Shown piece after piece: positions 1 to 63,236 of a stretch of DNA of 63,236 bases; position 1 is the first letter of the stretch, and each line of letters starts with the position of its first letter. This DNA comes from Brevundimonas sp. (lineage in GTDB: Bacteria > Pseudomonadota > Alphaproteobacteria > Caulobacterales > Caulobacteraceae). Below the pieces are notes generated by a model that worked only from the letters and a program-made list of their open reading frames with translations, had not been told where the DNA came from and made no database searches. The DNA is taken from NCBI RefSeq assembly GCF_004210735.1, contig NZ_SDZL01000009.1, positions 1-63,236 of the forward strand. The letters run 5' to 3'. Both the position numbers and the translations under genes were made by a program.

Positions 1-108
1 GGCGTGATCTCGCTGGACGGCAAGGGCGAAACCGCCCCGGCCAAGGCCACCGGCGACGGCGTGCGCGAGCCGCTGAACCGCCGCGCCACCATCGACATCA
101 ACTTCTAA
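1..108 (+). CDS. OmpA-family outer-membrane protein, C-terminal end (partial)
   Basis: An open frame enters from the left edge and stops with TAA at 106-108, leaving 36 codons. The end of the peptide (EPLNRRATIDINF) matches the close of the OmpA C-terminal peptidoglycan-binding domain, where an NRRVEI-like strand ends the fold. The domain normally anchors the outer membrane to peptidoglycan. The N-terminal barrel lies outside the window. A strong hairpin follows 14 nt later. The family is recognised only from this short tail, so confidence is moderate. Confidence 0.6.
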   Translation, partial: GVISLDGKGETAPAKATGDGVREPLNRRATIDINF

Positions 109-122
109 GACCCTGCGGGCCA

Positions 123-146
123 GGGGACCGGATCCGTCCGGTCCCC
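123..146 (+). terminator. Hairpin terminator after the OmpA gene
   Basis: A perfect 10-bp stem (GGGGACCGGA at 123-132 with TCCGGTCCCC at 137-146) encloses a 4-nt loop. There is no T-run after it, so it may act with Rho or simply protect the 3' end of the transcript. Confidence 0.5.
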
Positions 147-186
147 CAACCTGCGGACCATATAGAAGCGTCGATGACCATGCTTG

Positions 187-213
187 CCGCCGGCCTCCAA
201 AAGGGGCCGGCGG
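187..213 (+). other. Second hairpin upstream of the KpsS-like gene
   Basis: A perfect 9-bp stem (CCGCCGGCC at 187-195 with GGCCGGCGG at 205-213) has a 9-nt loop. It ends 19 nt before the first usable start codon of the next gene. It could be a second terminator or a structured leader; no T-run distinguishes them. Confidence 0.35.
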
Positions 214-232
214 TATCGCTTTCAGAGACAGT

Positions 233-1567
233 TTGCGGGCCAGTGCTTGTCACCTGCAGCGTGCCCGCACTAGTAACGGTCTGACTTTAATTTCGCTCGG
301 AAAAGTTGTCGCGTTGCTCGCCGCACCGGAACCCGTCATTCGATCCATAGAGGATCACGCCTCTGCCGCCCCAAAGGGTGGGCTGGGAGGCAGGCGATTC
401 CTTATCGTGACGGCGCCATTCGGCCCCTTCGCCCGTGGCCTGGCAGAGGCGATCACCGCGCAAGGCGGGCACGTATCACGAATATTTCTGAACAGCGGCG
501 ATGCGCTCACATGGCGGCGACGTGGGGGCATTCCCTTTCGGGATAGTCCTGAATTGTGGCCGACGCGATTGGCGCAACTGGCCGCTGATTTTACCGACAT
601 TATCGTGTTCGGAGAGAATGGCCCCTACAATCAGGGTGTTCTTACCCAGGCCGCCACATTGAGCGCCGCGGTGTGGGTTCTGGAGAACGGTTATTTTCGA
701 CCCGACTGGGTGACCGTCGAGCGGAATGGCGTGAACGCCAGCAGCGGCCTGCCGCGTCACCGCGATGCCTATGACACCATCGCCATCGCAGCGCGCGCAC
801 GACCCATCGGCAGCATCTTGCCGCACCACGTGCTGAACATCACTCTTTACCATCTGTTGCAGGGCTTGGGAGCGGCCTTCTATCCCCGCTACGTCAACCC
901 CTATACCCAGTCGCCATGGCTCCAGGCCGTCGGACATATCCGCCGCTACATCTCGCTTCGCTTCCGGCCCCAGCGAGAGTGCGACGCGATCCGTATCGCG
1001 CGCCGGGGATCCTTCTTCATCGCCTGCCTTCAGCGGGAAGGGGACGCGCAGTTGCTGCGTTACTCCTCCTATGCCGATAACACCGCCTTCCTGGCCGAGG
1101 TGCTGACCAGCTTTGCCGAACATGCTCCGTCCGAGGCGCGTCTGGTGATCAAGAACCATCCCCTCGATCCCGGCCTGACGGACCTCGCCAGGATAACCCG
1201 GCTTCTGGCGGTCGAACGTGGAGTGGAAGGGCGAGTGGATTTTATAGACGGTGGAAGTCTGGCGCAGTTGTGCCGGGCGTCCCGCGGGATGATCGTGAAT
1301 AATTCCTCGGCCGCCTTGTCCGCTCTTGGTTTCCATACGCCGGTCAAGGTTCTCGGCTCGGCCTTCTTCGACTTCGGGGGATTGACCGACCAGCAACCTC
1401 TCGACGCCTTCTGGAAGGACCCGCAGGAGCCGGACGCAGACCTGTTTATGCGTTTCCGTAGTCATGTGATCGCCCGCAGCCAGATCAACGGCAACTACCA
1501 CGAACCCCGGGCGCGCCGTTCGACCGCGGCCCGGCTTGCGCATTTCTTCGTACGGGCCGAACGATAG
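233..1567 (+). CDS. KpsS/LipB-like capsule polysaccharide glycosyltransferase
   Basis: The 444-residue frame matches the capsule-synthesis GT-B family that includes KpsS. Family-like stretches include the N-terminal RRFLIVTAPFGPFARGLAEA, an IKNHPLDPG motif in the second half, and the NNSSAALSALGFHTPVKVLG segment that forms the nucleotide-sugar pocket in KpsS relatives. In group 2 capsules KpsS works with KpsC to build the poly-Kdo linker on lipid. There is no ATG or GTG near the expected N-terminus: the only early start is TTG at 233 and the first 50 residues resemble nothing in the family, so the true start is uncertain. It stands alone, 54 kb from the KpsC-like gene at 55.4 kb. Confidence 0.6.
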   Translation: MRASACHLQRARTSNGLTLISLGKVVALLAAPEPVIRSIEDHASAAPKGGLGGRRFLIVTAPFGPFARGLAEAITAQGGHVSRIFLNSGDALTWRRRGGIPFRDSPELWPTRLAQLAADFTDIIVFGENGPYNQGVLTQAATLSAAVWVLENGYFRPDWVTVERNGVNASSGLPRHRDAYDTIAIAARARPIGSILPHHVLNITLYHLLQGLGAAFYPRYVNPYTQSPWLQAVGHIRRYISLRFRPQRECDAIRIARRGSFFIACLQREGDAQLLRYSSYADNTAFLAEVLTSFAEHAPSEARLVIKNHPLDPGLTDLARITRLLAVERGVEGRVDFIDGGSLAQLCRASRGMIVNNSSAALSALGFHTPVKVLGSAFFDFGGLTDQQPLDAFWKDPQEPDADLFMRFRSHVIARSQINGNYHEPRARRSTAARLAHFFVRAER

Positions 1568-1748
1568 CCCGCGCGACCTCAGGTGTGGCGTTCCGGCCAC
1601 CCCTGATCGTCGTCATGCATCTGTCACATTAGTGTCGCCTATGCGTTCAGTTCGCGGCCTAGAGGGGGCCGGACTCGGTCACTCTCGCCTTGAAAAAGTC
1701 CAGCATCCGGCTGCGACGGCGATGTGACCGGCAGGGGATGCATCGTCG

Positions 1749-4700
1749 ATGTTTATGAAGAAGCTCAGCTACGGCGCCTCGGCCGTGGCGATCCTGATGG
1801 CCACCGCCTCGGCGGTCCACGCCCAGGAAACCACTGGCTCGATCCGTGGCCGCGTGACGGACATGAACGGTGTGCCGGCGGCCAACGCCAACATCACCCT
1901 GCGCCACGAGCCCACGGGCACATCGGCGACGACCGTCGCCGATGGCAACGGCTTCTTCAGCGCGCGCGGCCTGCGCGTCGGTGGTCCGTACACCGTTTCG
2001 GCCTCGAGCGCCGCCGGTCAGGGCGCTGCCCAACTGTCGGCTATCGGCGTGGGCGATGCGGTGAACGCGGATGTCGTGGTCTATTCCGACGCCACGACGC
2101 TTGACGAAGTCGTCGTCTCGGGACGTCGGTTCGCCAACGATTTCGGCGCCGGTTCGGCCTCCAACTACGGCGCTGACACCATCCAGTCCTTGCCGTCGAT
2201 CAGCCGCGACCTGAAGGACACGGCTCGCCTCGACCCCTTCGCCACCATTGATCCCTCGAACGAAGACGCCCTGTCGTTCACCGGCGTCAACACCCGCCTG
2301 AACCAGCTGACCGTCGACGGCATTCGCCAGAACGACGAGTTCGGCCTGAACGGCAACGGCTATCCGACCCAGCGCTCCCCGATCTCGCTGGACGCGGTTG
2401 AGGCTGTGAATGTCTCGGCGGCGCCGTTCAGCGTCATCAACAACGGCTTCATCGGCGGTTCGATCAACGCCGTGACCAAGTCCGGCACCAACGCCTTCAG
2501 CGGCTCGGCCTTCATCGAGAAGAGCGATGACAGCATGCTGGGCGACAAATACTGGGGTTACAGCGGGGGCGACGGCGTCCGTCGTTACCGCGACTATCAG
2601 CGCGTCTTTGACGAAACCGTGTGGGGCGTGACCCTGGGCGGCCCGATCATCCGCGACAAACTGTTCTTCTTCGCCTCATACGAGAGCTTCGAATCCGAGT
2701 TCTCGCTGAACAACGGCCCGGCCGACGCCGGCTTCAGTGAGCCGATTCCGCTGATCACCTCGGCCGCTGTGGAGACCTTCCGCGCCGCGACCCAGGCTCG
2801 GTATGACTATGATCCGGGCTCGTATGTGAACCTTGCTCCGCCCGTTCAGGACGAGAAGTATCTCGCCAAGATCGACTGGAACATCACCGACAACCATCGT
2901 CTGGCCGTCACCTTCCAGGAAACCCAGGGTACCTCGTTCAACGGTTCGACCAGCTCGGCCTTCGTCAACGGTGGTTCGACCAGCCCGACGTCGCCCCGCC
3001 AGGCGCTGGAGTCCTCGCAGTATCTGAAGGACGAGCGTCTCACGACCTGGAACGCCCAACTGAACTCGCAGTGGACGGACGCCTTCTCGACCGAGCTGCG
3101 CGTCGGTTACAAGGAAACCGAAACCACGCAGCTGCCGGCTGGCGGCATGAGCGTCGGCCAGGTGACCGTCGGCGTCGCCGATCTGCTGGGCACCGCTCCT
3201 GGGCTGCGTCCGCAAATCCAGTTCGGCGCCGACAACTTCCGCCACGACAACTATCTGTACAGCGAGAACCAGAACGCCGAGCTGATCGCGCGTTATAACC
3301 TGGGTTCGCATGACTTCCTGGCCGGGCTGCGCACCGAGACACGTGAATTCCTGAACGTCTTCGTGCAGCAGTCGCTGGGTCAGTGGACCTTCGACACCTT
3401 CGCCGACTTCCAGGCGGGTCGCGCCTCGCAACTGCTGATCCGCGGCGTGGTCGACCCCGCAGGCGGCGCCGTCCCCGCCACCTTCGGCACGGCCCGTAAC
3501 GCCGCGACCGAGTTCGGTTACGACCTGAACTCGGCGTACCTGGAAGACACCTGGCAGGCGACCGACGATCTGCGCCTGTCGTTCGGCCTGCGCTACGACT
3601 GGTTCGGCATGGACGACCGTCCCGTGCGCAACGCCAACTTCGCCACGCGCAACGGCTTCGACAACACCGCTAATCTGGACGGCCGCGATCTGTTCATGCC
3701 GCGCTTCGGCTTCAACTGGACGCCGGGTGTCTGGACCGTGTCCGGGGGCATCGGTCGCTTCTCGGCGATCGGCACCAACGTTCAGGTCGGCAACCCGTTC
3801 GGCAACGACGGCATGCGCATCGTCAGCGCCGCGTGTAACCCGGCTCTCCTGACCGGCATCACCGACCTGTCGCAAGTGCCGACCGGCGCCTGCACCTTCA
3901 CGCCTGGCAACAGCAGCGTGGTGGCGATGGATCCTGATTTCGAGATCCCGAGCGCCTGGAAGTACAACCTGACTGTCGGCCGGGACTTCAGCCTGCCGGT
4001 GATCGAGGACTTCCGCCTGCAAGCGGACTTCCTGTACAACCAGTTCGAGAACGCGCTCTACTACACTGATCTGCTGTCGGACGAGATCGGTCGCGCGCCT
4101 GACGGCCGCCCGGTGTACGCCCAGCGTCCGGTCCTGTCGGTCAACCCGCTGAACTTCGACCTGCTGCTGTCCAACGTGGACGAAAGCGGCTTCTCCGGCT
4201 CGGTCGCCTTCACGGCCCAGAAGGACTGGAAAGACGGCTTCTTCGAAGGCCTCGATGTCCGCGCGGTGTACACCTACACCGAAGCTGAAGACGCCAACCC
4301 GATGACCAGCTCGCAGCCGGACTCGTCGTATATGCGCTTCGCCTCGGCGGACCATAACAACCCGGTTCTGGCGACCTCGGACTACGAGATCCGTCACCGC
4401 TTCTCGGTCAACGCTCACTGGGCGCGCAAGCTGTTCGGCGACAACGAGACGTCGATCAACGTCTTCGGCCAGCGTCGCTCGGGCCTGCCGTTCTCGTACG
4501 TCTTCCACAACAGCCGGGACACCTCGCGGAACCAGGACAACGACTTCGGCAACGCAGTTCCGCAGTCCTATTCGGGCGCTCTGGGCACCTCGAACCAGCT
4601 GTTCTACGTGCCGCAAGTGGACTCAGCCTCGGGTCTGGTGACCGCCACCAGCGACCCGAACGTGGTCTACTCGGGTAACCTGGGCAACGCCGACGGTCTG

Positions 4701-5129
4701 GCGAACTTCAACGCCTTCCTGCAGAACACCGGTCTGATCAAGTACGCCGGGGCTATTGCGCCGCGTAACGCCTTCCGCACCGGGGCGGTCACCACGTTCG
4801 ACCTGCGCCTGTCGCAGGAGATCTCGGTTCCCTACATGCCGACCGGCAAGGTCAAGCTGTACATGGACATCGAGAACTTCGGTAACATGATCAACTCGCG
4901 TTGGGGTGTCCTGGAGCAGTATCCCTTCTATCGGGGTGTCGGCACCGTGGTGCTGAACTGCCAATCGGCATCGGCGACCAACAAGTGCGGTCAATCGGAT
5001 ACGGTTTATGATTACTCGCAACTGCAGAATGCCGGTGCGGGCGATCTGGCCGGCCAGCCTCGCCGTCCGAACGCTCAGCTGCCGACGTCGACCTGGCAGA
5101 TGAAGGTCGGCGCTCGCTTCGCCTTCTAA
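1749..5129 (+). CDS. TonB-dependent receptor, Oar-like, with carboxypeptidase-regulatory-like N-terminal domain
   Basis: This 1126-residue outer-membrane protein starts with a signal peptide (MKKLSYGASAVAILMATASAVHAQ), then a carboxypeptidase-regulatory-like beta-sandwich (about residues 30-105, GSIRGRVTDMNGVPAANANI), a plug domain and a 22-strand-type barrel ending in the aromatic MKVGARFAF. Oar-type receptors import large or protein-linked substrates using TonB energy; the substrate here cannot be read from sequence. ATG at 1749 has AGGGGA about 10 nt upstream; ATG at 1755 is an equally possible start. It is monocistronic, with a strong terminator 29 nt after the stop. Confidence 0.9.
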   Translation: MFMKKLSYGASAVAILMATASAVHAQETTGSIRGRVTDMNGVPAANANITLRHEPTGTSATTVADGNGFFSARGLRVGGPYTVSASSAAGQGAAQLSAIGVGDAVNADVVVYSDATTLDEVVVSGRRFANDFGAGSASNYGADTIQSLPSISRDLKDTARLDPFATIDPSNEDALSFTGVNTRLNQLTVDGIRQNDEFGLNGNGYPTQRSPISLDAVEAVNVSAAPFSVINNGFIGGSINAVTKSGTNAFSGSAFIEKSDDSMLGDKYWGYSGGDGVRRYRDYQRVFDETVWGVTLGGPIIRDKLFFFASYESFESEFSLNNGPADAGFSEPIPLITSAAVETFRAATQARYDYDPGSYVNLAPPVQDEKYLAKIDWNITDNHRLAVTFQETQGTSFNGSTSSAFVNGGSTSPTSPRQALESSQYLKDERLTTWNAQLNSQWTDAFSTELRVGYKETETTQLPAGGMSVGQVTVGVADLLGTAPGLRPQIQFGADNFRHDNYLYSENQNAELIARYNLGSHDFLAGLRTETREFLNVFVQQSLGQWTFDTFADFQAGRASQLLIRGVVDPAGGAVPATFGTARNAATEFGYDLNSAYLEDTWQATDDLRLSFGLRYDWFGMDDRPVRNANFATRNGFDNTANLDGRDLFMPRFGFNWTPGVWTVSGGIGRFSAIGTNVQVGNPFGNDGMRIVSAACNPALLTGITDLSQVPTGACTFTPGNSSVVAMDPDFEIPSAWKYNLTVGRDFSLPVIEDFRLQADFLYNQFENALYYTDLLSDEIGRAPDGRPVYAQRPVLSVNPLNFDLLLSNVDESGFSGSVAFTAQKDWKDGFFEGLDVRAVYTYTEAEDANPMTSSQPDSSYMRFASADHNNPVLATSDYEIRHRFSVNAHWARKLFGDNETSINVFGQRRSGLPFSYVFHNSRDTSRNQDNDFGNAVPQSYSGALGTSNQLFYVPQVDSASGLVTATSDPNVVYSGNLGNADGLANFNAFLQNTGLIKYAGAIAPRNAFRTGAVTTFDLRLSQEISVPYMPTGKVKLYMDIENFGNMINSRWGVLEQYPFYRGVGTVVLNCQSASATNKCGQSDTVYDYSQLQNAGAGDLAGQPRRPNAQLPTSTWQMKVGARFAF

Positions 5130-5157
5130 GGAAGCGACGTCACCAAAACTGTGAGAG

Positions 5158-5190
5158 GGGCGGTCCGGCGACGGGCCGCCCTTTTTCTTT
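5158..5190 (+). terminator. Rho-independent terminator after the TonB receptor
   Basis: A 9-bp stem (GGGCGGTCC at 5158-5166 with GGGCCGCCC at 5173-5181, one G-T pair) and a 6-nt loop are followed directly by TTTTTCTTT. Confidence 0.85.
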
Positions 5191-5286
5191 GCGCCCCGTC
5201 CGGCCGCAAGCTGTTGAAACGGGGGGCGGCGCCGCCTATCTGGCGCGGTTCGCCCGATATCTGGCGATGACAGGAGACCACAGCGC

Positions 5287-6291
5287 ATGACCGATCGTCC
5301 GATCCCCGCCGAATGGGCGCCGCACCGCGCCATGTGGGTCGGCTGGCCGAGCCATGCCGAGCTGTGGGAAGACAACCTGGAGCCCGCCCAGGCCGAGGTC
5401 GAGGCCCTGGTCCGCGCCCTGGCCGGGCCGGGCCGCGAGCAGGTCCGGCTGATGGTCGGCAATGACGCGGCGCTGGACGAGGCGCGCGCCCGCTTCGCCG
5501 GTGTCGACGGCGTCACGGTCGTGCCCGGCCTGTTCGGCGACATCTGGCTGCGCGACACCGGCCCGATCTTCGGCGAGGGCTCCACCACCGCCCATGCCTT
5601 CACCTTCAACGGCTGGGGCGGAAAATACGACCTGCCGCACGACAATGAGGTCGCGGACCAGATCGGCGCGGCGTCGCGTGTCGCCCTGACCCGCCACGAT
5701 TTCATCCTCGAAGGCGGCGCCCTGGATCATGACGGGTCGGGCACGGTCCTGACCACGCGCCAGTGCCTGCTGAACCCCAACCGCAACCCCGGCTGGACCG
5801 AGGCGACGGCGACCCGGGCGCTGACCGACGCCATCCACGCGCAAAAGGTTCTGTGGCTGGGCGACGGCCTGCTGAACGATCACACCGACGGACACGTCGA
5901 TAACCTGGCCCGCTTCGTCGCGCCGGGCGTCGTCGCCGCCCCGGTCGGCTATGGGCCGAAAGATCCGAACCACGAGGTCTATGACGAAACCGCCCGCGCC
6001 CTGTCGGCCATGACCGATGCGGCGGGCCGTCCGATCCGCGTCCTGCGTATCCCGTCGCCGGGCCTGGTGCTGGACGAGGACGAGCGACCGGTCCCGGCCA
6101 GCCATATGAATTTCCTGATCGCCAACGGCGCCGTCATCGTCCCGACCTATGGCGACCAGACCGCCGCGCGCCTCGCCTGTGAGGCGCTGGAGACCGTCTT
6201 CACCGACCGCCAGGTCATCGCCCTGCCGTCCGTCGCCATCCTGTCGGGCGGCGGCTCGTTCCACTGCATCTCGCAGCAGGAACCGGCGTAG
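5287..6291 (+). CDS. aguA: Agmatine deiminase
   Basis: This 334-residue enzyme of the guanidino-group-modifying superfamily converts agmatine to N-carbamoylputrescine and ammonia. Family hallmarks are the N-terminal PAEWAPHRAMWVGWPS, WLRDTGP, the FNGWGGKYDLPHDNEV stretch, an EGG motif at the active site, NDHTDGHVDN and the C-terminal GGGSFHCISQQ with catalytic Cys327. The start is ATG at 5287 with AGGAGA 11 nt upstream. Its partner aguB follows but is separated by an inverted-repeat element, so the pair may be a split operon. Decarboxylation of arginine to agmatine is not encoded in the window. Confidence 0.95.
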   Translation: MTDRPIPAEWAPHRAMWVGWPSHAELWEDNLEPAQAEVEALVRALAGPGREQVRLMVGNDAALDEARARFAGVDGVTVVPGLFGDIWLRDTGPIFGEGSTTAHAFTFNGWGGKYDLPHDNEVADQIGAASRVALTRHDFILEGGALDHDGSGTVLTTRQCLLNPNRNPGWTEATATRALTDAIHAQKVLWLGDGLLNDHTDGHVDNLARFVAPGVVAAPVGYGPKDPNHEVYDETARALSAMTDAAGRPIRVLRIPSPGLVLDEDERPVPASHMNFLIANGAVIVPTYGDQTAARLACEALETVFTDRQVIALPSVAILSGGGSFHCISQQEPA

Positions 6292-6296
6292 GGTGG

Positions 6297-6327
6297 GGTG
6301 AAAAGTGCTAGTGAGCAAGGAGTGAGC
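6297..6327 (+). repeat. Left terminal inverted repeat of the four-helix element
   Basis: It shares the core AGTGCTAGTGAGCAAG with the right copy at 6699-6729 in inverse orientation. The three mismatches lie at repeat positions 7, 24 and 25. Confidence 0.75.
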
Positions 6328-6696
6328 AACGAACTTCCCCGCAGTCACCGCGACCTGAAAGTTTGGCAGATATCGCTGGACGTGACGGAAACGCTCTATC
6401 GACTGACGGCCGCATGGCCGAAGCACGAGCAGTATGGGCTCGTCAGCCAGGTAAGACGTGCAGCGGTGTCCGTCCCCGCGAACATCGCCGAGGGGGCGGG
6501 GCGTCGCACGCCGGGAGAGTTCATGCACTTCGTCGGGATCGCCCGCGGCTCTCTGGCGGAACTGGAAACCTTGCTGATCGTGGCGCGCAGGCTCGAATAT
6601 GTGGACGAACCCACCTATCGGGCCATCTTCAACGACCTGCTTGAACTGGGCAGGATGGCGACCGGGTTGCTTCGGTCCCTTGAGGAGCGGCGATGA
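6322..6696 (+). CDS. Four-helix-bundle protein, S23 / 23S rRNA intervening-sequence family
   Basis: About 124 residues from GTG at 6322. GTG at 6298 would add eight residues encoded inside the inverted repeat, so the later start is preferred. The family pattern is clear: HRDLKVWQISLDVTETLYRLT, SQVRRAAVSVPANIAEGAGR, FMHFVGIARGSLAELETLL and a C-terminal helix. These proteins are small helical bundles that form pentameric barrels and are thought to bind nucleic acid; the related Avd protein serves diversity-generating retroelements. No reverse transcriptase is near. Its role here is unknown. Confidence 0.85.
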   Translation: MSNELPRSHRDLKVWQISLDVTETLYRLTAAWPKHEQYGLVSQVRRAAVSVPANIAEGAGRRTPGEFMHFVGIARGSLAELETLLIVARRLEYVDEPTYRAIFNDLLELGRMATGLLRSLEERR

Positions 6697-6698
6697 TC

Positions 6699-6729
6699 GC
6701 TCACATCTTGCTCACTAGCACTCTTCACC
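6699..6729 (-). repeat. Right terminal inverted repeat of the four-helix element
   Basis: Reverse complement of the left copy at 6297-6327 with three mismatches. It begins 2 nt after the ORF stop codon and ends beside the AAAGGG that serves as aguB ribosome-binding site. Confidence 0.75.
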
Positions 6730-6742
6730 AAAGGGCCGCCCA

Positions 6743-7612
<870 letters not shown>

Positions 7613-7620
7613 TCGCCAGA

Positions 7621-7748
7621 TCCTCCCCTGCGTAGCGGGGGAGGGGGACCATCCGAAGGATGGTGGAGGGGGCGACTTCAGCGCGGTGGACGGGCTCGCC
7701 CCCACCACCGCCTGCGGCGGTCCCCCTCCCCCATTGTATGGGGGAGGA
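7621..7748. repeat. GC-rich imperfect inverted repeat (REP/BIME-like)
   Basis: Two arms of about 52 bp (7621-7674 and 7697-7748) are imperfect reverse complements. Each contains an internal small palindrome: a CCTCCCC/GGGGGAGG hairpin and an ACCATCCGAAGGATGGT-type hairpin. The block fills the gap between convergent aguB and the beta-helix gene and could end transcription from both sides. Its form suits dispersed intergenic repeats of Caulobacteraceae, but only one copy is visible here. Confidence 0.65.
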
Positions 7749-7753
7749 TGGGC

Positions 7754-8716
7754 TCAGCGCCCCATCTCGTTCGGCGCGACGACATTCCCCGTCGCGCCGT
7801 CGCCGTCGTCGGCGCTGCTGCCGAACGGCCAACCCTTGTCCTGGCCGCAATAGGCGCGTCGCCCCTCGCGGGATCCGACCACCACGGTCTGCGGTCGCCA
7901 GCGCGCCGCGCCGGTGAAGACATTGTCCGTGATCTGATTGTCCGACGGCGTCTGATGCCGGATCACGCCCCGCTCGCCGCAGTTGCGATACAGGAAGACG
8001 CCGCCTTGCCCGTTCAGGACGAACCGGTTGCCGGTGACGGTGTTGCGGGCCGAGCCGTCCACTGCGATCTGCTCGCGCCGTGTCCGCACGGCGAAGGCGT
8101 TGTCCACGATCCGGTTGTCCGCGCTCTCGGCGTCCAGATAGATCGCTGTGGCGTCGCTGCGCCCCGTCAATCGCGAGCCGGTCAGGCTCAGCCGCGTCAC
8201 GCCGGGCCCGGCGTACAGCGGAATGGACCCCACGCCGGTCAGCTCCAGCCCCTCCAGCGTCACATGCGACGGCGCCGCCGCTTGCGTCCGCGCCACATGG
8301 TCAGTTGTCCGGGATGACGCGCGCAGGTCGTCGTAGCTTCCGTCCGCCCCCATGCCCCAGACGCGGATCGACCCGGTGATGCGGCAATCGCGCAGGACCA
8401 CGTCGGTCGGCCGGCTCCAGTGTTCGGCCGTCACGCGGCGGGACCAGATGGCGATGGTCGGGGTGCGGGTGGTGGGGACCGGTCCCGCGACCGTCACCGC
8501 GCCACCCCGGCAATCCAGACCCGCGCCCGACGCCTCGGCGCCCTCGATCAGGATACGGCGACGCACGGTCTGGCCCGGCTCCAGCACCGCGCGGCACAGC
8601 AAGCGATAGGGTTCGGTCGACGGTGTGGTCAGCTCGGCCAGTTCCGCCGCCGCACACGGACGCGCCGCCGGCAGGCTCCAGTCCGGGGCGATCAGGGCGA
8701 ACAGCAGCGCCAGCAT
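7754..8716 (-). CDS. Secreted right-handed parallel beta-helix protein
   Basis: The 320-residue protein has an N-terminal signal-like segment (MLALLFALIAPDWSLPAARPCAAA) and repeated short strand motifs such as DVVLRDCRITGSIRVWG, VTLEGLELTGVGSIPLY, TRLSLTGSRLTGRS, NRIVDNAFAV and NTVTGNRFVLNG. These match the rungs of a pectate-lyase-type beta helix. Such proteins bind or cleave polysaccharides outside the cytoplasm; no catalytic residues can be assigned. It is the last gene of a three-gene minus-strand operon (lipoprotein, PAP2 phosphatase, beta-helix), 6 nt after the phosphatase gene. Confidence 0.75.
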   Translation of the reverse strand: MLALLFALIAPDWSLPAARPCAAAELAELTTPSTEPYRLLCRAVLEPGQTVRRRILIEGAEASGAGLDCRGGAVTVAGPVPTTRTPTIAIWSRRVTAEHWSRPTDVVLRDCRITGSIRVWGMGADGSYDDLRASSRTTDHVARTQAAAPSHVTLEGLELTGVGSIPLYAGPGVTRLSLTGSRLTGRSDATAIYLDAESADNRIVDNAFAVRTRREQIAVDGSARNTVTGNRFVLNGQGGVFLYRNCGERGVIRHQTPSDNQITDNVFTGAARWRPQTVVVGSREGRRAYCGQDKGWPFGSSADDGDGATGNVVAPNEMGR

Positions 8717-8722
8717 GACGGC

Positions 8723-9547
8723 CTAGGGCAGGGGCGTGGCCAGCGCCGCCCGTTCGGCCGCGCAGCCGGGGTTGGTCAGGCCCGCCGTCCGCGTCCGGTC
8801 CAGCTCGACTCTTGCGGCGGCCAGATCGGCGTCAAAGGCGGGAACCGAAGAGGCGATCCGGGCGAAGACGGCGAAGCCCACGGTCTCGCCCTCGGCCACG
8901 TCGCTGGGCCAGTGCATGGCGCACACCAGCCGGCTTTCGCCGATCGACCGGGCGACCGAGCGCACGGCGGCGCCCCGATCCGGCGCCATCACGGCGAAGG
9001 TCTCGCCATAGGCCGTCGCCAGCGCCGAGGTCCCGGACGGATAGCTGGACGAGGCGCGGCTGGCGTCGCTGACCGTCTGACAGGCCCGGCGCGCCGGATC
9101 GGCGGCCACCGGCCGGGGCCGCTTGTGCAGCGCCTTGACCGCCTCGGCCACGGTGTCGACGTCGTGGAACAGTCGTCCCATCATCCGGTTCAGCACGGGC
9201 GTCTCGGCGCTGCCCAGACGAACGCCCAGGGCGCAGTCGAAATGCTGCAGGGCCAGCGGCGGGCGGATTTCGGCATGGGCTGTGGCCAGCAGCCAGCGGT
9301 CGCTGTCCTCCAGCGCGCGGAACCGGTCGGAGCGCTCGATGTCTTCCAGCGCGCGCATCGATCCCGGCGCTGGCGGGGCCGGGATGGTGGCGACCAGGGC
9401 CTGAAGTTCGGCGTCCGACAGATAGCCTTGCCGCGCGGGCTCACCATCGACATCAGTCAGGGCCGCCGGTGTGCCCGCGCAGCCTGTTGTCACGATCAAC
9501 ACAGACAGGGCCGCCCACGACAGGGCTGCCCGAATGGTCGGCTTCAC
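8723..9547 (-). CDS. PAP2 / class A acid phosphatase-like exported protein
   Basis: The 274-residue protein begins with an export segment ending in VTTGC, a weak lipobox. The three phosphatase motifs are recognisable: KALHKRPRP, SSYPSGTSALATAYGE and SRLVCAMHWPSDVAEG. In the middle motif the usual PSGH is PSGT, so the histidine that protonates the leaving group is replaced, while the nucleophile His in the third motif remains. Class A relatives are periplasmic non-specific acid phosphatases. The GTG start overlaps the TGA of the upstream lipoprotein gene (GTGA), implying coupled translation. Confidence 0.8.
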   Translation of the reverse strand: MKPTIRAALSWAALSVLIVTTGCAGTPAALTDVDGEPARQGYLSDAELQALVATIPAPPAPGSMRALEDIERSDRFRALEDSDRWLLATAHAEIRPPLALQHFDCALGVRLGSAETPVLNRMMGRLFHDVDTVAEAVKALHKRPRPVAADPARRACQTVSDASRASSSYPSGTSALATAYGETFAVMAPDRGAAVRSVARSIGESRLVCAMHWPSDVAEGETVGFAVFARIASSVPAFDADLAAARVELDRTRTAGLTNPGCAAERAALATPLP

Positions 9548-10038
9548 TGGCCGGCGCTCCAGCTCAGCTGGACATTGGCCCCGCCCTCGGGCGCAGGCGA
9601 GGCGACGACCTGCAGGCTGGGGCCGTCCGCCTGGGGCGAGGCGGCGCCGTACGCCTGGGCGTCGCCCTGATTCATCGCCATCACCGACGACAGGCCCTCG
9701 GCCTCGGCGCGCTGGCGATAGAAGGCCACCACCTCTTCCGGCGAGGCCTCGGTGACAAAAGTGGTCAGACCGCCGGGGCCGGACGGGCCGTCGGCCAGCG
9801 TCGGTTCGGCCGTAGGCGCAGCGTCGGGATACAGGACCGCGAAGGCGGGGGCGCCCGGCGCGGCGGGCGGTGCGGCGACTTTTGCGGCGACCGGGGCAGG
9901 TGATGGGGCGGGCGCCGCCGCGCCGGCAGCGGCGACCGGCGGCTGTCGCAGCGCCGCTTCAGCCGCATCGGACCCGTCGTCGCATCCCGCCATGCCTGCC
10001 GTCGCAATGACGGCGACAATCGCCATGCCGCGCTTCAT
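9544..10038 (-). CDS. Putative lipoprotein, Ala/Pro-rich
   Basis: About 164 residues from ATG at 10038. This start puts MKRGMAIVAVIATAGMAGC at the N-terminus, a signal peptide with a clear lipobox. An Ala/Pro-rich linker (about residues 30-80) leads to a folded C-terminal part (TTFVTEASPEEVVAFYRQRAEAEG) that resembles small periplasmic domains with an amphipathic helix. Function is not recognised. It is first in the operon with the PAP2 phosphatase and the beta-helix protein. An upstream in-frame start would add 16 residues and bury the signal peptide, so it is rejected. Confidence 0.7.
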   Translation of the reverse strand: MKRGMAIVAVIATAGMAGCDDGSDAAEAALRQPPVAAAGAAAPAPSPAPVAAKVAAPPAAPGAPAFAVLYPDAAPTAEPTLADGPSGPGGLTTFVTEASPEEVVAFYRQRAEAEGLSSVMAMNQGDAQAYGAASPQADGPSLQVVASPAPEGGANVQLSWSAGQ

Positions 10039-10109
10039 TCCAGCTTCCCAGATTCGCGTGTTCTTCGCGGGCGCACCGTGGCGCATGGATGCGGCGGCAG
10101 CAAGGCGGC

Positions 10110-10418
10110 TTAGCCGGTGGGCGCGTCCACGTCGTCGCCGGGCTGGTCTACATCCTTGCCCGCGCCGGGCGGTTTGGGATCGATGTCGGCGGCCTTCATG
10201 CCCTCGGTCGCCAGGGTCTCGTTGATAATGTCCTGATCCGGATCGTCGTCCGAGCCCGTCGCCGCTCCGCCCTGAAGCGACCCGGCGCGGGTGTCCGACC
10301 CGGAATCCGTGCCGGTCAGCGCCGCCTTCAGCGCGTCAGCCGTATGGCCCAGGTCCGGCTTCTCGCCCACCTCTCTGGCCTCGCGGGCGTCCTCGGGTTC
10401 GTCACGGGGGTCTGTCAT
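10110..10418 (-). CDS. Hypothetical acidic protein
   Basis: 102 residues, strongly acidic and rich in Asp, Gly and Ala, with no signal peptide or membrane segment (MTDPRDEPEDAREAREVGEK at the start, a GSDDDPDQD run in the middle). The composition suggests an intrinsically disordered cytoplasmic protein. No family is recognised. The start has GGAGACGCC just upstream on the minus strand. Confidence 0.55.
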   Translation of the reverse strand: MTDPRDEPEDAREAREVGEKPDLGHTADALKAALTGTDSGSDTRAGSLQGGAATGSDDDPDQDIINETLATEGMKAADIDPKPPGAGKDVDQPGDDVDAPTG

Positions 10419-10477
10419 GGGGCGTCTCCTTCCGCGAACTAGCGGACGATAGGCCCTTGCGGTTCCCTGCGGCTGAC

Positions 10478-10660
10478 TCAGCGCTGCTTGCGGGCCTTGT
10501 CGGCGGCGTCCAGCATCCGGATGCCGGAGATCTCGGCCGCATCGGCGGTCAGGTTCATCGCCGCTTCCGGCGGATCCTTGACCACCACGACTCCCTCCAT
10601 CGGTTCCGGGGTCAGGGGATCAGTGATGATGTCTTCGGGGGGGATGGGCGTCCTGGTCAT
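10478..10660 (-). CDS. Small hypothetical protein
   Basis: 60 residues starting at ATG 10660 (MTRTPIPPEDIITDPLTPEP). It is charged and soluble, with no recognised family. The frame stays open further upstream, but that part runs through the terminator of the next gene, so the short version is preferred. It may be cotranscribed with the acidic ORF at 10110-10418. Confidence 0.45.
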   Translation of the reverse strand: MTRTPIPPEDIITDPLTPEPMEGVVVVKDPPEAAMNLTADAAEISGIRMLDAADKARKQR

Positions 10661-10694
10661 CCAGCCGCAACGGCAAGCCCCCCGCCCCCGTTCC

Positions 10695-10724
10695 AAAAGA
10701 AAAAGGCCGGGATCGCTCCCGGCC
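10695..10724 (-). terminator. Rho-independent terminator after the homospermidine synthase homologue
   Basis: A perfect 8-bp stem (GGCCGGGA at 10705-10712 with TCCCGGCC at 10717-10724, 4-nt loop) is flanked on its left by AAAAGAAAAA, which reads as a U-run on the minus strand. It lies 59 nt after the stop of the 10783-11835 gene. Confidence 0.85.
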
Positions 10725-10782
10725 TTTCCATTCCTGCTGACCGTGGTCGTCGATCCTTGGGGATCTCCCGACCCGATGCGGC

Positions 10783-11835
10783 CTATTTGCCGAACAGCTT
10801 GGCCCAGCGGCGCTTGTCGCGGTTCTTCCAGGCGCCGCGGTGATAGGCGTCCGAACCGATCAGCGGCACGACGGTGGTGGCCTCGGCGAAGACCATCTGC
10901 TCGTGCGTGGTCTGCACCTTGCCCCACGAGGCGGCTTCCTTCAGCGTCGAGGACGAGCAGGCGCCGTCGCGCACGTCGGCGACCGTGATCTGGACCGCAT
11001 AGCGGTGCATCTCGGCCTCGATGCCCAGGATCTCGGCGCAGACGACGGTGTCCTGCGCGAAATTCTTGGGCACGCCGCCGCCGACCATAAACAGGCCGGT
11101 CACGCCGGCGGCGATCTTGATGTCGGTCAGTTCGCGGAAATCGGCGACCGCGTCGATCATCAGATAGGGCTTGCCCTCGGCCATCCGCTCCTTCTGGTGC
11201 TTGACCAGACCGAAACCGGCCGAGGAGTCGACGAAGGCCGGGCAGAAGATCGGCACGCCTTCTTCATAGGCGGTCTGGATCAGGCTGCCGGGCTTCTTGG
11301 CGTTGCCTTCCGACAGCCACTTGCCCATCTCCCAGATGAACTCACGGCTGGAATAGCCGCGCGGCTCCAGACGGTTGCAGATCTCCAGGATGGTGTGGTC
11401 GCAGGCCTGGAGTTCTTCCTCGTCGATGTAGGTGTCGTAGATCCGGTCGATGTAGTTGTCGCGCAGGACGTTGTCGTCCACCTCGCCGGCCGCCTGGTAG
11501 TGCTTGAAGCCCAGGGCCTCGAAGAAATCCATGTCCACGATCGAGGCGCCGGTGGCGACCACCGCGTCGATCATGCCGAACTTCACCATGTCGCGGTACA
11601 CGTGCATGCAGCCGCCGGCCGAGGTCGAACCCGCCAGGATCAGCCACGGCGAGCAGTCCTTGTCCTCGATGGCCATCGAGAAGATGTCGGCCGCGCGGGC
11701 CGTGTCGCGGCTCGAGAACGACATCTTGCGCATGCTGTCGATGATCGGACGGGCGTCGAAGGACGTGATGTCCACGTGCTCGACGACGTTCTGCAGCAGC
11801 TCGGCCTTGGTGTTTTTGTTCACGGGAGCGTTCAT
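10783..11835 (-). CDS. speY: Deoxyhypusine synthase-like homospermidine synthase
   Basis: This 350-residue protein belongs to the deoxyhypusine synthase fold. Visible features are the NAD-binding stretches ILAGSTSAGGCMHVY and TGASIVDMD, the PIFCPAFVDSSAGFGL region, GLFMVGGGVPKNF, and Lys306 in EAASWGK, matching the enzyme-intermediate lysine of eukaryotic DHS. Bacteria lack eIF5A, and the Anabaena homologue (SpeY) makes homospermidine from putrescine or spermidine. The neighbouring ornithine decarboxylase and the aguA/aguB pair support a polyamine role. A terminator-like hairpin separates it from the decarboxylase gene, so it probably has its own promoter. The exact product cannot be read from sequence. 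Confidence 0.85.
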   Translation of the reverse strand: MNAPVNKNTKAELLQNVVEHVDITSFDARPIIDSMRKMSFSSRDTARAADIFSMAIEDKDCSPWLILAGSTSAGGCMHVYRDMVKFGMIDAVVATGASIVDMDFFEALGFKHYQAAGEVDDNVLRDNYIDRIYDTYIDEEELQACDHTILEICNRLEPRGYSSREFIWEMGKWLSEGNAKKPGSLIQTAYEEGVPIFCPAFVDSSAGFGLVKHQKERMAEGKPYLMIDAVADFRELTDIKIAAGVTGLFMVGGGVPKNFAQDTVVCAEILGIEAEMHRYAVQITVADVRDGACSSSTLKEAASWGKVQTTHEQMVFAEATTVVPLIGSDAYHRGAWKNRDKRRWAKLFGK

Positions 11836-11870
11836 CGCTTGGGTTTCCCTTCGGTTTGAGCGCCCGTCGT

Positions 11871-11911
11871 AAAAGAGATGCAGCGGCCCGGACGGAGCGA
11901 CGGGCCGCTGC
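11871..11911 (-). terminator. Terminator-like hairpin between the decarboxylase and homospermidine synthase genes
   Basis: A perfect 11-bp stem (11880-11890 with 11901-11911) and 10-nt loop lie 25 nt after the decarboxylase stop. On the minus strand the stem is followed by CATCTCTTTT, a modest U-run, so read-through into speY is possible. Confidence 0.6.
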
Positions 11912-11936
11912 TTGTATCAACGCATGAGTGACAGTT

Positions 11937-13199
11937 TTAGCGCTTGCGACGCTTCTGACCGGCCTTGCCCTTGGGGCGGGACAGGCGAACGACCTTGCGG
12001 GCGGTCTCCTCGGCCGTGGTGCGCACGGTCGGGATGGAGCGCGGCGCCAGGCCGTACAGCGAGGCCATCGGGGCGTCCTCGACCACGGCCAGCTCGTGCT
12101 CGCCATAGCCGTTGAAGCCGGTCGACATGGCCACGCCATAGGCGCCCAGCATGCCGATCTCGATGAAGTCGCCTTCCTGCACATCGGCCGGCAGCCAGAA
12201 CGGGCCCGGCATATGGTCGATGCTGTCGCAGGTCGGGCCATAGAAGCGGAACGGCTTCAGGTCCGACGAGGCTTCGCTGTCCCGGACCAGCTTGGTCGGG
12301 AAGGGCCAGCGCGAGTGGGTGGCGTCGAACAGCGAGCCGTACGACCCGTCGTTCAGATACAGGGCGTCGCCCTTGCGCAGGTCCACGCGGCACAGCACCG
12401 ACGACGACTCGGCCACCAGGGCGCGGCCCGGCTCGCACCACAGTTCGGTGGTGTGGGTGACCGGCATCTCGGCGAAGCCGCGGTGGATGGCGTCGGCGTA
12501 TTCGCTCATGTCCGGCGGGACCATGCCCGGATAGACCGAGGGGAAGCCGCCGCCCACGTCGACGATATCGACAATGACGCCCGCCTTCTTGATCGACCGA
12601 CCGACCTGCGCCATCGCGGCCTCATAGGCCGAGGGGCGCATGCACTGCGAACCGACGTGGAAGCTGACGCCCATCAGTCCGTCCTGGACCGCCTGGCGCG
12701 TGGCCAGCAGCAGGGCGGGGGCCTGGTCCGGCGTGACGCCGAACTTGCCCGATAGCGAATAGGCCGCGCCGTCCGCCGACACGCCCATGCGCACCACCAG
12801 ATTCAGGTCGCCCGCGCCGCCGGTGGCGTCGAGGATCTTGGCCAGCTCGTCATGGCTGTCCAGAACGAAGGTGCGGACGCCGTGATCGAAATAGGCGCGG
12901 GTGATCGCGCCCCGGCTCTTGACCGGGTGCATGAAGGCCAGACGCGCGTCGGGGCTGACCGAACGAACCAGCTCGATCTCGGCCAGAGACGCCACGTCAA
13001 ACGCGTTGACGCCCTGCTCGACCAGGGTCTCGATGACCCAGCGCGACGGGTTCGCCTTCACCGCATAGAAGACGTCGGCTTTTAAATTATCCTGGAACCA
13101 GCGCGCCGCTACGGAAACCGAACGCGGCCGCACGAGGGCGACGGGACGTTCAGGGGACCGCTCACGGACCAGGTCCAGGGGAAGCTGGTACGTGCGCAA
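11937..13199 (-). CDS. Fold-III PLP-dependent ornithine (or lysine/ornithine) decarboxylase
   Basis: This 420-residue alanine-racemase-fold decarboxylase makes putrescine from ornithine. The PLP lysine is Lys48 (DVFYAVKANPS). Also present are the histidine in VSFHVGSQ that stacks on the cofactor, the glycine loop DVGGGFPSVYPG, the phosphate-binding EPGRALV and the catalytic cysteine in YGPTCDSID. It resembles eukaryotic-type ODC rather than the large E. coli SpeC. A basic C-terminal tail (GKAGQKRRKR) is present. The start is TTG at 13199; no ATG or GTG gives a better N-terminus. With AguAB it gives the cell two routes to putrescine. Confidence 0.88.
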   Translation of the reverse strand: MRTYQLPLDLVRERSPERPVALVRPRSVSVAARWFQDNLKADVFYAVKANPSRWVIETLVEQGVNAFDVASLAEIELVRSVSPDARLAFMHPVKSRGAITRAYFDHGVRTFVLDSHDELAKILDATGGAGDLNLVVRMGVSADGAAYSLSGKFGVTPDQAPALLLATRQAVQDGLMGVSFHVGSQCMRPSAYEAAMAQVGRSIKKAGVIVDIVDVGGGFPSVYPGMVPPDMSEYADAIHRGFAEMPVTHTTELWCEPGRALVAESSSVLCRVDLRKGDALYLNDGSYGSLFDATHSRWPFPTKLVRDSEASSDLKPFRFYGPTCDSIDHMPGPFWLPADVQEGDFIEIGMLGAYGVAMSTGFNGYGEHELAVVEDAPMASLYGLAPRSIPTVRTTAEETARKVVRLSRPKGKAGQKRRKR

Positions 13200-13300
13200 T
13201 TCACGTAACCCCCTGCTAATTGTTAACCCAGACCGGCGTTAGCAGCGCTTAACGGTTAGACCACGGGGTCCGCCGGAACGCGCGATTTAGGGACCGCGGA

Positions 13301-13347
13301 CTGTCATGTAAAGCGGTATTTTCATGGTCAAACCTGTCGCCTGTCGC
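13301..13347 (+). promoter_or_regulatory. Candidate PhoB-type repeats upstream of phnC
   Basis: A perfect CTGTCAT half-site (13301-13307) and CTGTCGC (13334-13340) lie 33 bp apart, three turns of the 11-bp spacing used by PhoB, and a further CTGTCGC follows at 13341-13347. The half-sites between are poor matches, so this is tentative. The rest of the 13200-13460 gap shows no gene and must hold the divergent decarboxylase and phn promoters. Confidence 0.3.
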
Positions 13348-13460
13348 GCGTATGTCCTGCGCAGGGTGGACGAAATCGACGCAGACGTGTCATTAAGACT
13401 TGCCGAACCGCCTCTGGCGCGTCATGCGGCGCCCCTTCTCGCAACCGCATCCACGGGTCC

Positions 13461-14258
13461 ATGAGTTCTTCAACAGCCGCCGTCGCGTCCGTACGCGACG
13501 TCTCGAAGACCTACGGAGCCAGAAAGGCGCTCGACGGCGTGTCCGTCGATGTGGCCGCCGGCGAAATGGTCGCCCTGATCGGTCCGTCCGGTTCGGGCAA
13601 GTCCACGCTTCTGCGCTCCATCACCGGTCTTCACCCGATCGACCCCGGCAAGGGCGAGATCCAGGTGTTCGGCCAGACGGTCCAGAAGAACGGCCGGGTC
13701 ACCGGCGCCGTGCGCCAGGCGCGTGGCAAGCTGGGCATGATCTTCCAGCAGTTCAATCTGGTCGGTCGCCTGTCACTCTTTTCCAACGTCATGCTGGGCG
13801 CGCTCGGGCGTTTGCCCGGCTGGCGCGGCGCCTTCGGCGTCTGGCCAAAGGGTGACAAGGACCGGGCCATGGCCGCCCTGCATCGCGTCGGCGTGTCCGA
13901 CTATGCGGCCCAGCGCGCCAACACCCTGTCCGGCGGCCAGCAGCAGCGCGGCGCCATCGCCCGCGCCATCGTCCAGGGCGCCCAGGCGATCCTGGCGGAC
14001 GAGCCCGTGGCCTCCCTCGACCCCGTCTCCGCCCGCAAGGTGATGGAACTGCTGGTCGAACTGAACAAGCGCGACGGTCTGGGGGTGATCGTCACCCTGC
14101 ACCAGGTCGATTACGCCATCCGCTATTGTGACCGGGTCATCGCCCTGCAGCAGGGCAAGGTGGTCTATGACGGCCCCTCGACCGGTCTCGACACCAAGCG
14201 TCTGATCGACATCTACGGTCCCGAGTTCGAGGACGCGTTCTGGGAAGCCAAGGCATGA
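13461..14258 (+). CDS. phnC: Phosphonate-type ABC transporter ATP-binding protein
   Basis: A 265-residue ABC ATPase with Walker A GPSGSGKST (41-49), Q-loop FQQFNLVGRL, signature LSGGQQQR, Walker B ILADEPVASLDP and switch histidine TLHQVDYA. Overall similarity is to PhnC, which powers uptake of phosphonates, phosphite or organophosphates. It is first in a tight phnCDE operon: its stop overlaps phnD (ATGA). No carbon-phosphorus lyase or phosphonatase genes are in the window, so the substrate is open. Confidence 0.92.
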   Translation: MSSSTAAVASVRDVSKTYGARKALDGVSVDVAAGEMVALIGPSGSGKSTLLRSITGLHPIDPGKGEIQVFGQTVQKNGRVTGAVRQARGKLGMIFQQFNLVGRLSLFSNVMLGALGRLPGWRGAFGVWPKGDKDRAMAALHRVGVSDYAAQRANTLSGGQQQRGAIARAIVQGAQAILADEPVASLDPVSARKVMELLVELNKRDGLGVIVTLHQVDYAIRYCDRVIALQQGKVVYDGPSTGLDTKRLIDIYGPEFEDAFWEAKA

Positions 14259-15259
14259 CCCGCATTTCCTTCACCCGCCGTCTGGTCGCCGTCGCCGGCG
14301 TCGCGGCCCTGGCCGTCGGCCTGGGCTCGTGCGGCCAGAGCGAACAAAAGACCGGCGGCGCGCCGACCGAGATCGTCTTCTCCATCCTGTCGGCCGAGGG
14401 GCAGGCCTCGTCGGGCCCGCTGTGGCAACCGCTGCTGGACGACATGGCCAAGGCCACGGGCGTCAAGGTGAAGCCCTATTTCGGCTCGAACTACACCGTG
14501 CTGGTCGAGGCCATGCGCGGCGACCAGACCCAGGTGGGCTGGTTCTCGGCCAAGCCGATGCTGGAAGCCATCGACCGCGCCGACGCCGAGGTCATCGCCC
14601 GTATCGTCGATCCGGAAGGCCGTGACAGCTATCAATCGACCCTGATCGCCAAGAAGGGCTCCGGCGTCACGCTGGATCAGGTCCTGGCCTGCGGCAAGAC
14701 GCTGGACTTCGGTATCGGCGACGCCCAGTCGACCTCGGGCACGCTGGCCCCGATGACCTTCCTGTTCAATCCCAAGAACATCGCTCCGGCCCAGTGCTTC
14801 AAGACGGTGCGCGCGGCCAACCACCAGGCCAACGCCTTCGCGGTCGCCACCGGCGTGGTCGACGTGGCCACTTCGAACACGGTCAACACCGTCTTTATGA
14901 CCCGCGAGAACCCCCAGATCGCCGCCCAGCTTGAGGACATCTGGACATCGCCGCCGATCCCCGAGTCGGGCATCGTCGTGCGCGAGGATCTGGACCCGGC
15001 GCTGAAGGAAAAGATCCGCAGCTTCTTCCTGACCTACGGCCAGGGCGAAGGCGCCGAGGCCGAGCGCCAGCGTCAGGTGCTGGCCGGTCTGAACTATTCG
15101 ATGTTCCGCGCCGCCGACGACAGCTACCTGAACCCGATCCGCGAAATGGTCGCCGACCAGAAGCGGGGCGAAGCCCGCGCCAAGGGCGACAAGACCGCCG
15201 AGGCCGCCGCCGAGCGCGAACTGCAACGCCTTCGCGCCCTGCGTGAGGTCCAGCCTTGA
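14255..15259 (+). CDS. phnD: Phosphonate-type ABC transporter substrate-binding lipoprotein
   Basis: 334 residues with a signal peptide and lipobox (VAALAVGLGSCGQ), so it is membrane-anchored in the periplasm. The PhnD fold is seen in LWQPLLDDMAKATGVKVKPYFGSNYTVL, the AKKGSGV loop, FGIGDAQSTSGTLAP (a phosphate-binding serine/threonine loop) and VATSNTVN. A charged, helical C-terminus (about residues 285-334) extends beyond the core. It overlaps phnC at its start and phnE at its stop. Confidence 0.9.
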   Translation: MTRISFTRRLVAVAGVAALAVGLGSCGQSEQKTGGAPTEIVFSILSAEGQASSGPLWQPLLDDMAKATGVKVKPYFGSNYTVLVEAMRGDQTQVGWFSAKPMLEAIDRADAEVIARIVDPEGRDSYQSTLIAKKGSGVTLDQVLACGKTLDFGIGDAQSTSGTLAPMTFLFNPKNIAPAQCFKTVRAANHQANAFAVATGVVDVATSNTVNTVFMTRENPQIAAQLEDIWTSPPIPESGIVVREDLDPALKEKIRSFFLTYGQGEGAEAERQRQVLAGLNYSMFRAADDSYLNPIREMVADQKRGEARAKGDKTAEAAAERELQRLRALREVQP

Positions 15260-16083
15260 ACCCGACCGCTTCCACCGCTGCGTCTGTAGCCGCGACCCCG
15301 GTTCCGAAGGCGCCGTCCAAATCGATGGGCGCCTGGGCGCTGGACCTGCTGATCTGGGGCGGCGTCGCGGCCCTGCTGATCTTCAGCTTCGGCCCTGTGG
15401 ACCTGGGCAATTTCCCGCGCCTGTTCAACAACGCCGAACACACCCAGGTCTTCGCCCGCGAACTGCTGCGTCCAGACTTCACCGACTGGCGCCTGTTCGT
15501 CGAAAAGATGTGGGAGACGGTCCAGATCGCCCTGTGGGGCACCTTCATCGCCGTCTTCCTGGGCGTGCCCATGGGTCTGGCCGCCGCCCGCAATATCGCC
15601 CCGGTGTGGGTGGTGACGCCGGTCCGCTGGGTCATGAACCTGCTGCGCTCGATCCCGGATCTGGTCATCGGCCTGCTGTTCGTGGTCGCCGTGGGCCTGG
15701 GCCCCTTGCCCGGCGTCCTGGCCATCGCCCTGAACACCGCCGGCGTGCTGGCCAAGCTGTTCTCCGAAGCGGTCGAGTCGATCGACAAGGGCCCGGTCGA
15801 GGGCGTCCGCGCCACCGGCGCCTCCAAGCTGCACGAGATCGTCTGGGGCGTGATCCCCCAGGTCGCGCCGCTGTGGACCTCGTTCGCCCTCTATCGCTTC
15901 GAATCCAACAGCCGCTCAGCCACTGTGCTGGGCCTGATCGGCGCCGGCGGCATCGGCCAGGTGCTGTTCGACCGGATGAACGCCTTCGACTTCAACGCCG
16001 TCTCGGCCATCGTCATCATCATCGTCATCGCCGTCACGGCCATCGACATGCTGTCCCAGGCGATGCGCAAGCGCCTGCTGTAA
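15256..16083 (+). CDS. phnE: Phosphonate-type ABC transporter permease
   Basis: 275 residues with six hydrophobic segments and the cytoplasmic coupling loop EGVRATGASKLHEIVWGVIPQ, the EAA motif of binding-protein-dependent permeases. Only one permease gene is present, implying a homodimer. The start is TTG at 15256, whose bases overlap the phnD stop (TTGA). A long hairpin follows 9 nt after the stop. Confidence 0.9.
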   Translation: MNPTASTAASVAATPVPKAPSKSMGAWALDLLIWGGVAALLIFSFGPVDLGNFPRLFNNAEHTQVFARELLRPDFTDWRLFVEKMWETVQIALWGTFIAVFLGVPMGLAAARNIAPVWVVTPVRWVMNLLRSIPDLVIGLLFVVAVGLGPLPGVLAIALNTAGVLAKLFSEAVESIDKGPVEGVRATGASKLHEIVWGVIPQVAPLWTSFALYRFESNSRSATVLGLIGAGGIGQVLFDRMNAFDFNAVSAIVIIIVIAVTAIDMLSQAMRKRLL

Positions 16084-16092
16084 TACCGGATC

Positions 16093-16118
16093 GCGGACGG
16101 AGCCTCGGCTCCGTCCGC
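16093..16118 (+). terminator. Hairpin after phnE
   Basis: An essentially perfect 12-bp stem (GCGGACGGAGCC at 16093-16104 with GGCTCCGTCCGC at 16107-16118) has a 2-nt loop, in practice 11 bp with a 4-nt loop. No T-run follows. Confidence 0.6.
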
Positions 16119-16351
16119 CGCTCCACCCGCGCGCCGATGTCGTCCGGAACGCGCGCCCTCTCTGAAATCGCTAAGGTTTTCGGCCTTTCCTCGCCTGAGG
16201 TGGCGGCGGGCCCATACTGCGCGCCATGCGCCGCCCCGCTGCTCGCCGTGACCGCTTTCATTCCCGACCGACAATGCGCGCATTGCACTGTTGCACTGCA
16301 TGCACTGATTTTTTCGGCGGGGCGCCGTGCAACGCCGGACGCTGCGTGAAA
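16119..16351. other. Intergenic stretch upstream of pstS
   Basis: Together with its flanks this is a 340-nt gap between phnE and pstS. Apart from the phnE hairpin at its left and the PhoB-like repeats at its right, no gene, RNA or repeat is seen. The pstS frame stays open upstream to 16226, but that part has no signal-peptide or family character. Confidence 0.4.
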
Positions 16352-16383
16352 GCGTCACAAACCTTCAGCGGCCGCGTCACAAA
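16352..16383 (+). promoter_or_regulatory. Tandem PhoB-like repeats upstream of pstS
   Basis: GCGTCACAAA occurs twice, at 16352-16361 and 16374-16383, exactly 22 bp apart, and the intervening phase at 16363 reads CTTCAGC. Three half-sites at 11-bp spacing are the layout of a Pho box, and GTCAC is close to the alphaproteobacterial CTGTCAC/T core. The block ends 40 nt before the pstS start, in a good position for activation under phosphate limitation. Confidence 0.6.
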
Positions 16384-16423
16384 GCTCTGGTCTAAGCGCT
16401 TCGTCATGACACGGAGATCGCAC

Positions 16424-17482
16424 ATGATCCGTCCCCTGAAGATCACCGCCCTGGTCGGCGTCTGCGCTGTGGCGCTCGCGGCCTGCGGCGACACCGGCGG
16501 CCAGGCCCGCAACGGCGTCTGGGCCGCGGGCTCGTCGACCCTCTTCCCCTTCGCCACCCGCGTGGCCGAGAATTTCGCCCGCACCTCGGGCGGCGCTGCG
16601 CCGCGCGTGGAATCGCTGGGCACCGGCGGCGGCATCCAGGCCTTCTGCCAGGGCGTCGGCCCCTCGACCCCGGACATCGCCAACGCCTCGCGCCAGATGA
16701 AGGCCAGCGAGTTCGAGCTGTGCCAGAAGAACGGCGTCACCGACATCGTCGAGATCAAGATCGGCTTCGACGGCATCGTCATCGCCACGGCCCGCACCGG
16801 CAACAGCTTCAACTTCGAACTGAACGACGTGTTCGAGGGCCTGGCCAAGGACGTTCCGGGCGCTGACGGCCAGTTCGTCGCCAACCCGACCAAGGTCTGG
16901 AGCGACGTCAACAAGGCCCTGCCGAACCAGCGCATCCAGGTCTATGGCCCGCCGCCCACCTCGGGCACCCGCGACGCGTTCCTGGAGCTGGGCATGACGC
17001 CGGGCGCCAAGCTGATCCCGGCCGTCGCCGCGGTCGAGGCCCAGGACAAGACCCGCTTCGAGACCCTGTCGCACACCCTGCGTGAAGACGGCGCCTGGAT
17101 CGACTCGGGTGAAAACGACAACGCCATCGTCCAGACCCTGACCCGCACGCCGGGTTCGCTGGGCGTGTTCGGCTTCTCCTTCCTTGAGCAGAACCTCGAC
17201 ACGGTGAAGGCTGAGACCATCGACGGCGTCGTCCCCTCGGCCGACACCATCGCCGACGGCTCCTATCCGCTGGCCCGCAGCCTCTACATCTATGTGAAGA
17301 AGGCCCACGTCGGCGTGACGCCGGGGCTGGAGCAGTTTGTCCAGGAGTTCATCTCCGAAGGGTCCGCCGGTCGCGGCGGCTACCTTCAGGACCGCGGTCT
17401 GGTGCCGCTGCCCGCCGACCAGCTGGCCGCCGAACGCGCCCGGGCCACGGCCATGACGCCGATGACCCGTCCGGCCAAATAG
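16424..17482 (+). CDS. pstS: Phosphate-binding PstS-family lipoprotein
   Basis: 352 residues from ATG 16424, chosen because it begins a clean lipoprotein signal (MIRPLKITALVGVCAVALAAC) with GGAG 9 nt upstream. PstS motifs include the AAGSSTLFPFATRVAENF phosphate loop, SLGTGGGIQAFC, SRQMK and PPPTSGTRDAFLELG. It would deliver inorganic phosphate to a PstCAB pump. No pstC, pstA or pstB is nearby, so this is a stand-alone copy, an arrangement also known in Caulobacter. PhoB-like repeats sit just upstream. Confidence 0.9.
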   Translation: MIRPLKITALVGVCAVALAACGDTGGQARNGVWAAGSSTLFPFATRVAENFARTSGGAAPRVESLGTGGGIQAFCQGVGPSTPDIANASRQMKASEFELCQKNGVTDIVEIKIGFDGIVIATARTGNSFNFELNDVFEGLAKDVPGADGQFVANPTKVWSDVNKALPNQRIQVYGPPPTSGTRDAFLELGMTPGAKLIPAVAAVEAQDKTRFETLSHTLREDGAWIDSGENDNAIVQTLTRTPGSLGVFGFSFLEQNLDTVKAETIDGVVPSADTIADGSYPLARSLYIYVKKAHVGVTPGLEQFVQEFISEGSAGRGGYLQDRGLVPLPADQLAAERARATAMTPMTRPAK

Positions 17483-17500
17483 GCCCCGGTCTCACAAACG

Positions 17501-17539
17501 AAAAAGGCCCCGGACGCAGCGTCCGGGGCCTTTCTTTTT
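17501..17539. terminator. Bidirectional terminator between pstS and the GT4 gene
   Basis: A perfect 11-bp stem (GGCCCCGGACG at 17506-17516 with CGTCCGGGGCC at 17520-17530, 3-nt loop) has AAAAA on its left and TTTCTTTTT on its right, so it can end both convergent transcripts. Confidence 0.9.
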
Positions 17540-17541
17540 GA

Positions 17542-18627
17542 TCAGGCCGCCGCCTTGCGGCGCAGCCGGGCGATGCGCCTCAGCCGCCGCCAGAAGCGGC
17601 CGCGTTCCGGGTCCGGATAGGGCTGCAGGTTCTCGACGAACTGCTCGGCCGAGGCGCGCCAGCTGAACTTCTCCGCATAGGCGCGCACATCCTTGCGATC
17701 CAGCTCCAGGCATTTCAGGCAGGCGGTCCTCAGGTCCTTGTCGATCGCCCCGGCGTTCGAGCCGGGGATGATGTCGATCGGCCCGTGCGCCGGATAGGCC
17801 GCCACCGGCGTGCCTGTGCCCATGGCCTCCAGGATCACCAGGCCGAAGGTGTCGGTCCAGCTGGGGAAGACAAAGACGTCGGCGTCGGCGAAACAGCGCG
17901 CCAGCTCCTCGCCGAACCGGGCGCCCAGGAATTTCGCCTCGGGGTATTTCTCCTGCAACTCGGCCTTGGCCGGGCCGTCACCGACGATGATCTTGGTGCC
18001 CGGCAGGTCCTGTTCCAGAAACGATTCGATGTTCTTCTCGACCGCCACCCGGCCCACGTTCAGGAAGAAGGGCCTCGGCCAGTCCTTGCCGCCCATCTCG
18101 TGGTAGATCGGCTCCAGATCCGGCCGGAACAGCTCGGTGTCCACGCCCCGCGACCACGGCGAGACGTTGCGGAACCCATGCTCGACCAGCTCGTCCCGCA
18201 GCGTCGGCGTGGCGACCATCAGCCGTCCCGACGGCTTGTGGAACCACTTCATATAGGCGTAACCGACCTGCACCGGGATCGGGAACCGGGCCGAGACATA
18301 CTCGGGGAATTTCGTGTGATAGCTGGTCGTGAAGGGCAGCTTCCATTCCACGCAGATACGCCGCGTGGCGATGCCGATAGGGCCTTCGGTGGCGATGTGA
18401 ACCGCCTCGGGCTCAAACGCGCGCAGCCGTTCCCGGATCTCTTCCTCCGCCCCCAGCGCCAGCCGGATCTCCGGATAGGTGGGGCAGGGGATGGTCTTGA
18501 ATTGGCTCGGCTCGATGACCTCGACCTCATGTCCCATCGCGCGGCATTCGGCCACGGTTCGGGTCAGGGTGCGGACGACGCCATTGACCTGGGGCTCCCA
18601 GGCGTCGGTGGCCAGAACGATACGCAT
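17542..18627 (-). CDS. GT4-family glycosyltransferase
   Basis: 361 residues with the GT-B fold. The N-terminal acceptor side starts MRIVLATDAWEPQVNGVVRT, as in MgtA/PimB-like enzymes. The C-terminal donor side has FFLNVGRVAVEKN, VGDGP and the PSWTDTFGLVILEAMGTGTPVAAYP loop carrying the GT4 EX7E-type acid pair. Relatives transfer mannose or related hexoses to lipid acceptors. Its place beside phosphorus-uptake genes would suit glycolipid synthesis under phosphate limitation, but that is inference. A basic C-terminal tail (RRLRRIARLRRK) could bind membrane. Confidence 0.85.
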   Translation of the reverse strand: MRIVLATDAWEPQVNGVVRTLTRTVAECRAMGHEVEVIEPSQFKTIPCPTYPEIRLALGAEEEIRERLRAFEPEAVHIATEGPIGIATRRICVEWKLPFTTSYHTKFPEYVSARFPIPVQVGYAYMKWFHKPSGRLMVATPTLRDELVEHGFRNVSPWSRGVDTELFRPDLEPIYHEMGGKDWPRPFFLNVGRVAVEKNIESFLEQDLPGTKIIVGDGPAKAELQEKYPEAKFLGARFGEELARCFADADVFVFPSWTDTFGLVILEAMGTGTPVAAYPAHGPIDIIPGSNAGAIDKDLRTACLKCLELDRKDVRAYAEKFSWRASAEQFVENLQPYPDPERGRFWRRLRRIARLRRKAAA

Positions 18628-18702
18628 GTGGGGCGAATGGCTCCCGCCGTTGCAAGGGCGGGAATCTCTAGCGGTTAACCGCGACGAACGCGAGACAGTA
18701 GC

Positions 18703-19164
18703 TCAGATCGGCAGCACCGTCGTCGACTTGACCTCTTCCAGCACGGCGTAGGTGCGGGTTTCGCGCACGCCCGGCATCTTCACCAGCACATCACCCAGGA
18801 AGACGCGGTAGGCGTCCATGTCACCGACGCGGGCCTTGATCAGATAGTCGAAGCCGCCGGCCACCATGTGGCACTCCAGCACCTCGGGCTGGCGGCGCAC
18901 CGCCTCGGCGAAGGCGTCGAAGACATCGCCCGTGGTCCGGTCCAGCAGCACCTCGACGAAGATCAGCAGGCCCCGTCCCGCGCTGGCCGGATCGATCAGC
19001 GCCGCATAGCCGGTGATGACCTTGCGGTCCCGCAGCCGCTTGACCCGCTCGAAACACGCGGCGGGCGACAGATTGCACCGCCGGGCCAGCTCCGCGTTGG
19101 AGATACGGCCGTCCGTCTGCAGCACCCGCAGCAGGCGACGGTCGGTGTCGTCAAGAATTTGCAT
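18703..19164 (-). CDS. putR: Lrp/AsnC-family proline-responsive regulator
   Basis: 153 residues: an N-terminal winged helix-turn-helix (DDTDRRLLRVLQTDGRISNAELARRCNLSP) and a C-terminal RAM ligand domain (VLECHMVAGGFDYLIKARVGDMDAYRVFL). It is divergent from putA with a 109-nt shared promoter region containing a near-perfect palindrome. In alphaproteobacteria such divergent AsnC proteins (PutR) activate putA in response to proline and repress their own gene. Confidence 0.9.
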   Translation of the reverse strand: MQILDDTDRRLLRVLQTDGRISNAELARRCNLSPAACFERVKRLRDRKVITGYAALIDPASAGRGLLIFVEVLLDRTTGDVFDAFAEAVRRQPEVLECHMVAGGFDYLIKARVGDMDAYRVFLGDVLVKMPGVRETRTYAVLEEVKSTTVLPI

Positions 19165-19232
19165 GGCGTGGCGGCTCTGGGGTCGAATGATCTTCGGGAA
19201 ACTCGCCTATCATAAAATGCACATTCGGTCGC

Positions 19233-19252
19233 TTGCGCCATATATGCCGCAA
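19233..19252. promoter_or_regulatory. Candidate PutR operator
   Basis: A 20-bp palindrome with TTGCG arms around a central CATATATG, with one mismatched pair. It lies 21 nt upstream of the putA start in the putR-putA gap. Lrp/AsnC proteins bind such AT-centred dyads. The assignment rests on position and symmetry only. Confidence 0.5.
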
Positions 19253-19273
19253 ATCGCAAGGTGGAGCCCCCCG

Positions 19274-22200
19274 ATGCCTTCAGACGTTCGAACTGATCTG
19301 ACCCCCGGCCTGGCGCCCGCCCTGAAACAGTGGGACGTGCTGGACCACCACAAATTCCGCGATGAGCGCGAGGCCGTGGCCGAACTGCTGGCGCATTCGC
19401 CGCTGAACGCGGACAAGCGCGCCGCCGTCGTCGCCGACGCCGTCGAACTGGTCGAGCGCGCCCGGGCCAGCCAGAAGAAGCAGGGCGTGGTCGAAAGCTT
19501 CCTGCAGGAGTTTTCGCTTGGCACGCGCGAAGGCCTGGCCCTGATGTGCCTGGCCGAGGCCCTGTTGCGCACACCCGACAGCGAGACGCGCGACCGACTG
19601 ATCGCGGAAAAGATCGGCTCGGCCGACTGGGCCAGCCATCTGGGCCAGTCCGACAGTCTGTTCGTCAACGCCTCGACTTGGGGCCTCATGCTGACAGGCA
19701 AGCTGGTGGACGTGGACGACGAGGCGCGCTCGGACCTGCCCGGCTTCCTGAAGCGGGTGGCCGGCCGCCTGGGCGAGCCGGTGATCCGTCAGGCCGTCGC
19801 CACGGCGGTCAAGATCATGGGCGAGCAGTTCGTGGTCGGCCGCACCATCCAGGGCGCGTTGAAACGCTCGGACCGCGAAGGCTGGCTGTGCAGCTTCGAC
19901 ATGCTGGGCGAGGGCGCCCGCACCGTCGCCGACGCCGAGCGCTATGAAAAGATCTACGCCGACGCCATCGAAGCCGTGGGCAAGACCGCCAACGGCCAAG
20001 GACCCGAGGCCGGCCATGGCGTCTCGGTCAAGCTGTCGGCCCTGTCGCCGCGTTACGAGGCGACGCAGGAGGATCGGGTCTGGGACGAGCTGTATCCCCG
20101 TATCCTGCGTCTGGCCCTGATCGCCGCCCGCTACGACATCAACTACACTATCGACGCCGAGGAAGCCGACCGTCTGGCCCTGTCGCTGAAGCTGCTGGAC
20201 CGGCTGGCGCGCGAACCGGCGCTGGGCGACTGGCAGGGGCTGGGCCTGGCGGTCCAGGCCTATCAGAAGCGCACACCCGAGACGGTCGCCCGCCTGATCG
20301 ACCTGGCCAAATCCTCACGTCGTCGCCTGATGGTGCGGCTGGTCAAGGGCGCCTATTGGGACACGGAGATCAAGCGCGCCCAGGTCATGGGCCGCACCGA
20401 TTATCCGGTCTTCACGACCAAGGCCGCGACCGATCTTAACTACCTCGTCTGCGCGCGCCAGATGATCGACGCCTCGCCCCACATCTATTCGCAATTCGCC
20501 ACCCACAACGCCCATTCGCTGGCCGCCGTCCGGCGCATGGCGCGCGAGCGCGGCGTGGTCATCGAGCACCAGCGCCTGCACGGTATGGGCGAGGCCCTGT
20601 ACGACGCCGCCTTCGACGTCTGGAAGGATGAAAAGGTCATCGTTCGCGCCTATGCCCCGGTGGGCGGGCACGAGGAACTGCTACCCTATCTGGTGCGCCG
20701 CCTGCTGGAGAACGGCGCCAACTCCTCCTTCGTCCACGCCCTGCTGGACGAGCGCGTGTCGTCCTCGGCCGTTGCGGCCGATCCCATCGCCCTGGTCGAG
20801 GCGCAGCCTGACCGTCACCCCAGGATTCCGGTTCCCATGAACATCTACGGCGATCGTCAGAACTCCCGCGGCCGCGACTATTCGCAGGCGGCCGACCGCG
20901 ACCGTCATGCTCTGGCGCTGGAGCGGGTGGACAGTGAAAAACTGACCGCCGGCCCGATTATCGGCGGCAAGCTGAAGGCCGGGATCAATCCGCAGGATGT
21001 GACCAATCCGGTCGACCGTTCACAGGTGCTGGGCCACGTGTCCGAGGCCTCGATCGCCGACGTGGACGCCGCCGTGACCGCCGCCGCGAGCGCGCAACTG
21101 ACCTGGGACCGTCTGGGCGGTGCGGGCCGCGCGCCGGTGCTGCGCGCCATGGCCGACGCGCTGGAACACGACATGGACCGGCTGGTCGCCCTGTTGTCGC
21201 GCGAGGCGGGCAAGACGCTGAACGATGGCGTCGCCGAGGTGCGCGAGGCCGCCGACTTCTGTCGCTATTACGCCCTGCTGGCCGAGCGTGACTTTGGCGG
21301 GCCGCAAACCCTGAAGGGCCCAACCGGCGAGACGAACCAGTTGATCCTTCACGGCCGGGGCGTCTTCGCCTGCATCAGCCCGTGGAACTTCCCGCTGGCC
21401 ATCTTCACCGGCCAGATCGCCGCCGCCCTGGCCGCCGGCAACGCCGTGGTCGCCAAGCCGGCCGAACAGACCCCGCTGATCGCCGCCGAAGCCGTGCGCC
21501 TGTATCACAAGGCCGGTCTGAACCCGGATCTGCTGGCCCTGGTCCCCGGTCGGGGCGAGACGGTTGGCGCGGCCCTGACCAGCCACCCCGGCGTCGACGG
21601 CGTCGCCTTCACCGGCGGCACCGACACCGCCAACGCCATTAACCGCAGTCTGGCCGCGCGCCCGGGCGCCATCATACCCTTCATCGCCGAGACAGGCGGC
21701 CTGAACGGCATGTTCGTGGACACGACCGCGCTGAAGGAACAGGTCATCGACGACGTCATCCTGTCGGCCTTCGGCTCGGCCGGCCAGCGCTGCTCGGCCC
21801 TGCGCATCCTCTATGCGCCCAGGGACTCGGCGGACGGCCTGATCGAGGGTCTGAAGGGCGCCCTGGCGACCCAGGTGCTGGGCGACCCGTCCGACCCGCG
21901 CACCGACATCGGTCCGGTCATCGACGCCGAAAGCCGCCAAGCGTTGGAAGCGCATGTCGAACGTCTGGCCAGGGAGGCGAAGATCGTCGCCCGCGCCGAT
22001 CTGCCCGCCGGCGCCGAAAAGGGCGACCTGTTCGCCCCGACCATCGCCGAGATCCCCACGCCCGACTTCCTGGAACGCGAGGTCTTCGGCCCGATCCTCC
22101 ACGTCTATCGCTACGATCCCAAGGACCTGTCCACGGTCGCTGGCAAGCTGGCCGCGCGTGGTTACGGCCTGACGCTGGGCGTCCACAGCCGGATCGAGGC

Positions 22201-22423
22201 CTTCGCCGAAGAGGTCACGCGCCTGGTCCCGGCGGGCAACGTCTATGTGAACCGCTCGATCACCGGCGCTGTCGTCGGCGTCCAGCCCTTCGGCGGCGAA
22301 GGCCTGTCTGGCACCGGCCCCAAGGCCGGCGGCCCCAACAGCCTGATCCGCTACGCGGCGGAGAAGGCCATCAGCGTCAACATCGCCGCCCAGGGCGGTG
22401 ATCCGGCGCTGCTGAACCTTTAA
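19274..22423 (+). CDS. putA: Bifunctional proline dehydrogenase / pyrroline-5-carboxylate dehydrogenase
   Basis: 1049 residues from ATG 19274. The proline dehydrogenase barrel spans about residues 85-480 (SVKLSALSPRYE, RLVKGAYWDTEIKRAQ, ATHNAHSLAAV, EHQRLHGMGEALYD). The aldehyde dehydrogenase domain spans about 540-1040, with the NAD-site glycines, FIAETGGLNGMFVD carrying the general base Glu, and nucleophile Cys840 in GSAGQRCSALR. The ribbon-helix-helix DNA-binding domain of E. coli PutA is absent, so this is a purely catalytic type controlled by PutR. It oxidises proline to glutamate at the membrane, feeding electrons to quinone. Confidence 0.97.
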   Translation: MPSDVRTDLTPGLAPALKQWDVLDHHKFRDEREAVAELLAHSPLNADKRAAVVADAVELVERARASQKKQGVVESFLQEFSLGTREGLALMCLAEALLRTPDSETRDRLIAEKIGSADWASHLGQSDSLFVNASTWGLMLTGKLVDVDDEARSDLPGFLKRVAGRLGEPVIRQAVATAVKIMGEQFVVGRTIQGALKRSDREGWLCSFDMLGEGARTVADAERYEKIYADAIEAVGKTANGQGPEAGHGVSVKLSALSPRYEATQEDRVWDELYPRILRLALIAARYDINYTIDAEEADRLALSLKLLDRLAREPALGDWQGLGLAVQAYQKRTPETVARLIDLAKSSRRRLMVRLVKGAYWDTEIKRAQVMGRTDYPVFTTKAATDLNYLVCARQMIDASPHIYSQFATHNAHSLAAVRRMARERGVVIEHQRLHGMGEALYDAAFDVWKDEKVIVRAYAPVGGHEELLPYLVRRLLENGANSSFVHALLDERVSSSAVAADPIALVEAQPDRHPRIPVPMNIYGDRQNSRGRDYSQAADRDRHALALERVDSEKLTAGPIIGGKLKAGINPQDVTNPVDRSQVLGHVSEASIADVDAAVTAAASAQLTWDRLGGAGRAPVLRAMADALEHDMDRLVALLSREAGKTLNDGVAEVREAADFCRYYALLAERDFGGPQTLKGPTGETNQLILHGRGVFACISPWNFPLAIFTGQIAAALAAGNAVVAKPAEQTPLIAAEAVRLYHKAGLNPDLLALVPGRGETVGAALTSHPGVDGVAFTGGTDTANAINRSLAARPGAIIPFIAETGGLNGMFVDTTALKEQVIDDVILSAFGSAGQRCSALRILYAPRDSADGLIEGLKGALATQVLGDPSDPRTDIGPVIDAESRQALEAHVERLAREAKIVARADLPAGAEKGDLFAPTIAEIPTPDFLEREVFGPILHVYRYDPKDLSTVAGKLAARGYGLTLGVHSRIEAFAEEVTRLVPAGNVYVNRSITGAVVGVQPFGGEGLSGTGPKAGGPNSLIRYAAEKAISVNIAAQGGDPALLNL

Positions 22424-22452
22424 CGAAGCGTCTTCCTTGGAACGGTGATGTT

Positions 22453-23367
22453 CTAGTTTGGCCATCCCCCGGCGCGGCTCAGCGCGCTGGGGCGGGGCTT
22501 GCCGATCTGGTCGCCGATCCAGCGAGCGGTGGCGATCAGCTGGTCCAGGTCGTAGCCGGTCGAGAAACCGGCCCGTTCCAGCATATAGACCAGATCCTCG
22601 GTGGCGATATTGCCCGTGGCCCCCGGCGCGAAGGGGCAGCCGCCGATGCCGCCGACCGAGGCGTCCAGCACATCGATCCCGGCCTCGACCCCGGCATAGG
22701 CGTTGGCCAGGCCGGTGTTGCGGGTGTCGTGGAAATGCAGGCGCAGGGTGGCGTCGGGGGCGACCTTGCGGGCGGCCTCGACCTTTTTCGTCACGCTCCA
22801 CGGGTCGCCGACGCCGATAGTGTCGGCCAGGGCGATCTCCTCCACCCCTAGGCCGGCGACGCGGGCGACCAGGTCGGCGACCTGATCCACCGAAACCTCA
22901 CCGTCGAAGGGGCAGCCCCAGACGCAGGACAGGGTCGCCGACAGCCTGGGTGTCGCGCCGGGCGCGCCCGCGGCATTAGCGCGGCCCGCGACGATATCCG
23001 ACAGCATCCGGACCTGCTGATCGACATCCAGTCCCTGATTTTTCAGGCCAAAGCCGTTGGTGGCGGACATGGCGACATTGACCTCGTCCACCGCTGTTCC
23101 CAGTGCGCGGTCGTAACCCTTGCCGTTCAGGACCAGGCCGATACGGCTGTGGTTCGCGGCGGGGGACAGGGCCGCCATGACCTCTTCGGCGCCCGCCATC
23201 TGGGGCACGTATTTGGGATGGACGAAGCTGACGGCCTCGATCCGCCTGGCGCCTGCGGCTTCCAGCCGCTGGACGAAGTCGGCGCGGACGGCGGGCTCCA
23301 GCACTGCCTTCTCGTTCTGCAGGCCGTCGCGTGGGCCGACCTCGACGATCTGGATAAAGCGGCTCAT
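22453..23367 (-). CDS. mvaB: Hydroxymethylglutaryl-CoA lyase
   Basis: 304 residues of the HMGL-like TIM barrel. Diagnostic stretches are VEVGPRDGLQNEK at the N-terminus, LHFHDTRNTGLAN with metal-binding histidines, and SVGGIGGCPFAPGATGN with the catalytic cysteine loop. It cleaves HMG-CoA to acetoacetate and acetyl-CoA, the last step of leucine degradation. The other leucine-catabolism genes are not here. Its start overlaps the stop of an upstream GT39-family gene by 4 nt, an unusual partner. Confidence 0.93.
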   Translation of the reverse strand: MSRFIQIVEVGPRDGLQNEKAVLEPAVRADFVQRLEAAGARRIEAVSFVHPKYVPQMAGAEEVMAALSPAANHSRIGLVLNGKGYDRALGTAVDEVNVAMSATNGFGLKNQGLDVDQQVRMLSDIVAGRANAAGAPGATPRLSATLSCVWGCPFDGEVSVDQVADLVARVAGLGVEEIALADTIGVGDPWSVTKKVEAARKVAPDATLRLHFHDTRNTGLANAYAGVEAGIDVLDASVGGIGGCPFAPGATGNIATEDLVYMLERAGFSTGYDLDQLIATARWIGDQIGKPRPSALSRAGGWPN

Positions 23368-25040
23368 CGCGCAGCGGCCCGGATCGCGGCGCCGGGGGGC
23401 GCATACAGGGTCAGTTCCACATCGTCGCCGCTGGAATAATTGTGACCACGCACCACGTCGGCGGGCCGGGCGGACAGACCCAGTTCCGCCACCCGCCTCA
23501 GGAAGGCGTCGGTGTCCCGCGCCTCGACGATGGCGGGACGTCCCTCGGCCAGCGCGCGCGCCGCGCCGTCGGCGTCGGTCAGTTCGGTGTCCCGCCCCGT
23601 CAGGAAGACGAAGCTGGGCTCATGGAAGCTGGTGATGGCGACCGGCCCGGGGGTGCGGCCCTGACGTGGATGCAGATCCGCCTGCTCCAGTGCGCGCTCC
23701 AGTCGCGGAGCGATGGACAGGGGGCGCAACTGACGGATTGTCCCCGCCAGCCCGGCATGGGCGATGACGCCGAAGACCATGGCCGCCAGCACGGCGCTGA
23801 CCGCCACCCGGTTCAGCAGCAGGAAGCCGCCGACCGCGCCGGCCATGACCGCGCTGACGATGGTCAGGGTGGCCCAGGTCTGGGCCGTCGAGGTGCCGAA
23901 CTCGGTCAGGCCATAGACGGTGATCAGGCTGATCACCCCCGCCGCGAACAGGCCCAGCAGGGCGCCGATCCGGCGCGAAGCCGTGCCGATCGGCTGGGTC
24001 AGGGCGGCGGCCGCCAGCAGGGCGATCGCGCCGAAGGTCGGCAGAGTGTAGTGAAACAGCTTGGTCGGCGCGATCTCGAACATCAGCCAGGCCGGGACCA
24101 GCCAGCAGACAAGGAAGCGGATCGCCGGCTCGGCGCGGCGGCTCCAGCCGGTCGACAGGGCGGCGGGCAGCATCAGCGTCATCGGGAACAGCAGCAGCGG
24201 CGACAGGGCCACATACATGCCGGGGAAGCCACCGTGGCTTTCGTGGGCGCCCGCGATCTTGGGCGCCAGGTCGCCGCCGATGGCCTCGCGCCAGAAACCG
24301 CCGTCGGTGGCGATGGTGATGGCGATCGCCCACGGCCCGACCAGCAACGCGACCAGCGGCAGACCCCAGCCCCAGCCCAGCCGGCCCAGCCATTTCAAGT
24401 CCCGGTCCCAGATCGACAGGGCGATGATCGACAAGGCGATGACCAGCAGGCCGATCGGCCCCTTGATCAGGATCGACAGCCCCAACCCCAGCCAGAACAG
24501 CAGCTTGTGCAATCGCACCGGCTGCTCGCCCGCCCGCGCGGCCATATAGATCCGCGCCAGCGCCGCCATGGCCAGGGTGGTCAGGCCGCACAGCATGGCG
24601 TCGGTCTTGGCGATGCCCGCCTCGGACGACAGCAGGAAGGTCGCCCCCATCATGGCGCCGGCCAGGAAACCGGCCCTCTGGCCGAACAGGGCCGCGCCCG
24701 CCCAGGCCACGGCCCAGGCCGCCAGCATGGCGCCCGCCAGCGACGGCAGGCGATAGGGGCGGATATCCCGCGCCTCGACCTTCGAGGTCACCGCCACGGC
24801 GGCGGCCTGCAGCCAGTAGATGCCGACCGGTTTTTTCCAGCGCGGCTCGTCCTGGAAGCGGATGTCGACATAGTCGCCGCTCTCCAGCATCTGGGCCGTG
24901 GCCTGGGCGAACCGGCTTTCGTCCCGGTCCAGCGGCGGCAACAACATCAACGACGGCAGGCCGATGAACAGGGTCAGCAGGGCGGCCACCACGGGGCCGC
25001 GCCAGCCGGCGATATAACGATCCAGATCGGGACGCTTCAT
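23364..25040 (-). CDS. GT39/ArnT-like integral-membrane glycosyltransferase
   Basis: 558 residues with about 11-12 hydrophobic segments. The first periplasmic loop has LPPLDRDESRFAQATAQM, the acidic motif of GT-C enzymes of the ArnT/PMT family, and RWKKPVGIYWLQ follows. Such enzymes move a sugar from a polyprenyl phosphate to lipid A, protein or other glycans on the periplasmic face. The divergent GT2 gene at 25118 probably makes the lipid-linked donor. Sugar and acceptor are not determined. Confidence 0.88.
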   Translation of the reverse strand: MKRPDLDRYIAGWRGPVVAALLTLFIGLPSLMLLPPLDRDESRFAQATAQMLESGDYVDIRFQDEPRWKKPVGIYWLQAAAVAVTSKVEARDIRPYRLPSLAGAMLAAWAVAWAGAALFGQRAGFLAGAMMGATFLLSSEAGIAKTDAMLCGLTTLAMAALARIYMAARAGEQPVRLHKLLFWLGLGLSILIKGPIGLLVIALSIIALSIWDRDLKWLGRLGWGWGLPLVALLVGPWAIAITIATDGGFWREAIGGDLAPKIAGAHESHGGFPGMYVALSPLLLFPMTLMLPAALSTGWSRRAEPAIRFLVCWLVPAWLMFEIAPTKLFHYTLPTFGAIALLAAAALTQPIGTASRRIGALLGLFAAGVISLITVYGLTEFGTSTAQTWATLTIVSAVMAGAVGGFLLLNRVAVSAVLAAMVFGVIAHAGLAGTIRQLRPLSIAPRLERALEQADLHPRQGRTPGPVAITSFHEPSFVFLTGRDTELTDADGAARALAEGRPAIVEARDTDAFLRRVAELGLSARPADVVRGHNYSSGDDVELTLYAPPGAAIRAAAR

Positions 25041-25117
25041 GGGCGCAGTCCTAACACGGCGCTTCGCGGCGCGTCAGCCGTCTCCCGCTGTCGGCATTTC
25101 TCGGCTAGACAGCAGCC

Positions 25118-25849
25118 ATGACCTCGACAGACGCCCCCGACATCTCTGTCGTCGTGCCCGTGCATGACGAAGCCGGCGCCGCCGGCGCCCTGGCGCGCGA
25201 GATCGCGGCCGCCTTCGCCGGGCGGTCTTACGAGATGATTTTCGTCGATGACGCCAGCAGGGACACGACCCTGGCCGAGTTGAAGGCCCTGATGGCCGAG
25301 CTGCCGACCCTGCGGGTGCTGGCCCATGCGACCAATGCGGGGCAGAGCCGCGCCGTGCGTACGGGCGTGCTGGCTGCGCGTGCGCCGGTCGTGGTGACGC
25401 TGGATGGCGACGGCCAGAACCCGCCCGCCGACGCGCCGAAACTGGCCGACGCCCTGATCGCCGCGCCCGCCAATGTCGCCCTGGTGGGCGGTCGCCGGGC
25501 CAAACGTCAGGATTCCGAGGCCAAGCGCTGGGCCTCGCGCTGGGCCAACCGCATCCGCAAGAAACTGCTGCGCGATGACGCCGACGACACCGGCTGCGGA
25601 CTCAAGGCGTTTCGCCGCGACGTCTTCCTGCGGCTTCCCTATTTCGATCACATCCACCGCTACCTGCCGGCCCTGGTGATCCGTGAGGGGTATGAGAACC
25701 GCTACCTCGACGTCGATCATCGCCACCGCGAGACGGGCCGGTCGAAATACACCAACTGGGGGCGGCTGAAGGCGTCTCTGGCCGACCTGCTGGGGGTGAT
25801 GTGGCTCAAGACGCGCTCGCGTCGTCCGGGCGCCATCAGCGAACTCTAG
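25118..25849 (+). CDS. GT2 polyprenyl-phosphate glycosyltransferase (DPM1/ArnC-like)
   Basis: 243 residues with a GT-A fold: SVVVPVHDEAGAAGAL, the donor-site FVDDASRDTT and the metal site TLDGDGQNPPAD, then YLDVDHRHRETGRSKYTNWGR near the end. There is no large C-terminal membrane domain, so it resembles soluble dolichol-phosphate-mannose synthases. It probably loads a sugar onto undecaprenyl phosphate for the divergent GT39-type enzyme, 77 nt away. Confidence 0.88.
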   Translation: MTSTDAPDISVVVPVHDEAGAAGALAREIAAAFAGRSYEMIFVDDASRDTTLAELKALMAELPTLRVLAHATNAGQSRAVRTGVLAARAPVVVTLDGDGQNPPADAPKLADALIAAPANVALVGGRRAKRQDSEAKRWASRWANRIRKKLLRDDADDTGCGLKAFRRDVFLRLPYFDHIHRYLPALVIREGYENRYLDVDHRHRETGRSKYTNWGRLKASLADLLGVMWLKTRSRRPGAISEL

Positions 25850-25957
25850 GCCCTGAATTCGCCTGATGCGCGAACCGTCGTGGCGCTTCGGATCGAACGC
25901 GGGTATTTATCGTTAACAGGCTTGGCCGTTCGTGGCCGGGAACAGAGGATTCAGCCC

Positions 25958-26389
25958 ATGCTGGTCGCCCTGCCGCTGCTGGTCATTCCGGTTCTGATCT
26001 ACAATATCGTCATCCTGTTCGGCGGGGGCGGCGACGGCGGGATGGCCCAGGCCGACGCCATCCTGCGCGACCCGCTGTTCTCGGTGCCGATGACCTCGGG
26101 CGCCAGCTGGAACGTCGGCGTCGGCGACATGATCCTGTTTTTGTCGCTGGCCCTGCTGTTCGTCGAACTTCTGAAATCGACCTCCAGCCGCAAGGTCGCG
26201 ATCATCAATCACGCCCTGTCGATGATCCTGTTCGTCGGCTGCCTGGTCGAGTTCCTGCTGATCCGGGGCTTCGCCACGTCGACCTTCTTCCTGATCTCGA
26301 CCATGGTCATGCTGGACGTGCTGGCGGGCTTCATCGTCACCATCATCGCCGCCCGCAAGGACTTCGATTTCGGCGGCGGAGCGGCCTAG
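25958..26389 (+). CDS. Four-helix inner-membrane protein, unknown function
   Basis: 143 residues from ATG 25958, which has AGAGG 11 nt upstream; an earlier in-frame start would add a charged, unlikely leader. Four hydrophobic segments are visible: LPLLVIPVLIYNIVILF, MILFLSLALLFVELL, ALSMILFVGCLVEFLLI and FLISTMVMLDVLAGFIVTII. The cytoplasmic end is short (AARKDFDFGGGAA). It looks like a conserved small membrane protein but the family is not recognised. Confidence 0.7.
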   Translation: MLVALPLLVIPVLIYNIVILFGGGGDGGMAQADAILRDPLFSVPMTSGASWNVGVGDMILFLSLALLFVELLKSTSSRKVAIINHALSMILFVGCLVEFLLIRGFATSTFFLISTMVMLDVLAGFIVTIIAARKDFDFGGGAA

Positions 26390-26396
26390 ACCAGGC

Positions 26397-26474
26397 TCAG
26401 CTGAAGGCGGTGAAGATCAGGGCCACGACCGTCACGTCAAAGGCGCGGACGGCGAGGGCGAGGATCGAAGACAT
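26397..26474 (-). CDS. Possible 25-residue membrane peptide
   Basis: An ATG-initiated frame encodes one hydrophobic helix (MSSILALAVRAFDVTVVALI then FTAFS). It lies in the gap between the small membrane-protein gene and the minus-strand hypothetical gene. No clear ribosome-binding site is seen. It could equally be chance; conservation would decide. Confidence 0.2.
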   Translation of the reverse strand: MSSILALAVRAFDVTVVALIFTAFS

Positions 26475-26550
26475 GGCGGGACATCCAGACGGGCTTGCAC
26501 CCGTGGCCTAGCAAGCAACGGGCCAGCCGGGATTTCCCGCTCCGGGGATG

Positions 26551-26868
26551 TCAGATTTCGGTCCGGCTCTTTTGCCCGATCGGGGGGCGGCGGTCCCGCT
26601 CGCCCGAATGTTCCGTTTCCAGATAGGCGGTTCGGGCGGCTTCCAGTACCGGCTGGCCGCCCTTGAGGCCGCGCTTCTGGTCCGACTGCCCCATCATCTG
26701 GGCCGCGAAGGCCGGGTCGGGTTGAGCCGGGTCCGGGGCAGGACTTGCCGGGTCGCCGGCCTCGACCGTCTCGACCAGGGTCACCGGGACCAGATCGCGT
26801 CCGACTTCGGCGCGCCCTGCGACGCGCCGATCCGTCCTGCGACGCTCGCGCGGCGGGTCCTGGCTCAA
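26551..26868 (-). CDS. Hypothetical protein coupled to phaR
   Basis: 105 residues, charged and Pro-rich, without membrane segments. It starts with TTG overlapping the phaR stop (TTGA), so it is probably translated by coupling. A central helix-prone stretch (FAAQMMGQSDQKRGLKGGQPVLEA, split by charged residues) may be the only folded part. Function is not recognised. Confidence 0.5.
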   Translation of the reverse strand: MSQDPPRERRRTDRRVAGRAEVGRDLVPVTLVETVEAGDPASPAPDPAQPDPAFAAQMMGQSDQKRGLKGGQPVLEAARTAYLETEHSGERDRRPPIGQKSRTEI

Positions 26869-27488
26869 GCGCCGCCCTTGCCGCCGCCCGCCAGTCGGTC
26901 GATCTGGGCCCGCATCTCGTCCATCTGGCGACGCATCTCGGCCAGCGGGTCGGTCGAGGATGCGGGGCGCGCCTCGTCCGACGCCGGCTCAGCCGTCCGG
27001 GCTGCGGGGGCCGAAAAGCCCGGCCACATGCGCACGGCGTTCTCGAACATCGCCATGTTGCGCCGCACCGCGTCCTCCATCAGCCCGGCGCCTGCCGCCC
27101 CGCCGAACGCGCGGCTGAACTGGTCGCGAAGCTGCTCCTGCTGGCGGGTGAAATTGTCCAGCGACATCTCCAGATAGCTGGGCAGCACGCCCTGCATCTG
27201 ACCGCCGTAGAAGCCGATCAGCTGGCGCAGGAACTGCACCGGCAACAGGGCCTCGCCCCGGCTCTCTTCCTCGAAGATGATCTGGGTCAGAATCTGCCGC
27301 GTCAGGTCGTCATTGGTCTTGGCGTCATAGACCAGAAAGTCGACGCCCTCGCGCACCATGGCCGCCAGGTCCTCCAGCGTCACATAGGCGCTGGTGGCGG
27401 TGTTATAGAGCCGCCGGTTGGCGTATTTCTTGATGATGACGGGCTGGCCGTCCTTGGTCTTTCCGCCCTGGGATGTCTTGTTCGCCAC
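26865..27488 (-). CDS. phaR: Polyhydroxyalkanoate synthesis repressor
   Basis: 207 residues. The N-terminal PhaR DNA-binding domain is typical (PVIIKKYANRRLYNTATSAYVTL), followed by the PHB-accumulation regulatory domain (FLVYDAKTNDDLTRQILTQII, LLPVQFLRQLIGFYGG). The C-terminus is low-complexity with a short coiled coil (DPLAEMRRQMDEMRAQIDRL). PhaR represses phasin and PHB genes and leaves DNA when it binds polyester granules. phaA lies 0.9 kb away; phaB and phaC are not in the window. Confidence 0.93.
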   Translation of the reverse strand: MANKTSQGGKTKDGQPVIIKKYANRRLYNTATSAYVTLEDLAAMVREGVDFLVYDAKTNDDLTRQILTQIIFEEESRGEALLPVQFLRQLIGFYGGQMQGVLPSYLEMSLDNFTRQQEQLRDQFSRAFGGAAGAGLMEDAVRRNMAMFENAVRMWPGFSAPAARTAEPASDEARPASSTDPLAEMRRQMDEMRAQIDRLAGGGKGGA

Positions 27489-27536
27489 GCTTGTTCTCGC
27501 GTTGTTGAAGCGGCCACTATTGTGCAGGTGCGGTGA

Positions 27537-29600
<2,064 letters not shown>

Positions 29601-29628
29601 GCCGCCAACAGCAGGTTGAAAGCAAAAG

Positions 29629-29656
29629 GCCGGCGGATCGCTCCGCCGGCTTTTTT
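29629..29656 (+). terminator. Rho-independent terminator after phaA
   Basis: A perfect 9-bp stem (GCCGGCGGA at 29629-29637 with TCCGCCGGC at 29642-29650, 4-nt loop) is followed by six Ts at 29651-29656. It marks the left border of the surface-glycan locus. Confidence 0.92.
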
Positions 29657-29771
29657 CATGGTCGGTTCAGCGCGCGCTGAGCGGATCAGTGAGCGCCCAG
29701 CTTGTGCCAAGGGGCCAGAATGGCTTAGCAACCTCCCACCTTTGTCTACCCCGACGTCAATTGGAAACCAG

Positions 29772-30575
29772 ATGGATTCTCAATCTCCCGCCCTGTCGGA
29801 TCTGCTCTCGCTCAAGGGGCGTCGCGCCCTCGTTGTCGGTGGGGCGGGGCTGCTGGGATCCCAGATCAGCGAAGTCCTGGCCGAACTGGGCGCGACGGTC
29901 GTCGTGGCCAGCCGCGACGTGCAGAAATGCCAGACTTTCGTCGACGGATTGAAGGCGCGCTATCCGGCTGAGCACGGGGCTCTGCAGATCAACATGCTGG
30001 ACGCCGATTCCGTAAAGGCCTGCATCCAGTCGTTCGCCGACGAAGGGCCGATGAATATTCTGGTGAACTGCGCTTGGTCGGGCGCAAAGAACAGTCTGGA
30101 GACCATCGACGAGGCGGACTGGACCTACGACATCGACATGTCGCTGAACGGCGTGTTCCGGGTCGTCAAGGCGTCCATTCCCGCGCTGAAGGAAAGCAAG
30201 GGTGTCATCCTCAATATCGCCTCGATGTACGGACACGTGGCTCCGGATTATCGCCTCTATGACGGCAAAACCTACGCCAATCCGCCCAGCTATGGCGCGG
30301 CCAAGGCGGGCGTGCTGCAGTTCACCCGCTATCTGGCCAGCTTCCTGTCGGCTGACGGCATTCGCGCCAACTGCCTCAGCCCTGGACCCTTCCCCTATCC
30401 CTCGACCATCGCTGCGGCGCCGGAATTCATCGGCCGCCTGGCCGCCAAGAATCCGCTGAACCGCATCGGCACGCCGCATGAAATCAAGGGCGCCGCCGCT
30501 CTGCTGTGCTCGGATGCCTCCAGCTACATGACGGGGCAGAACATCTGCGTCGACGGTGGATGGGCCGCCTGGTGA
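29772..30575 (+). CDS. Short-chain dehydrogenase/reductase, PtmA-like
   Basis: 267 residues from ATG 29772. The Rossmann glycines are [12 protein letters not shown], then the catalytic Ser in NIASMYGH and the YGAAKAG Tyr-Lys pair; the C-terminus CVDGGWAAW closes the fold. SDRs of this type accompany NeuB-like synthases in nonulosonate and flagellin-glycan loci, including Campylobacter PtmA. It is first in a four-gene operon with neuB-, neuD- and neuC-type genes. Its closest relative in the window is the SDR domain at the end of the 51158-53404 protein. Confidence 0.85.
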
Positions 30576-30580
30576 CGGAA

Positions 30581-31663
30581 ATGAGTGCGAAGCGCTGCAC
30601 GATCATCGCCGAGGCGGGGGTCAACCACAATGGTGACCTGGATCTCGCTGTAGCCCTGGTCGAAGCGGCGGCCGACGCCGGCGCCGACATCGTCAAGTTC
30701 CAGACCTTTGATGCGACCAAGCTGGTTACGCGTCGGGCGCCGACGGCCGCCTATCAAAAGCGTAATTTCGACGCCGGCGACACCCAGTTGAAGATGCTGC
30801 AGGCGCTGGAGCTGTCGGAGGCTGATCACCGCGTCCTGTCCGACCGCTGCGACGCTCGGGGCATCGAATTCCTGTCGACGCCGTTCGACATCGAATCCGC
30901 GCGCTTTCTGGTGAACAGCCTGGGCGTCAAGCGAATCAAGGTCGGCTCGGGCGAACTGACCAACGCTCCCATGTTGCTGGCCCTGACGCGGCTGGGCCTG
31001 CCCATGATCCTGTCGACCGGCATGGCCCGTTTGGCGGAGGTTGAGGAAGCCCTGTCGGTAGTCGCCTTCGGCATGATCGCGGAACCGACCGCGCGTCCGT
31101 CGGTCGCGGCCTTCGCCGAGGCCTATGCGTCGGTCCAGGCACGTGCCGCCCTCAGTCGCGTCACCGTCATGCAGTGCACGACCGAATACCCGGCGCCGTA
31201 TGACGAGGTGAACCTCAAGGTCATGGACGTCTATGCCCGCGCCTTCGGCGTGTTACCGGCCTATTCGGACCACACGCCGGGTATCGACATCTCCTTGGCC
31301 GCAGCCGCCTTGGGTGCGACGGCGATCGAGAAACACTTCACCCTGTCCCGGGACATGGAGGGGCCCGATCACAAGGCTTCTCTGGAGCCGTCCGAACTGC
31401 GCGCGCTGGTGCAGGGGGTGGACCGTATCGGTCGAGCCATGGGCGACGGCGTCAAGCGTCCGCAGCCGTCCGAAATTCCCAATATCGCCGTCGCGCGCAA
31501 ATGCCTGGTCGCTGCTTGCGATATTGCGGTGGGCGAGGTGCTGACCGAGACGAACCTGACTGTAAAACGCGCTGGCGGAGGCATGGCTCCGATCGCCATG
31601 TTCGACCTGCTGGGCCGACCGGCCGCGCGCGCCTATGCCGTTGATGAAGTGATCCTGCCATGA
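30581..31663 (+). CDS. neuB: NeuB-type nonulosonate (legionaminate/sialate) synthase
   Basis: 360 residues from ATG 30581; ATG 30560 would overlap the SDR gene. The barrel has TIIAEAGVNHNGDLD, VKFQTFDATKL, FLSTPFD, KVGSGELTN, the STGMA loop, QCTTEYPAPYDEVNL, YSDHTPG and EKHFTLSR, and a C-terminal SAF/antifreeze-like domain covers about residues 295-360. It condenses phosphoenolpyruvate with a C6 amino sugar to form a nine-carbon acid. With legB and legC in the locus the substrate is most likely 2,4-diacetamido-2,4,6-trideoxymannose, giving legionaminic acid. Its stop overlaps the neuD-like gene. Confidence 0.93.
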   Translation: MSAKRCTIIAEAGVNHNGDLDLAVALVEAAADAGADIVKFQTFDATKLVTRRAPTAAYQKRNFDAGDTQLKMLQALELSEADHRVLSDRCDARGIEFLSTPFDIESARFLVNSLGVKRIKVGSGELTNAPMLLALTRLGLPMILSTGMARLAEVEEALSVVAFGMIAEPTARPSVAAFAEAYASVQARAALSRVTVMQCTTEYPAPYDEVNLKVMDVYARAFGVLPAYSDHTPGIDISLAAAALGATAIEKHFTLSRDMEGPDHKASLEPSELRALVQGVDRIGRAMGDGVKRPQPSEIPNIAVARKCLVAACDIAVGEVLTETNLTVKRAGGGMAPIAMFDLLGRPAARAYAVDEVILP

Positions 31664-32280
31664 ACCGGTCTGTCCTGTTGATCGGTGGCGGCGGGCATGC
31701 ACGCGTCGTGCTCGACGGCCTTCTGGCCATGGGCCGCTTCTGCCTCGGCGTAACCGCGCGTGAGGCGCCGGATCTAACCGACCTGGCCTATATCGGCGAC
31801 GACGAGGCGGCCTTCCGGCGCTTTCCTCATGGAACCGAGGCGGCACTGGGTCTGGGCGGCACGCCGCGTCAGGGCGCTTCGGGGACGGCGCTGCGTCGGC
31901 GGGTCTATGACCAGTATGTCGAGCGTGGATTTCACTTTCCCCCGGTGGTCGGGCGCGGCGTCATCATGGCGCCCGATGTTGTGCTGGAAGACGGCGCTCA
32001 GGTGATCGCCGGCGCGATCCTGCAGCCCAACGTGCGCATTGGACGCAACGCCATGATCAATACCGGCGCGCGCGTGGATCACGATACGGTGGTGGGCAGC
32101 CACGCCATGGTCGCGCCGGGCGCGATCCTCTGCGGCGGCGTGGAGATCGGCGTCGGGGCCTATATCGGCGCGGGCGCAACCGTTTTGCAGGGAGTTCGCA
32201 TCGGCGCTGACGCCGTCGTGGCGGCCGGAGCGGTCGCCACCGCCGACCTGCCGGACGGTGGATATGTGAGCCGGCGATGA
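31660..32280 (+). CDS. NeuD/PglD-type sugar O- or N-acyltransferase
   Basis: 206 residues. The N-terminal nucleotide-sugar domain begins VLLIGGGGHARVVLDGL, and the second half is a left-handed beta helix of hexapeptide repeats with the catalytic histidine in NTGARVDHDTVVGSH. Relatives O-acetylate sialic acid (NeuD) or N-acetylate the 4-amino group of UDP-sugar precursors (PglD, LegH). The LegH role, acetylating the LegC product, suits this locus best. Four-base overlaps join it to neuB and to the 2-epimerase gene. Confidence 0.88.
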   Translation: MNRSVLLIGGGGHARVVLDGLLAMGRFCLGVTAREAPDLTDLAYIGDDEAAFRRFPHGTEAALGLGGTPRQGASGTALRRRVYDQYVERGFHFPPVVGRGVIMAPDVVLEDGAQVIAGAILQPNVRIGRNAMINTGARVDHDTVVGSHAMVAPGAILCGGVEIGVGAYIGAGATVLQGVRIGADAVVAAGAVATADLPDGGYVSRR

Positions 32281-33443
32281 GCGGACGCAAGATCCGTATC
32301 GGTGTGTTTACCGCCACGCGGGCCGAGTATGGGTTGCTGTATCCAGTTCTCTCGGCGATGCGTGAGTCTGAACGGTTGGAGGCGGTTCTGATCGTCAGCG
32401 GGACCCATCTGTCGCCTGATCATGGCATGACGATTGCCGAGATTGAAAACGACGGACAGACCATCGCTGCGCGCATTCCTATCCAGCAACCAGGCGACGA
32501 CGGCCTCTCCGTTGGGCTGGCGATGGCTGCAGCGCTCAAGGGCTGCGCCGAGGCGTTCGACACTCTGGATCTCGACGCCGTCCTGCTATTGGGCGACCGG
32601 ACCGAACTATTGAGCGCGGCCGCTGCGGCTACGGCCCTGCAGTTGCCGATCCTGCACCTTGAGGGTGGTCATGTGACCGAGGGGGCGGTGGACGACGCCG
32701 TTCGCCACGCGATCACCAAGCTGGCGGCCCTGCATTTCACAGCGGCCGAGCCCTACCGTCAGCGGATCATTCAAATGGGCGAGGATCCCGAGCGGGTGTT
32801 CACCGTCGGCTCCACCGGGCTTGACAATCTGATGGCCGAAGGCGTGCGTTCGGTCGACGAAATCGGCGCCGAGATCGGCCTGGACCTGTCGCCGGCCTTC
32901 CTGTTGGTCACCTTTCATCCTGAGACCCTGGGGACCCAAGCGCCCGAGGTTCAGATGGCGGCCCTGCGGCAGGCGCTGGACAGCTTGTCCGACTTCAAGG
33001 TGCTGTACACCCTGCCGAACGCGGATGAGGGCAACAAGGCGATCCGTCGGGCGATCGCACACCATGTCGCTGCCGCGTCTGACCGCGTCTTCGCTGTCGA
33101 ATCCTTGGGCCGGCGGCGGTACGCATGGGCCCTTTCCGCAGCGGCCGCGGTGGTCGGAAATTCCTCCAGCGGCGTTATCGAGGCCCCGGCGCATCGCGTG
33201 GCGACGATCAACATCGGCGATCGTCAGCGGGGGCGATTGCGCGCGACCAGCGTCCTGGATGTGCCTGCCGAGGCCGACGCCATCAGCGAGGCTATACGCC
33301 AGGGGGTCAGCCCTGAGTTTCGCCACCTGATCCGCAATCAGATCAATCCCATGGGGGATGGCGTGGCGGGCCGTCGGATCGTCGAGATCCTGGAGACCGC
33401 GACCTTTGAAACGCTGGGCCGAAAGCGCTTCCGCGACCTCTAG
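32277..33443 (+). CDS. neuC: UDP-N-acetylglucosamine-type 2-epimerase, hydrolysing (NeuC/LegG)
   Basis: 388 residues of the GT-B-like epimerase fold: RIGVFTATRAEYGLLYPVL, LLLGDRTELLSAA, LHLEGGHVTEGAVDDAVRHAITKLAALHF, VTFHPETLG and a VGNSSSGVIEAP nucleotide-phosphate loop. These enzymes release UDP while inverting C2, giving the free mannosamine-type sugar that NeuB uses. LegG would be the specific name if the substrate is the bacillosamine derivative made by LegB and LegC. Its stop overlaps the convergent oxidoreductase gene by 4 nt. Confidence 0.92.
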   Translation: MSGRKIRIGVFTATRAEYGLLYPVLSAMRESERLEAVLIVSGTHLSPDHGMTIAEIENDGQTIAARIPIQQPGDDGLSVGLAMAAALKGCAEAFDTLDLDAVLLLGDRTELLSAAAAATALQLPILHLEGGHVTEGAVDDAVRHAITKLAALHFTAAEPYRQRIIQMGEDPERVFTVGSTGLDNLMAEGVRSVDEIGAEIGLDLSPAFLLVTFHPETLGTQAPEVQMAALRQALDSLSDFKVLYTLPNADEGNKAIRRAIAHHVAAASDRVFAVESLGRRRYAWALSAAAAVVGNSSSGVIEAPAHRVATINIGDRQRGRLRATSVLDVPAEADAISEAIRQGVSPEFRHLIRNQINPMGDGVAGRRIVEILETATFETLGRKRFRDL

Positions 33444-34402
33444 GCGGCAGGCGGCTTGCCCGCCATAGGCCCATAGATGGCGCGCGTTCGCGACAGATGG
33501 TCGTGAATGTCGGGCAGATCGGCCGCATCTTCGCCGGTGAGGAAGGCGCGAGTCATGCGCAGCAGGCCGGGCTTGTGGCCGTCTGTGGCGTCAGCGCTCT
33601 CTGGGAACTCCATGGCGAAGGACCCGCGCTGCTGGACCGCCAGCCGCTCCATCGGTTTCAGAATGAAGCGGCGCGTTCTGCTGGCGATTTCAACCGCCCA
33701 TCCGCCTGGTGCGTCCCAGTCGGCGGAATAGGAGAACATTACCCCGTCGCGCGTCATGCCGCCGCCCTGAAACCGCGCTGCGCTGGGGTGCCAGGAAAGC
33801 GAACCGTAGACGCGCGGCGTCCATTCGCGGGGCTCTCCGGCGAGGTGAAAGGCGGTGTCGATGACGTGCGTGGAGTTGGCCAGAAGCCAGTTGTCCAGCA
33901 CTTCCTGTGGATAGCCGATCTTGACGATGGCGTCGGCGGACTCGGTGAAGCTGAAGGTCATCGACACTGCGCCGCCATCTTCCTGCAGGCCAGCGCGGGC
34001 CTGGCGGACGGATTCGTAGAAACGGCGATTGTAGGCCACCCGGATGTCCGTGCCGGTCTCCAGGGCCATGGCGGAGATTCTGGCGAGGGTCGCCTCGTCA
34101 GTCCCGCCCGGCTTTTCCAGAAGTATATGACGGCAGTTGGCGTGCATTAGTTGTTCAGCGACAGCTTCCAGCTCGGGAATATCAATTGCGACGATGGCGC
34201 TGGACGGCGCATCGGCAGCTTTCAAGGCGGCAGCGACGCCGCCGGGGCGGCACTCGACCCCGGTTTCCTGTTTAAACGCGCGAGCGGAAGCATCGCCACG
34301 ACCGATGACGATAAAGGGCGTGCCCAGGGTCGTCAGGACTTTCGCATATGACAGACCCATGCGTCCGGCGCCGACCAGCCAAACCCGTTCCCGCATGTTC
34401 AT
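33440..34402 (-). CDS. Gfo/Idh/MocA-family oxidoreductase (first of three in the locus)
   Basis: 320 residues. The Rossmann start is RVWLVGAGRMGLSYAKVL, then the HILLEKPGG motif with the cofactor-site Lys and Pro, and YNRRFYESVRQAR; the C-terminal sheet domain binds substrate. The usual catalytic DxxxH region is represented by NSTHVIDTAFHLAG. Such enzymes oxidise or reduce sugar nucleotides. It is a single minus-strand gene wedged between the neu operon and the capsule-export operon. Reaction unknown. Confidence 0.82.
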   Translation of the reverse strand: MNMRERVWLVGAGRMGLSYAKVLTTLGTPFIVIGRGDASARAFKQETGVECRPGGVAAALKAADAPSSAIVAIDIPELEAVAEQLMHANCRHILLEKPGGTDEATLARISAMALETGTDIRVAYNRRFYESVRQARAGLQEDGGAVSMTFSFTESADAIVKIGYPQEVLDNWLLANSTHVIDTAFHLAGEPREWTPRVYGSLSWHPSAARFQGGGMTRDGVMFSYSADWDAPGGWAVEIASRTRRFILKPMERLAVQQRGSFAMEFPESADATDGHKPGLLRMTRAFLTGEDAADLPDIHDHLSRTRAIYGPMAGKPPAA

Positions 34403-34544
34403 CCCTCCATCAGTCGCTTGCCATCACGCGCCGCGTAAGCCCTCGTCGTCCGGATGGACCCAGGCCGTTGGCTGACGTCCTAGCCAGCGAGAGGCGAAGA
34501 AGACAGTAAAACCAGCGTTTGGGCGACTGTGAAGCGTAGGTCAT

Positions 34545-34579
34545 CGGTTCATTGACGTTCAGACTCGAAGAATGAACCG
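34545..34579. promoter_or_regulatory. Inverted repeat upstream of the capsule-export operon
   Basis: A perfect 9-bp inverted repeat (CGGTTCATT at 34545-34553 with AATGAACCG at 34571-34579) has a 17-nt spacer. It sits 120 nt before the Wza-like gene in a 296-nt gap that otherwise shows no gene. It may be an operator or simply chance symmetry. Confidence 0.3.
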
Positions 34580-34698
34580 CCCCTCTTGAACGCCCATTTC
34601 AGCCATGGCACGGCAAGGTCACATTTAGCGCGGTGGCCGCTGGACAGTTTCCCCGGAAACGCCGACAGTTCGCCGTCTACCGCAGCAGGGATGGCGCG

Positions 34699-35793
34699 AT
34701 GAGATTTTCGAAGATGGCGCTGGTCGCCTCTTCGGGCAGCCTGTTGTTTGCAACGGCCTGTGCGAATGTTCCCGCCGATGGACCGTCCACCGGCGCAATA
34801 GCCTCGGCAGCGAACGAAGGCTCGGTTCGGATCGAGCCGTTGACCATGGCGGCGGCGGCGACATGGACGCACCCCTTTGCGCGGCCAGAAATCGGCGCGG
34901 GCGGCGTCAGCTCTCGTCCCTTGGCCAATCGCATTGAGGTCGGGGACCGTCTGAACGTCGCCGTCTACGAAGCGCTCGACGAGGGCGTGTTCGCCACATC
35001 GGGCCAGAGAGGCTCTCAATTCACTGACGTTCTTGTCGAGCCCGACGGCGCGATCCGCCTGCCTTACGCCGGCGCCATTCCCGCCGCGGGGCGGTCCGCA
35101 GATGAGGTTCGGCAGGCCATCATCAACAACGTCCGCCGCTTCACCGTTCGGCCTGATGCGACTGTGATGGTGGCCAGCCGCAACATGGGCAGCGTGTCGG
35201 TGGGCGGTGCGGTGCGCACCCCCGGCCGCTGGATCGTCGGTCAGGACGTTGTCACGGTCCTGGATGCCATTTCTATGGCCGGAGCCCCGTTGGAGGCCCC
35301 ACACGGCTCGACTGTTATCGTCAGGACGGCGAACGGAACGACGACTACCAGCCTGGCCCAGATCGCGTTCGGCCCTTCCACGCGCCTGACCGGCGACACG
35401 GAAATTGTCGTAGCTGCGACCCCGGCGCGCTTCCAAGCCCTGGGCTCCGTGCGTATGCCCGGTTCGAAGGACATAACGACGGCGGGCTTGAATCTTCTGG
35501 ACGCGCTAAGCTCCGTAGGAGGTCTCGACGGTGCGCGGGCCAACCCCCGGGGCGTCTTCGTGTTCCGCAAAGCTGCGCCGGATGATGCTGACCAACGTCC
35601 TTTGGTCTATCAGCTCAATATGGGCGACGCGGGGGCCTTCGCCATCGCGACGGCCTTCCCCGTGCTGCCGAACGACACGATCTACGTAACCGAGGCGCCG
35701 GTCGCTCAGTGGACCAAGATTCTGGCTGCTATCCAGGGGACAATCAGTGTCGGGGCGTCAGCGGCCACGGTCGACAGGCTGGTTCGCAATTGA
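34699..35793 (+). CDS. Wza/KpsD-family polysaccharide export lipoprotein
   Basis: 364 residues from ATG 34699 with a lipoprotein signal (MALVASSGSLLFATAC). The polysaccharide-export domain follows (RIEVGDRLNVAVYE and a DVLVEPDGAIRLPYAGAIPAAG segment), then two SLBB repeats (GSVSVGGAVRTPGRW and ALGSVRMPGSKDI). It should form the outer-membrane channel for an exported glycan. It lies 28 nt upstream of the KpsT-like gene and is first of a three-gene export operon. Confidence 0.9.
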   Translation: MRFSKMALVASSGSLLFATACANVPADGPSTGAIASAANEGSVRIEPLTMAAAATWTHPFARPEIGAGGVSSRPLANRIEVGDRLNVAVYEALDEGVFATSGQRGSQFTDVLVEPDGAIRLPYAGAIPAAGRSADEVRQAIINNVRRFTVRPDATVMVASRNMGSVSVGGAVRTPGRWIVGQDVVTVLDAISMAGAPLEAPHGSTVIVRTANGTTTTSLAQIAFGPSTRLTGDTEIVVAATPARFQALGSVRMPGSKDITTAGLNLLDALSSVGGLDGARANPRGVFVFRKAAPDDADQRPLVYQLNMGDAGAFAIATAFPVLPNDTIYVTEAPVAQWTKILAAIQGTISVGASAATVDRLVRN

Positions 35794-35821
35794 TGACCAT
35801 CTGCGACTGCGGGCTTTTGCG

Positions 35822-36523
35822 ATGCTGATCCTAGACAATGTCGAGGTGTGGGACGGCGAAACCCGAGAACCCGTCTTCGAGAACCTATCCTTCAAACTGG
35901 GTCGACGACGCGCTTTGGTCTTCTCCGAGGACGAGAGGCTGACGGCGGCCTTCCTCCGACTGGTCATCGGACATCGTCCGGCTGGTGGGTCCGTGGTTCT
36001 TGACGGTCGTCCGTCGTGGCCGATCGGCCAGAGCGGCATAGTCCGCGGCTTGGTCACAGGCCGCGAGTTCATCCGTTTCCTGGCGTCGATCTACAATCTG
36101 GACAGTTCGGCCTGCCTGGCGGATGCCGAGCGCTGGTTCAGCGCGGACCTGCTGGCGACCACCACCAATCTTTGGTCCTCCAAAGAGCGAGCACGGCTGG
36201 AACGTCTCTGTGTTCTGTGGCCGGACTTCGACGTCTACCTGACCTACGGCGCAGGCGGCACCGGAGATCCGGTTTTCGATCAGGAATGGACGGAACGTTT
36301 CGACGCTCGCCTCCAGGGGCGCGGCATGATCGCCATCGCGCCTCCGTTTGAGCCTTGGGCTAACTGGTGCGATATCGTCGTCCTGTTAAGGAGCGACGAG
36401 GTTGTATGCTACGAGACAGTCGCGGATGCTCTGACGGCGGCGACAGCGGTTGAGACCGGTGATCTCCTGGACAGAGCGCCTAGCCGACGCGAGGAACAGG
36501 CTGAAGATGACATTCTCCTCTAG
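35822..36523 (+). CDS. KpsT-like ABC protein lacking all ATPase motifs
   Basis: 233 residues that align along their length with KpsT/Wzt capsule ABC ATPases: VFENLSFKLGRRRALVFS, GGSVVLDGRPSWPIGQSG, and the family-typical TGREFIRFLASIYN. The Walker A position (about 35-42) reads SEDERLTA with no GKS/T. The Q-loop glutamine is replaced, the signature SSG is WSSKERARL, Walker B VDE is LTYGAGG (about 140-146), and the switch histidine is gone (APPF). It cannot bind or split ATP in the normal way. The gene is intact and overlaps kpsE, so a regulatory or structural role is likelier than decay. Confidence 0.8.
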   Translation: MLILDNVEVWDGETREPVFENLSFKLGRRRALVFSEDERLTAAFLRLVIGHRPAGGSVVLDGRPSWPIGQSGIVRGLVTGREFIRFLASIYNLDSSACLADAERWFSADLLATTTNLWSSKERARLERLCVLWPDFDVYLTYGAGGTGDPVFDQEWTERFDARLQGRGMIAIAPPFEPWANWCDIVVLLRSDEVVCYETVADALTAATAVETGDLLDRAPSRREEQAEDDILL

Positions 36524-37646
36524 TTTCGATTTCGCCTCGCGTTTCCAGAAAACCCGGGACGGCAGGGTCTGGTTTATCCTCTTGGGCGCAGGGGCGGCCG
36601 GGGCGGTAGTCGGTCTGCTTTATGCGATCATTCTCGCCCTGCCGCTCTTTACCTCGCAGGCGACGGTTGTCGTGCGGGGCGGCGCGACGGAATCGCAGGG
36701 CGGTGGGTCAGGCTTCAACCCGCTTCGACGCGGAGCTGGGGCTGCGGATGCATTGGGAATGCTGGACGGCACTCTGGTGCAAGACTATCTGCGTACGCCG
36801 GATGCCATGGAGGCGCTCGACAAGCGGGTAGGTCTCTTCCGTGCGTTCCCGAACGGCAGCCTGGACCCGGCTCATCCCTTGCCGAGAAATCCTTCGAATG
36901 AGGCCAGGCTGAAATTCTATCGCTCGGTCGTATCCGCGCGCTTCAGTCTGACCCGCCAAGTGGTGGACATCGAGGCGTCCGGAAGGACCCCGGCCCAGGC
37001 TCAGCGCCTGGCGCGAGGGGTCGTGCAGGTCTCGGAAGAGTTCATCAACCGATACAATGCCCGCGTCCGGCAGGACTTCGTTACGACGGCCGAACAGGAA
37101 CTCGCGGCGGCGGCTCAGAAGCTGGCGGCTGCGCAGGCCAATATGGCGACCCTGCGCAACGCCACCGGTCGACTGGACCCAGCAGCCGAAGCCACGATGA
37201 TCGGGTCGATCATTCAGCAGTTGGAGATTCAGAGGGTTGGCGTCGCGGCCGAGGTGCAGGCCATGCAGAACCTGGGTGGCCCCGACAGCCCCCGCCTGCA
37301 GCGATTGAGCGCCGAACTTAGTCAACTGGATCGATCGATCGAGGCGCAGCGCGCGCGTCTGGTCGGTAGCGCAGGCGCCGTGTCGGGGGCTTTGGCCTCC
37401 TTCGAGACGGCGTCCGCTGAGCATGAGTTCGCGGCGCAGAGCGTCGAAGAGGCGCGCAAAGAAGTCTCGTCGGCCAAGGCGAACTACGCACGCCAGCACA
37501 AATATCTTTTGACCGTTGCTTCGCCCAGCGAGCCCACCCGTCGAAGCTGGCCGCGCCTGCCGTCCGCTATCCTGGTCGGCGCTCTGGTCGGATTGTTCCT
37601 GGGCGCGATCAGCATGCTGCTGTTGCGGGCCTTCCCGGTTCGATAA
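36507..37646 (+). CDS. KpsE/BexC/CtrB-type capsule export inner-membrane protein
   Basis: 379 residues from ATG 36507, overlapping the KpsT-like gene by 17 nt. One membrane helix lies near each end (VWFILLGAGAAGAVVGLLYA and AILVGALVGLFLGAISMLLL) with a long periplasmic part between. That part contains coiled-coil segments (about 185-330, rich in Ala, Gln and Glu) as in polysaccharide co-polymerases. KpsE links the inner-membrane KpsM/KpsT pump to the outer-membrane channel. Last gene of the export operon. Confidence 0.87.
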   Translation: MTFSSSFDFASRFQKTRDGRVWFILLGAGAAGAVVGLLYAIILALPLFTSQATVVVRGGATESQGGGSGFNPLRRGAGAADALGMLDGTLVQDYLRTPDAMEALDKRVGLFRAFPNGSLDPAHPLPRNPSNEARLKFYRSVVSARFSLTRQVVDIEASGRTPAQAQRLARGVVQVSEEFINRYNARVRQDFVTTAEQELAAAAQKLAAAQANMATLRNATGRLDPAAEATMIGSIIQQLEIQRVGVAAEVQAMQNLGGPDSPRLQRLSAELSQLDRSIEAQRARLVGSAGAVSGALASFETASAEHEFAAQSVEEARKEVSSAKANYARQHKYLLTVASPSEPTRRSWPRLPSAILVGALVGLFLGAISMLLLRAFPVR

Positions 37647-37670
37647 GGCTGGCGGGGCCGCCACGGAATG

Positions 37671-37698
37671 TGGACGGAACCCTGTGCGGTTCCATCCA
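37671..37698. terminator. Hairpin between convergent kpsE-like and legC genes
   Basis: TGGA-x-GGAACC pairs with GGTTCC-x-TCCA across a 6-nt loop with one internal mismatch. It lies in the 79-nt gap between converging genes. There is no clear T-run on either side. Confidence 0.45.
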
Positions 37699-37725
37699 CC
37701 AGCCGTCCTTATTCCTGCGGCGATA

Positions 37726-38904
37726 TCAGGCGATGGCGGTCGACGTCATCAAGGATGGGCTGGACGGGATGTTGAGCAAGCGGTTCTCGATGTCACGTGC
37801 GACGGTCAGATCGCCGTACCGCAGAGAGTCCTTCAGGTAGGGCAGGTCGACCATCAGGGTCCAGCACGGACGCGCTTCGATCCCCTCGGCATGAAGGGCT
37901 TCCAGGGCATCGTTACGGGCGGTCAGGTCCGGCAGCATGATCGCCTGAAGCCAGTAGTTAGAACGGATGCCGGCGGCCTCCTTGACGAATTGCGCGTCAG
38001 CGCAGCCTTGGAACAGAGCCTCGTACCGGTCGGCCAACTCGCGTTTGGCGCGAATGAAACCGTCCAACTGCTCCATCTGCGCCAACCCTAGGGCGGCGTT
38101 CAGATTGGGCATTCGGTAGTTGAAGCCCATTTCGTCATGGAAGAAGGTCCAGCCACGCTTGGCCCGAGCTGTAGTTGTCAGGTGCTTCAATCGGACGGCC
38201 AGAGCCTCGTCATTGGTGACGATCGCGCCGCCGCCGCCGGTGGTGACCACCTTGTTGCCGTTGAAGCTGAGCGCCGCGGCGACGGATAGCGAGCCCGCTT
38301 GGCGTCCGTCGCGGGACGCGCCGAGGCTCTCGGCCGCGTCCTCGACCACGACGACGCCGTACGCTGCGCAGATTTCGGACAGTCGAACGACATCTATGAC
38401 CTGCCCGAAAATGTGCACGGGCAAGGCCGCCCGAACGCGCTGTCCTTCGTACCAGACCCCGTCGACCCGTCTCTCGCAAGCCTGAAGAAAGCGTTCGACC
38501 TCGGCCAGGGATAGCCCCAGGGTATCCAGATCCGAATCCAGGAACACTGGTTGCGCGCCCGTGTAGAGGACCGCGTTCACGGTGGCGACGAAGGTGAGCG
38601 CCGGGCAAATCACCAGGTCGCCGTGTCCGACGCCCAGCGTGTGAAGCAGGGCGTGGATCGCAGCTGTGCCGTTCATCGTCGCCACGCCGAAGGCGCAGCC
38701 CGACCGGCGAGCCACTTCGTTTTCGAACTGCACGACATAATCGCCGACCGAAGAGACGTAGGTGCTGTCGATGCAGTCGGCGACATAGTCTTTTTCCCGT
38801 CCCCCGAAAGTCGGGGCGTGGAGAGGGACGCGACCTTGTTGGCCAAGATCTTCGCGCAGGAAGGAGGCGAGCCGCTTGACGGCGGAGGACGAGTAAGCGG
38901 TCAT
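37726..38904 (-). CDS. legC: LegC-type sugar aminotransferase (DegT/DnrJ family)
   Basis: 392 residues from ATG 38904, placed 1 nt after the legB stop. Upstream in-frame starts lie inside legB. Family marks are VPLHAPTFGGREKDYVADCIDSTYVSSVG, the cofactor region ATMNGTAAIHALLH, EDAAESLGAS and SFNGNKVVTTGGGGAI with the PLP lysine. LegC-type enzymes aminate C4 of the UDP-4-keto-6-deoxy sugar made by LegB. The pair forms a two-gene minus-strand operon. Confidence 0.9.
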   Translation of the reverse strand: MTAYSSSAVKRLASFLREDLGQQGRVPLHAPTFGGREKDYVADCIDSTYVSSVGDYVVQFENEVARRSGCAFGVATMNGTAAIHALLHTLGVGHGDLVICPALTFVATVNAVLYTGAQPVFLDSDLDTLGLSLAEVERFLQACERRVDGVWYEGQRVRAALPVHIFGQVIDVVRLSEICAAYGVVVVEDAAESLGASRDGRQAGSLSVAAALSFNGNKVVTTGGGGAIVTNDEALAVRLKHLTTTARAKRGWTFFHDEMGFNYRMPNLNAALGLAQMEQLDGFIRAKRELADRYEALFQGCADAQFVKEAAGIRSNYWLQAIMLPDLTARNDALEALHAEGIEARPCWTLMVDLPYLKDSLRYGDLTVARDIENRLLNIPSSPSLMTSTAIA

Positions 38905-38905
38905 G

Positions 38906-39901
38906 TCAGACGTTGTAGCGCCCCGTCTTGTACAGTTTGAGGTTCTCCGGGTTGGTGAACCATTCGATGGTCTCCGACAGACCGCGGCGCAGCCCTTCAA
39001 CGCCGCCGTAGCCGGGGGTCCAGTCGAGCAGTTCCCGAGCGCGGGAATTGTCAGCCCACAGACGTTCGACCTCGCTGGCGCTGGGTCGGACGCGGGCAGG
39101 GTCGAGTTGAACATCGGGCTCGACTCCGACCAGCTTGCAGATCTCGGTCGCCAGATCGCCGATCGAAATTTCGAAATCCGATCCCAGGTTGATGGTCGAT
39201 CCGGCGGGCGCGCGCTCGATGCCGGCGATCATGCCGGCGACGGTGTCCTTCACGAAGTTGAAGTCCCGCGTTGGGGTCAGGGCGCCCAACTGGATGTGGC
39301 CATTGTTGGCGATGGCCTGGCTGATGATGGTGGGGATGACGGCGCGGGCCGACTGGCGCGGGCCATAGGTGTTGAACGGCCGGCAGACGAACAAGTCCAT
39401 GTCGAAAGACCGATGGAAGGAAAGCGCCATCTGGTCCGCACCGATCTTGGACGCCGCATACGGCGATTGGGCTTCCAACGGGTGGCTCTCGTGGATCGGA
39501 ACGGACTGGGCTGTGCCGTAAACCTCGGATGTCGAGGTGTGGAGCATGCGCGAACCATTGGCGCGTGCAGCTTCAAGCACGTTCAGGGTGCCGATGACGT
39601 TAGTCTCCACGTAAGAGCGCGGCGCTGCGTAGGAGTAGGGAATGGCGATCAAGGCGGCCAAGTGGAAGACCATGTCGCAGCCCTTGATCGCCTGCATGCA
39701 AGTCGACAGGTCACGCACGTCACCGGAAATCGTCTCGAACTGGCCGGCGACGTCGGGTGCGCAATTGTCCAGCCAGCCGTCGGAGTTGAACGAGTTGTAA
39801 AGGGTCATGGCGCGCACTTCGTGTCCGGCGCGGACAAGCGCCTCCGTCAAATGCGAACCGATGAAGCCGTCACCACCGGTAACGGCGATTTTCTTACCCA
39901 T
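38906..39901 (-). CDS. legB: LegB-type NAD-dependent UDP-GlcNAc 4,6-dehydratase
   Basis: 330 residues from ATG 39901, which has GGAG 8 nt upstream and begins the Rossmann motif directly (MGKKIAVTGGDGFIGSHL). Short-chain dehydratase residues are HTSTSEVYG and SPYAASKIGADQM, the extended-SDR Ser-Tyr-Lys set, plus RPFNTYGPRQSARAVIPT. It removes water from a nucleotide-activated GlcNAc to give the 4-keto-6-deoxy intermediate for LegC. The LegB type retains configuration, which points to legionaminic rather than pseudaminic acid. Confidence 0.9.
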   Translation of the reverse strand: MGKKIAVTGGDGFIGSHLTEALVRAGHEVRAMTLYNSFNSDGWLDNCAPDVAGQFETISGDVRDLSTCMQAIKGCDMVFHLAALIAIPYSYAAPRSYVETNVIGTLNVLEAARANGSRMLHTSTSEVYGTAQSVPIHESHPLEAQSPYAASKIGADQMALSFHRSFDMDLFVCRPFNTYGPRQSARAVIPTIISQAIANNGHIQLGALTPTRDFNFVKDTVAGMIAGIERAPAGSTINLGSDFEISIGDLATEICKLVGVEPDVQLDPARVRPSASEVERLWADNSRARELLDWTPGYGGVEGLRRGLSETIEWFTNPENLKLYKTGRYNV

Positions 39902-40062
39902 TAAGATCTCCAGGAATTTGCCGGCTGTGACGCCGACCTTCATAGCTCGATGTCATTTAACATTCGCGTCGCAAAATCCCATCCACATTAGATTGAAAAC
40001 TGCGTTGCGTTCGGGAGACCAAAAACTTAGTTGCCTAGTATCTTTTTCCAGTAGGCCTTTGA

Positions 40063-41028
40063 ATGCAAAACAAGTTCAAACCGGCGGTGCTTCTGATCGG
40101 CCTGGGCAATATCGGATTCAGACATCTGCAGGGACTGGAGCCGTTGTCGAAGCAGATCGCCTTGGATGGTATGGACCCGTCGGGCGCCGCGCTGGATAGG
40201 GCCAGGAGCCAATGGGCCAGTTATGCAGGCTCGACGGGGCGCTTCGCTGAGAATTTGTCCGGATTGGACGGTGACGCCCAGGTCGTGATCTTGGCCACGC
40301 CGGCGGACGGGCGTGAAAGCTTGATCGAGACGATCCTAACTGACCGTAAGGTTGGGACGATGGTTATTGAGAAGGTCGCCTTCAACGCGCGCGGGTCCTT
40401 TACCCGCATGGCTTCCCGTCTGGAAGCGGATGGGGTGCTGGGGGTGGTCAACTGTCCTCGGCGGTTGTGGCCACGTTACCGTGCGCTGGCCGAAAGGATT
40501 CGATTGACCGGCACACCGGTGCGGATGACCGTTCGTGGCAGCAACATCGGGCTGGCTTGCAATGGGGTTCACTTCATCGATCTGCTTCAGATGCTGGCTG
40601 GCGAGGCAGAGGTCCGGCCAACGGATTCACGTATTTCCGATCCGTTCCCGGCCAAGCGCGAAGGATACTATGAGGTTTTTGGATCCTCGTCATACGGCAC
40701 GCCGTCCGGTTCGAGCCTAACTCTTGTCGTGGAGGCGGATGCGCCCAAACAAACCGAAATTCAGCTCGAATTCGGCGACACGACTCTGACAATCGTCGAG
40801 GCAACCGGGGTCATGTCGGATGAACGCGACGAGATTATCGACGTGGTTCGGGCGGTCTATCAGAGCGAGTTGACAGCCGAGGTGGTTGCAAAGCTGTTGT
40901 CGGGTCAGGATTGCGGCTTGCCGGATCTGACTGTCAGCGCCATCGCCCACAATGCGCTGTTCGTCGCCTTGGAACCGGCCTTTGATCGCGCCGGCCTGAT
41001 GGCGCAGGGCAGGCTGCCTATCACGTGA
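40063..41028 (+). CDS. Gfo/Idh/MocA-like oxidoreductase (second in the locus)
   Basis: 321 residues with a Rossmann start AVLLIGLGNIGFRHLQGL, then VVILATPADGRESLIE, VIEKVAF in place of the usual EKP and NCPRRLWPRYRALAERI. NGVHFIDLLQMLAGE matches the catalytic-helix region. The EKP motif is altered to EKV, so cofactor geometry may differ. It is a single gene divergent from legB across 161 nt of relatively AT-rich DNA. Substrate unknown. Confidence 0.75.
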   Translation: MQNKFKPAVLLIGLGNIGFRHLQGLEPLSKQIALDGMDPSGAALDRARSQWASYAGSTGRFAENLSGLDGDAQVVILATPADGRESLIETILTDRKVGTMVIEKVAFNARGSFTRMASRLEADGVLGVVNCPRRLWPRYRALAERIRLTGTPVRMTVRGSNIGLACNGVHFIDLLQMLAGEAEVRPTDSRISDPFPAKREGYYEVFGSSSYGTPSGSSLTLVVEADAPKQTEIQLEFGDTTLTIVEATGVMSDERDEIIDVVRAVYQSELTAEVVAKLLSGQDCGLPDLTVSAIAHNALFVALEPAFDRAGLMAQGRLPIT

Positions 41029-41033
41029 CAGGC

Positions 41034-42077
41034 TCAGACCTTGCGGCGATTGGCGGCGTAGAGGATTAGGCCCAGGGTCAACATGGCCATGCTGCTGACG
41101 GTCGCGTAGGCCAGGGAAACATCGTGGCTCTCATAGGTCGTGAAATAGGCCGAGCGGAGATGCTGCAGGGCGTTTAGGAGCGGATTCAGCAACAGGGGTT
41201 TGGCGATAAAATCGGGCAGCTGTTCGGTGACGAACAGGACGCCGGATGAGTAGATCAGAAGGCGGGCTGTCCAAGGCACGCCGCGTTGTAGCACAGGAAC
41301 ATAGGCGCACAGGGTGCGCAGGATGATCCCGAGCGAGAACGCCATTACCAGGATGACGCACCACGTGAGCAGCACGTCCACGGGCCGCTCGACGGGGGCG
41401 CCCAGGCCAAACAGGCCCAGGAACATCAGGACTGCAATGCCGGCCAGGGTGTAGATCACTCCATAGGCGAGGGCGCGGCACGCCAGAATATCGACGGCTC
41501 GGATGCGCGGTATCAGGATCAGCGACTCGTCGACAGGGCCGACGGCGCAGCGGATATAAGTCATGCGGAACATGAACCATGCCGAGGTTCCGACGACGGC
41601 GAACGGCAGGGGGTCCATGTCGACGATGTTGGTGTACCCAAGCGCGAGATAGATGGCCAAGATGATGCCGATCTGCATCAGAGGCTCGATCACGATCCAC
41701 ACGGATGCGGCGGGGCCTGCGCGGCGTAGCAGCAAAAGCGTCCGTAGCGTCAGGGGCGCCAGGGTCTGCAGTCGACTCAGCGGGGGCGCGGGCGGAGCGG
41801 CCACCATCACCGTGTCGAGCGAGGGGTCGATCTGCGCCGCGGGAAGGTCTTCGGACCAATCGCGGACCCTGCCCCCTACAAGATCCAGCTCATAGGAACG
41901 GATCGCGGCATTGAGGCTGCGGACCGTGTTCTTGGCGCCGGCGGCAACGCGAGACGGCAGCTTGCGTAAGCTGTCGCGTCGCTGCGCCCGCAGGCTTTGA
42001 TAGATGGCGGCGCGTTCCTTGCCGGTTTTGGCAAGCGACGCCTCAACGGCGCGCCGAACGGTGTCGTACTCGCTCAT
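41034..42077 (-). CDS. KpsM-like ABC-2 capsule export permease with N-terminal extension
   Basis: 347 residues from ATG 42077, overlapping the upstream gene stop (ATGA). About 115 residues of charged, soluble sequence precede the permease, unlike the near-direct start of KpsM. The core has six hydrophobic segments (VWIVIEPLMQIGIILAIYLAL, LPFAVVGTSAWFMFRMTY, and others) and ends AANRRKV. Relatives pump capsular glycans using KpsT. It is encoded apart from the export operon, together with two large putative glycosyltransferases. The extension might interact with the ATPase-less KpsT relative. Confidence 0.82.
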   Translation of the reverse strand: MSEYDTVRRAVEASLAKTGKERAAIYQSLRAQRRDSLRKLPSRVAAGAKNTVRSLNAAIRSYELDLVGGRVRDWSEDLPAAQIDPSLDTVMVAAPPAPPLSRLQTLAPLTLRTLLLLRRAGPAASVWIVIEPLMQIGIILAIYLALGYTNIVDMDPLPFAVVGTSAWFMFRMTYIRCAVGPVDESLILIPRIRAVDILACRALAYGVIYTLAGIAVLMFLGLFGLGAPVERPVDVLLTWCVILVMAFSLGIILRTLCAYVPVLQRGVPWTARLLIYSSGVLFVTEQLPDFIAKPLLLNPLLNALQHLRSAYFTTYESHDVSLAYATVSSMAMLTLGLILYAANRRKV

Positions 42078-44101
42078 GCCGACACGCCCATCCAGACCCG
42101 CGTTTCGTTCCGCGACACCTGTTCGAGCGCCTTTCCGCGCCAATAGGGGTCCTCCGGAGCCATGGCGGTGATGATCCGATCCGCCGCCCCATGGTCCAGC
42201 AAATGGGGATTCTGCTGGAAATAGACCTCTCGGGTCATCTCCAGACTCTGCCGTTCAGGCCCGCATACGAAAAAGTCGCTAAGAATTCTCTTGGCGTCTT
42301 CCGCCGTTTCGGCTGTGAGCGCGACGCCCAAGCGGGTAAAATCGACCGGTACATCGACCCCCGGATTTATGATCAGGACCGGCATCCCGTGCTGGGCCGC
42401 CCGCATGGCGACGTTGCTGACGACTGTGCACAGCACCGCATGATCCATCAATGCCGAATGCGTGCCGCCGGCAGGAAGAATCTTGCTGGCGACACCTGGC
42501 CAACGCTCGAGGATCGCACGAGACCGTGCAATGTCGGAGGCCGTTTCGTCAGGATGAGGCGACACTGACAGAACGACATCACCGAGGGCGCTGCAGGCGG
42601 CGGCCACCATATCGAGGGCGGCGGCCGAGACGTCATCTAACGGCTGCGAGGCGAATATTACGCTGCGGGGGGGCGTTGCATGGTGGTCGCGGTCATTGTT
42701 CTGACCGATATCGACGTGACCGGCGAAGATGAATTGCTCGGACGCAACGCCGAAGCGCGTCTGGAAGATGTCGCGCTGCGAATCGTCCAGAACGCCGACA
42801 CGTTCGGCCACGGGCATAGGGTCGCGGTCCGAGGTGCCGATCATCAGGGTTTGCAACTCGACGGTGGGCGCCTCGGCCGCGCGTGCGGCCGATACGATCA
42901 GTCCTCCGAAAGGGGAGCCAAGGGGCACGGAGGCGACGAAGCGGGGACGTTGCCGCGCAAACTGGCGACTGATTTCTGAGGCCAGGACCAGGCTCGGTCC
43001 CAGGCTCGACACTATGAACGCGCCGCACCCCTCAAGGATCGCGGCCCGTTGGCCAGTCGTGAACCTGAATTCCAGGGCTTGATCGATTTGCTTCAGCAAG
43101 AGTGTGCGGACCCCGGCTAGCGGGGTGCGGGACTGCGAGGATTGCGGTTGCCGGACAAGGAGCGTCTTGGCGCCCAGCGCGGCGGCCGCGCCGGTCGCCC
43201 GGACGACGTTGCTGGTGCGCCGGGTGAAGGGTTGGATCAGAACTGATCCTTGAGAGGTAGCGGCCGCCAGTAGCGCCCGCACCGTCTGACTGTGTCGGAA
43301 TTCAATCTTCCGGCGCAGGTCGCCCACGATCACAGCCTTGTCCTCGACATCGAGCCGCCCGGGTTTCCACTTTTCCGCCGCCGTGGCAAATGCGGCCCAT
43401 GCGTCCTCGGCGCGAACATCAGCCGAACTGTCTCTTCGGGCGACGAAACGGGCGGCCCCCCGCCGACCAGTCGGGCCTAGATCGTGCGTGACCGCAATCC
43501 CGGCAGCGCGGAAGTGCGCCTCTAGGTCATCCACGGGATCGTCGCCTTCGATCAGATGAACGACGCGTGCGCCCATGGTCCGAGCGGCGTCATCCGCGAT
43601 CTCCAGTCGGCGCAGTCTCAGAGCGAGTTCAGGCTTTAGCCTGAGCATCAGGGCGTTGCGGTGAGTGCGGATCAGAGCGTTCCACGGTGGCGGCGCTGCT
43701 GTCTGCATGACGTCCAGCGCCAGTTCGGCGCCGGCCTTGGCGGTTGTGTACCAGGTCTCATTGAGCGACCGGCGGCGCGGGTCCCGACACATGCCCAGGC
43801 CAAGGCCCGAGAAATCAAGCAGATCGCTCGCCTGGTCATCTGAAAACCAGTCCGCCACGTCAGCATCGACGTTCGGGCCGATCACGCAAAGGCGCGGGCC
43901 GGCGGCTGCGAGGAAGGTATCAACCGCTTGGCGGGCCGATCGGAGCTTTCGCGAACCGGACGGCAGTCGCGAGGCGAACAGGACATCGGACAGTCGACGG
44001 CGTCGGGCCCGCAGAGTGGAAGCGACGGGACAATCTATGATCCGTCTTATACAGGCGTCAGCGCCTTCCTCACTGCCGGCGGAAGCTTCCGCTTGCGTCA
44101 T
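42074..44101 (-). CDS. Putative capsule-type glycosyltransferase, 675 residues
   Basis: Soluble and without a signal peptide. The C-terminal half carries GT-B-like motifs seen in capsule and epimerase-fold transferases: VIFASQPLDDVSAAALDMV, SVSPHPDETASDI and CTVVSNVAMRAAQHGMPVLIINPG. The N-terminal half (residues 1-330) includes VIGDLRRKIEFRHSQTVRALL and is not recognised. It overlaps kpsM downstream and the 726-residue gene upstream by 4 nt each, so the three genes form one operon. Sugar specificity unknown. Confidence 0.6.
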   Translation of the reverse strand: MTQAEASAGSEEGADACIRRIIDCPVASTLRARRRRLSDVLFASRLPSGSRKLRSARQAVDTFLAAAGPRLCVIGPNVDADVADWFSDDQASDLLDFSGLGLGMCRDPRRRSLNETWYTTAKAGAELALDVMQTAAPPPWNALIRTHRNALMLRLKPELALRLRRLEIADDAARTMGARVVHLIEGDDPVDDLEAHFRAAGIAVTHDLGPTGRRGAARFVARRDSSADVRAEDAWAAFATAAEKWKPGRLDVEDKAVIVGDLRRKIEFRHSQTVRALLAAATSQGSVLIQPFTRRTSNVVRATGAAAALGAKTLLVRQPQSSQSRTPLAGVRTLLLKQIDQALEFRFTTGQRAAILEGCGAFIVSSLGPSLVLASEISRQFARQRPRFVASVPLGSPFGGLIVSAARAAEAPTVELQTLMIGTSDRDPMPVAERVGVLDDSQRDIFQTRFGVASEQFIFAGHVDIGQNNDRDHHATPPRSVIFASQPLDDVSAAALDMVAAACSALGDVVLSVSPHPDETASDIARSRAILERWPGVASKILPAGGTHSALMDHAVLCTVVSNVAMRAAQHGMPVLIINPGVDVPVDFTRLGVALTAETAEDAKRILSDFFVCGPERQSLEMTREVYFQQNPHLLDHGAADRIITAMAPEDPYWRGKALEQVSRNETRVWMGVSA

Positions 44102-46278
44102 GCGAGGGCCTTGGCGATGGCGGTCCCGGTTGAGACAGTCTCGACCTCCTCAGGCTGGCTGGCTGTGATCGGCGTGGTTTCCAGGGCCCAGATGGCTGTG
44201 TTCGTGGCGTTGTTACCCTCAGTCCCGCCGAAGAATCTCGGCAGGTTGGCGCGCGCGCGCTCAAGCGCTGCCGCGTACTGATCGGGACTGTCCAGCAATG
44301 CGCCAATTCGCTGCTCCATTTCGCGGGCAGATCGAACCGGCTCCGAAATTTCCGAATAATGATCAAACCGAGCCGTTTCGTAGATGAGGCTGATTTCAGG
44401 TGACCATAGGTTGACGGCGACGCAGTTCGATAGGACCGCCTCGGCGAACATCGACGATACGCCAGAAACCAGGATGTCCGAAACCGCCAGGAGTTCGACG
44501 TTGGGTGTGCCCTGACGCCCCGCCGAGAAGACTGCCCGGCCCTTCCCGTGTCGTTTGATCTGGTCGGTGATGAAAGCCATGTCGTCGACGGGGTGCGGGC
44601 GCACCACGATCTGGGCGTCTCGGCGTACAGCGAGCTTAATCAAGGCCTTGAAGGCCGTCTCCCATGAGTCCGGAGACAGCACCGCGCTGCCGGCGGTCTG
44701 ATTGGGCCACAGGCCCCATCGTGTTCTGCAGGTCGCCGCCCAGACGATCACGGGACCGCTCGGCGCCAGGCCCAGTTTCTCGCGAATGCGCGCCTGATCC
44801 AGAGCGTTCGCCGCCCGAACGAAGGTGTCGGACCGGGTCCGGCCCAAGGCCTTGATGACGCCGCCATAGGCCGGCGCCCGCCGGCGAAGGTGTTCGACCT
44901 GATGCTCGCCCCATACAGCCAAGGCGTCGGGCTGGGATTCCGTTTCGTGCGATCCGTCAGGGCGGCGCGCCAATATGGATGGCGTCATCTCGTCCCCGAT
45001 GCCCAGCTTGATCGAGACCGTCCGAGCCCCAGTTCGCGACGCAGCCACATTGATCCAGGGTTTCGCCTCCAAACGTCCGCCGAGCACCAGGTTCGGCTTG
45101 AGGATCCCGAATGTCTTCTCCCAAGTTTCCGATTGCGTGGTCATAAGCACCGACAGATTCAGAATGGAACGCGCCAGGTAGTCAGAAAACTGATCGAACA
45201 TATCGACGCCGTCAAAGACGAACGCTTTGCGGAAAGCGCGATCAGCGACAAGTCGGGCGACCGCCGGTTCATATTGTTCACGGGCCGGGACGCGAAGTTG
45301 AGCGGCCAATCCGCTAAAGGTCGGCCCCGCAAGCTCGGAAATGAACGACGGATAGGTCTCAGCCAGAGAGCGATAGCCAACCGCGATGGGCTTGGGTCCC
45401 TCGTAAATGATCGTCAACCGCCAACGGCGATCCCGGCAGGCTCGGGCCAGGGCCTCGGGCATGCCTTCGCTGTATTCGTCGAGGAAGGCGAGGCGTCCCG
45501 TTTGAGGGCTGACCATCCATTCGACGCCCTTGGCGCCTCGCATGATCAGGACGGCGTGGCCCTTGAAGCCGTCGAGGCCGAGGCTGCGCGTCTTCCTGTC
45601 GTGGGCCTCCAAGGCCGCGATGACCCGCAGGTATGAGGCGCGGCGGCGGACGGGGCGATAATCTATCTTGGGGGTGCGAAGCCGCGGCCAAGGCAATATG
45701 CGGGCCGGGCGGACAGGCGGCTGTCCCCAGAAACGGGGCTCGACGCTCGCCCGCCCGAAGACCTTGACGGCTAGTGGAGCGAGCCAGGCTAAGTCGCCCG
45801 AAACGCCCAAGCAGTCGAACGCCGCCGGCTTCTCCTGATCTGCAATCGCGGAAAACAGCCGCACAGCCCTCATCGTGACCTGCACATAGGGGGCAAGGGT
45901 GGCGATCCACGCCCACAGAGACGCGGGGTGACTGTCGCCGGCGCTCCAGTCCGCAAGACGTGCGCCGGACGCTAATCGAACGGACGGCAGCTTCTCCTGC
46001 CAGGCCAAGACCTCCTCGTGAAGTGCGTCGCAGGCCTCCGGCGAGAGATAGTCCATGGGCTGGCGGACAGTCACGCCAGCCAGTTTGGCGGGCATGTGGA
46101 CTTCGTAGCTGGTTCTGACCAGAATTCCGGTTAGCCCTTCAGCCGCGCACCGGTCGAGGAAGGACTTGGCGGCTGCCTCGTCTGCCGAGAAAAGCAATCC
46201 CAAAGCTATAGATTTTCTTGAGGAAATCGAAGCGTTGACCCGCAATTTTTTATCCGGCCCGTGCTTGTTGTCGCCCAT
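44098..46278 (-). CDS. Putative capsule-type glycosyltransferase, 726 residues
   Basis: A soluble protein whose C-terminal third resembles CDP-glycerol/capsule GT-B enzymes: GPVIVWAATCRTRWG, AQIVVRPHPVDDMAFITDQI, and VSDILVSGVSSMFAEAVLSNCVAVNLW with a Ser-rich nucleotide loop. The first 450 residues have no recognised family. The start codon lies within a palindrome in the divergent promoter region. First gene of the minus-strand operon that ends with kpsM. It may polymerise the exported glycan. Confidence 0.6.
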   Translation of the reverse strand: MGDNKHGPDKKLRVNASISSRKSIALGLLFSADEAAAKSFLDRCAAEGLTGILVRTSYEVHMPAKLAGVTVRQPMDYLSPEACDALHEEVLAWQEKLPSVRLASGARLADWSAGDSHPASLWAWIATLAPYVQVTMRAVRLFSAIADQEKPAAFDCLGVSGDLAWLAPLAVKVFGRASVEPRFWGQPPVRPARILPWPRLRTPKIDYRPVRRRASYLRVIAALEAHDRKTRSLGLDGFKGHAVLIMRGAKGVEWMVSPQTGRLAFLDEYSEGMPEALARACRDRRWRLTIIYEGPKPIAVGYRSLAETYPSFISELAGPTFSGLAAQLRVPAREQYEPAVARLVADRAFRKAFVFDGVDMFDQFSDYLARSILNLSVLMTTQSETWEKTFGILKPNLVLGGRLEAKPWINVAASRTGARTVSIKLGIGDEMTPSILARRPDGSHETESQPDALAVWGEHQVEHLRRRAPAYGGVIKALGRTRSDTFVRAANALDQARIREKLGLAPSGPVIVWAATCRTRWGLWPNQTAGSAVLSPDSWETAFKALIKLAVRRDAQIVVRPHPVDDMAFITDQIKRHGKGRAVFSAGRQGTPNVELLAVSDILVSGVSSMFAEAVLSNCVAVNLWSPEISLIYETARFDHYSEISEPVRSAREMEQRIGALLDSPDQYAAALERARANLPRFFGGTEGNNATNTAIWALETTPITASQPEEVETVSTGTAIAKALA

Positions 46279-46296
46279 GTGAAGTCACTTACATGG
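46275..46296. promoter_or_regulatory. Near-perfect palindrome at the divergent start of two glycosyltransferase genes
   Basis: CCATGT and ACATGG arms flank AAGT/ACTT inner arms, with one extra base on the left. The dyad covers the ATG of the minus-strand gene and lies 50 nt before the plus-strand gene. It could be an operator serving both. Confidence 0.3.
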
Positions 46297-46345
46297 CGCC
46301 CGCAAAATGGTCTAGAGATTGTCGTCAGTGGCGGTGCGAGACCGA

Positions 46346-48316
46346 ATGAAAGCTTCGTTGTTCTTTTGGGTTGGGCCGAACATTGATTTTCGTCGGCTGA
46401 TTGATTCGCTGACAGACGATCAGATGCGGAGGGCTCGCTTCTACGTCGTCAACACATTGGAGCGCGGCGAATTCCTGGACATCGCCAAGGAGCGTTGTCC
46501 GGATGTGGAGGTCACCAATTATACCAGCCTGGATTCCGTCAACGATCCGCCCATCTATGACGAGACGCGTCGGCTAGCGGCCAAAATGGTGGACACCTTT
46601 GCCGGGAAGATGACCGCCCTTGTCGGAGACGACCGATCAGTCTGGCGGCCGCATCTGCAGAAGGCGATCGCCATCAACGTCGGCGATCACCTGTACTCGG
46701 CTTGTCGGGCCCTGACCTATTCCGACCATTTCATCGATGACTCGGTAGAAGAGATTTTCATCGCCGAGCGGTCGCCGCGCCGAGCATGGGTGATTCGCGC
46801 GGGCTTTCTGGCACGAGGTCTATCGGCCACGATTGCGACCGGTCACCTTGAGGACCACAAGGTCGCCGAGACCGAAGTGATCGCGGCCATGGAGAAACTG
46901 GTGCGCGTGCCTCGACTGGCGGGGCGCTATCCTTCCAGTCAGATTCAGGCCCATAAGGACCTCTGGATCGGGGAGCAGACGATCTTCATCTCAAGCCGAC
47001 TGCGTGACGACATGTTCGTTTCGGCGGTTATGCCCGTCGTGCGCGAACTGACAAAAGATTTCAGCGTCTTCCTCTACGATCAACAGATTTACGTCGATGA
47101 TCCCTGGTGGAGCTTCGAGAGTTACGGCATCGACGATGCAAACTCCAAGATCTTCTGGGCCTGGAGAAAGATCAATCGTGGTATCACCAAGTTCCGTCTT
47201 CCGCCAGATCACGATTTGGTTCAGGCGTACGAACACACGATGGCGTACACTGAAGAATTGTTTAGTACGGATTTGACGCCGCTGAAGGTGGCATCTCGAG
47301 AAGCCGTTCTCGAGATGATGATGAATAGCTTCATTCTTACATATATGTCGGCATTCGAAATGAGCGCTTTCATCGAAGAGAATGGGGACTATTTCGCCGG
47401 CGGGATATTCTGCCCAGGGCGCATTCTGGAATCCCTCGTCGCCTGCGAAACTTTGAAGATGTTGGGGCGTCCGACATTCGATCTTCAGTCAGGCACTATA
47501 AGTCCGACCAAGAAGTTCTTTGCGCCCACCGCCGACAATCTGATCGCGATCGACGAGTTCAGCGCCGAGGTCCTGAACGGGTATCACGGCTATCCGCCCG
47601 AGCAGACCTATGTGGTCGGCTCGCCGCGACTGGACCACCATCTCGCGCCGTTGAAGGTCAAGTCGGAAAAGCTGATGCGCAAGGAGATGGACTTGCCGGC
47701 GGACCGCAAGATCGTCTCCTTCATGTCCCAGCCGATCGCCCTGGCAATGCTGGAGCCCATCATTCGCACGTTGGTGCAAGCCGCCAAGATAATGGGAGGA
47801 GACGCGCTGTGGCTGATCAAGCCTCACCCGCGTGAACATCAGGCTTTCTACGATCTCTACCAGAGCGTCATCGACGAAATGGATGCGCCAAACGTTCGGA
47901 TCGATAGGTCGTCGAACACCTATCCCCTGCTCAAGGTTTCGGACGCCGTCGTGACCTATTGCAGCACTGCGGGCCTGGAAGGGTTTGCGCTTGGCAAGCC
48001 GGTTTTCGCCATCAATCCCCTGACCGAGCCGCTGCCCTACGACCTTGTCAAGCTGGGCGTCGCCATCGAATGCCGGGATGCCGAGACCTTGGCCCGCGAG
48101 GTGGCCATCGGGTTGGTGGAACCGCACAACAACGAGAAATACTACCTGCAAGACGGCAAATCCGCCGAGCGCGCGGCTGAGGTCGTGAGGCGAGCGATTG
48201 TGAACCCTGAGGTTCGGGGCAATGGTGGCGAGCCGGAAAATATCGCTTGGGTCCGGGCCCGGGATTTGTACGACAACACCCTGGCTGCCACCCTAGATTA
48301 TGAAGTCATAGAGTAG
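46346..48316 (+). CDS. Putative capsule-type glycosyltransferase, 656 residues
   Basis: Starts at ATG 46346 (MKASLFFWVGPNIDFRRLID); a TTG at 46319 would add nine residues. The C-terminal third has GT-B features like its neighbours: IVSFMSQPIALAMLEPIIRT, WLIKPHPREHQAFYDL and VVTYCSTAGLEGFALGKPVFAINP. The N-terminal 400 residues, with IDEFSAEVLNGYHGYPPEQTYVVGSPR before the C-terminal part, are not recognised. The middle of the gene is visibly less GC-rich than its surroundings. It heads a plus-strand run with the cytidylyltransferase gene. Confidence 0.62.
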   Translation: MKASLFFWVGPNIDFRRLIDSLTDDQMRRARFYVVNTLERGEFLDIAKERCPDVEVTNYTSLDSVNDPPIYDETRRLAAKMVDTFAGKMTALVGDDRSVWRPHLQKAIAINVGDHLYSACRALTYSDHFIDDSVEEIFIAERSPRRAWVIRAGFLARGLSATIATGHLEDHKVAETEVIAAMEKLVRVPRLAGRYPSSQIQAHKDLWIGEQTIFISSRLRDDMFVSAVMPVVRELTKDFSVFLYDQQIYVDDPWWSFESYGIDDANSKIFWAWRKINRGITKFRLPPDHDLVQAYEHTMAYTEELFSTDLTPLKVASREAVLEMMMNSFILTYMSAFEMSAFIEENGDYFAGGIFCPGRILESLVACETLKMLGRPTFDLQSGTISPTKKFFAPTADNLIAIDEFSAEVLNGYHGYPPEQTYVVGSPRLDHHLAPLKVKSEKLMRKEMDLPADRKIVSFMSQPIALAMLEPIIRTLVQAAKIMGGDALWLIKPHPREHQAFYDLYQSVIDEMDAPNVRIDRSSNTYPLLKVSDAVVTYCSTAGLEGFALGKPVFAINPLTEPLPYDLVKLGVAIECRDAETLAREVAIGLVEPHNNEKYYLQDGKSAERAAEVVRRAIVNPEVRGNGGEPENIAWVRARDLYDNTLAATLDYEVIE

Positions 48317-48362
48317 GTTTGCTGCCGGCTCTTCCTATGCCTGGAAATCTGAGATCGAGAAA

Positions 48363-49076
48363 ATGATCGGTTCTGAACGGTGCATCGCCGTTATCCCCGC
48401 GCGCGGGGGATCCAAGAGCGTCAAGCTCAAAAACCTGCATGACCTGGGCGGCAAACCTTTGCTGCAATGGCCTATCGAGGTGGCGCTCGCCACTCCGGAG
48501 ATCGACCGCGTGATCGTGTCCACCGATCATGAGATGATCGCTGAAGTGGCGGAGAAGCTGGGAGCGGAAGTGTCTTGGCGGCCTGAAGAGCTGGCGTCCG
48601 ACACAGCCATCGTGGCCGACGTCTTGCGGCACCTGATCGGGGATCTGCGCGCGAAGGGAGAGACGGCGCGCTACTTGACCCTGCTCGAATGCACGGCCCC
48701 GTTTAGATTGCCGCGTGATGTGACTGAATGCCTCCAGCGTCTTCACGCTGAAGGGCTCGATTCCGTCGCGACCTTCACGGATGCGCATCTGAATCCGCAT
48801 CGAGCCTGGCGCTTGGATGACAACGGCGCGCCGACGCCGTTTATCGACGGCGCCATTCCTTGGCTTCCGCGTCAGGCTCTGCCGCGCGCCTATCAGTTGA
48901 ATGGGGCGGTGTACGCCTTCGTCATTGATGCGCTGAAACCCCATACGCCGTCGATCCTGTTCGGTCGGGCCGGCGCTGTCATGATGAATCGTGAACGGTC
49001 CTTCGATATCGATGACGCCCAGGACTTCGCCGTCGCCAATGCCCTGCTCGCCGCGGGCAAGGTGCCGTTGGGATGA
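48363..49076 (+). CDS. neuA: NeuA/LegF-type CMP-nonulosonate cytidylyltransferase
   Basis: 237 residues. The CTP-binding start is IAVIPARGGSKSVKLKNLHDLGGKPLL (the N-terminal consensus with catalytic Arg and Lys), followed by VIVSTDHEMI, LLECTAPFRLPRDV and YQLNGAVYAF. It activates the nonulosonic acid with CMP for glycosyl transfer. It follows a putative glycosyltransferase gene by 46 nt and overlaps the next oxidoreductase gene by 4 nt. Confidence 0.92.
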   Translation: MIGSERCIAVIPARGGSKSVKLKNLHDLGGKPLLQWPIEVALATPEIDRVIVSTDHEMIAEVAEKLGAEVSWRPEELASDTAIVADVLRHLIGDLRAKGETARYLTLLECTAPFRLPRDVTECLQRLHAEGLDSVATFTDAHLNPHRAWRLDDNGAPTPFIDGAIPWLPRQALPRAYQLNGAVYAFVIDALKPHTPSILFGRAGAVMMNRERSFDIDDAQDFAVANALLAAGKVPLG

Positions 49077-49987
49077 CGTTGCGGGTCGGTATCCTCGGCT
49101 TCTCCGAGGGCAATGGTCACCCTTTTTCGTTCAGTGCGATCGTCAACGGCTATGACGATACGGCATTCGCTCGCGTTGGCTGGGACGGTATTCACGCCTA
49201 TCTGCGCGCGCGAAAGGCGGACGAGTTCGGCGTCGGTGACGTACGCATCACCCAGTGCTGGATGCCGGACCTCAAGATGGCCCAGGCCCTGGCCGCAGCC
49301 TGTCGGATCGACACGATTTGCCAAGCGCCCGAGGAAATGATCGGCGCTGTCGATGCCGTCATGATTCTGCGGGACGACGCCGACAGCCATTGGTCGCTCG
49401 CTGAACCCTTTCTCAAGGCTGGACTGCCGGTCTTCATCGACAAACCGCTGTGCGTCCGCCGGGACGAGCTTGACCTGTTCGAACCCTATCTGAGATCGGG
49501 ACAACTGATGTCCTGTTCGGGGCTCCGATACGCTGGCGAAACGGATGGCTGGAGGCGGGCGCCGGACCAATTTGGCGAACTGCGACTGATCCGCGCCTCC
49601 GTTCCCATCGACTGGCCCCGGTACGGAATTCACATGCTGGAATGCGCCATGGGCGCTCTAGGCGTCCGGCCGGTCGCCGTGCAACGACACGCCGTCGCAC
49701 ATGGTAGTGTCGCCGTTCGATTGGAAGATCACAGTCTTCTGCTGATCGACGCCTTGGGCGCGACGCCGACGCCTTTTTCCCTCCAAGTATTCGGAGCACT
49801 TGGCAATGCCGAGGTGCAGATACGCGATAACTTTACGGCATTTCGTCGTACGATCATCAACTTCGTAGAGTTGGTACGAACGGGCAAACCGGTGATCGCT
49901 CCTGAGGACACCTTGCTGGTGATCAGGACGTTGATCGCAGGTGTGGAGGCCGAGCCTGGGGGGGCAGAAGTTCTCGTGCGTCCGTAA
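49073..49987 (+). CDS. Gfo/Idh/MocA-like oxidoreductase (third in the locus)
   Basis: 304 residues. The N-terminus (LRVGILGFSEGNGHPFSFSAI) is an atypical Rossmann loop, lacking the tight GxGxxG. DAVMILRDDADSHWSLAEPFLKAGLPVFIDKPLCV is the conserved cofactor-site region with Lys-Pro. The C-terminal domain is short, and RYGIHMLECAMGALG holds the expected histidine. It overlaps neuA, suggesting it modifies the same sugar pathway, perhaps an unusual nonulosonate derivative. Reaction unknown. Confidence 0.75.
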   Translation: MTLRVGILGFSEGNGHPFSFSAIVNGYDDTAFARVGWDGIHAYLRARKADEFGVGDVRITQCWMPDLKMAQALAAACRIDTICQAPEEMIGAVDAVMILRDDADSHWSLAEPFLKAGLPVFIDKPLCVRRDELDLFEPYLRSGQLMSCSGLRYAGETDGWRRAPDQFGELRLIRASVPIDWPRYGIHMLECAMGALGVRPVAVQRHAVAHGSVAVRLEDHSLLLIDALGATPTPFSLQVFGALGNAEVQIRDNFTAFRRTIINFVELVRTGKPVIAPEDTLLVIRTLIAGVEAEPGGAEVLVRP

Positions 49988-49990
49988 GCC

Positions 49991-51145
49991 GTGTCTTTTG
50001 TTTATCGCAATGCAGGGGGCATTTTGTCCAAGACCAAAAAAGAGAGCGCCGCGCCATCAAGGTCGGCCGCTGACAACAATGCTGAGACTCCCGTGATCGA
50101 CCTCGGTCGAGGGCCTCTGTCCGCCGAGACGCTGGCGGTGCTGATCGCACTCCGAGAAACGAACCGCGAAGCCTATGAGTGTCATATCGTCGCGTTGAAA
50201 AGCAGGAACCGCTGGCGGGACGTGCTTCCGCTTCTGGCTCTGGACGCGCCTGACTCTCTGGCTGGCATGGAAGTCTTTGTGACCGCGCTTCAGAAGTTGG
50301 GCATTCCCGGAAATCTGGACGAGCTGTCCTTGCTTCGGCTCTATCACTCGGGCCACATTCGCCTGCCGGCGAGCACGCAGGCCAGTCTGGGTGACAAGGT
50401 CGATCTGCAGGAACAGTCCGTTCAGCTCGCCATCCTAAAGACCCTGTTCGCATTTGAAATGTCTCGGGGCACCTTCTTCCATCTTCCGACCAAGAACACA
50501 GCGACCTTCTTCTTGAGGGGTAAGACGGACGTTCTGCGGGCCGCCCGGTCCGGCAAGCCGATGATCGATGCTGACTCGCCTCGCTATCGCGAAGCGCGAA
50601 CTCATATGGACGCTGTCCTGCCGGATTCGATCTTTGTTGACGGCCCGCCCAAGAAGGTTTGTGAGATCGGAGCCGCCTGGGGCGGCTCTACGTTGTCGAT
50701 CACGGACCGCTTCGCGCCAGACGAGTTCTACAATTTCGAGATCGACCCCGATCTTGCTCATCAGATGGAGATCGAACTCGGCCTCAAATCGCTCCCCTGT
50801 GATGGGGAAACCCTGACGGGGGTCGCTGACGCGAGCATGGATTTGGTCTTCTCGAGCGGGGTGTTCTACTTCGTGCCACCAATAAAATTGGTCAGCTATT
50901 TCAACGAGATGATCCGAGTCTGCAGACCTGGAGGTCTGGTCTATTTCAATTTGCTGACGGCTGAACTCCTGTCGCCGCGCCGGCTCGGGGTGATGATCAA
51001 GGACCCGGGGCTGCGTCGCGTTTTCGCGCCCATCCCACGTTCGTGGGTCGATGAAATGTTCGCCGAGTTCGAGCGTCTGCCCATCCCGGAAGGCACAACG
51101 TTCAATCCTGACGGCGAGTTCATCTTCCGCAAACCGAAAGCCTGA
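49991..51145 (+). CDS. Class I SAM-dependent methyltransferase
   Basis: 384 residues from GTG 49991; an in-frame TTG at 50024 with AGGGGG just upstream is a good alternative. The N-terminal 190 residues are helical and unrecognised. The methyltransferase core is in the second half: KVCEIGAAWGGSTLSIT (SAM glycine loop), YNFEIDPDLAHQ (acidic ribose ligand), MDLVFSSGVFYFVPP and ICRPGGLVYFN-like VCRPGGLVYFN. It could O-methylate the exported glycan. It converges on the WcbI-TPR-SDR gene with a 12-nt gap. Confidence 0.78.
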   Translation: MSFVYRNAGGILSKTKKESAAPSRSAADNNAETPVIDLGRGPLSAETLAVLIALRETNREAYECHIVALKSRNRWRDVLPLLALDAPDSLAGMEVFVTALQKLGIPGNLDELSLLRLYHSGHIRLPASTQASLGDKVDLQEQSVQLAILKTLFAFEMSRGTFFHLPTKNTATFFLRGKTDVLRAARSGKPMIDADSPRYREARTHMDAVLPDSIFVDGPPKKVCEIGAAWGGSTLSITDRFAPDEFYNFEIDPDLAHQMEIELGLKSLPCDGETLTGVADASMDLVFSSGVFYFVPPIKLVSYFNEMIRVCRPGGLVYFNLLTAELLSPRRLGVMIKDPGLRRVFAPIPRSWVDEMFAEFERLPIPEGTTFNPDGEFIFRKPKA

Positions 51146-51157
51146 CCCCCGCCGCGA

Positions 51158-53404
51158 TCACCAAGCGGTCCAGCCTCCGTCGACTGCAAGCACCTGGCCG
51201 GTGACATAGGCGGACAGATCCGATCCCAGAAACAGGGCCACGCCTTTGAAATCCTCGGGCGTGGCCATGCGAGCCAAGGGGGTTTTGGCGACATAGCGTG
51301 ACTGGAATCGTTCGTCCTGGCCGCGCTCCAGGCCGCCGGGGCACAGGGCATTGACCCGAATATGCGGCCCAAGACTAGTCGCCATCCAGCGGGTCAACTG
51401 CATCAGTCCGCCTTTCGAGGCGGCGTAGCCGGCCGGGTTGCCCGAAGCGGTGCCTTCGTAGAGCCCCCAGTCTGGACCCACCAGACCGTAGATCGAGCCC
51501 ACGTTGATGACCGAGGCTGCCGCCGACCGCTGTAGGCCCGACAGCAGCGCCTGGGTCAGGATGAACGGGGCCACGAGATTGATCTCGGTCGCCGCTCGGA
51601 AGAGGGCCGGTGATTGAGTCTCGAACGGCGTCACCCACCCGTCCGAAGCCGAGGTGCCGACGAATCCTGCATTGTGAACCAGCACATCAATGGTCGGGTG
51701 CCGCATTAGGATGTCCTGGGCCGCCGCGTAGATGCTGTCTTCGTCAGACAGGTCGCAAGACTGGCTCGACAGGCGTCCGTCCCAAGCGCTATCGGCCAGC
51801 ATGTGGGCGGAGCCGTCGAATGCGCGGTCGAGCAGCACAACCGCAGCGCCGCTTTCCAGATAGGCTTCGGCGATGGCGCGTCCGATATGGCCGGCGCCGC
51901 CCGTAACGACGCAAACGCGGCCAGTCAAATCTCCGAGTTGCTGAATGGTCTTCATCGCCGGGCCGGGTGCGGACGTCATCACGGGGGTCTCATGTTTGGC
52001 TGGGGACTTGGACTTGGTTGGAAGCTCTTTCTCGGCGGGCGCAGCAATGAGCGCCTTCAGGGCGTCCTGGCGTTTTCTCACGCTTGTGGCCCAGTTGCTG
52101 ACATAGGCGGCGCGCTCGAGAGTGGCCAAGGCCTGCGCCAACTCGCCCTGATCTTCGTGGGCCTTAGCCTGCCCCAGAAGCACCTGAAGATTGTCCGGAT
52201 CCGCTTCGGCGGCCTTGTGCTCGATCTCGATGCGCTCGGGCGTGCCTTCGGTCAGGCCTTGCGCCAGAGCCATGAGGATATTGGGATCGGTCGAATCGAG
52301 CGCGTTCAAAAGGCGATTGGCTTCCTCGTACTCACCAGCCCGCCGCAGGGCGCTGGCAAGTTTGACGGCGTGGCTCGGTGTGGGAGACAGGCTGTGCAGG
52401 CGCCTCGTAGCCTGCAGGATCTCGGCTAACCTTTTGGTTCGCGCGAGCTCTGCGATATAGGCTTTCAACACTTGGGTGCTTTCAGGCAGTTCTTTGACGG
52501 CCTGCGCCAGAAGGGCCGTCGCATCTTCCTTGCGCTTGAGCGCTTCACGGGCCGCCCAGTAGGTGGCGTTGTGGCCATAATCGTAGAGACGCAGCAAATG
52601 TTGCTCGAAGGTGAAGTCGCCTTCATGCCAGAAGGACCAGCGCCGGTCCTTGGCCCAATTCAGTCCGAAATGGTTCGCGACGGCCGGATGAATGGGGGCG
52701 TCCAGATTTTGGATGCCGACTCCACGGGCCCTCGCGCGCGCCAGCTTCAGGGCGTAATCGCGATCTTGAAGCGGCAGGCGCTCGACGATCTGCTCCAGCA
52801 CATAGGCCATTAGGCCGCCGCCTGGATGATTGGCGGTGCGCATCGTGTGGACGCCGCTCTCGATCTGGTCCCACAGACCGAAATCCGACTTGTCGTCGAG
52901 CTGCTGCGCCTTAGCGGCGTTGATCGCGTGGAGGCGATCCAGCGGGTATTTCTTGCCAATATCGATGGCGAAATAGCTGTCGAGCAACTGGTCCTTGGAA
53001 ACGCCGTCTCCCACCAGGCGAAGCACCAGATCGTCGCATATCGTGTAGGGAAACAGCTTCGTCTTCGTCGCCGAATCTCCGGCGATGCGCCGCTTCTGAA
53101 AAGGGATCTGCGGCCAAAGATAGTTCTGCAGCATCGCGGGATAGCGGATCATGACCGCGTCCGCCGGCAAGTCGTCCTCGGTCAGACGAAAATCGTCCCA
53201 GCCGTGAGTGACCTGCTGGATCACGGCCCGCACCCGCGGACGCAGGGCTTCGAAATTCTTAGTCGGTTGATAGATCAGGACCACGTCATAGTCGCGGCTG
53301 ATCTCAGGCACCGTCATCAGGAAAGCGCGTATGGCCCCGCTTTGGCAGTTCCCCACGCACGCAATGATGGGGCGTTTGCTGTCTTCGACGACGCCCGCGA
53401 TCAT
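51158..53404 (-). CDS. WcbI-domain / TPR / short-chain dehydrogenase fusion protein
   Basis: 748 residues in three parts. Residues about 10-285 resemble WcbI-type capsule enzymes: IACVGNCQSGAIRAFL with the CoA-site GNCQ motif, and TMRTANHPGGGLMAYV. Residues about 290-465 are TPR-like helical pairs (GEYEEANRLLNALDS, QGELAQALATLERAAYV). After a Lys/Pro-rich linker, residues about 490-748 are a complete SDR: CVVTGGAGHIGRAIAEA, NVGSIYGLVG and the Tyr-Lys pair in GYAASKGG. Its start overlaps the acyl carrier protein stop. Burkholderia WcbI binds CoA, so an acyl-transfer role on the glycan is a fair inference. Confidence 0.78.
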   Translation of the reverse strand: MIAGVVEDSKRPIIACVGNCQSGAIRAFLMTVPEISRDYDVVLIYQPTKNFEALRPRVRAVIQQVTHGWDDFRLTEDDLPADAVMIRYPAMLQNYLWPQIPFQKRRIAGDSATKTKLFPYTICDDLVLRLVGDGVSKDQLLDSYFAIDIGKKYPLDRLHAINAAKAQQLDDKSDFGLWDQIESGVHTMRTANHPGGGLMAYVLEQIVERLPLQDRDYALKLARARARGVGIQNLDAPIHPAVANHFGLNWAKDRRWSFWHEGDFTFEQHLLRLYDYGHNATYWAAREALKRKEDATALLAQAVKELPESTQVLKAYIAELARTKRLAEILQATRRLHSLSPTPSHAVKLASALRRAGEYEEANRLLNALDSTDPNILMALAQGLTEGTPERIEIEHKAAEADPDNLQVLLGQAKAHEDQGELAQALATLERAAYVSNWATSVRKRQDALKALIAAPAEKELPTKSKSPAKHETPVMTSAPGPAMKTIQQLGDLTGRVCVVTGGAGHIGRAIAEAYLESGAAVVLLDRAFDGSAHMLADSAWDGRLSSQSCDLSDEDSIYAAAQDILMRHPTIDVLVHNAGFVGTSASDGWVTPFETQSPALFRAATEINLVAPFILTQALLSGLQRSAAASVINVGSIYGLVGPDWGLYEGTASGNPAGYAASKGGLMQLTRWMATSLGPHIRVNALCPGGLERGQDERFQSRYVAKTPLARMATPEDFKGVALFLGSDLSAYVTGQVLAVDGGWTAW

Positions 53405-53649
53405 GCCGACAATTGTGCCTGGACCAGATCGGCCAGTTCGCCCACGTTCTGGACGGTGAAAGCCTGTTCCATCGGCAGTTCGATGGCGAATACGTCTTCG
53501 ACCCGCATCAGCACCATGGTGTGGGCCAGGGAATCCCAGCCGACGATGTCGTTCGCGTTAGTGGTGCGGTCGATGGTCTTGTCAGGGCAACTGAAATGGT
53601 CGGTGATGACAGTCGCCAGTTGACCTAAAATGTCGTCGTTCGTGGTCAT
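53401..53649 (-). CDS. Acyl carrier protein
   Basis: 82 residues with the phosphopantetheine site at Ser40 in IVGWDSLAHTMVL. Acidic helices and a FAIELPMEQAFTVQNVGELADLV end are typical of stand-alone carrier proteins. It sits between the acyl-AMP ligase and the WcbI-TPR-SDR genes with 4-nt overlaps on both sides, so it is surely their partner and not the housekeeping fatty-acid ACP. Confidence 0.92.
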   Translation of the reverse strand: MTTNDDILGQLATVITDHFSCPDKTIDRTTNANDIVGWDSLAHTMVLMRVEDVFAIELPMEQAFTVQNVGELADLVQAQLSA

Positions 53650-55265
53650 GCGAAACCTCCTGACAGATAGCGTTCTCGGTTTCGCTTGCGGTCGACCTTT
53701 CCGCTGGTGGTCTTGATTATTCGACGATCGGAGAAAAGTCGAACGTCGGCGGGACGCAGACCCAGGCTGGCGTCCAGAGTCTGGATGATCATCTTTGCAA
53801 TGGCGTCGGACTCGCCCGAAATTTCGGCTGCGATGACAAGTCGCTCGCTACCGGATTCGGGGTGATGAACGCCCATGGCGACGACCCGCCCCGGCGTTAC
53901 GCCGGGCACGTCTGCGGTCAGTTGCTCGATCTGGTGGGCGTACAGATTGCGGCCTCCGACGATGATCCGGTCGTCCAGCCGTCCGCAGACGAAGAGTTCG
54001 CCGGAATCGATGAAGCCGATGTCGGCTGTCCGATACCAGCCGTTCTGCAGCGCCAAGCTTGTTCGTTCAGGCGCACGAAAATAGCCGTCGAACAGGAACT
54101 CGGCCGCAACTTCGATTTCGCCATAGACTCCATCTTGGCCATCGGCGTCGCGAATGCGGATCTGGCAGCCAGGGATGGCGCGGCCGCAGCCGAGAACGGA
54201 GGCGGCCGCTTCGCCGGGCGAGCACGGCGCGACGGTTTCACCGATTTCGCCGAGCCCGATGGCCGCGACGTGCCGAATCGTGACGGGCGTTCCAGGAGGG
54301 CTTTGCGTCACCGCGAAGACGGTTTCGGCCATGGCGTAGCAGCACGTCAGGCTTCCGGCCGTCACACCGTGTTCAGCATAGCGTGTCAGGAAAGCGGCGA
54401 AGGCATCAGCTTTACAGGGCTCGGAACAGTTGACCCACGCCTTGACACTACCGAGCGCCCAGATGCGATTAGTGCGTCGAACGGCGCGTTCCAGGTGTCG
54501 GAAGGCGAAATTGGGTAGCCAGACATGGGTGGCGCGGCGCTGTTCGATCACCTCGAACAGCGACTGCGGATTGGCCGTCCAGTAAAACGGATCGATGAAG
54601 TTCACCTCTGCGCCGAATGTCAGCGGCAGCATCAGGCAAGCGATCAAGCCCATGTCGTGGTAGAGGGGCAGCCAAGATGCGATGATGCTGTCGCCGTCGA
54701 ATTCGACGGCTTCCGCATAGGCGCGCAGTTGAACGTCAATCGCGCGATAGCTGAGCGGCACGCCCTTCTTCAGACCCGTCGTGCCTGAACTGTGCTGCAG
54801 AAGAGCGACGGCCGTCCCAGCAGGGCGCGCCGGCAAGGGCGATGCGGCCAGGCTGTCAATTTGCTCGCTCGCCAGAAGCGTCAAGCTGATGGCCGGGCAT
54901 TCCTGACGAATGGCGTCCACGGCGGTCTGGGGGGCTAGAACCGCACCCTGGCCCAGGTGATCGAACAGGGCTGCGTGACCGCTCCAGAACGCCTGATCGT
55001 CGAAGCGCGCTGCGGGCAGCGGCATGAAGGAGGGCGCCAATCCGGCGCGCATAGCCGCTATGAAGCTGATCACTGCATCAGGATTATTCGCGCCGAATAT
55101 CAGAAGCGGCGCGCCCTCCAGGCCAAGGGCGGCGAGGCGCATCGCCCGCTCGCCCGTTCTCGACCACAGTTCACTGTACGTTAGTTCTACGCTCGTCTGG
55201 CTCCAGCGCAGGGCGACGTGATCAGCTCTCTCAAGTGCGTGTCGTTCAACTTGCTCCAGAAACAT
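53646..55265 (-). CDS. Fatty acyl-AMP ligase / AMP-dependent acyl-ACP synthetase
   Basis: 539 residues from ATG 55265; upstream in-frame starts lie antisense to the neighbouring gene. Adenylation motifs are ALLQHSSGTTGLKKGVPLSYR (P-loop), ASWLPLYHDMGLIACLMLPL, CCYAMAETVFAV, GWYRTADIGFIDSGELFVCGRLDDRIIVGGRN and the late TTSGKVDRKRNRERYL lysine. The HDMGL stretch and overall pattern fit fatty acyl-AMP ligases, which load acyl groups on ACPs. It is first in the operon with ACP and WcbI-TPR-SDR. Confidence 0.87.
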   Translation of the reverse strand: MFLEQVERHALERADHVALRWSQTSVELTYSELWSRTGERAMRLAALGLEGAPLLIFGANNPDAVISFIAAMRAGLAPSFMPLPAARFDDQAFWSGHAALFDHLGQGAVLAPQTAVDAIRQECPAISLTLLASEQIDSLAASPLPARPAGTAVALLQHSSGTTGLKKGVPLSYRAIDVQLRAYAEAVEFDGDSIIASWLPLYHDMGLIACLMLPLTFGAEVNFIDPFYWTANPQSLFEVIEQRRATHVWLPNFAFRHLERAVRRTNRIWALGSVKAWVNCSEPCKADAFAAFLTRYAEHGVTAGSLTCCYAMAETVFAVTQSPPGTPVTIRHVAAIGLGEIGETVAPCSPGEAAASVLGCGRAIPGCQIRIRDADGQDGVYGEIEVAAEFLFDGYFRAPERTSLALQNGWYRTADIGFIDSGELFVCGRLDDRIIVGGRNLYAHQIEQLTADVPGVTPGRVVAMGVHHPESGSERLVIAAEISGESDAIAKMIIQTLDASLGLRPADVRLFSDRRIIKTTSGKVDRKRNRERYLSGGFA

Positions 55266-55392
55266 TAGGCGCGAGTCCGGCGGAACGGCGTGGCGATAGG
55301 TATTTGGCCAAACAGAGATTCTGAAAATGTGGCTTGCGCTTGCCGGTGCATCATAACTAGTGGTTTCGAGTTGGTCTGGGCAAAGAACTGGT

Positions 55393-56463
55393 ATGGCGCG
55401 ATTGTTGGCGGCACGGAAGAAGATCGTCGCAATTGGTGATTTTCTGGCGCGCAATCCCGCGTTGCGCGCGGTCGGGCGGCGGACACATTTGCTTTCCCTC
55501 ATGGACGGGGGCATGCGCTTCAGCGCCGCCGCCACCGTAGCTCCGTGGCGCGCGCTGGTTCTCGGTGCGCCGCGCGAAGAACATGACGCCATCGATCGCG
55601 CCTTCCCCGAGTTCAGGAAGCTCTTTGTTGCCAAGCGGGTCAAGACCGGACGGATATATGACGAACTGATCCGGCATCCTGGGACGGCGATCCTGGCCTG
55701 GGGCGTCGCGGCCGGACCGCAACTGGCCAAGCTGCAATCTCGTGGGATCAGCGGCCATCCGGTCCTTTATTTAGACCGTGGGCCGATCGACATCGTCAAC
55801 GAGACGGAGCACCTGCATGGCTATGTTCTGGATTGGACAGGGCTGTACTGCAACTCGCGTCGGACGAGCGATCTTGAGACGATTTTGAACGGGTTTCCCT
55901 TCATCGATCACCCTGAACTTCTGGCCGCCACGACGACCATGATCCGCACGCGGTTTTCCAAAAGCAGTCTTAGCGGGCCGGTCGTGGTCGTCTGCCAACA
56001 TCGATCCGATCCGCCCGCTCTGTTCGCCGGCGCTACTCATCCTGAGGCCGAGGCGCTGATCGAGATGGCCAGCGACGAAAACCCCCGCAGTGAAATCGTG
56101 CTCGTCCAAGTGTGCCCCTCTGGCAGGGCCCAGGCCAAGCATCGCGAGGAATTGGCAAAGCTAGGGAATGTGGCGTCACCCGACGCCGTGCCGACGCTTT
56201 TGACGGGCGCTAGCCGCGTCTATGTCGCGTCCGCCAATCTGGGTTTTCACGCCTTGCTGAGGGGGGTGCCCGTCACCACGCTAGGCGGACCGTTTTACGC
56301 CGGCTGGGGACTGACCGACGACAGGCGTCCCGTTCCGCGGCGTCAGCGTTCCTTGGGTCTCAGCGCGCTGACTGCCGGCGTTCTGGTGCTCTACGGACGG
56401 TTCCTTCGGTCGGGTTCTCTTATTTCGGCTGTATCCGGGGTAGATGCGGAGCCGGCGAAGTGA
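55393..56463 (+). CDS. KpsC-like single-module capsule glycosyltransferase
   Basis: 356 residues from ATG 55393. The KpsC hallmark GGPFYAGWGLTDDRRPVPRRQ is near residue 300, with LLTGASRVYVASANLGFHALL before it. Full KpsC is about 670 residues with two Kdo-transferase modules; this one has about half that length and a single module. In capsule systems these enzymes build the Kdo linker on lipid. Its GTG-start partner, the 858-residue orphan, overlaps the stop codon (GTGA). Confidence 0.8.
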   Translation: MARLLAARKKIVAIGDFLARNPALRAVGRRTHLLSLMDGGMRFSAAATVAPWRALVLGAPREEHDAIDRAFPEFRKLFVAKRVKTGRIYDELIRHPGTAILAWGVAAGPQLAKLQSRGISGHPVLYLDRGPIDIVNETEHLHGYVLDWTGLYCNSRRTSDLETILNGFPFIDHPELLAATTTMIRTRFSKSSLSGPVVVVCQHRSDPPALFAGATHPEAEALIEMASDENPRSEIVLVQVCPSGRAQAKHREELAKLGNVASPDAVPTLLTGASRVYVASANLGFHALLRGVPVTTLGGPFYAGWGLTDDRRPVPRRQRSLGLSALTAGVLVLYGRFLRSGSLISAVSGVDAEPAK

Positions 56464-59036
56464 CGTCCCAAACGCTTTCGATGCCAGAATGGCTTGCTTT
56501 CCTTCAATCTCAGGCCGCCAGTGTGGCCGCTGCTGGGGTCGAGGTCACGCTGTCGGGCAACCGCGCTGTGCTGGACCACGCCCTGCGCATGAGCGGACGC
56601 ACAGCTGAAGCGGATCGTCTCAGTGCTATGGGGGCATCCCTCGGTTTGCCGACAGTGGATATCTCCACCCTGTCCCAAGCGGGTGAAGCTTTGGCTGCGT
56701 CTCGAATGGAGCACGGGCCTCGCCAGGACTTGTCCTTGGTGGCCATGCTGTCCGCCGAGATCGGCGAAGCCGCCATCCTCCTGAAAAACGAAGGTGATCC
56801 GGCGACCTCTCAGGCGGCGAACGCCGTGGTCGCTCGTGCGGAACGCATGCTCGATATGGTCAATGTCCGTATCGAACTTCTGCTCGCCAAGATCGAACAC
56901 TTCAGCGACCGGTTCGCGGACATGGACGATGAGCGCGGACGCTTCCTCGTATCGCTCGTAGAAGGGTGGCGTTCAGATCTGGATCAACTTCGGCGCCTGC
57001 GGGTTCCTGGATCGGCTCTAACCAACTCCCGTCTTGAAGCGTTGATCATGTCCCAGCCGGCGGTCACGCGTTTATTCGATCAGGGCGTGCTCAACGACGT
57101 GGGACAGATGGCCCTTCTGCGTCAGATCGAGCGGTTGGTCGAAGCCCATGATCGCCCCGAATTCGGCGCTGGATCGACAGGCAAGCCTATCCTCGGCAAA
57201 CGCACCAGCGCGGGCCTTAACAACCCCGCGACGCAGATGCACCTCGCCGTCAAGAAGCTGCGGCCGCTTTCGGCTGACGCCGCTACCGACGCGGTGAAGA
57301 TCGCCGTCCAGACGAAAGCCATACTCAAGATCCTGACCGCCGCCGAGGCCCAGGCCGAAAACACTCTGTTGGTCCTGTCGCCGATGTTGCAGCGGTACGA
57401 AAACCCCGACTCTGAGAGAGCAGTCTTCTTCGCCGGCTTGCTCAGGGAATGGACCGAGCAGGTCGAGGCACTGCGCAGTTGCCGCGCCGCCTTGGCTGTG
57501 TTGCCCTTTGGCGACGCCTATCTTGTCGAAGCGGAGGGAGCGGAAACACTGGTCGCCCAGATCAACCGAAATGGGCTGATCAGCGAAGAGGGACAGGCGC
57601 TGCGGCTGCGCCAAGCGACACAGTTGCTGGAGCATCAGGACCAGCCGGTTGTCCTGGAATCACAGTCCAGGAAAACGATCGAGTTCGACGCCATCGTCGA
57701 TTTCTGGAGCCCTCAGGCCGCCGACAAGGCGCAGGGCGCAGGCCGCTACCTCAAGGACAGTGGCCATGATCGCCCGACTTTCCTCATGGACCCGCCTGGT
57801 CGCGGCAAACGGCCGCCGGAAGTCTATGATCCTGCCGGTCTGTCCCGAGACATGCGCTGGCTGATCCGTGCTGGGCGCACCGCGGAGGCAAAGGCGATGC
57901 TGGGGCCGACACTGCGTCGCCTGCGTGTCGTCGACCGCGCGCATCTCGTTTGGCTAGCCGCTGCAGCCGCGCTTCACGACACCCCTACCGCCACGGAACT
58001 CGCGCTCGAAGATCTTGTAGCGGCCAACAAGGCCGCAGGATCCGTAGATCGGCAGATCGACAAACTCGGACTCATCATTGCACGTTGCGGCGATTCCAAG
58101 CTCGCCGCTTCTCTGATTGAGCGCGGCGCCGAGAAGGGCGATCGGGCCTGTGCTGCGGCTCTACTTCTCGCCATCAAGGGGCGCTCAAATAAGCGGGTGA
58201 CTCTAGCCGGTGGCACAGACAGCTACAAAGGCGGCGTTTTCTTCCGCCTCGCCCGCGCGCATGTTCCGGATTCCGCGCCGTCGAAGTCCGCCGACATCAT
58301 GGTAGCGGATGCGTCGACAGGGCGCTGGCTGGCAACCCTGCCAGACTTAGCGGACCACAGTTTGATCGAGCTGAACTGGGGCAAAGCTGAAGCTGGCCGA
58401 GGTTCGGCCATCTACAAGGCAGCGGCCTTGGCAGCCGCTTCGATCCAGGCTTCCGCCGAGGTCTGCGGCATACCCCTGGCGCCCGCCCTTCAAGGCGCCG
58501 CGCTTGCTCAGTCATTGCGCGAACCTCTTCAGGCTTTCGACCAAGCGCTTCGTTCTGCGCCCGCATCCCGAGACTCGCCGTTGATCGGCCTCGGGATCGA
58601 CCGACTCGATGATGTTCTGGCCTTGACGGTTTGTCAGCGTACCGCGCCCTCTTTTGTGGGCGTCGGGGCGTCTGCTGCGCGTGTTACGCGCTTACGCCTC
58701 GCGCTTGACGGCCAGGAACCGATGACGATGACGCTCGGGTTGCGTCGACAGGCGTATGTGGCGGCCAGCTACGAATATTTTATCGCCGGTTTGGGCAGCG
58801 AAACCAGAGGCGAGGGCGATACTCCTTGGACCAGCCACCTCGATTTTGATGGACGATGGGCGGCCCAGATTACTCAGGTCGCCGCATGCGAAGCTACGGC
58901 GACTCTTCGCCGCGGCCCACGAAGGGCCGCGCTGCGTTGGGCGATTCAAAGCCTCGCGACGCGGGCCATCATCGACAAACAGATGGCTTGGCTCAGGGCG
59001 TCGAGCACGGGAGAAGGTCTGCGATACATCGCCTGA
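56460..59036 (+). CDS. Orphan 858-residue helical protein coupled to the KpsC-like gene
   Basis: No family is recognised. The protein is soluble, with no signal peptide or membrane helix, rich in Ala, Leu and Arg, and mostly helical. A likely coiled-coil region lies at about 110-170 (MLDMVNVRIELLLAKIEHF, then RSDLDQLRRLR). A second helical array covers about 450-610 (DMRWLIRAGRTAEAKAMLGP), resembling alpha-alpha repeats. The C-terminal 200 residues look more mixed alpha/beta (VTRLRLALDGQEPMTMTLGL). The start is GTG overlapping the KpsC-like stop. Translational coupling suggests a partner of the capsule linker enzyme. Confidence 0.75.
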   Translation: MTSQTLSMPEWLAFLQSQAASVAAAGVEVTLSGNRAVLDHALRMSGRTAEADRLSAMGASLGLPTVDISTLSQAGEALAASRMEHGPRQDLSLVAMLSAEIGEAAILLKNEGDPATSQAANAVVARAERMLDMVNVRIELLLAKIEHFSDRFADMDDERGRFLVSLVEGWRSDLDQLRRLRVPGSALTNSRLEALIMSQPAVTRLFDQGVLNDVGQMALLRQIERLVEAHDRPEFGAGSTGKPILGKRTSAGLNNPATQMHLAVKKLRPLSADAATDAVKIAVQTKAILKILTAAEAQAENTLLVLSPMLQRYENPDSERAVFFAGLLREWTEQVEALRSCRAALAVLPFGDAYLVEAEGAETLVAQINRNGLISEEGQALRLRQATQLLEHQDQPVVLESQSRKTIEFDAIVDFWSPQAADKAQGAGRYLKDSGHDRPTFLMDPPGRGKRPPEVYDPAGLSRDMRWLIRAGRTAEAKAMLGPTLRRLRVVDRAHLVWLAAAAALHDTPTATELALEDLVAANKAAGSVDRQIDKLGLIIARCGDSKLAASLIERGAEKGDRACAAALLLAIKGRSNKRVTLAGGTDSYKGGVFFRLARAHVPDSAPSKSADIMVADASTGRWLATLPDLADHSLIELNWGKAEAGRGSAIYKAAALAAASIQASAEVCGIPLAPALQGAALAQSLREPLQAFDQALRSAPASRDSPLIGLGIDRLDDVLALTVCQRTAPSFVGVGASAARVTRLRLALDGQEPMTMTLGLRRQAYVAASYEYFIAGLGSETRGEGDTPWTSHLDFDGRWAAQITQVAACEATATLRRGPRRAALRWAIQSLATRAIIDKQMAWLRASSTGEGLRYIA

Positions 59037-59102
59037 CCCACCCGGTTCGGAGCGGCGCAGGATCCCACCTGCCCAAGAAGCGAGATGTTTTGCATCGACG
59101 GA

Positions 59103-59858
59103 TCAGCCCGTAAGCTCGCTCGGCTCCAGATATTCACAGGCCTTCTGCAAATCTGCGGGACGGCCTACGTCGATCCAGTAACCGTCGTATTCATAGGCGC
59201 AGACGCGGAACCCTGTCGCCTTCGCTCGATCCATCAACTGCGGCATGTCGATGCGCTCGTTGGGGTGGATCAAGGACAGCAAGCGCGGGTTGATGACATA
59301 GGTCCCGGCGCTGACGCGATAGGAGTAGGTCGGCTTCTCCTGCACGCTCCGGATCTCGCCGCAGGGTTCGGTTTCGATCACGCCATAGGGGACCGCCACT
59401 TGGTGCGGGACGGTTACGACCGTGAAGTCCGCGCCCATGCTGTCATGGGCGTCAAGCAGGGTCGAGAAGTCAATTTCGGTCAGAATGTCGGAGTTACAGA
59501 CCAGGATGGGCGCATCGGCCACGGGGCCGATCAGGGACAGCCCGCCGGCGGTCCCGAGCGGCACGGCTTCGTGAGCATAGCGGATTTGCACACCCCATTC
59601 GGAGCCGTCGCCGCAATGGACGTGAATTTTTTCAGGCAGATAGTGAGTGGTCAGCACATAGTTGTGGAAGCCGAAACTCCGCAGGCGATGGATGATCCGT
59701 TCGAGCATTGGTTGTCCGGCGACGGGGATCAGCGGCTTGGGCAGCTGGCGAGTAAGGTCGCCCAGCCGGCTTCCGAAACCGCCAGCCATCAGCACTACTG
59801 TATTACGCCGCCGCGCTCTCTGGATCTGTCGCGTCAGATTGTAGATTTCGGCCTGCAT
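59103..59858 (-). CDS. PtmE-like sugar-phosphate nucleotidyltransferase
   Basis: 251 residues with the nucleotidyltransferase signature VVLMAGGFGSRLGDLTRQLPKPLIPVAGQPML, then ILVCNSDILTEI (metal site), FTVVTVPHQVAVPYGVIE, EKPTYSYRVSAGTYVI and WIDVGRPADLQKA. It resembles the catalytic part of PtmE, which makes GDP-glucosamine for Campylobacter legionaminic acid, but lacks the N-terminal CBS domains of that protein. It closes the glycan locus on the minus strand. The following 254 nt (59859-60112) show no gene. Confidence 0.85.
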   Translation of the reverse strand: MQAEIYNLTRQIQRARRRNTVVLMAGGFGSRLGDLTRQLPKPLIPVAGQPMLERIIHRLRSFGFHNYVLTTHYLPEKIHVHCGDGSEWGVQIRYAHEAVPLGTAGGLSLIGPVADAPILVCNSDILTEIDFSTLLDAHDSMGADFTVVTVPHQVAVPYGVIETEPCGEIRSVQEKPTYSYRVSAGTYVINPRLLSLIHPNERIDMPQLMDRAKATGFRVCAYEYDGYWIDVGRPADLQKACEYLEPSELTG

Positions 59859-60112
59859 GAAAGTCCAGTTCAGCGAACATTACGTTTCAGGTTAAGCAAA
59901 CTCGAAACGAGTAAGCTCGCGTGGAAGGTGAGCCGGAGAAGTGGCGCTTTGTCGGTTGTCCTTAGCGGACGGGATGGCGAAACTCACTCTGTCGAGGTTA
60001 GCACTATGCCAATGCATCGCAAGAATGCTGTGACTTGAAAGAAACTCCGAGCGAAATTCCACTCTCAGGCGAGACGGCGTCCAGATACTCCTGTCTCGGA
60101 GGCCACAACGCG

Positions 60113-60982
60113 TCAATCGCGAAGAAGTTCATTCACCCCGGTCTTGGCGCGGGTCTGGGCGTCCACACGTTTGACGATCACCGCGCAGTACAGCGACGGA
60201 CCGCCGCTCGGATCGGGCAGGGAGCCCGGGACCACGACGGAATAGGCCGGCACCTCGCCGCGGAAGATTTCGCCCGTCGCCCGGTCCACGATCTTGGTCG
60301 AGGCGGACAGATAGACGCCCATGGCCAGGACCGCGCCCTCGCGCACGATGACGCCTTCGGCCACCTCGGCGCGGGCGCCGATGAAGCAGCCGTCCTCGAT
60401 GATGGTCGGATTGGCCTGCAGCGGCTCCAGCACGCCGCCGATGCCCGCGCCGCCCGACAGGTGCACGTTCTTGCCGATCTGGGCGCAGCTGCCGACCGTG
60501 GCCCAGGCGTCGACCATCGCCCCTTCATCGACGAAGGCGCCGATGTTCACGAAAGACGGCATCAGAATCACGTTCCGGGCCACGTGGGCGCCGCGGCGGA
60601 CGATCGCGCCGGGGACGGAGCGGAAACCGGCGGCCTGATAGTCGGCGGCGCTCCAATCGCCGAACTTGTTGGCTACCTTGTCCCAGAACGGGCCCAGCGC
60701 CGCCGGATGGTCCGCCGACAGCGGCAGGGTCGAGGCGTGGCCCGCGCGCATGATCTGGTTGTCGTTCAGGCGGAACGACAGCAGCACCGCCTTCTTCAGC
60801 CACTGATGCGTCGTCCAGACGCCGTCGGCCCCGCGTGAGGCGACCCGCGCCTGGCCGGAATCCAGCAGGGCCAGCGCGGTCTCGACCGCGTCGCGCGCCT
60901 CGCCCTGGGTGGCGGTCGAGATGTCGGCGCGGCCGTCCCAGGCGGCTTCGATGACGGATTCCAGATGGGTCAGGTCGGTCAT
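60113..60982 (-). CDS. dapD: Tetrahydrodipicolinate N-succinyltransferase
   Basis: 289 residues from ATG 60982, overlapping the HAD phosphatase stop by 4 nt. The N-terminal helical domain precedes a left-handed beta helix of hexapeptide repeats ([46 protein letters not shown]). The DapD marks are LRLNDN-like [10 protein letters not shown] and [25 protein letters not shown]. It succinylates tetrahydrodipicolinate in lysine and diaminopimelate synthesis. Confidence 0.96.
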
Positions 60983-61638
60983 GCGGCGTCCTTGAAGCTC
61001 AGGTCGGAAAGGAAGTCGTAGAGGTCGGGGGCGATGTGGTCGATGTGGTCGCCCAGCGGCTTTCCATGACCGTCGCCGATCAGGATCGTGCTCATGCCCA
61101 GCGCCTTGGCCGGTTCCAGATTGCGCGGCGTATCCTCGAAGAAGGCCGCGCGATGGCCCTCGATATCGAACCGCTCCAGCATCCGGCGGAAGGTCGAGGG
61201 CGCGGGCTTGGGCGTCAGGTCGGCGTCCTCGATGGCGAAGACGCCCGCGAAACAGTCGGCGATGCCGATCCGGTCCAGAACCCTGTGGGCGTATTCCGTC
61301 GCGCCATTGGTGAAGACATAGCACTGGCCGGGCAGGGCTTTCAGACGTTCGGCCAGACGAGGATTGGGCTCCAGCCCGTCCAGCGGCACATCGTGCACCT
61401 CATGCAGGAAGCGTTCGGTGTCGACCGCATAATTGGCCATCAGACCGGCCAGCGTCGTGCCGTGCTCGTCCAGAAACTGGCGCTGCAGCACCCGGGCCTC
61501 TTCCGGCGCCAGGCCCACGGCCTCGACCACGAAGGCGTTGATGCGCGCCTGGACCAGCGACATCAGCCCCTGTTCGCGCGGGTACAGGGTGTCGTCCATG
61601 TCGAACACCCACGCCCGGACATGGTTCAGGTCGATCAA
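60979..61638 (-). CDS. HAD-superfamily pyrimidine 5'-nucleotidase-like phosphatase
   Basis: 219 residues. HAD motifs are [12 protein letters not shown] (nucleophile and acid aspartates), [11 protein letters not shown] (motif II Thr), [11 protein letters not shown] (motif III Lys) and [17 protein letters not shown] (motif IV). The family includes SDT1-type pyrimidine 5'-nucleotidases. It sits between argB and dapD with 4-nt overlaps on both sides, an order often kept in alphaproteobacteria. Confidence 0.88.
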
Positions 61639-62564
61639 GACGCCTTCACCAGCGTGCCGGAGCCATGCTCTGTGAACAGTTCGACCAGCATTGCGTGCGG
61701 ACGACGCCCGTCCAGAATGACCACGGCCTCGACGCCCGCGCGGACGGCGGCCATGGCGGTCTCGAGCTTGGGGATCATGCCGCCGGTGGCGACGCCTGTG
61801 TCGATCAGGGTCTGCGCCTGTTCCAGCGTCATCTGACGGATCAGCTGGCCGTCGGCGTCCTTGACCCCCTCGACGTCAGTCAGCAGCAACATGCGCTTGG
61901 CATCCAGCGATCCGGCTACCGCGCCCGCCACCGTGTCGGCGTTGACGTTATAGGTCTGGCCGTCCTCGGCGACGCCGATCGGGGCGATGACCGGCACCCA
62001 ATCCTCGGTTTCCGACGCGATCAGGCCGGCTATCAGCTTGGGATCCACCTTCGTCGGCTCGCCGACAAATCCCAGATCGACCTCGTGCTCGATCATGCTG
62101 TCGGGATCGCGCTTGGTGCGGCGCGTCTTTTCGACCGTCAGCAGGCCCGCGTCCTTGCCCGACAGGCCCACGCCACGCACGTCGGCCTCCTTGCCGGCGA
62201 CGGTGATCCAGTGGGCGATCTCCTTGTTGACCGCGCCGGACAGGACCATCTCTGCCACCTGCATGGTGTCGCGGTCGGTCACGCGCAGGCCGTCGACGAA
62301 GCTGGATCTGACGCCCGCCTTCTCCAGCATGGCGCTGATTTGCGGGCCGCCGCCGTGAACGACCACGGGGTTCACGCCCATCAGCTTCAGCAGCACCACA
62401 TCGGCGGCGAACTGCTTCGCCACGGCGCTCTTGCCCATGGCGTGGCCGCCGTATTTGATGACCACGGTCTCGCGGTCATAGATCTGTATATAGGGCAGGG
62501 CCTCGGCCAGGGTTTTCGCCGTGGCCCAGCCGCGTTCCTGGGACTGCCGTTCATTCTCTTCCAT
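61635..62564 (-). CDS. argB: Acetylglutamate kinase
   Basis: 309 residues from ATG 62564. ATG 62651 would overlap the divergent zinc-ribbon gene and make the protein longer than usual. Kinase marks are [11 protein letters not shown] (ATP lysine), [52 protein letters not shown] and [13 protein letters not shown]. It phosphorylates N-acetylglutamate for arginine synthesis; arginine supplies both polyamine routes in the window. First gene of the argB-HAD-dapD operon. Confidence 0.95.
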
Positions 62565-62639
62565 GATGGCCGCGTCGATAGCGGCGAAGCCCGGCGGAGT
62601 CACGACGAAACCGGGTCCCGTCTGCGGCGTTTTCGCCCC

Positions 62640-62825
62640 ATGAGCGAGCATGATATCGACGACCGTGGCCTGACGCCGGAAGATCCCGCCAACCCTGCGG
62701 CGCTGCAACATCCGGACGCGACCTTGTGCCCCGAATGTCAGGGCGCTGGCGTCCTGCCCGACGGCGACAACTGTCCGGTCTGCGACGGAACCGGCAAGGC
62801 GACGGGCCGCACGGGGGGCGGTTGA
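62640..62825 (+). CDS. Small zinc-ribbon protein with two DnaJ-like CxxCxGxG motifs
   Basis: 61 residues starting at ATG 62640 ([20 protein letters not shown]). Two cysteine motifs, CPECQGAG and CPVCDGTG, would bind one zinc as in DnaJ. The J-domain is absent. It is divergent from argB across 75 nt. Small proteins of this kind are common in alphaproteobacteria, but their role is not established. Confidence 0.7.
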
Positions 62826-63057
62826 GGGTGAGGGTGCGGGCGACTTCGTCACCGCGTGGGCGACGCTCAACGTAAACGAGTGCGTCGAATAAGCGAAAGC
62901 TCACATTTTCTCTGTAACCTCAAGAGCACGCTCTAAGCGTTGGTTGAGGCGGGCGCGGTTTGGGGCTCGACCCAATAAGGCAACGCTGATATCAGCATAG
63001 TTTGGCGGATAAGCTGCCGCTAATGAAAACATTTTAGGCTGCGGAGGGCTCAGACCC

Positions 63058-63236
63058 ATGCGTATCAAGAGTTTAGTCTTGGCTTCCAGCGCGGCGGCGG
63101 CTTTGGCCCTGTCGGCTGGTGCTGCGTCGGCGGAGCCGGACGGCTGGTATGGCGCGATTGACGCGGGTTACCACGTCATCGACGACATCAATGCGGAATC
63201 GTCCACGACCGGCGCGAACTGGAACTGGGAAGTGAA
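63058..63236 (+). CDS. OmpA-family outer-membrane beta-barrel protein, N-terminal part (partial)
   Basis: The frame begins at ATG 63058 with GGAGGG 9 nt upstream and runs off the right edge after 59 codons. A signal peptide (MRIKSLVLASSAAAALALS, then AGAASA) is followed by EPDGWYGAIDAGYHVIDDI, the first strand of an OmpA-type barrel. The left edge of the window holds the C-terminal end of another OmpA-family gene in the same orientation. The 232-nt gap before it (62826-63057) holds no other gene. Confidence 0.78.
   Translation, partial: MRIKSLVLASSAAAALALSAGAASAEPDGWYGAIDAGYHVIDDINAESSTTGANWNWEV

What the first reader, a model, noticed from the sequence alone, without database searches (positions are those of the whole stretch)
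51158..55265. Dedicated acyl-loading module (acyl-AMP ligase, ACP, WcbI-TPR-SDR) inside a nonulosonate/capsule locus
Three genes with 4-nt overlaps encode an adenylating enzyme of the fatty acyl-AMP ligase type, a stand-alone ACP with Ser40, and a fusion whose N-terminus resembles the CoA-binding capsule enzyme WcbI. The chain of parts suggests acid activation, loading on the ACP, and transfer from the carrier to a sugar, with the SDR and three sugar oxidoreductases shaping acyl chain or sugar. Known legionaminic and pseudaminic acids carry small N-acyl groups added from CoA donors; an ACP-based route would be a new way to diversify them or to lipidate the glycan.
Basis: partly seen in the sequence, partly recalled or inferred. 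Interest (0 to 1): 0.8.

Follow-up and report, generated by a model that had tools for sequence, protein, structure and literature searches.

The report
Carrier-loaded acyl-transfer cassette for capsule sugars
Beside its sialic-acid-like sugar genes this bacterium has three overlapping genes, for an enzyme that likely activates an acid, a small carrier protein predicted to hold it, and a fused WcbI enzyme that would pass it to a surface sugar; the same trio recurs in other bacteria, once with carrier and WcbI fused into one protein, so the carrier is a likely missing partner of the WcbI family.

Summary
Observation confirmed to the base: FAAL-type ligase (53646-55265), lone ACP with Ser40 (53401-53649) and WcbI-TPR-SDR fusion (51158-53404), minus strand, 4-nt overlaps, in a legionaminate-type capsule locus. 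Interpretation partly right. The trio is not a nonulosonate system as such: WcbI with a ligase (or FkbH) and/or ACP recurs in other Pseudomonadota; of 12 such genomes besides the window's, neuB was found on the same contig in 1, elsewhere in 8, not at all in 3. In one genome ACP and WcbI are a single protein, and the Cys/His pair of solved WcbI is conserved. I read this as a portable module in which holo-ACP would feed WcbI; it fits a published puzzle (WcbI binds CoA, shows no activity alone). The nonulosonate link is lineage-specific: the SDR fused to WcbI is of a type found beside CMP-nonulosonate synthetases, and in two metagenomic relatives it is replaced by another SDR, 77% identical to the one heading this window's neuB operon. 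Activity, acyl group and acceptor are untested. ACP-type acyl genes in pseudaminic-acid flagellin islands are in print, so the general idea is not new; a WcbI-ACP link was not found in the papers searched.

The parts
53646..55265 (-). FAAL-type acyl-AMP ligase, 539 aa, predicted loading enzyme
   Evidence: PF00501 E 2.6e-45; best PDB sequence match is FAAL 3pbk; A5-motif-to-CG spacing 45 residues, ungapped against 3pbk
53401..53649 (-). stand-alone ACP, 82 aa, Ser40 in GWDSLAH (codon 53530-53532); one of two PP-binding genes found in the genome
   Evidence: PF00550 over cut-off; own-genome search
51158..53404 (-). WcbI-TPR-SDR fusion, 748 aa
   Evidence: Pfam; same architecture in 5 other protein clusters
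52766..53365 (-). WcbI domain; Cys20 and His193 align with Cys14 and His201 of solved WcbI 4bqn
   Evidence: PF18588 60.5 bits; profile alignment to 4bqn
52043..52567 (-). TPR-like helical repeat region, about residues 280-454
   Evidence: weak Pfam TPR matches; helices with pLDDT mostly 70-90 in the model
51167..51916 (-). C-terminal SDR domain, type A, YAASK active-site motif
   Evidence: PF13561 E 3.2e-42; 51% to the SDR of a Gfo/Idh-NeuA-SDR cassette
29771..30575 (+). SDR type B, first gene of the SDR-neuB-neuD-neuC run; 77% identical to the SDR fused to WcbI in P0005/P0006
30583..31663 (+). neuB (nonulosonate synthase)
   Evidence: TIGR03569 434.6 bits, cut-off 399.65; only NeuB found in the genome
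31660..32280 (+). neuD-type acetyltransferase
   Evidence: TIGR03570 165.1 bits, cut-off 160.8
32277..33443 (+). neuC (UDP-GlcNAc 2-epimerase)
   Evidence: TIGR03568 400.3 bits, cut-off 235.9
37726..39114 (-). LegC-type aminotransferase (ORF span; true start probably inside)
   Evidence: TIGR04181 458.1 bits, cut-off 420
38906..39943 (-). LegB-like 4,6-dehydratase
   Evidence: TIGR04180 451.8 bits, cut-off 475, just below
41034..42143 (-). KpsM-like capsule export permease
   Evidence: PF01061 29.5 bits, cut-off 26.9; NF050053 76.8 bits, below its cut-off of 300
48363..49076 (+). CMP-nonulosonate synthetase (NeuA/PseF-like)
   Evidence: PF02348 E 3e-25; PseF 138.7 bits, below its cut-off of 205.7
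49073..49987 (+). Gfo/Idh/MocA oxidoreductase next to NeuA
   Evidence: PF01408 27.6 bits, cut-off 24
55360..56463 (+). capsule synthesis protein (PF05159 family), divergent from the ligase
   Evidence: PF05159 E 2.9e-12; no NCBIfam match

Best explanation
A FAAL-type ligase, a stand-alone ACP and a WcbI-TPR-SDR fusion are encoded as one overlapping unit that would likely work as a portable acylation module: the ligase is predicted to activate a free acid as acyl-AMP and load it on ACP Ser40, and the WcbI domain is predicted to pass it from the carrier to a capsule sugar. The pantetheine arm of the ACP would enter the cleft where CoA sits in solved WcbI, between Cys20 and His193 (inferred). 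In this lineage the module is coupled to nonulosonate synthesis, because the protein's C-terminus is an SDR of a kind found near CMP-nonulosonate synthetases; the likely acceptor is therefore a legionaminate-type sugar or the glycan that holds it (inferred, weaker). The nature of the acyl group is not known.
For: Shown by calls: (1) ligase, ACP and WcbI as neighbours in G218, G278, G227, G738, G1131, G1181, G1076; WcbI divergent from ligase-ACP in G820; FkbH-ACP-WcbI in G563. (2) One ORF with PP-binding and WcbI domains in G849, ligase just upstream. (3) Close WcbI loci from three profile surveys: 7 of 12 have an ACP and 9 of 12 an ACP or loading enzyme within 1.5 kb, against 0 of 20 and 1 of 20 for remote WcbI-like loci (Fisher p 2.4e-4 and 7e-5; the line between close and remote was drawn after seeing the scores). 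(4) Cys14/His201 equivalents conserved in 9 of 9 WcbI aligned and invariant in alignments of 10 and 11. (5) The ACP is one of two PP-binding genes found in the genome. (6) The ligase keeps the inter-motif length of FAAL 3pbk. (7) SDR: the 5 relatives opened all lie within 8 kb of a CMP-nonulosonate synthetase gene; in P0005/P0006 the fused SDR is another one, 77% identical to this window's neuB-operon SDR.
Against: No activity, acyl group or product is known. The only solved WcbI binds CoA, so CoA may remain the donor in some members. Close WcbI genes also occur without ACP or loader in the stretch seen: G424, G1121:C28, G1076:C151 (a 3.5-kb contig) and the window genome's second WcbI; G577 has a ligase but no ACP was found. 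The ligase clade also occurs without WcbI: 6 of 10 close family members, G094 for example. With the independent Pfam model alone, 3 of 6 loci outside the window's genome have a loader or ACP, 2 of 6 an ACP. Profiles A3/A4 include WcbI sequences found through the ligase, which favours such loci. The ligase's best NCBIfam row is named a CoA ligase, below cut-off. The AlphaFold model is too weak in the WcbI part to test the fold (pLDDT 62, pTM 0.36).
Confidence: 0.52

Rival explanations
1. WcbI is a CoA-dependent acetyltransferase as first proposed; ligase and ACP are co-inherited but do a different job in the same polysaccharide locus.
For: Solved WcbI carries CoA, and CoA raises its melting temperature by about 10 degrees (PMC4104973 Discussion). 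WcbI genes without ACP nearby exist.
Against: Recurrence of the trio beyond the family, at order, class and phylum distance, the ACP-WcbI fusion, the FkbH-ACP-WcbI variant, and the failure of three published assays with acetyl-CoA.
Confidence: 0.2
2. The trio builds or attaches a lipid end that anchors an ABC-exported capsule or O-chain, rather than decorating a sugar inside the glycan.
For: FAALs classically act on fatty acids (established knowledge). The window has a KpsM-like permease and a PF05159 capsule protein; ABC-type export ORFs read by eye stand near the trio in G218 and G820. In L005 a WcbI gene lies beside a PKS-like ORF and an oxoamine-synthase-like ORF (my reading, not scanned).
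Against: The SDR fused to WcbI resembles SDRs of sugar cassettes. One variant uses FkbH, whose known product class is a C3 glyceryl-ACP (recalled), not a fatty acyl.
Confidence: 0.2
3. The SDR acts on the ACP-bound acyl chain (3-oxoacyl reduction), so the fusion both reduces and transfers it.
For: FabG-like scores (NF009466 131.4 bits, TIGR01830 125.2 bits, both below cut-off), a YAASK motif, physical fusion to the transferase.
Against: Best scores are to gluconate/glucose dehydrogenase and NF006619 (flagellin-modification PtmA type by recall), all below cut-off; the stand-alone relatives opened lie near CMP-synthetase genes. No chain-extending ketosynthase was seen among the 30 proteins scanned at 22-61 kb, apart from a marginal ketoacyl-synthase match (21.2 bits, cut-off 20.8) inside the thiolase at 27606. 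The other fused SDR matches the neuB-operon SDR.
Confidence: 0.08

Closest known systems
WcbI of the Burkholderia heptan capsule (PDB 4bqn/4bqo; PMC4104973)
   Same: Same Pfam family over cut-off; Cys14 and His201 conserved as Cys20 and His193; capsule locus.
   Different: Here followed by TPR and SDR domains and placed behind a dedicated ligase and ACP; the paper describes CoA binding, no activity, and proposes a partner that presents the acceptor.
Fatty acyl-AMP ligases (3pbk, FadD family)
   Same: Adenylation domain, inter-motif length, closest solved sequence.
   Different: Stand-alone and paired with a stand-alone ACP in a glycan locus; below the NCBIfam FAAL cut-offs, and the best NCBIfam row is a CoA-ligase model, also below cut-off.
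Aeromonas group II polar-flagellin glycosylation islands (PMC7874193, passages read)
   Same: ACP, 3-oxoacyl-ACP reductase and AMP-dependent synthetase between pseudaminic-acid genes; the authors suggest a liposugar component.
   Different: Those islands also hold LuxE and LuxC; no LuxC/LuxE match among the 30 proteins scanned here, and WcbI instead, in a capsule-type locus.
Gfo/Idh - CMP-synthetase - SDR cassettes (e.g. Sulfitobacter faviae plasmid, L138)
   Same: SDR 51% identical; same neighbours NeuA and Gfo/Idh as in the window at 48363-49987.
   Different: There the SDR is a separate gene; here it is the tail of the WcbI protein.

Membership tests
WcbI family (PF18588) | Pfam match over the curated cut-off | tested here: met
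   60.5 bits, cut-off 29.2, residues 14-213
WcbI family (PF18588) | Cys/His pair that holds the acyl-CoA head in the crystal | tested here: met
   Profile alignment to 4bqn puts C20 on Cys14 and H193 on His201; conserved in 9 of 9
WcbI family (PF18588) | WcbI fold | tested here: inconclusive
   Model pLDDT under 50 in much of the domain; the structure rows cover only the SDR
WcbI family (PF18588) | binds CoA | not testable with these tools
   needs protein
Fatty acyl-AMP ligase | closest to FAALs, not to acyl-CoA ligases | tested here: inconclusive
   PDB: best row FAAL 3pbk, 5 more FadD23/28/32 entries among the top 16, first plain CoA ligase at row 17. NCBIfam: best row is a CoA-ligase model, rows 2-3 an ACP ligase and a fatty acyl-AMP ligase, all below cut-off
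Fatty acyl-AMP ligase | FAAL-specific insertion between the A5 motif and the following CG | tested here: met
   45 residues, ungapped against FAAL 3pbk; length only. My pattern found the stretch in 4 of 9 trio ligases (45, 43, 43, 43), in the other 5 it did not match
Fatty acyl-AMP ligase | curated NCBIfam FAAL model over cut-off | tested here: not met
   NF006624 234.4 bits against 600, so it is filed as FAAL-type, not as a named FAAL
Acyl carrier protein | PP-binding domain with phosphopantetheine serine | tested here: met
   PF00550 30.5 bits, cut-off 20.8; Ser40 in GWDSLAH
Acyl carrier protein | converted to holo form | not testable with these tools
   one AcpS-type gene found in the genome
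PtmA-type SDR (NF006619) | NCBIfam model over cut-off | tested here: not met
   149.5 bits (whole protein) and 153.4 bits (SDR alone), cut-off 255
PtmA-type SDR (NF006619) | genomic company of CMP-nonulosonate synthetase | tested here: met
   5 of 5 opened relatives, out of 25 rows listed; NeuA and Gfo/Idh beside it in the window
Legionaminic-acid pathway | LegB, LegC, NeuC-type epimerase, NeuB-type synthase | tested here: inconclusive
   LegC, NeuC, NeuB over cut-off, LegB 451.8 against 475; stereochemistry cannot be told
Aeromonas group II flagellin island | LuxC and LuxE beside the ACP genes | tested here: not met
   none among the 30 proteins scanned at 22-61 kb

The most novel reading that the evidence does not exclude
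WcbI-family enzymes are acyl-ACP-dependent glycan acyltransferases, and the ACP is the partner missing since the WcbI structure; loading enzymes (FAAL or FkbH) are interchangeable cartridges that choose the acyl group, and in this lineage the transferase has been welded to a nonulosonate SDR so that one protein both finishes and acylates a legionaminate-type capsule sugar.
Probability: 0.4. Interest if true: 0.75.

Novelty: new variant of a known kind. Interest (0 to 1): 0.6.

Why it matters
WcbI is needed for a capsule but has shown no activity, and its authors proposed that it needs an unknown partner. A recurring loader-ACP-WcbI grouping and a natural ACP-WcbI fusion name a candidate partner and make the question directly testable in harmless bacteria. 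It would also show how bacteria could diversify capsule and sialic-acid-like sugars by swapping loading enzymes, and it offers a reason why a sugar-pathway SDR is fused to a putative acyltransferase.

Tried and rejected
AlphaFold on the fusion with 10 rows gave pLDDT 62 and pTM 0.36; the structure comparison listed only SDR folds, so WcbI and TPR folds were not tested; no listed row is WcbI 4bqn. phmmer of the WcbI domain alone found no PDB chain at E up to 10; only the profile did. The genome-contig scan found one distant relative, L005. L070's 'GSC' protein and L072's 'GNCH' protein between ACP and ligase looked WcbI-like by eye, but neither is a hit of the WcbI profile and L072's has no Pfam family; not counted. 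Plasmid search with the ligase gave one record, in a context without glycan genes by its annotation. Idea that the thiolase at 27606 supplies the acyl chain: ordinary acetyl-CoA acetyltransferase scores, dropped. Paper search for Cj1307/Cj1308 (recalled Campylobacter ligase and ACP names) found 0 papers, so this precedent is recall only. Mirror-tree correlations (WcbI-ligase 0.81, WcbI-ACP 0.58, ACP-ligase 0.43, n = 9) seem driven by three related loci (G1131, G1181, G1076) and are not used as proof. Not in print: 'WcbI' with 'acyl carrier protein' gave 1 paper, unrelated by title and abstract start; 'fatty acyl-AMP ligase' with 'capsule' gave 7, none on this by title and abstract start; the other eight searches listed no paper on it that I recognised; only the open-licence library was searched. 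Papers: PMC4104973 outline, passages and Discussion; PMC7874193, PMC4875605, PMC3765264 and PMC13130089 passages only; all others listing only.


Full report
What is there. The window is placed at G000:C139:1-63236 of a 2.83-Mb draft genome. The genus is probably Brevundimonas, an inference: a same-genus contig of 66,303 bases (L067) has the length listed for a protein named Brevundimonas sp. (P0122). On the minus strand lie a 539-aa AMP-binding protein (53646-55265), an 82-aa ACP (53401-53649) and a 748-aa protein (51158-53404), each overlapping the next by four bases. Pfam gives AMP-binding, PP-binding, and WcbI followed by weak TPR matches and an SDR. The ligase's best PDB match is FAAL 3pbk; of the top 16 rows 6 bear FAAL or FadD23/28/32 names and 10 bear others such as polyketide synthase or acyl-CoA synthase, and the first plain CoA ligase is row 17. 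The spacing between its A5 motif and the next CG is 45 residues, without a gap against 3pbk. It is below every NCBIfam cut-off shown, and the best NCBIfam row is a CoA-ligase model. In this genome the search found two PP-binding genes (the other on contig C155, presumably the housekeeping ACP) and one AcpS-type gene, and one ligase of this kind at E 1e-40 or better, with 3 of 14 first-look candidates scored.

Setting. Over their cut-offs are NeuB, NeuD, NeuC and LegC; LegB is just below; a CMP-nonulosonate synthetase, two Pfam-supported Gfo/Idh oxidoreductases, a KpsM-like permease and a PF05159 capsule protein complete a legionaminate-type capsule locus. Only one NeuB was found in the genome, so flagellin glycosylation could share it.

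Rare in the genus. In 131 genomes of the genus, profile A1 matched the WcbI part only in the window's own genome, at two places; the other matches start at profile position 248 or later, mostly in the TPR part.

The trio recurs. The ligase searched in 390 genomes of the family gives 10 places at E 1.5e-80 or better (at most 3 candidates scored per genome in the rows shown). By profile, 4 of these 10 have WcbI next to ligase and ACP: the window, G218, G278 (two WcbI) and G227; the rest do not (G094 has ligase-ACP only; G138, G145, G133, G039 have an ACP nearby; none was seen for G387). Three surveys then started from WcbI: PF18588 in 385 genomes of the class (7 genomes with matches), profile A3 in 398 genomes of the order (17) and profile A4 in 398 genomes of the phylum (10 at E 1e-6 or better); each figure includes the window's genome, and samples overlap. 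PF18588 rang in 0 of 14 control genomes. Leaving out the window's own genome and G218 (already known through the ligase), and counting neighbouring WcbI copies on one contig as one, there are 12 close WcbI loci (HMM score of 90 bits or more, or cut by a contig end): G577, G563, G424, G738, G820, G849, G1131, G1121:C10, G1121:C28, G1181, G1076:C151 and G1076:C11. Within 1.5 kb 7 of 12 have an ACP and 9 of 12 an ACP or loading enzyme; G820's ACP lies a little further off, making 8 of 12. The 20 remote WcbI-like loci (under 75 bits) from the same surveys have 0 ACP and 1 FkbH-like neighbour; 18 of them were seen only to 1.5 kb, two were opened wider (G161:C14, G034) with the same result. Fisher tests: p 2.4e-4 and 7e-5; for the 7 close loci not in profile A4, 5 of 7 with an ACP against 0 of 20, p 2.6e-4. 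The line between close and remote was drawn after seeing the scores. By the independent Pfam model alone, 3 of 6 loci outside the window's genome have a loader or ACP, 2 of 6 an ACP. The A3/A4 profiles contain sequences found through the ligase, so the larger figures lean towards such loci.

Fusion and variant. In G849 the ligase is followed by one 438-aa ORF that contains a PP-binding domain (residues 77-143) and a WcbI domain (166-370). In G563 the ligase is replaced by FkbH (TIGR01686, 305 bits, cut-off 146.65) before ACP and WcbI; FkbH proteins load glyceryl units on ACPs (recalled). Gene order varies: ligase-ACP-WcbI in G218, G278, G227, G738, G1181; ACP-WcbI-ligase in G1131 and G1076; WcbI divergent from ligase-ACP in G820. 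Nine ACPs of ligase-bearing loci share Gly-Trp-Asp-Ser and a His three residues after the Ser; G738's, not among the nine, has Ser for the Gly.

Mechanism. In solved WcbI, CoA sits in a cleft with its head between Cys14 and His201; three assays found no acetyltransferase activity, and the authors propose a partner that presents the acceptor (PMC4104973; passages and the Discussion read). Both residues are conserved here as Cys20 and His193 and in 9 of 9 aligned members. The simplest reading is that holo-ACP offers the same pantetheine arm and is the natural donor. This is inference: no contact or activity was tested. Note that the authors' partner presents the acceptor, mine the donor.

The SDR tells the nonulosonate story. 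Ten protein clusters match the fusion among 7997 scored candidates from 5.8 billion sequences, the window's own included: six with an SDR tail, four without. Four of the six share SDR type A. Its best plasmid relative (51%) stands in a nucleotidyltransferase - Gfo/Idh - CMP-synthetase - SDR run. I opened 5 of the 25 rows listed (of 1399 records), five of the six with the highest bit scores; all 5 have a CMP-nonulosonate synthetase within 8 kb. The other two fused proteins (P0005, P0006) carry SDR type B at about the same junction, 77% identical to the SDR that heads this window's neuB operon at 29771-30575 and only 36% to type A. P0007 stops at that junction. So two different nonulosonate-locus SDRs have been fused to the same WcbI-TPR protein; chance co-location is an unlikely cause. 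Equal longest-contig lengths suggest that the relatives keep the trio: 40,317 and 30,999 bases for fusion and ligase, 11,885 for WcbI, ligase and ACP, 5,970 for fusion and ACP (inference from length alone).

But the trio is not bound to nonulosonates. In the 12 other genomes with WcbI plus ACP and/or a loading enzyme (G218, G278, G227, G738, G849, G820, G563, G577, G1131, G1121, G1181, G1076), neuB is on the same contig in 1 (G1121, about 31 kb away), on other contigs in 8, and not found in 3 (G849, G820, G577). Several contigs are short (G227 9.9 kb, G738 11.2 kb), so linkage could be hidden.

Known or new. ACP, reductase and AMP-dependent synthetase genes inside pseudaminic-acid flagellin islands are described in Aeromonas, and ACP and fatty-acid-ligase genes inside flagellin islands of Enterobacteriaceae (PMC7874193 and PMC4875605, passages). 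A WcbI-ACP link was not found in the papers searched (open-licence library only). I therefore call it a new variant of a known kind.

Noticed in passing
L036:13971-15080 (window genome, contig C127:46970-48037 by profile): A second WcbI gene without SDR, ACP or ligase nearby, among LPS-type sugar genes (read by eye); 48% identical to the window's WcbI part.
   Followed up: partly
L135:8942-10255 (G849): Natural fusion of ACP and WcbI in one 438-aa ORF directly behind a FAAL-type ligase.
   Followed up: yes
L137:8921-11969 (G563): FkbH-ACP-WcbI run: the loader is FkbH instead of a ligase, which suggests a glyceryl group; a MaoC-SDR fusion follows.
   Followed up: partly
L005:9632-17095: WcbI gene beside a PKS-like ORF and an oxoamine-synthase-like ORF in a capsule-type locus of a Methylobacteriaceae MAG (read by eye).
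   Followed up: no
L002:8511-10913 and L004:8432-12098: In Mesorhizobium and Sulfitobacter plasmid polysaccharide loci, AMP-binding protein plus ACP stand beside a GNAT or an MBOAT acyltransferase instead of WcbI (record annotation): the loading pair may be a general cartridge.
   Followed up: no
L072:1197-4253 (G039): ACP, a 376-aa protein with a GNCH motif and a ligase in one run in the same genus; the middle protein has no Pfam match and may be a remote WcbI-like enzyme.
   Followed up: partly
window 56460-59036: 858-aa ORF after the PF05159 capsule gene without any Pfam family.
   Followed up: no
window 29771-30575: The neuB operon's SDR is 77% identical to the SDR fused to WcbI in metagenomic relatives P0005/P0006.
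   Followed up: yes
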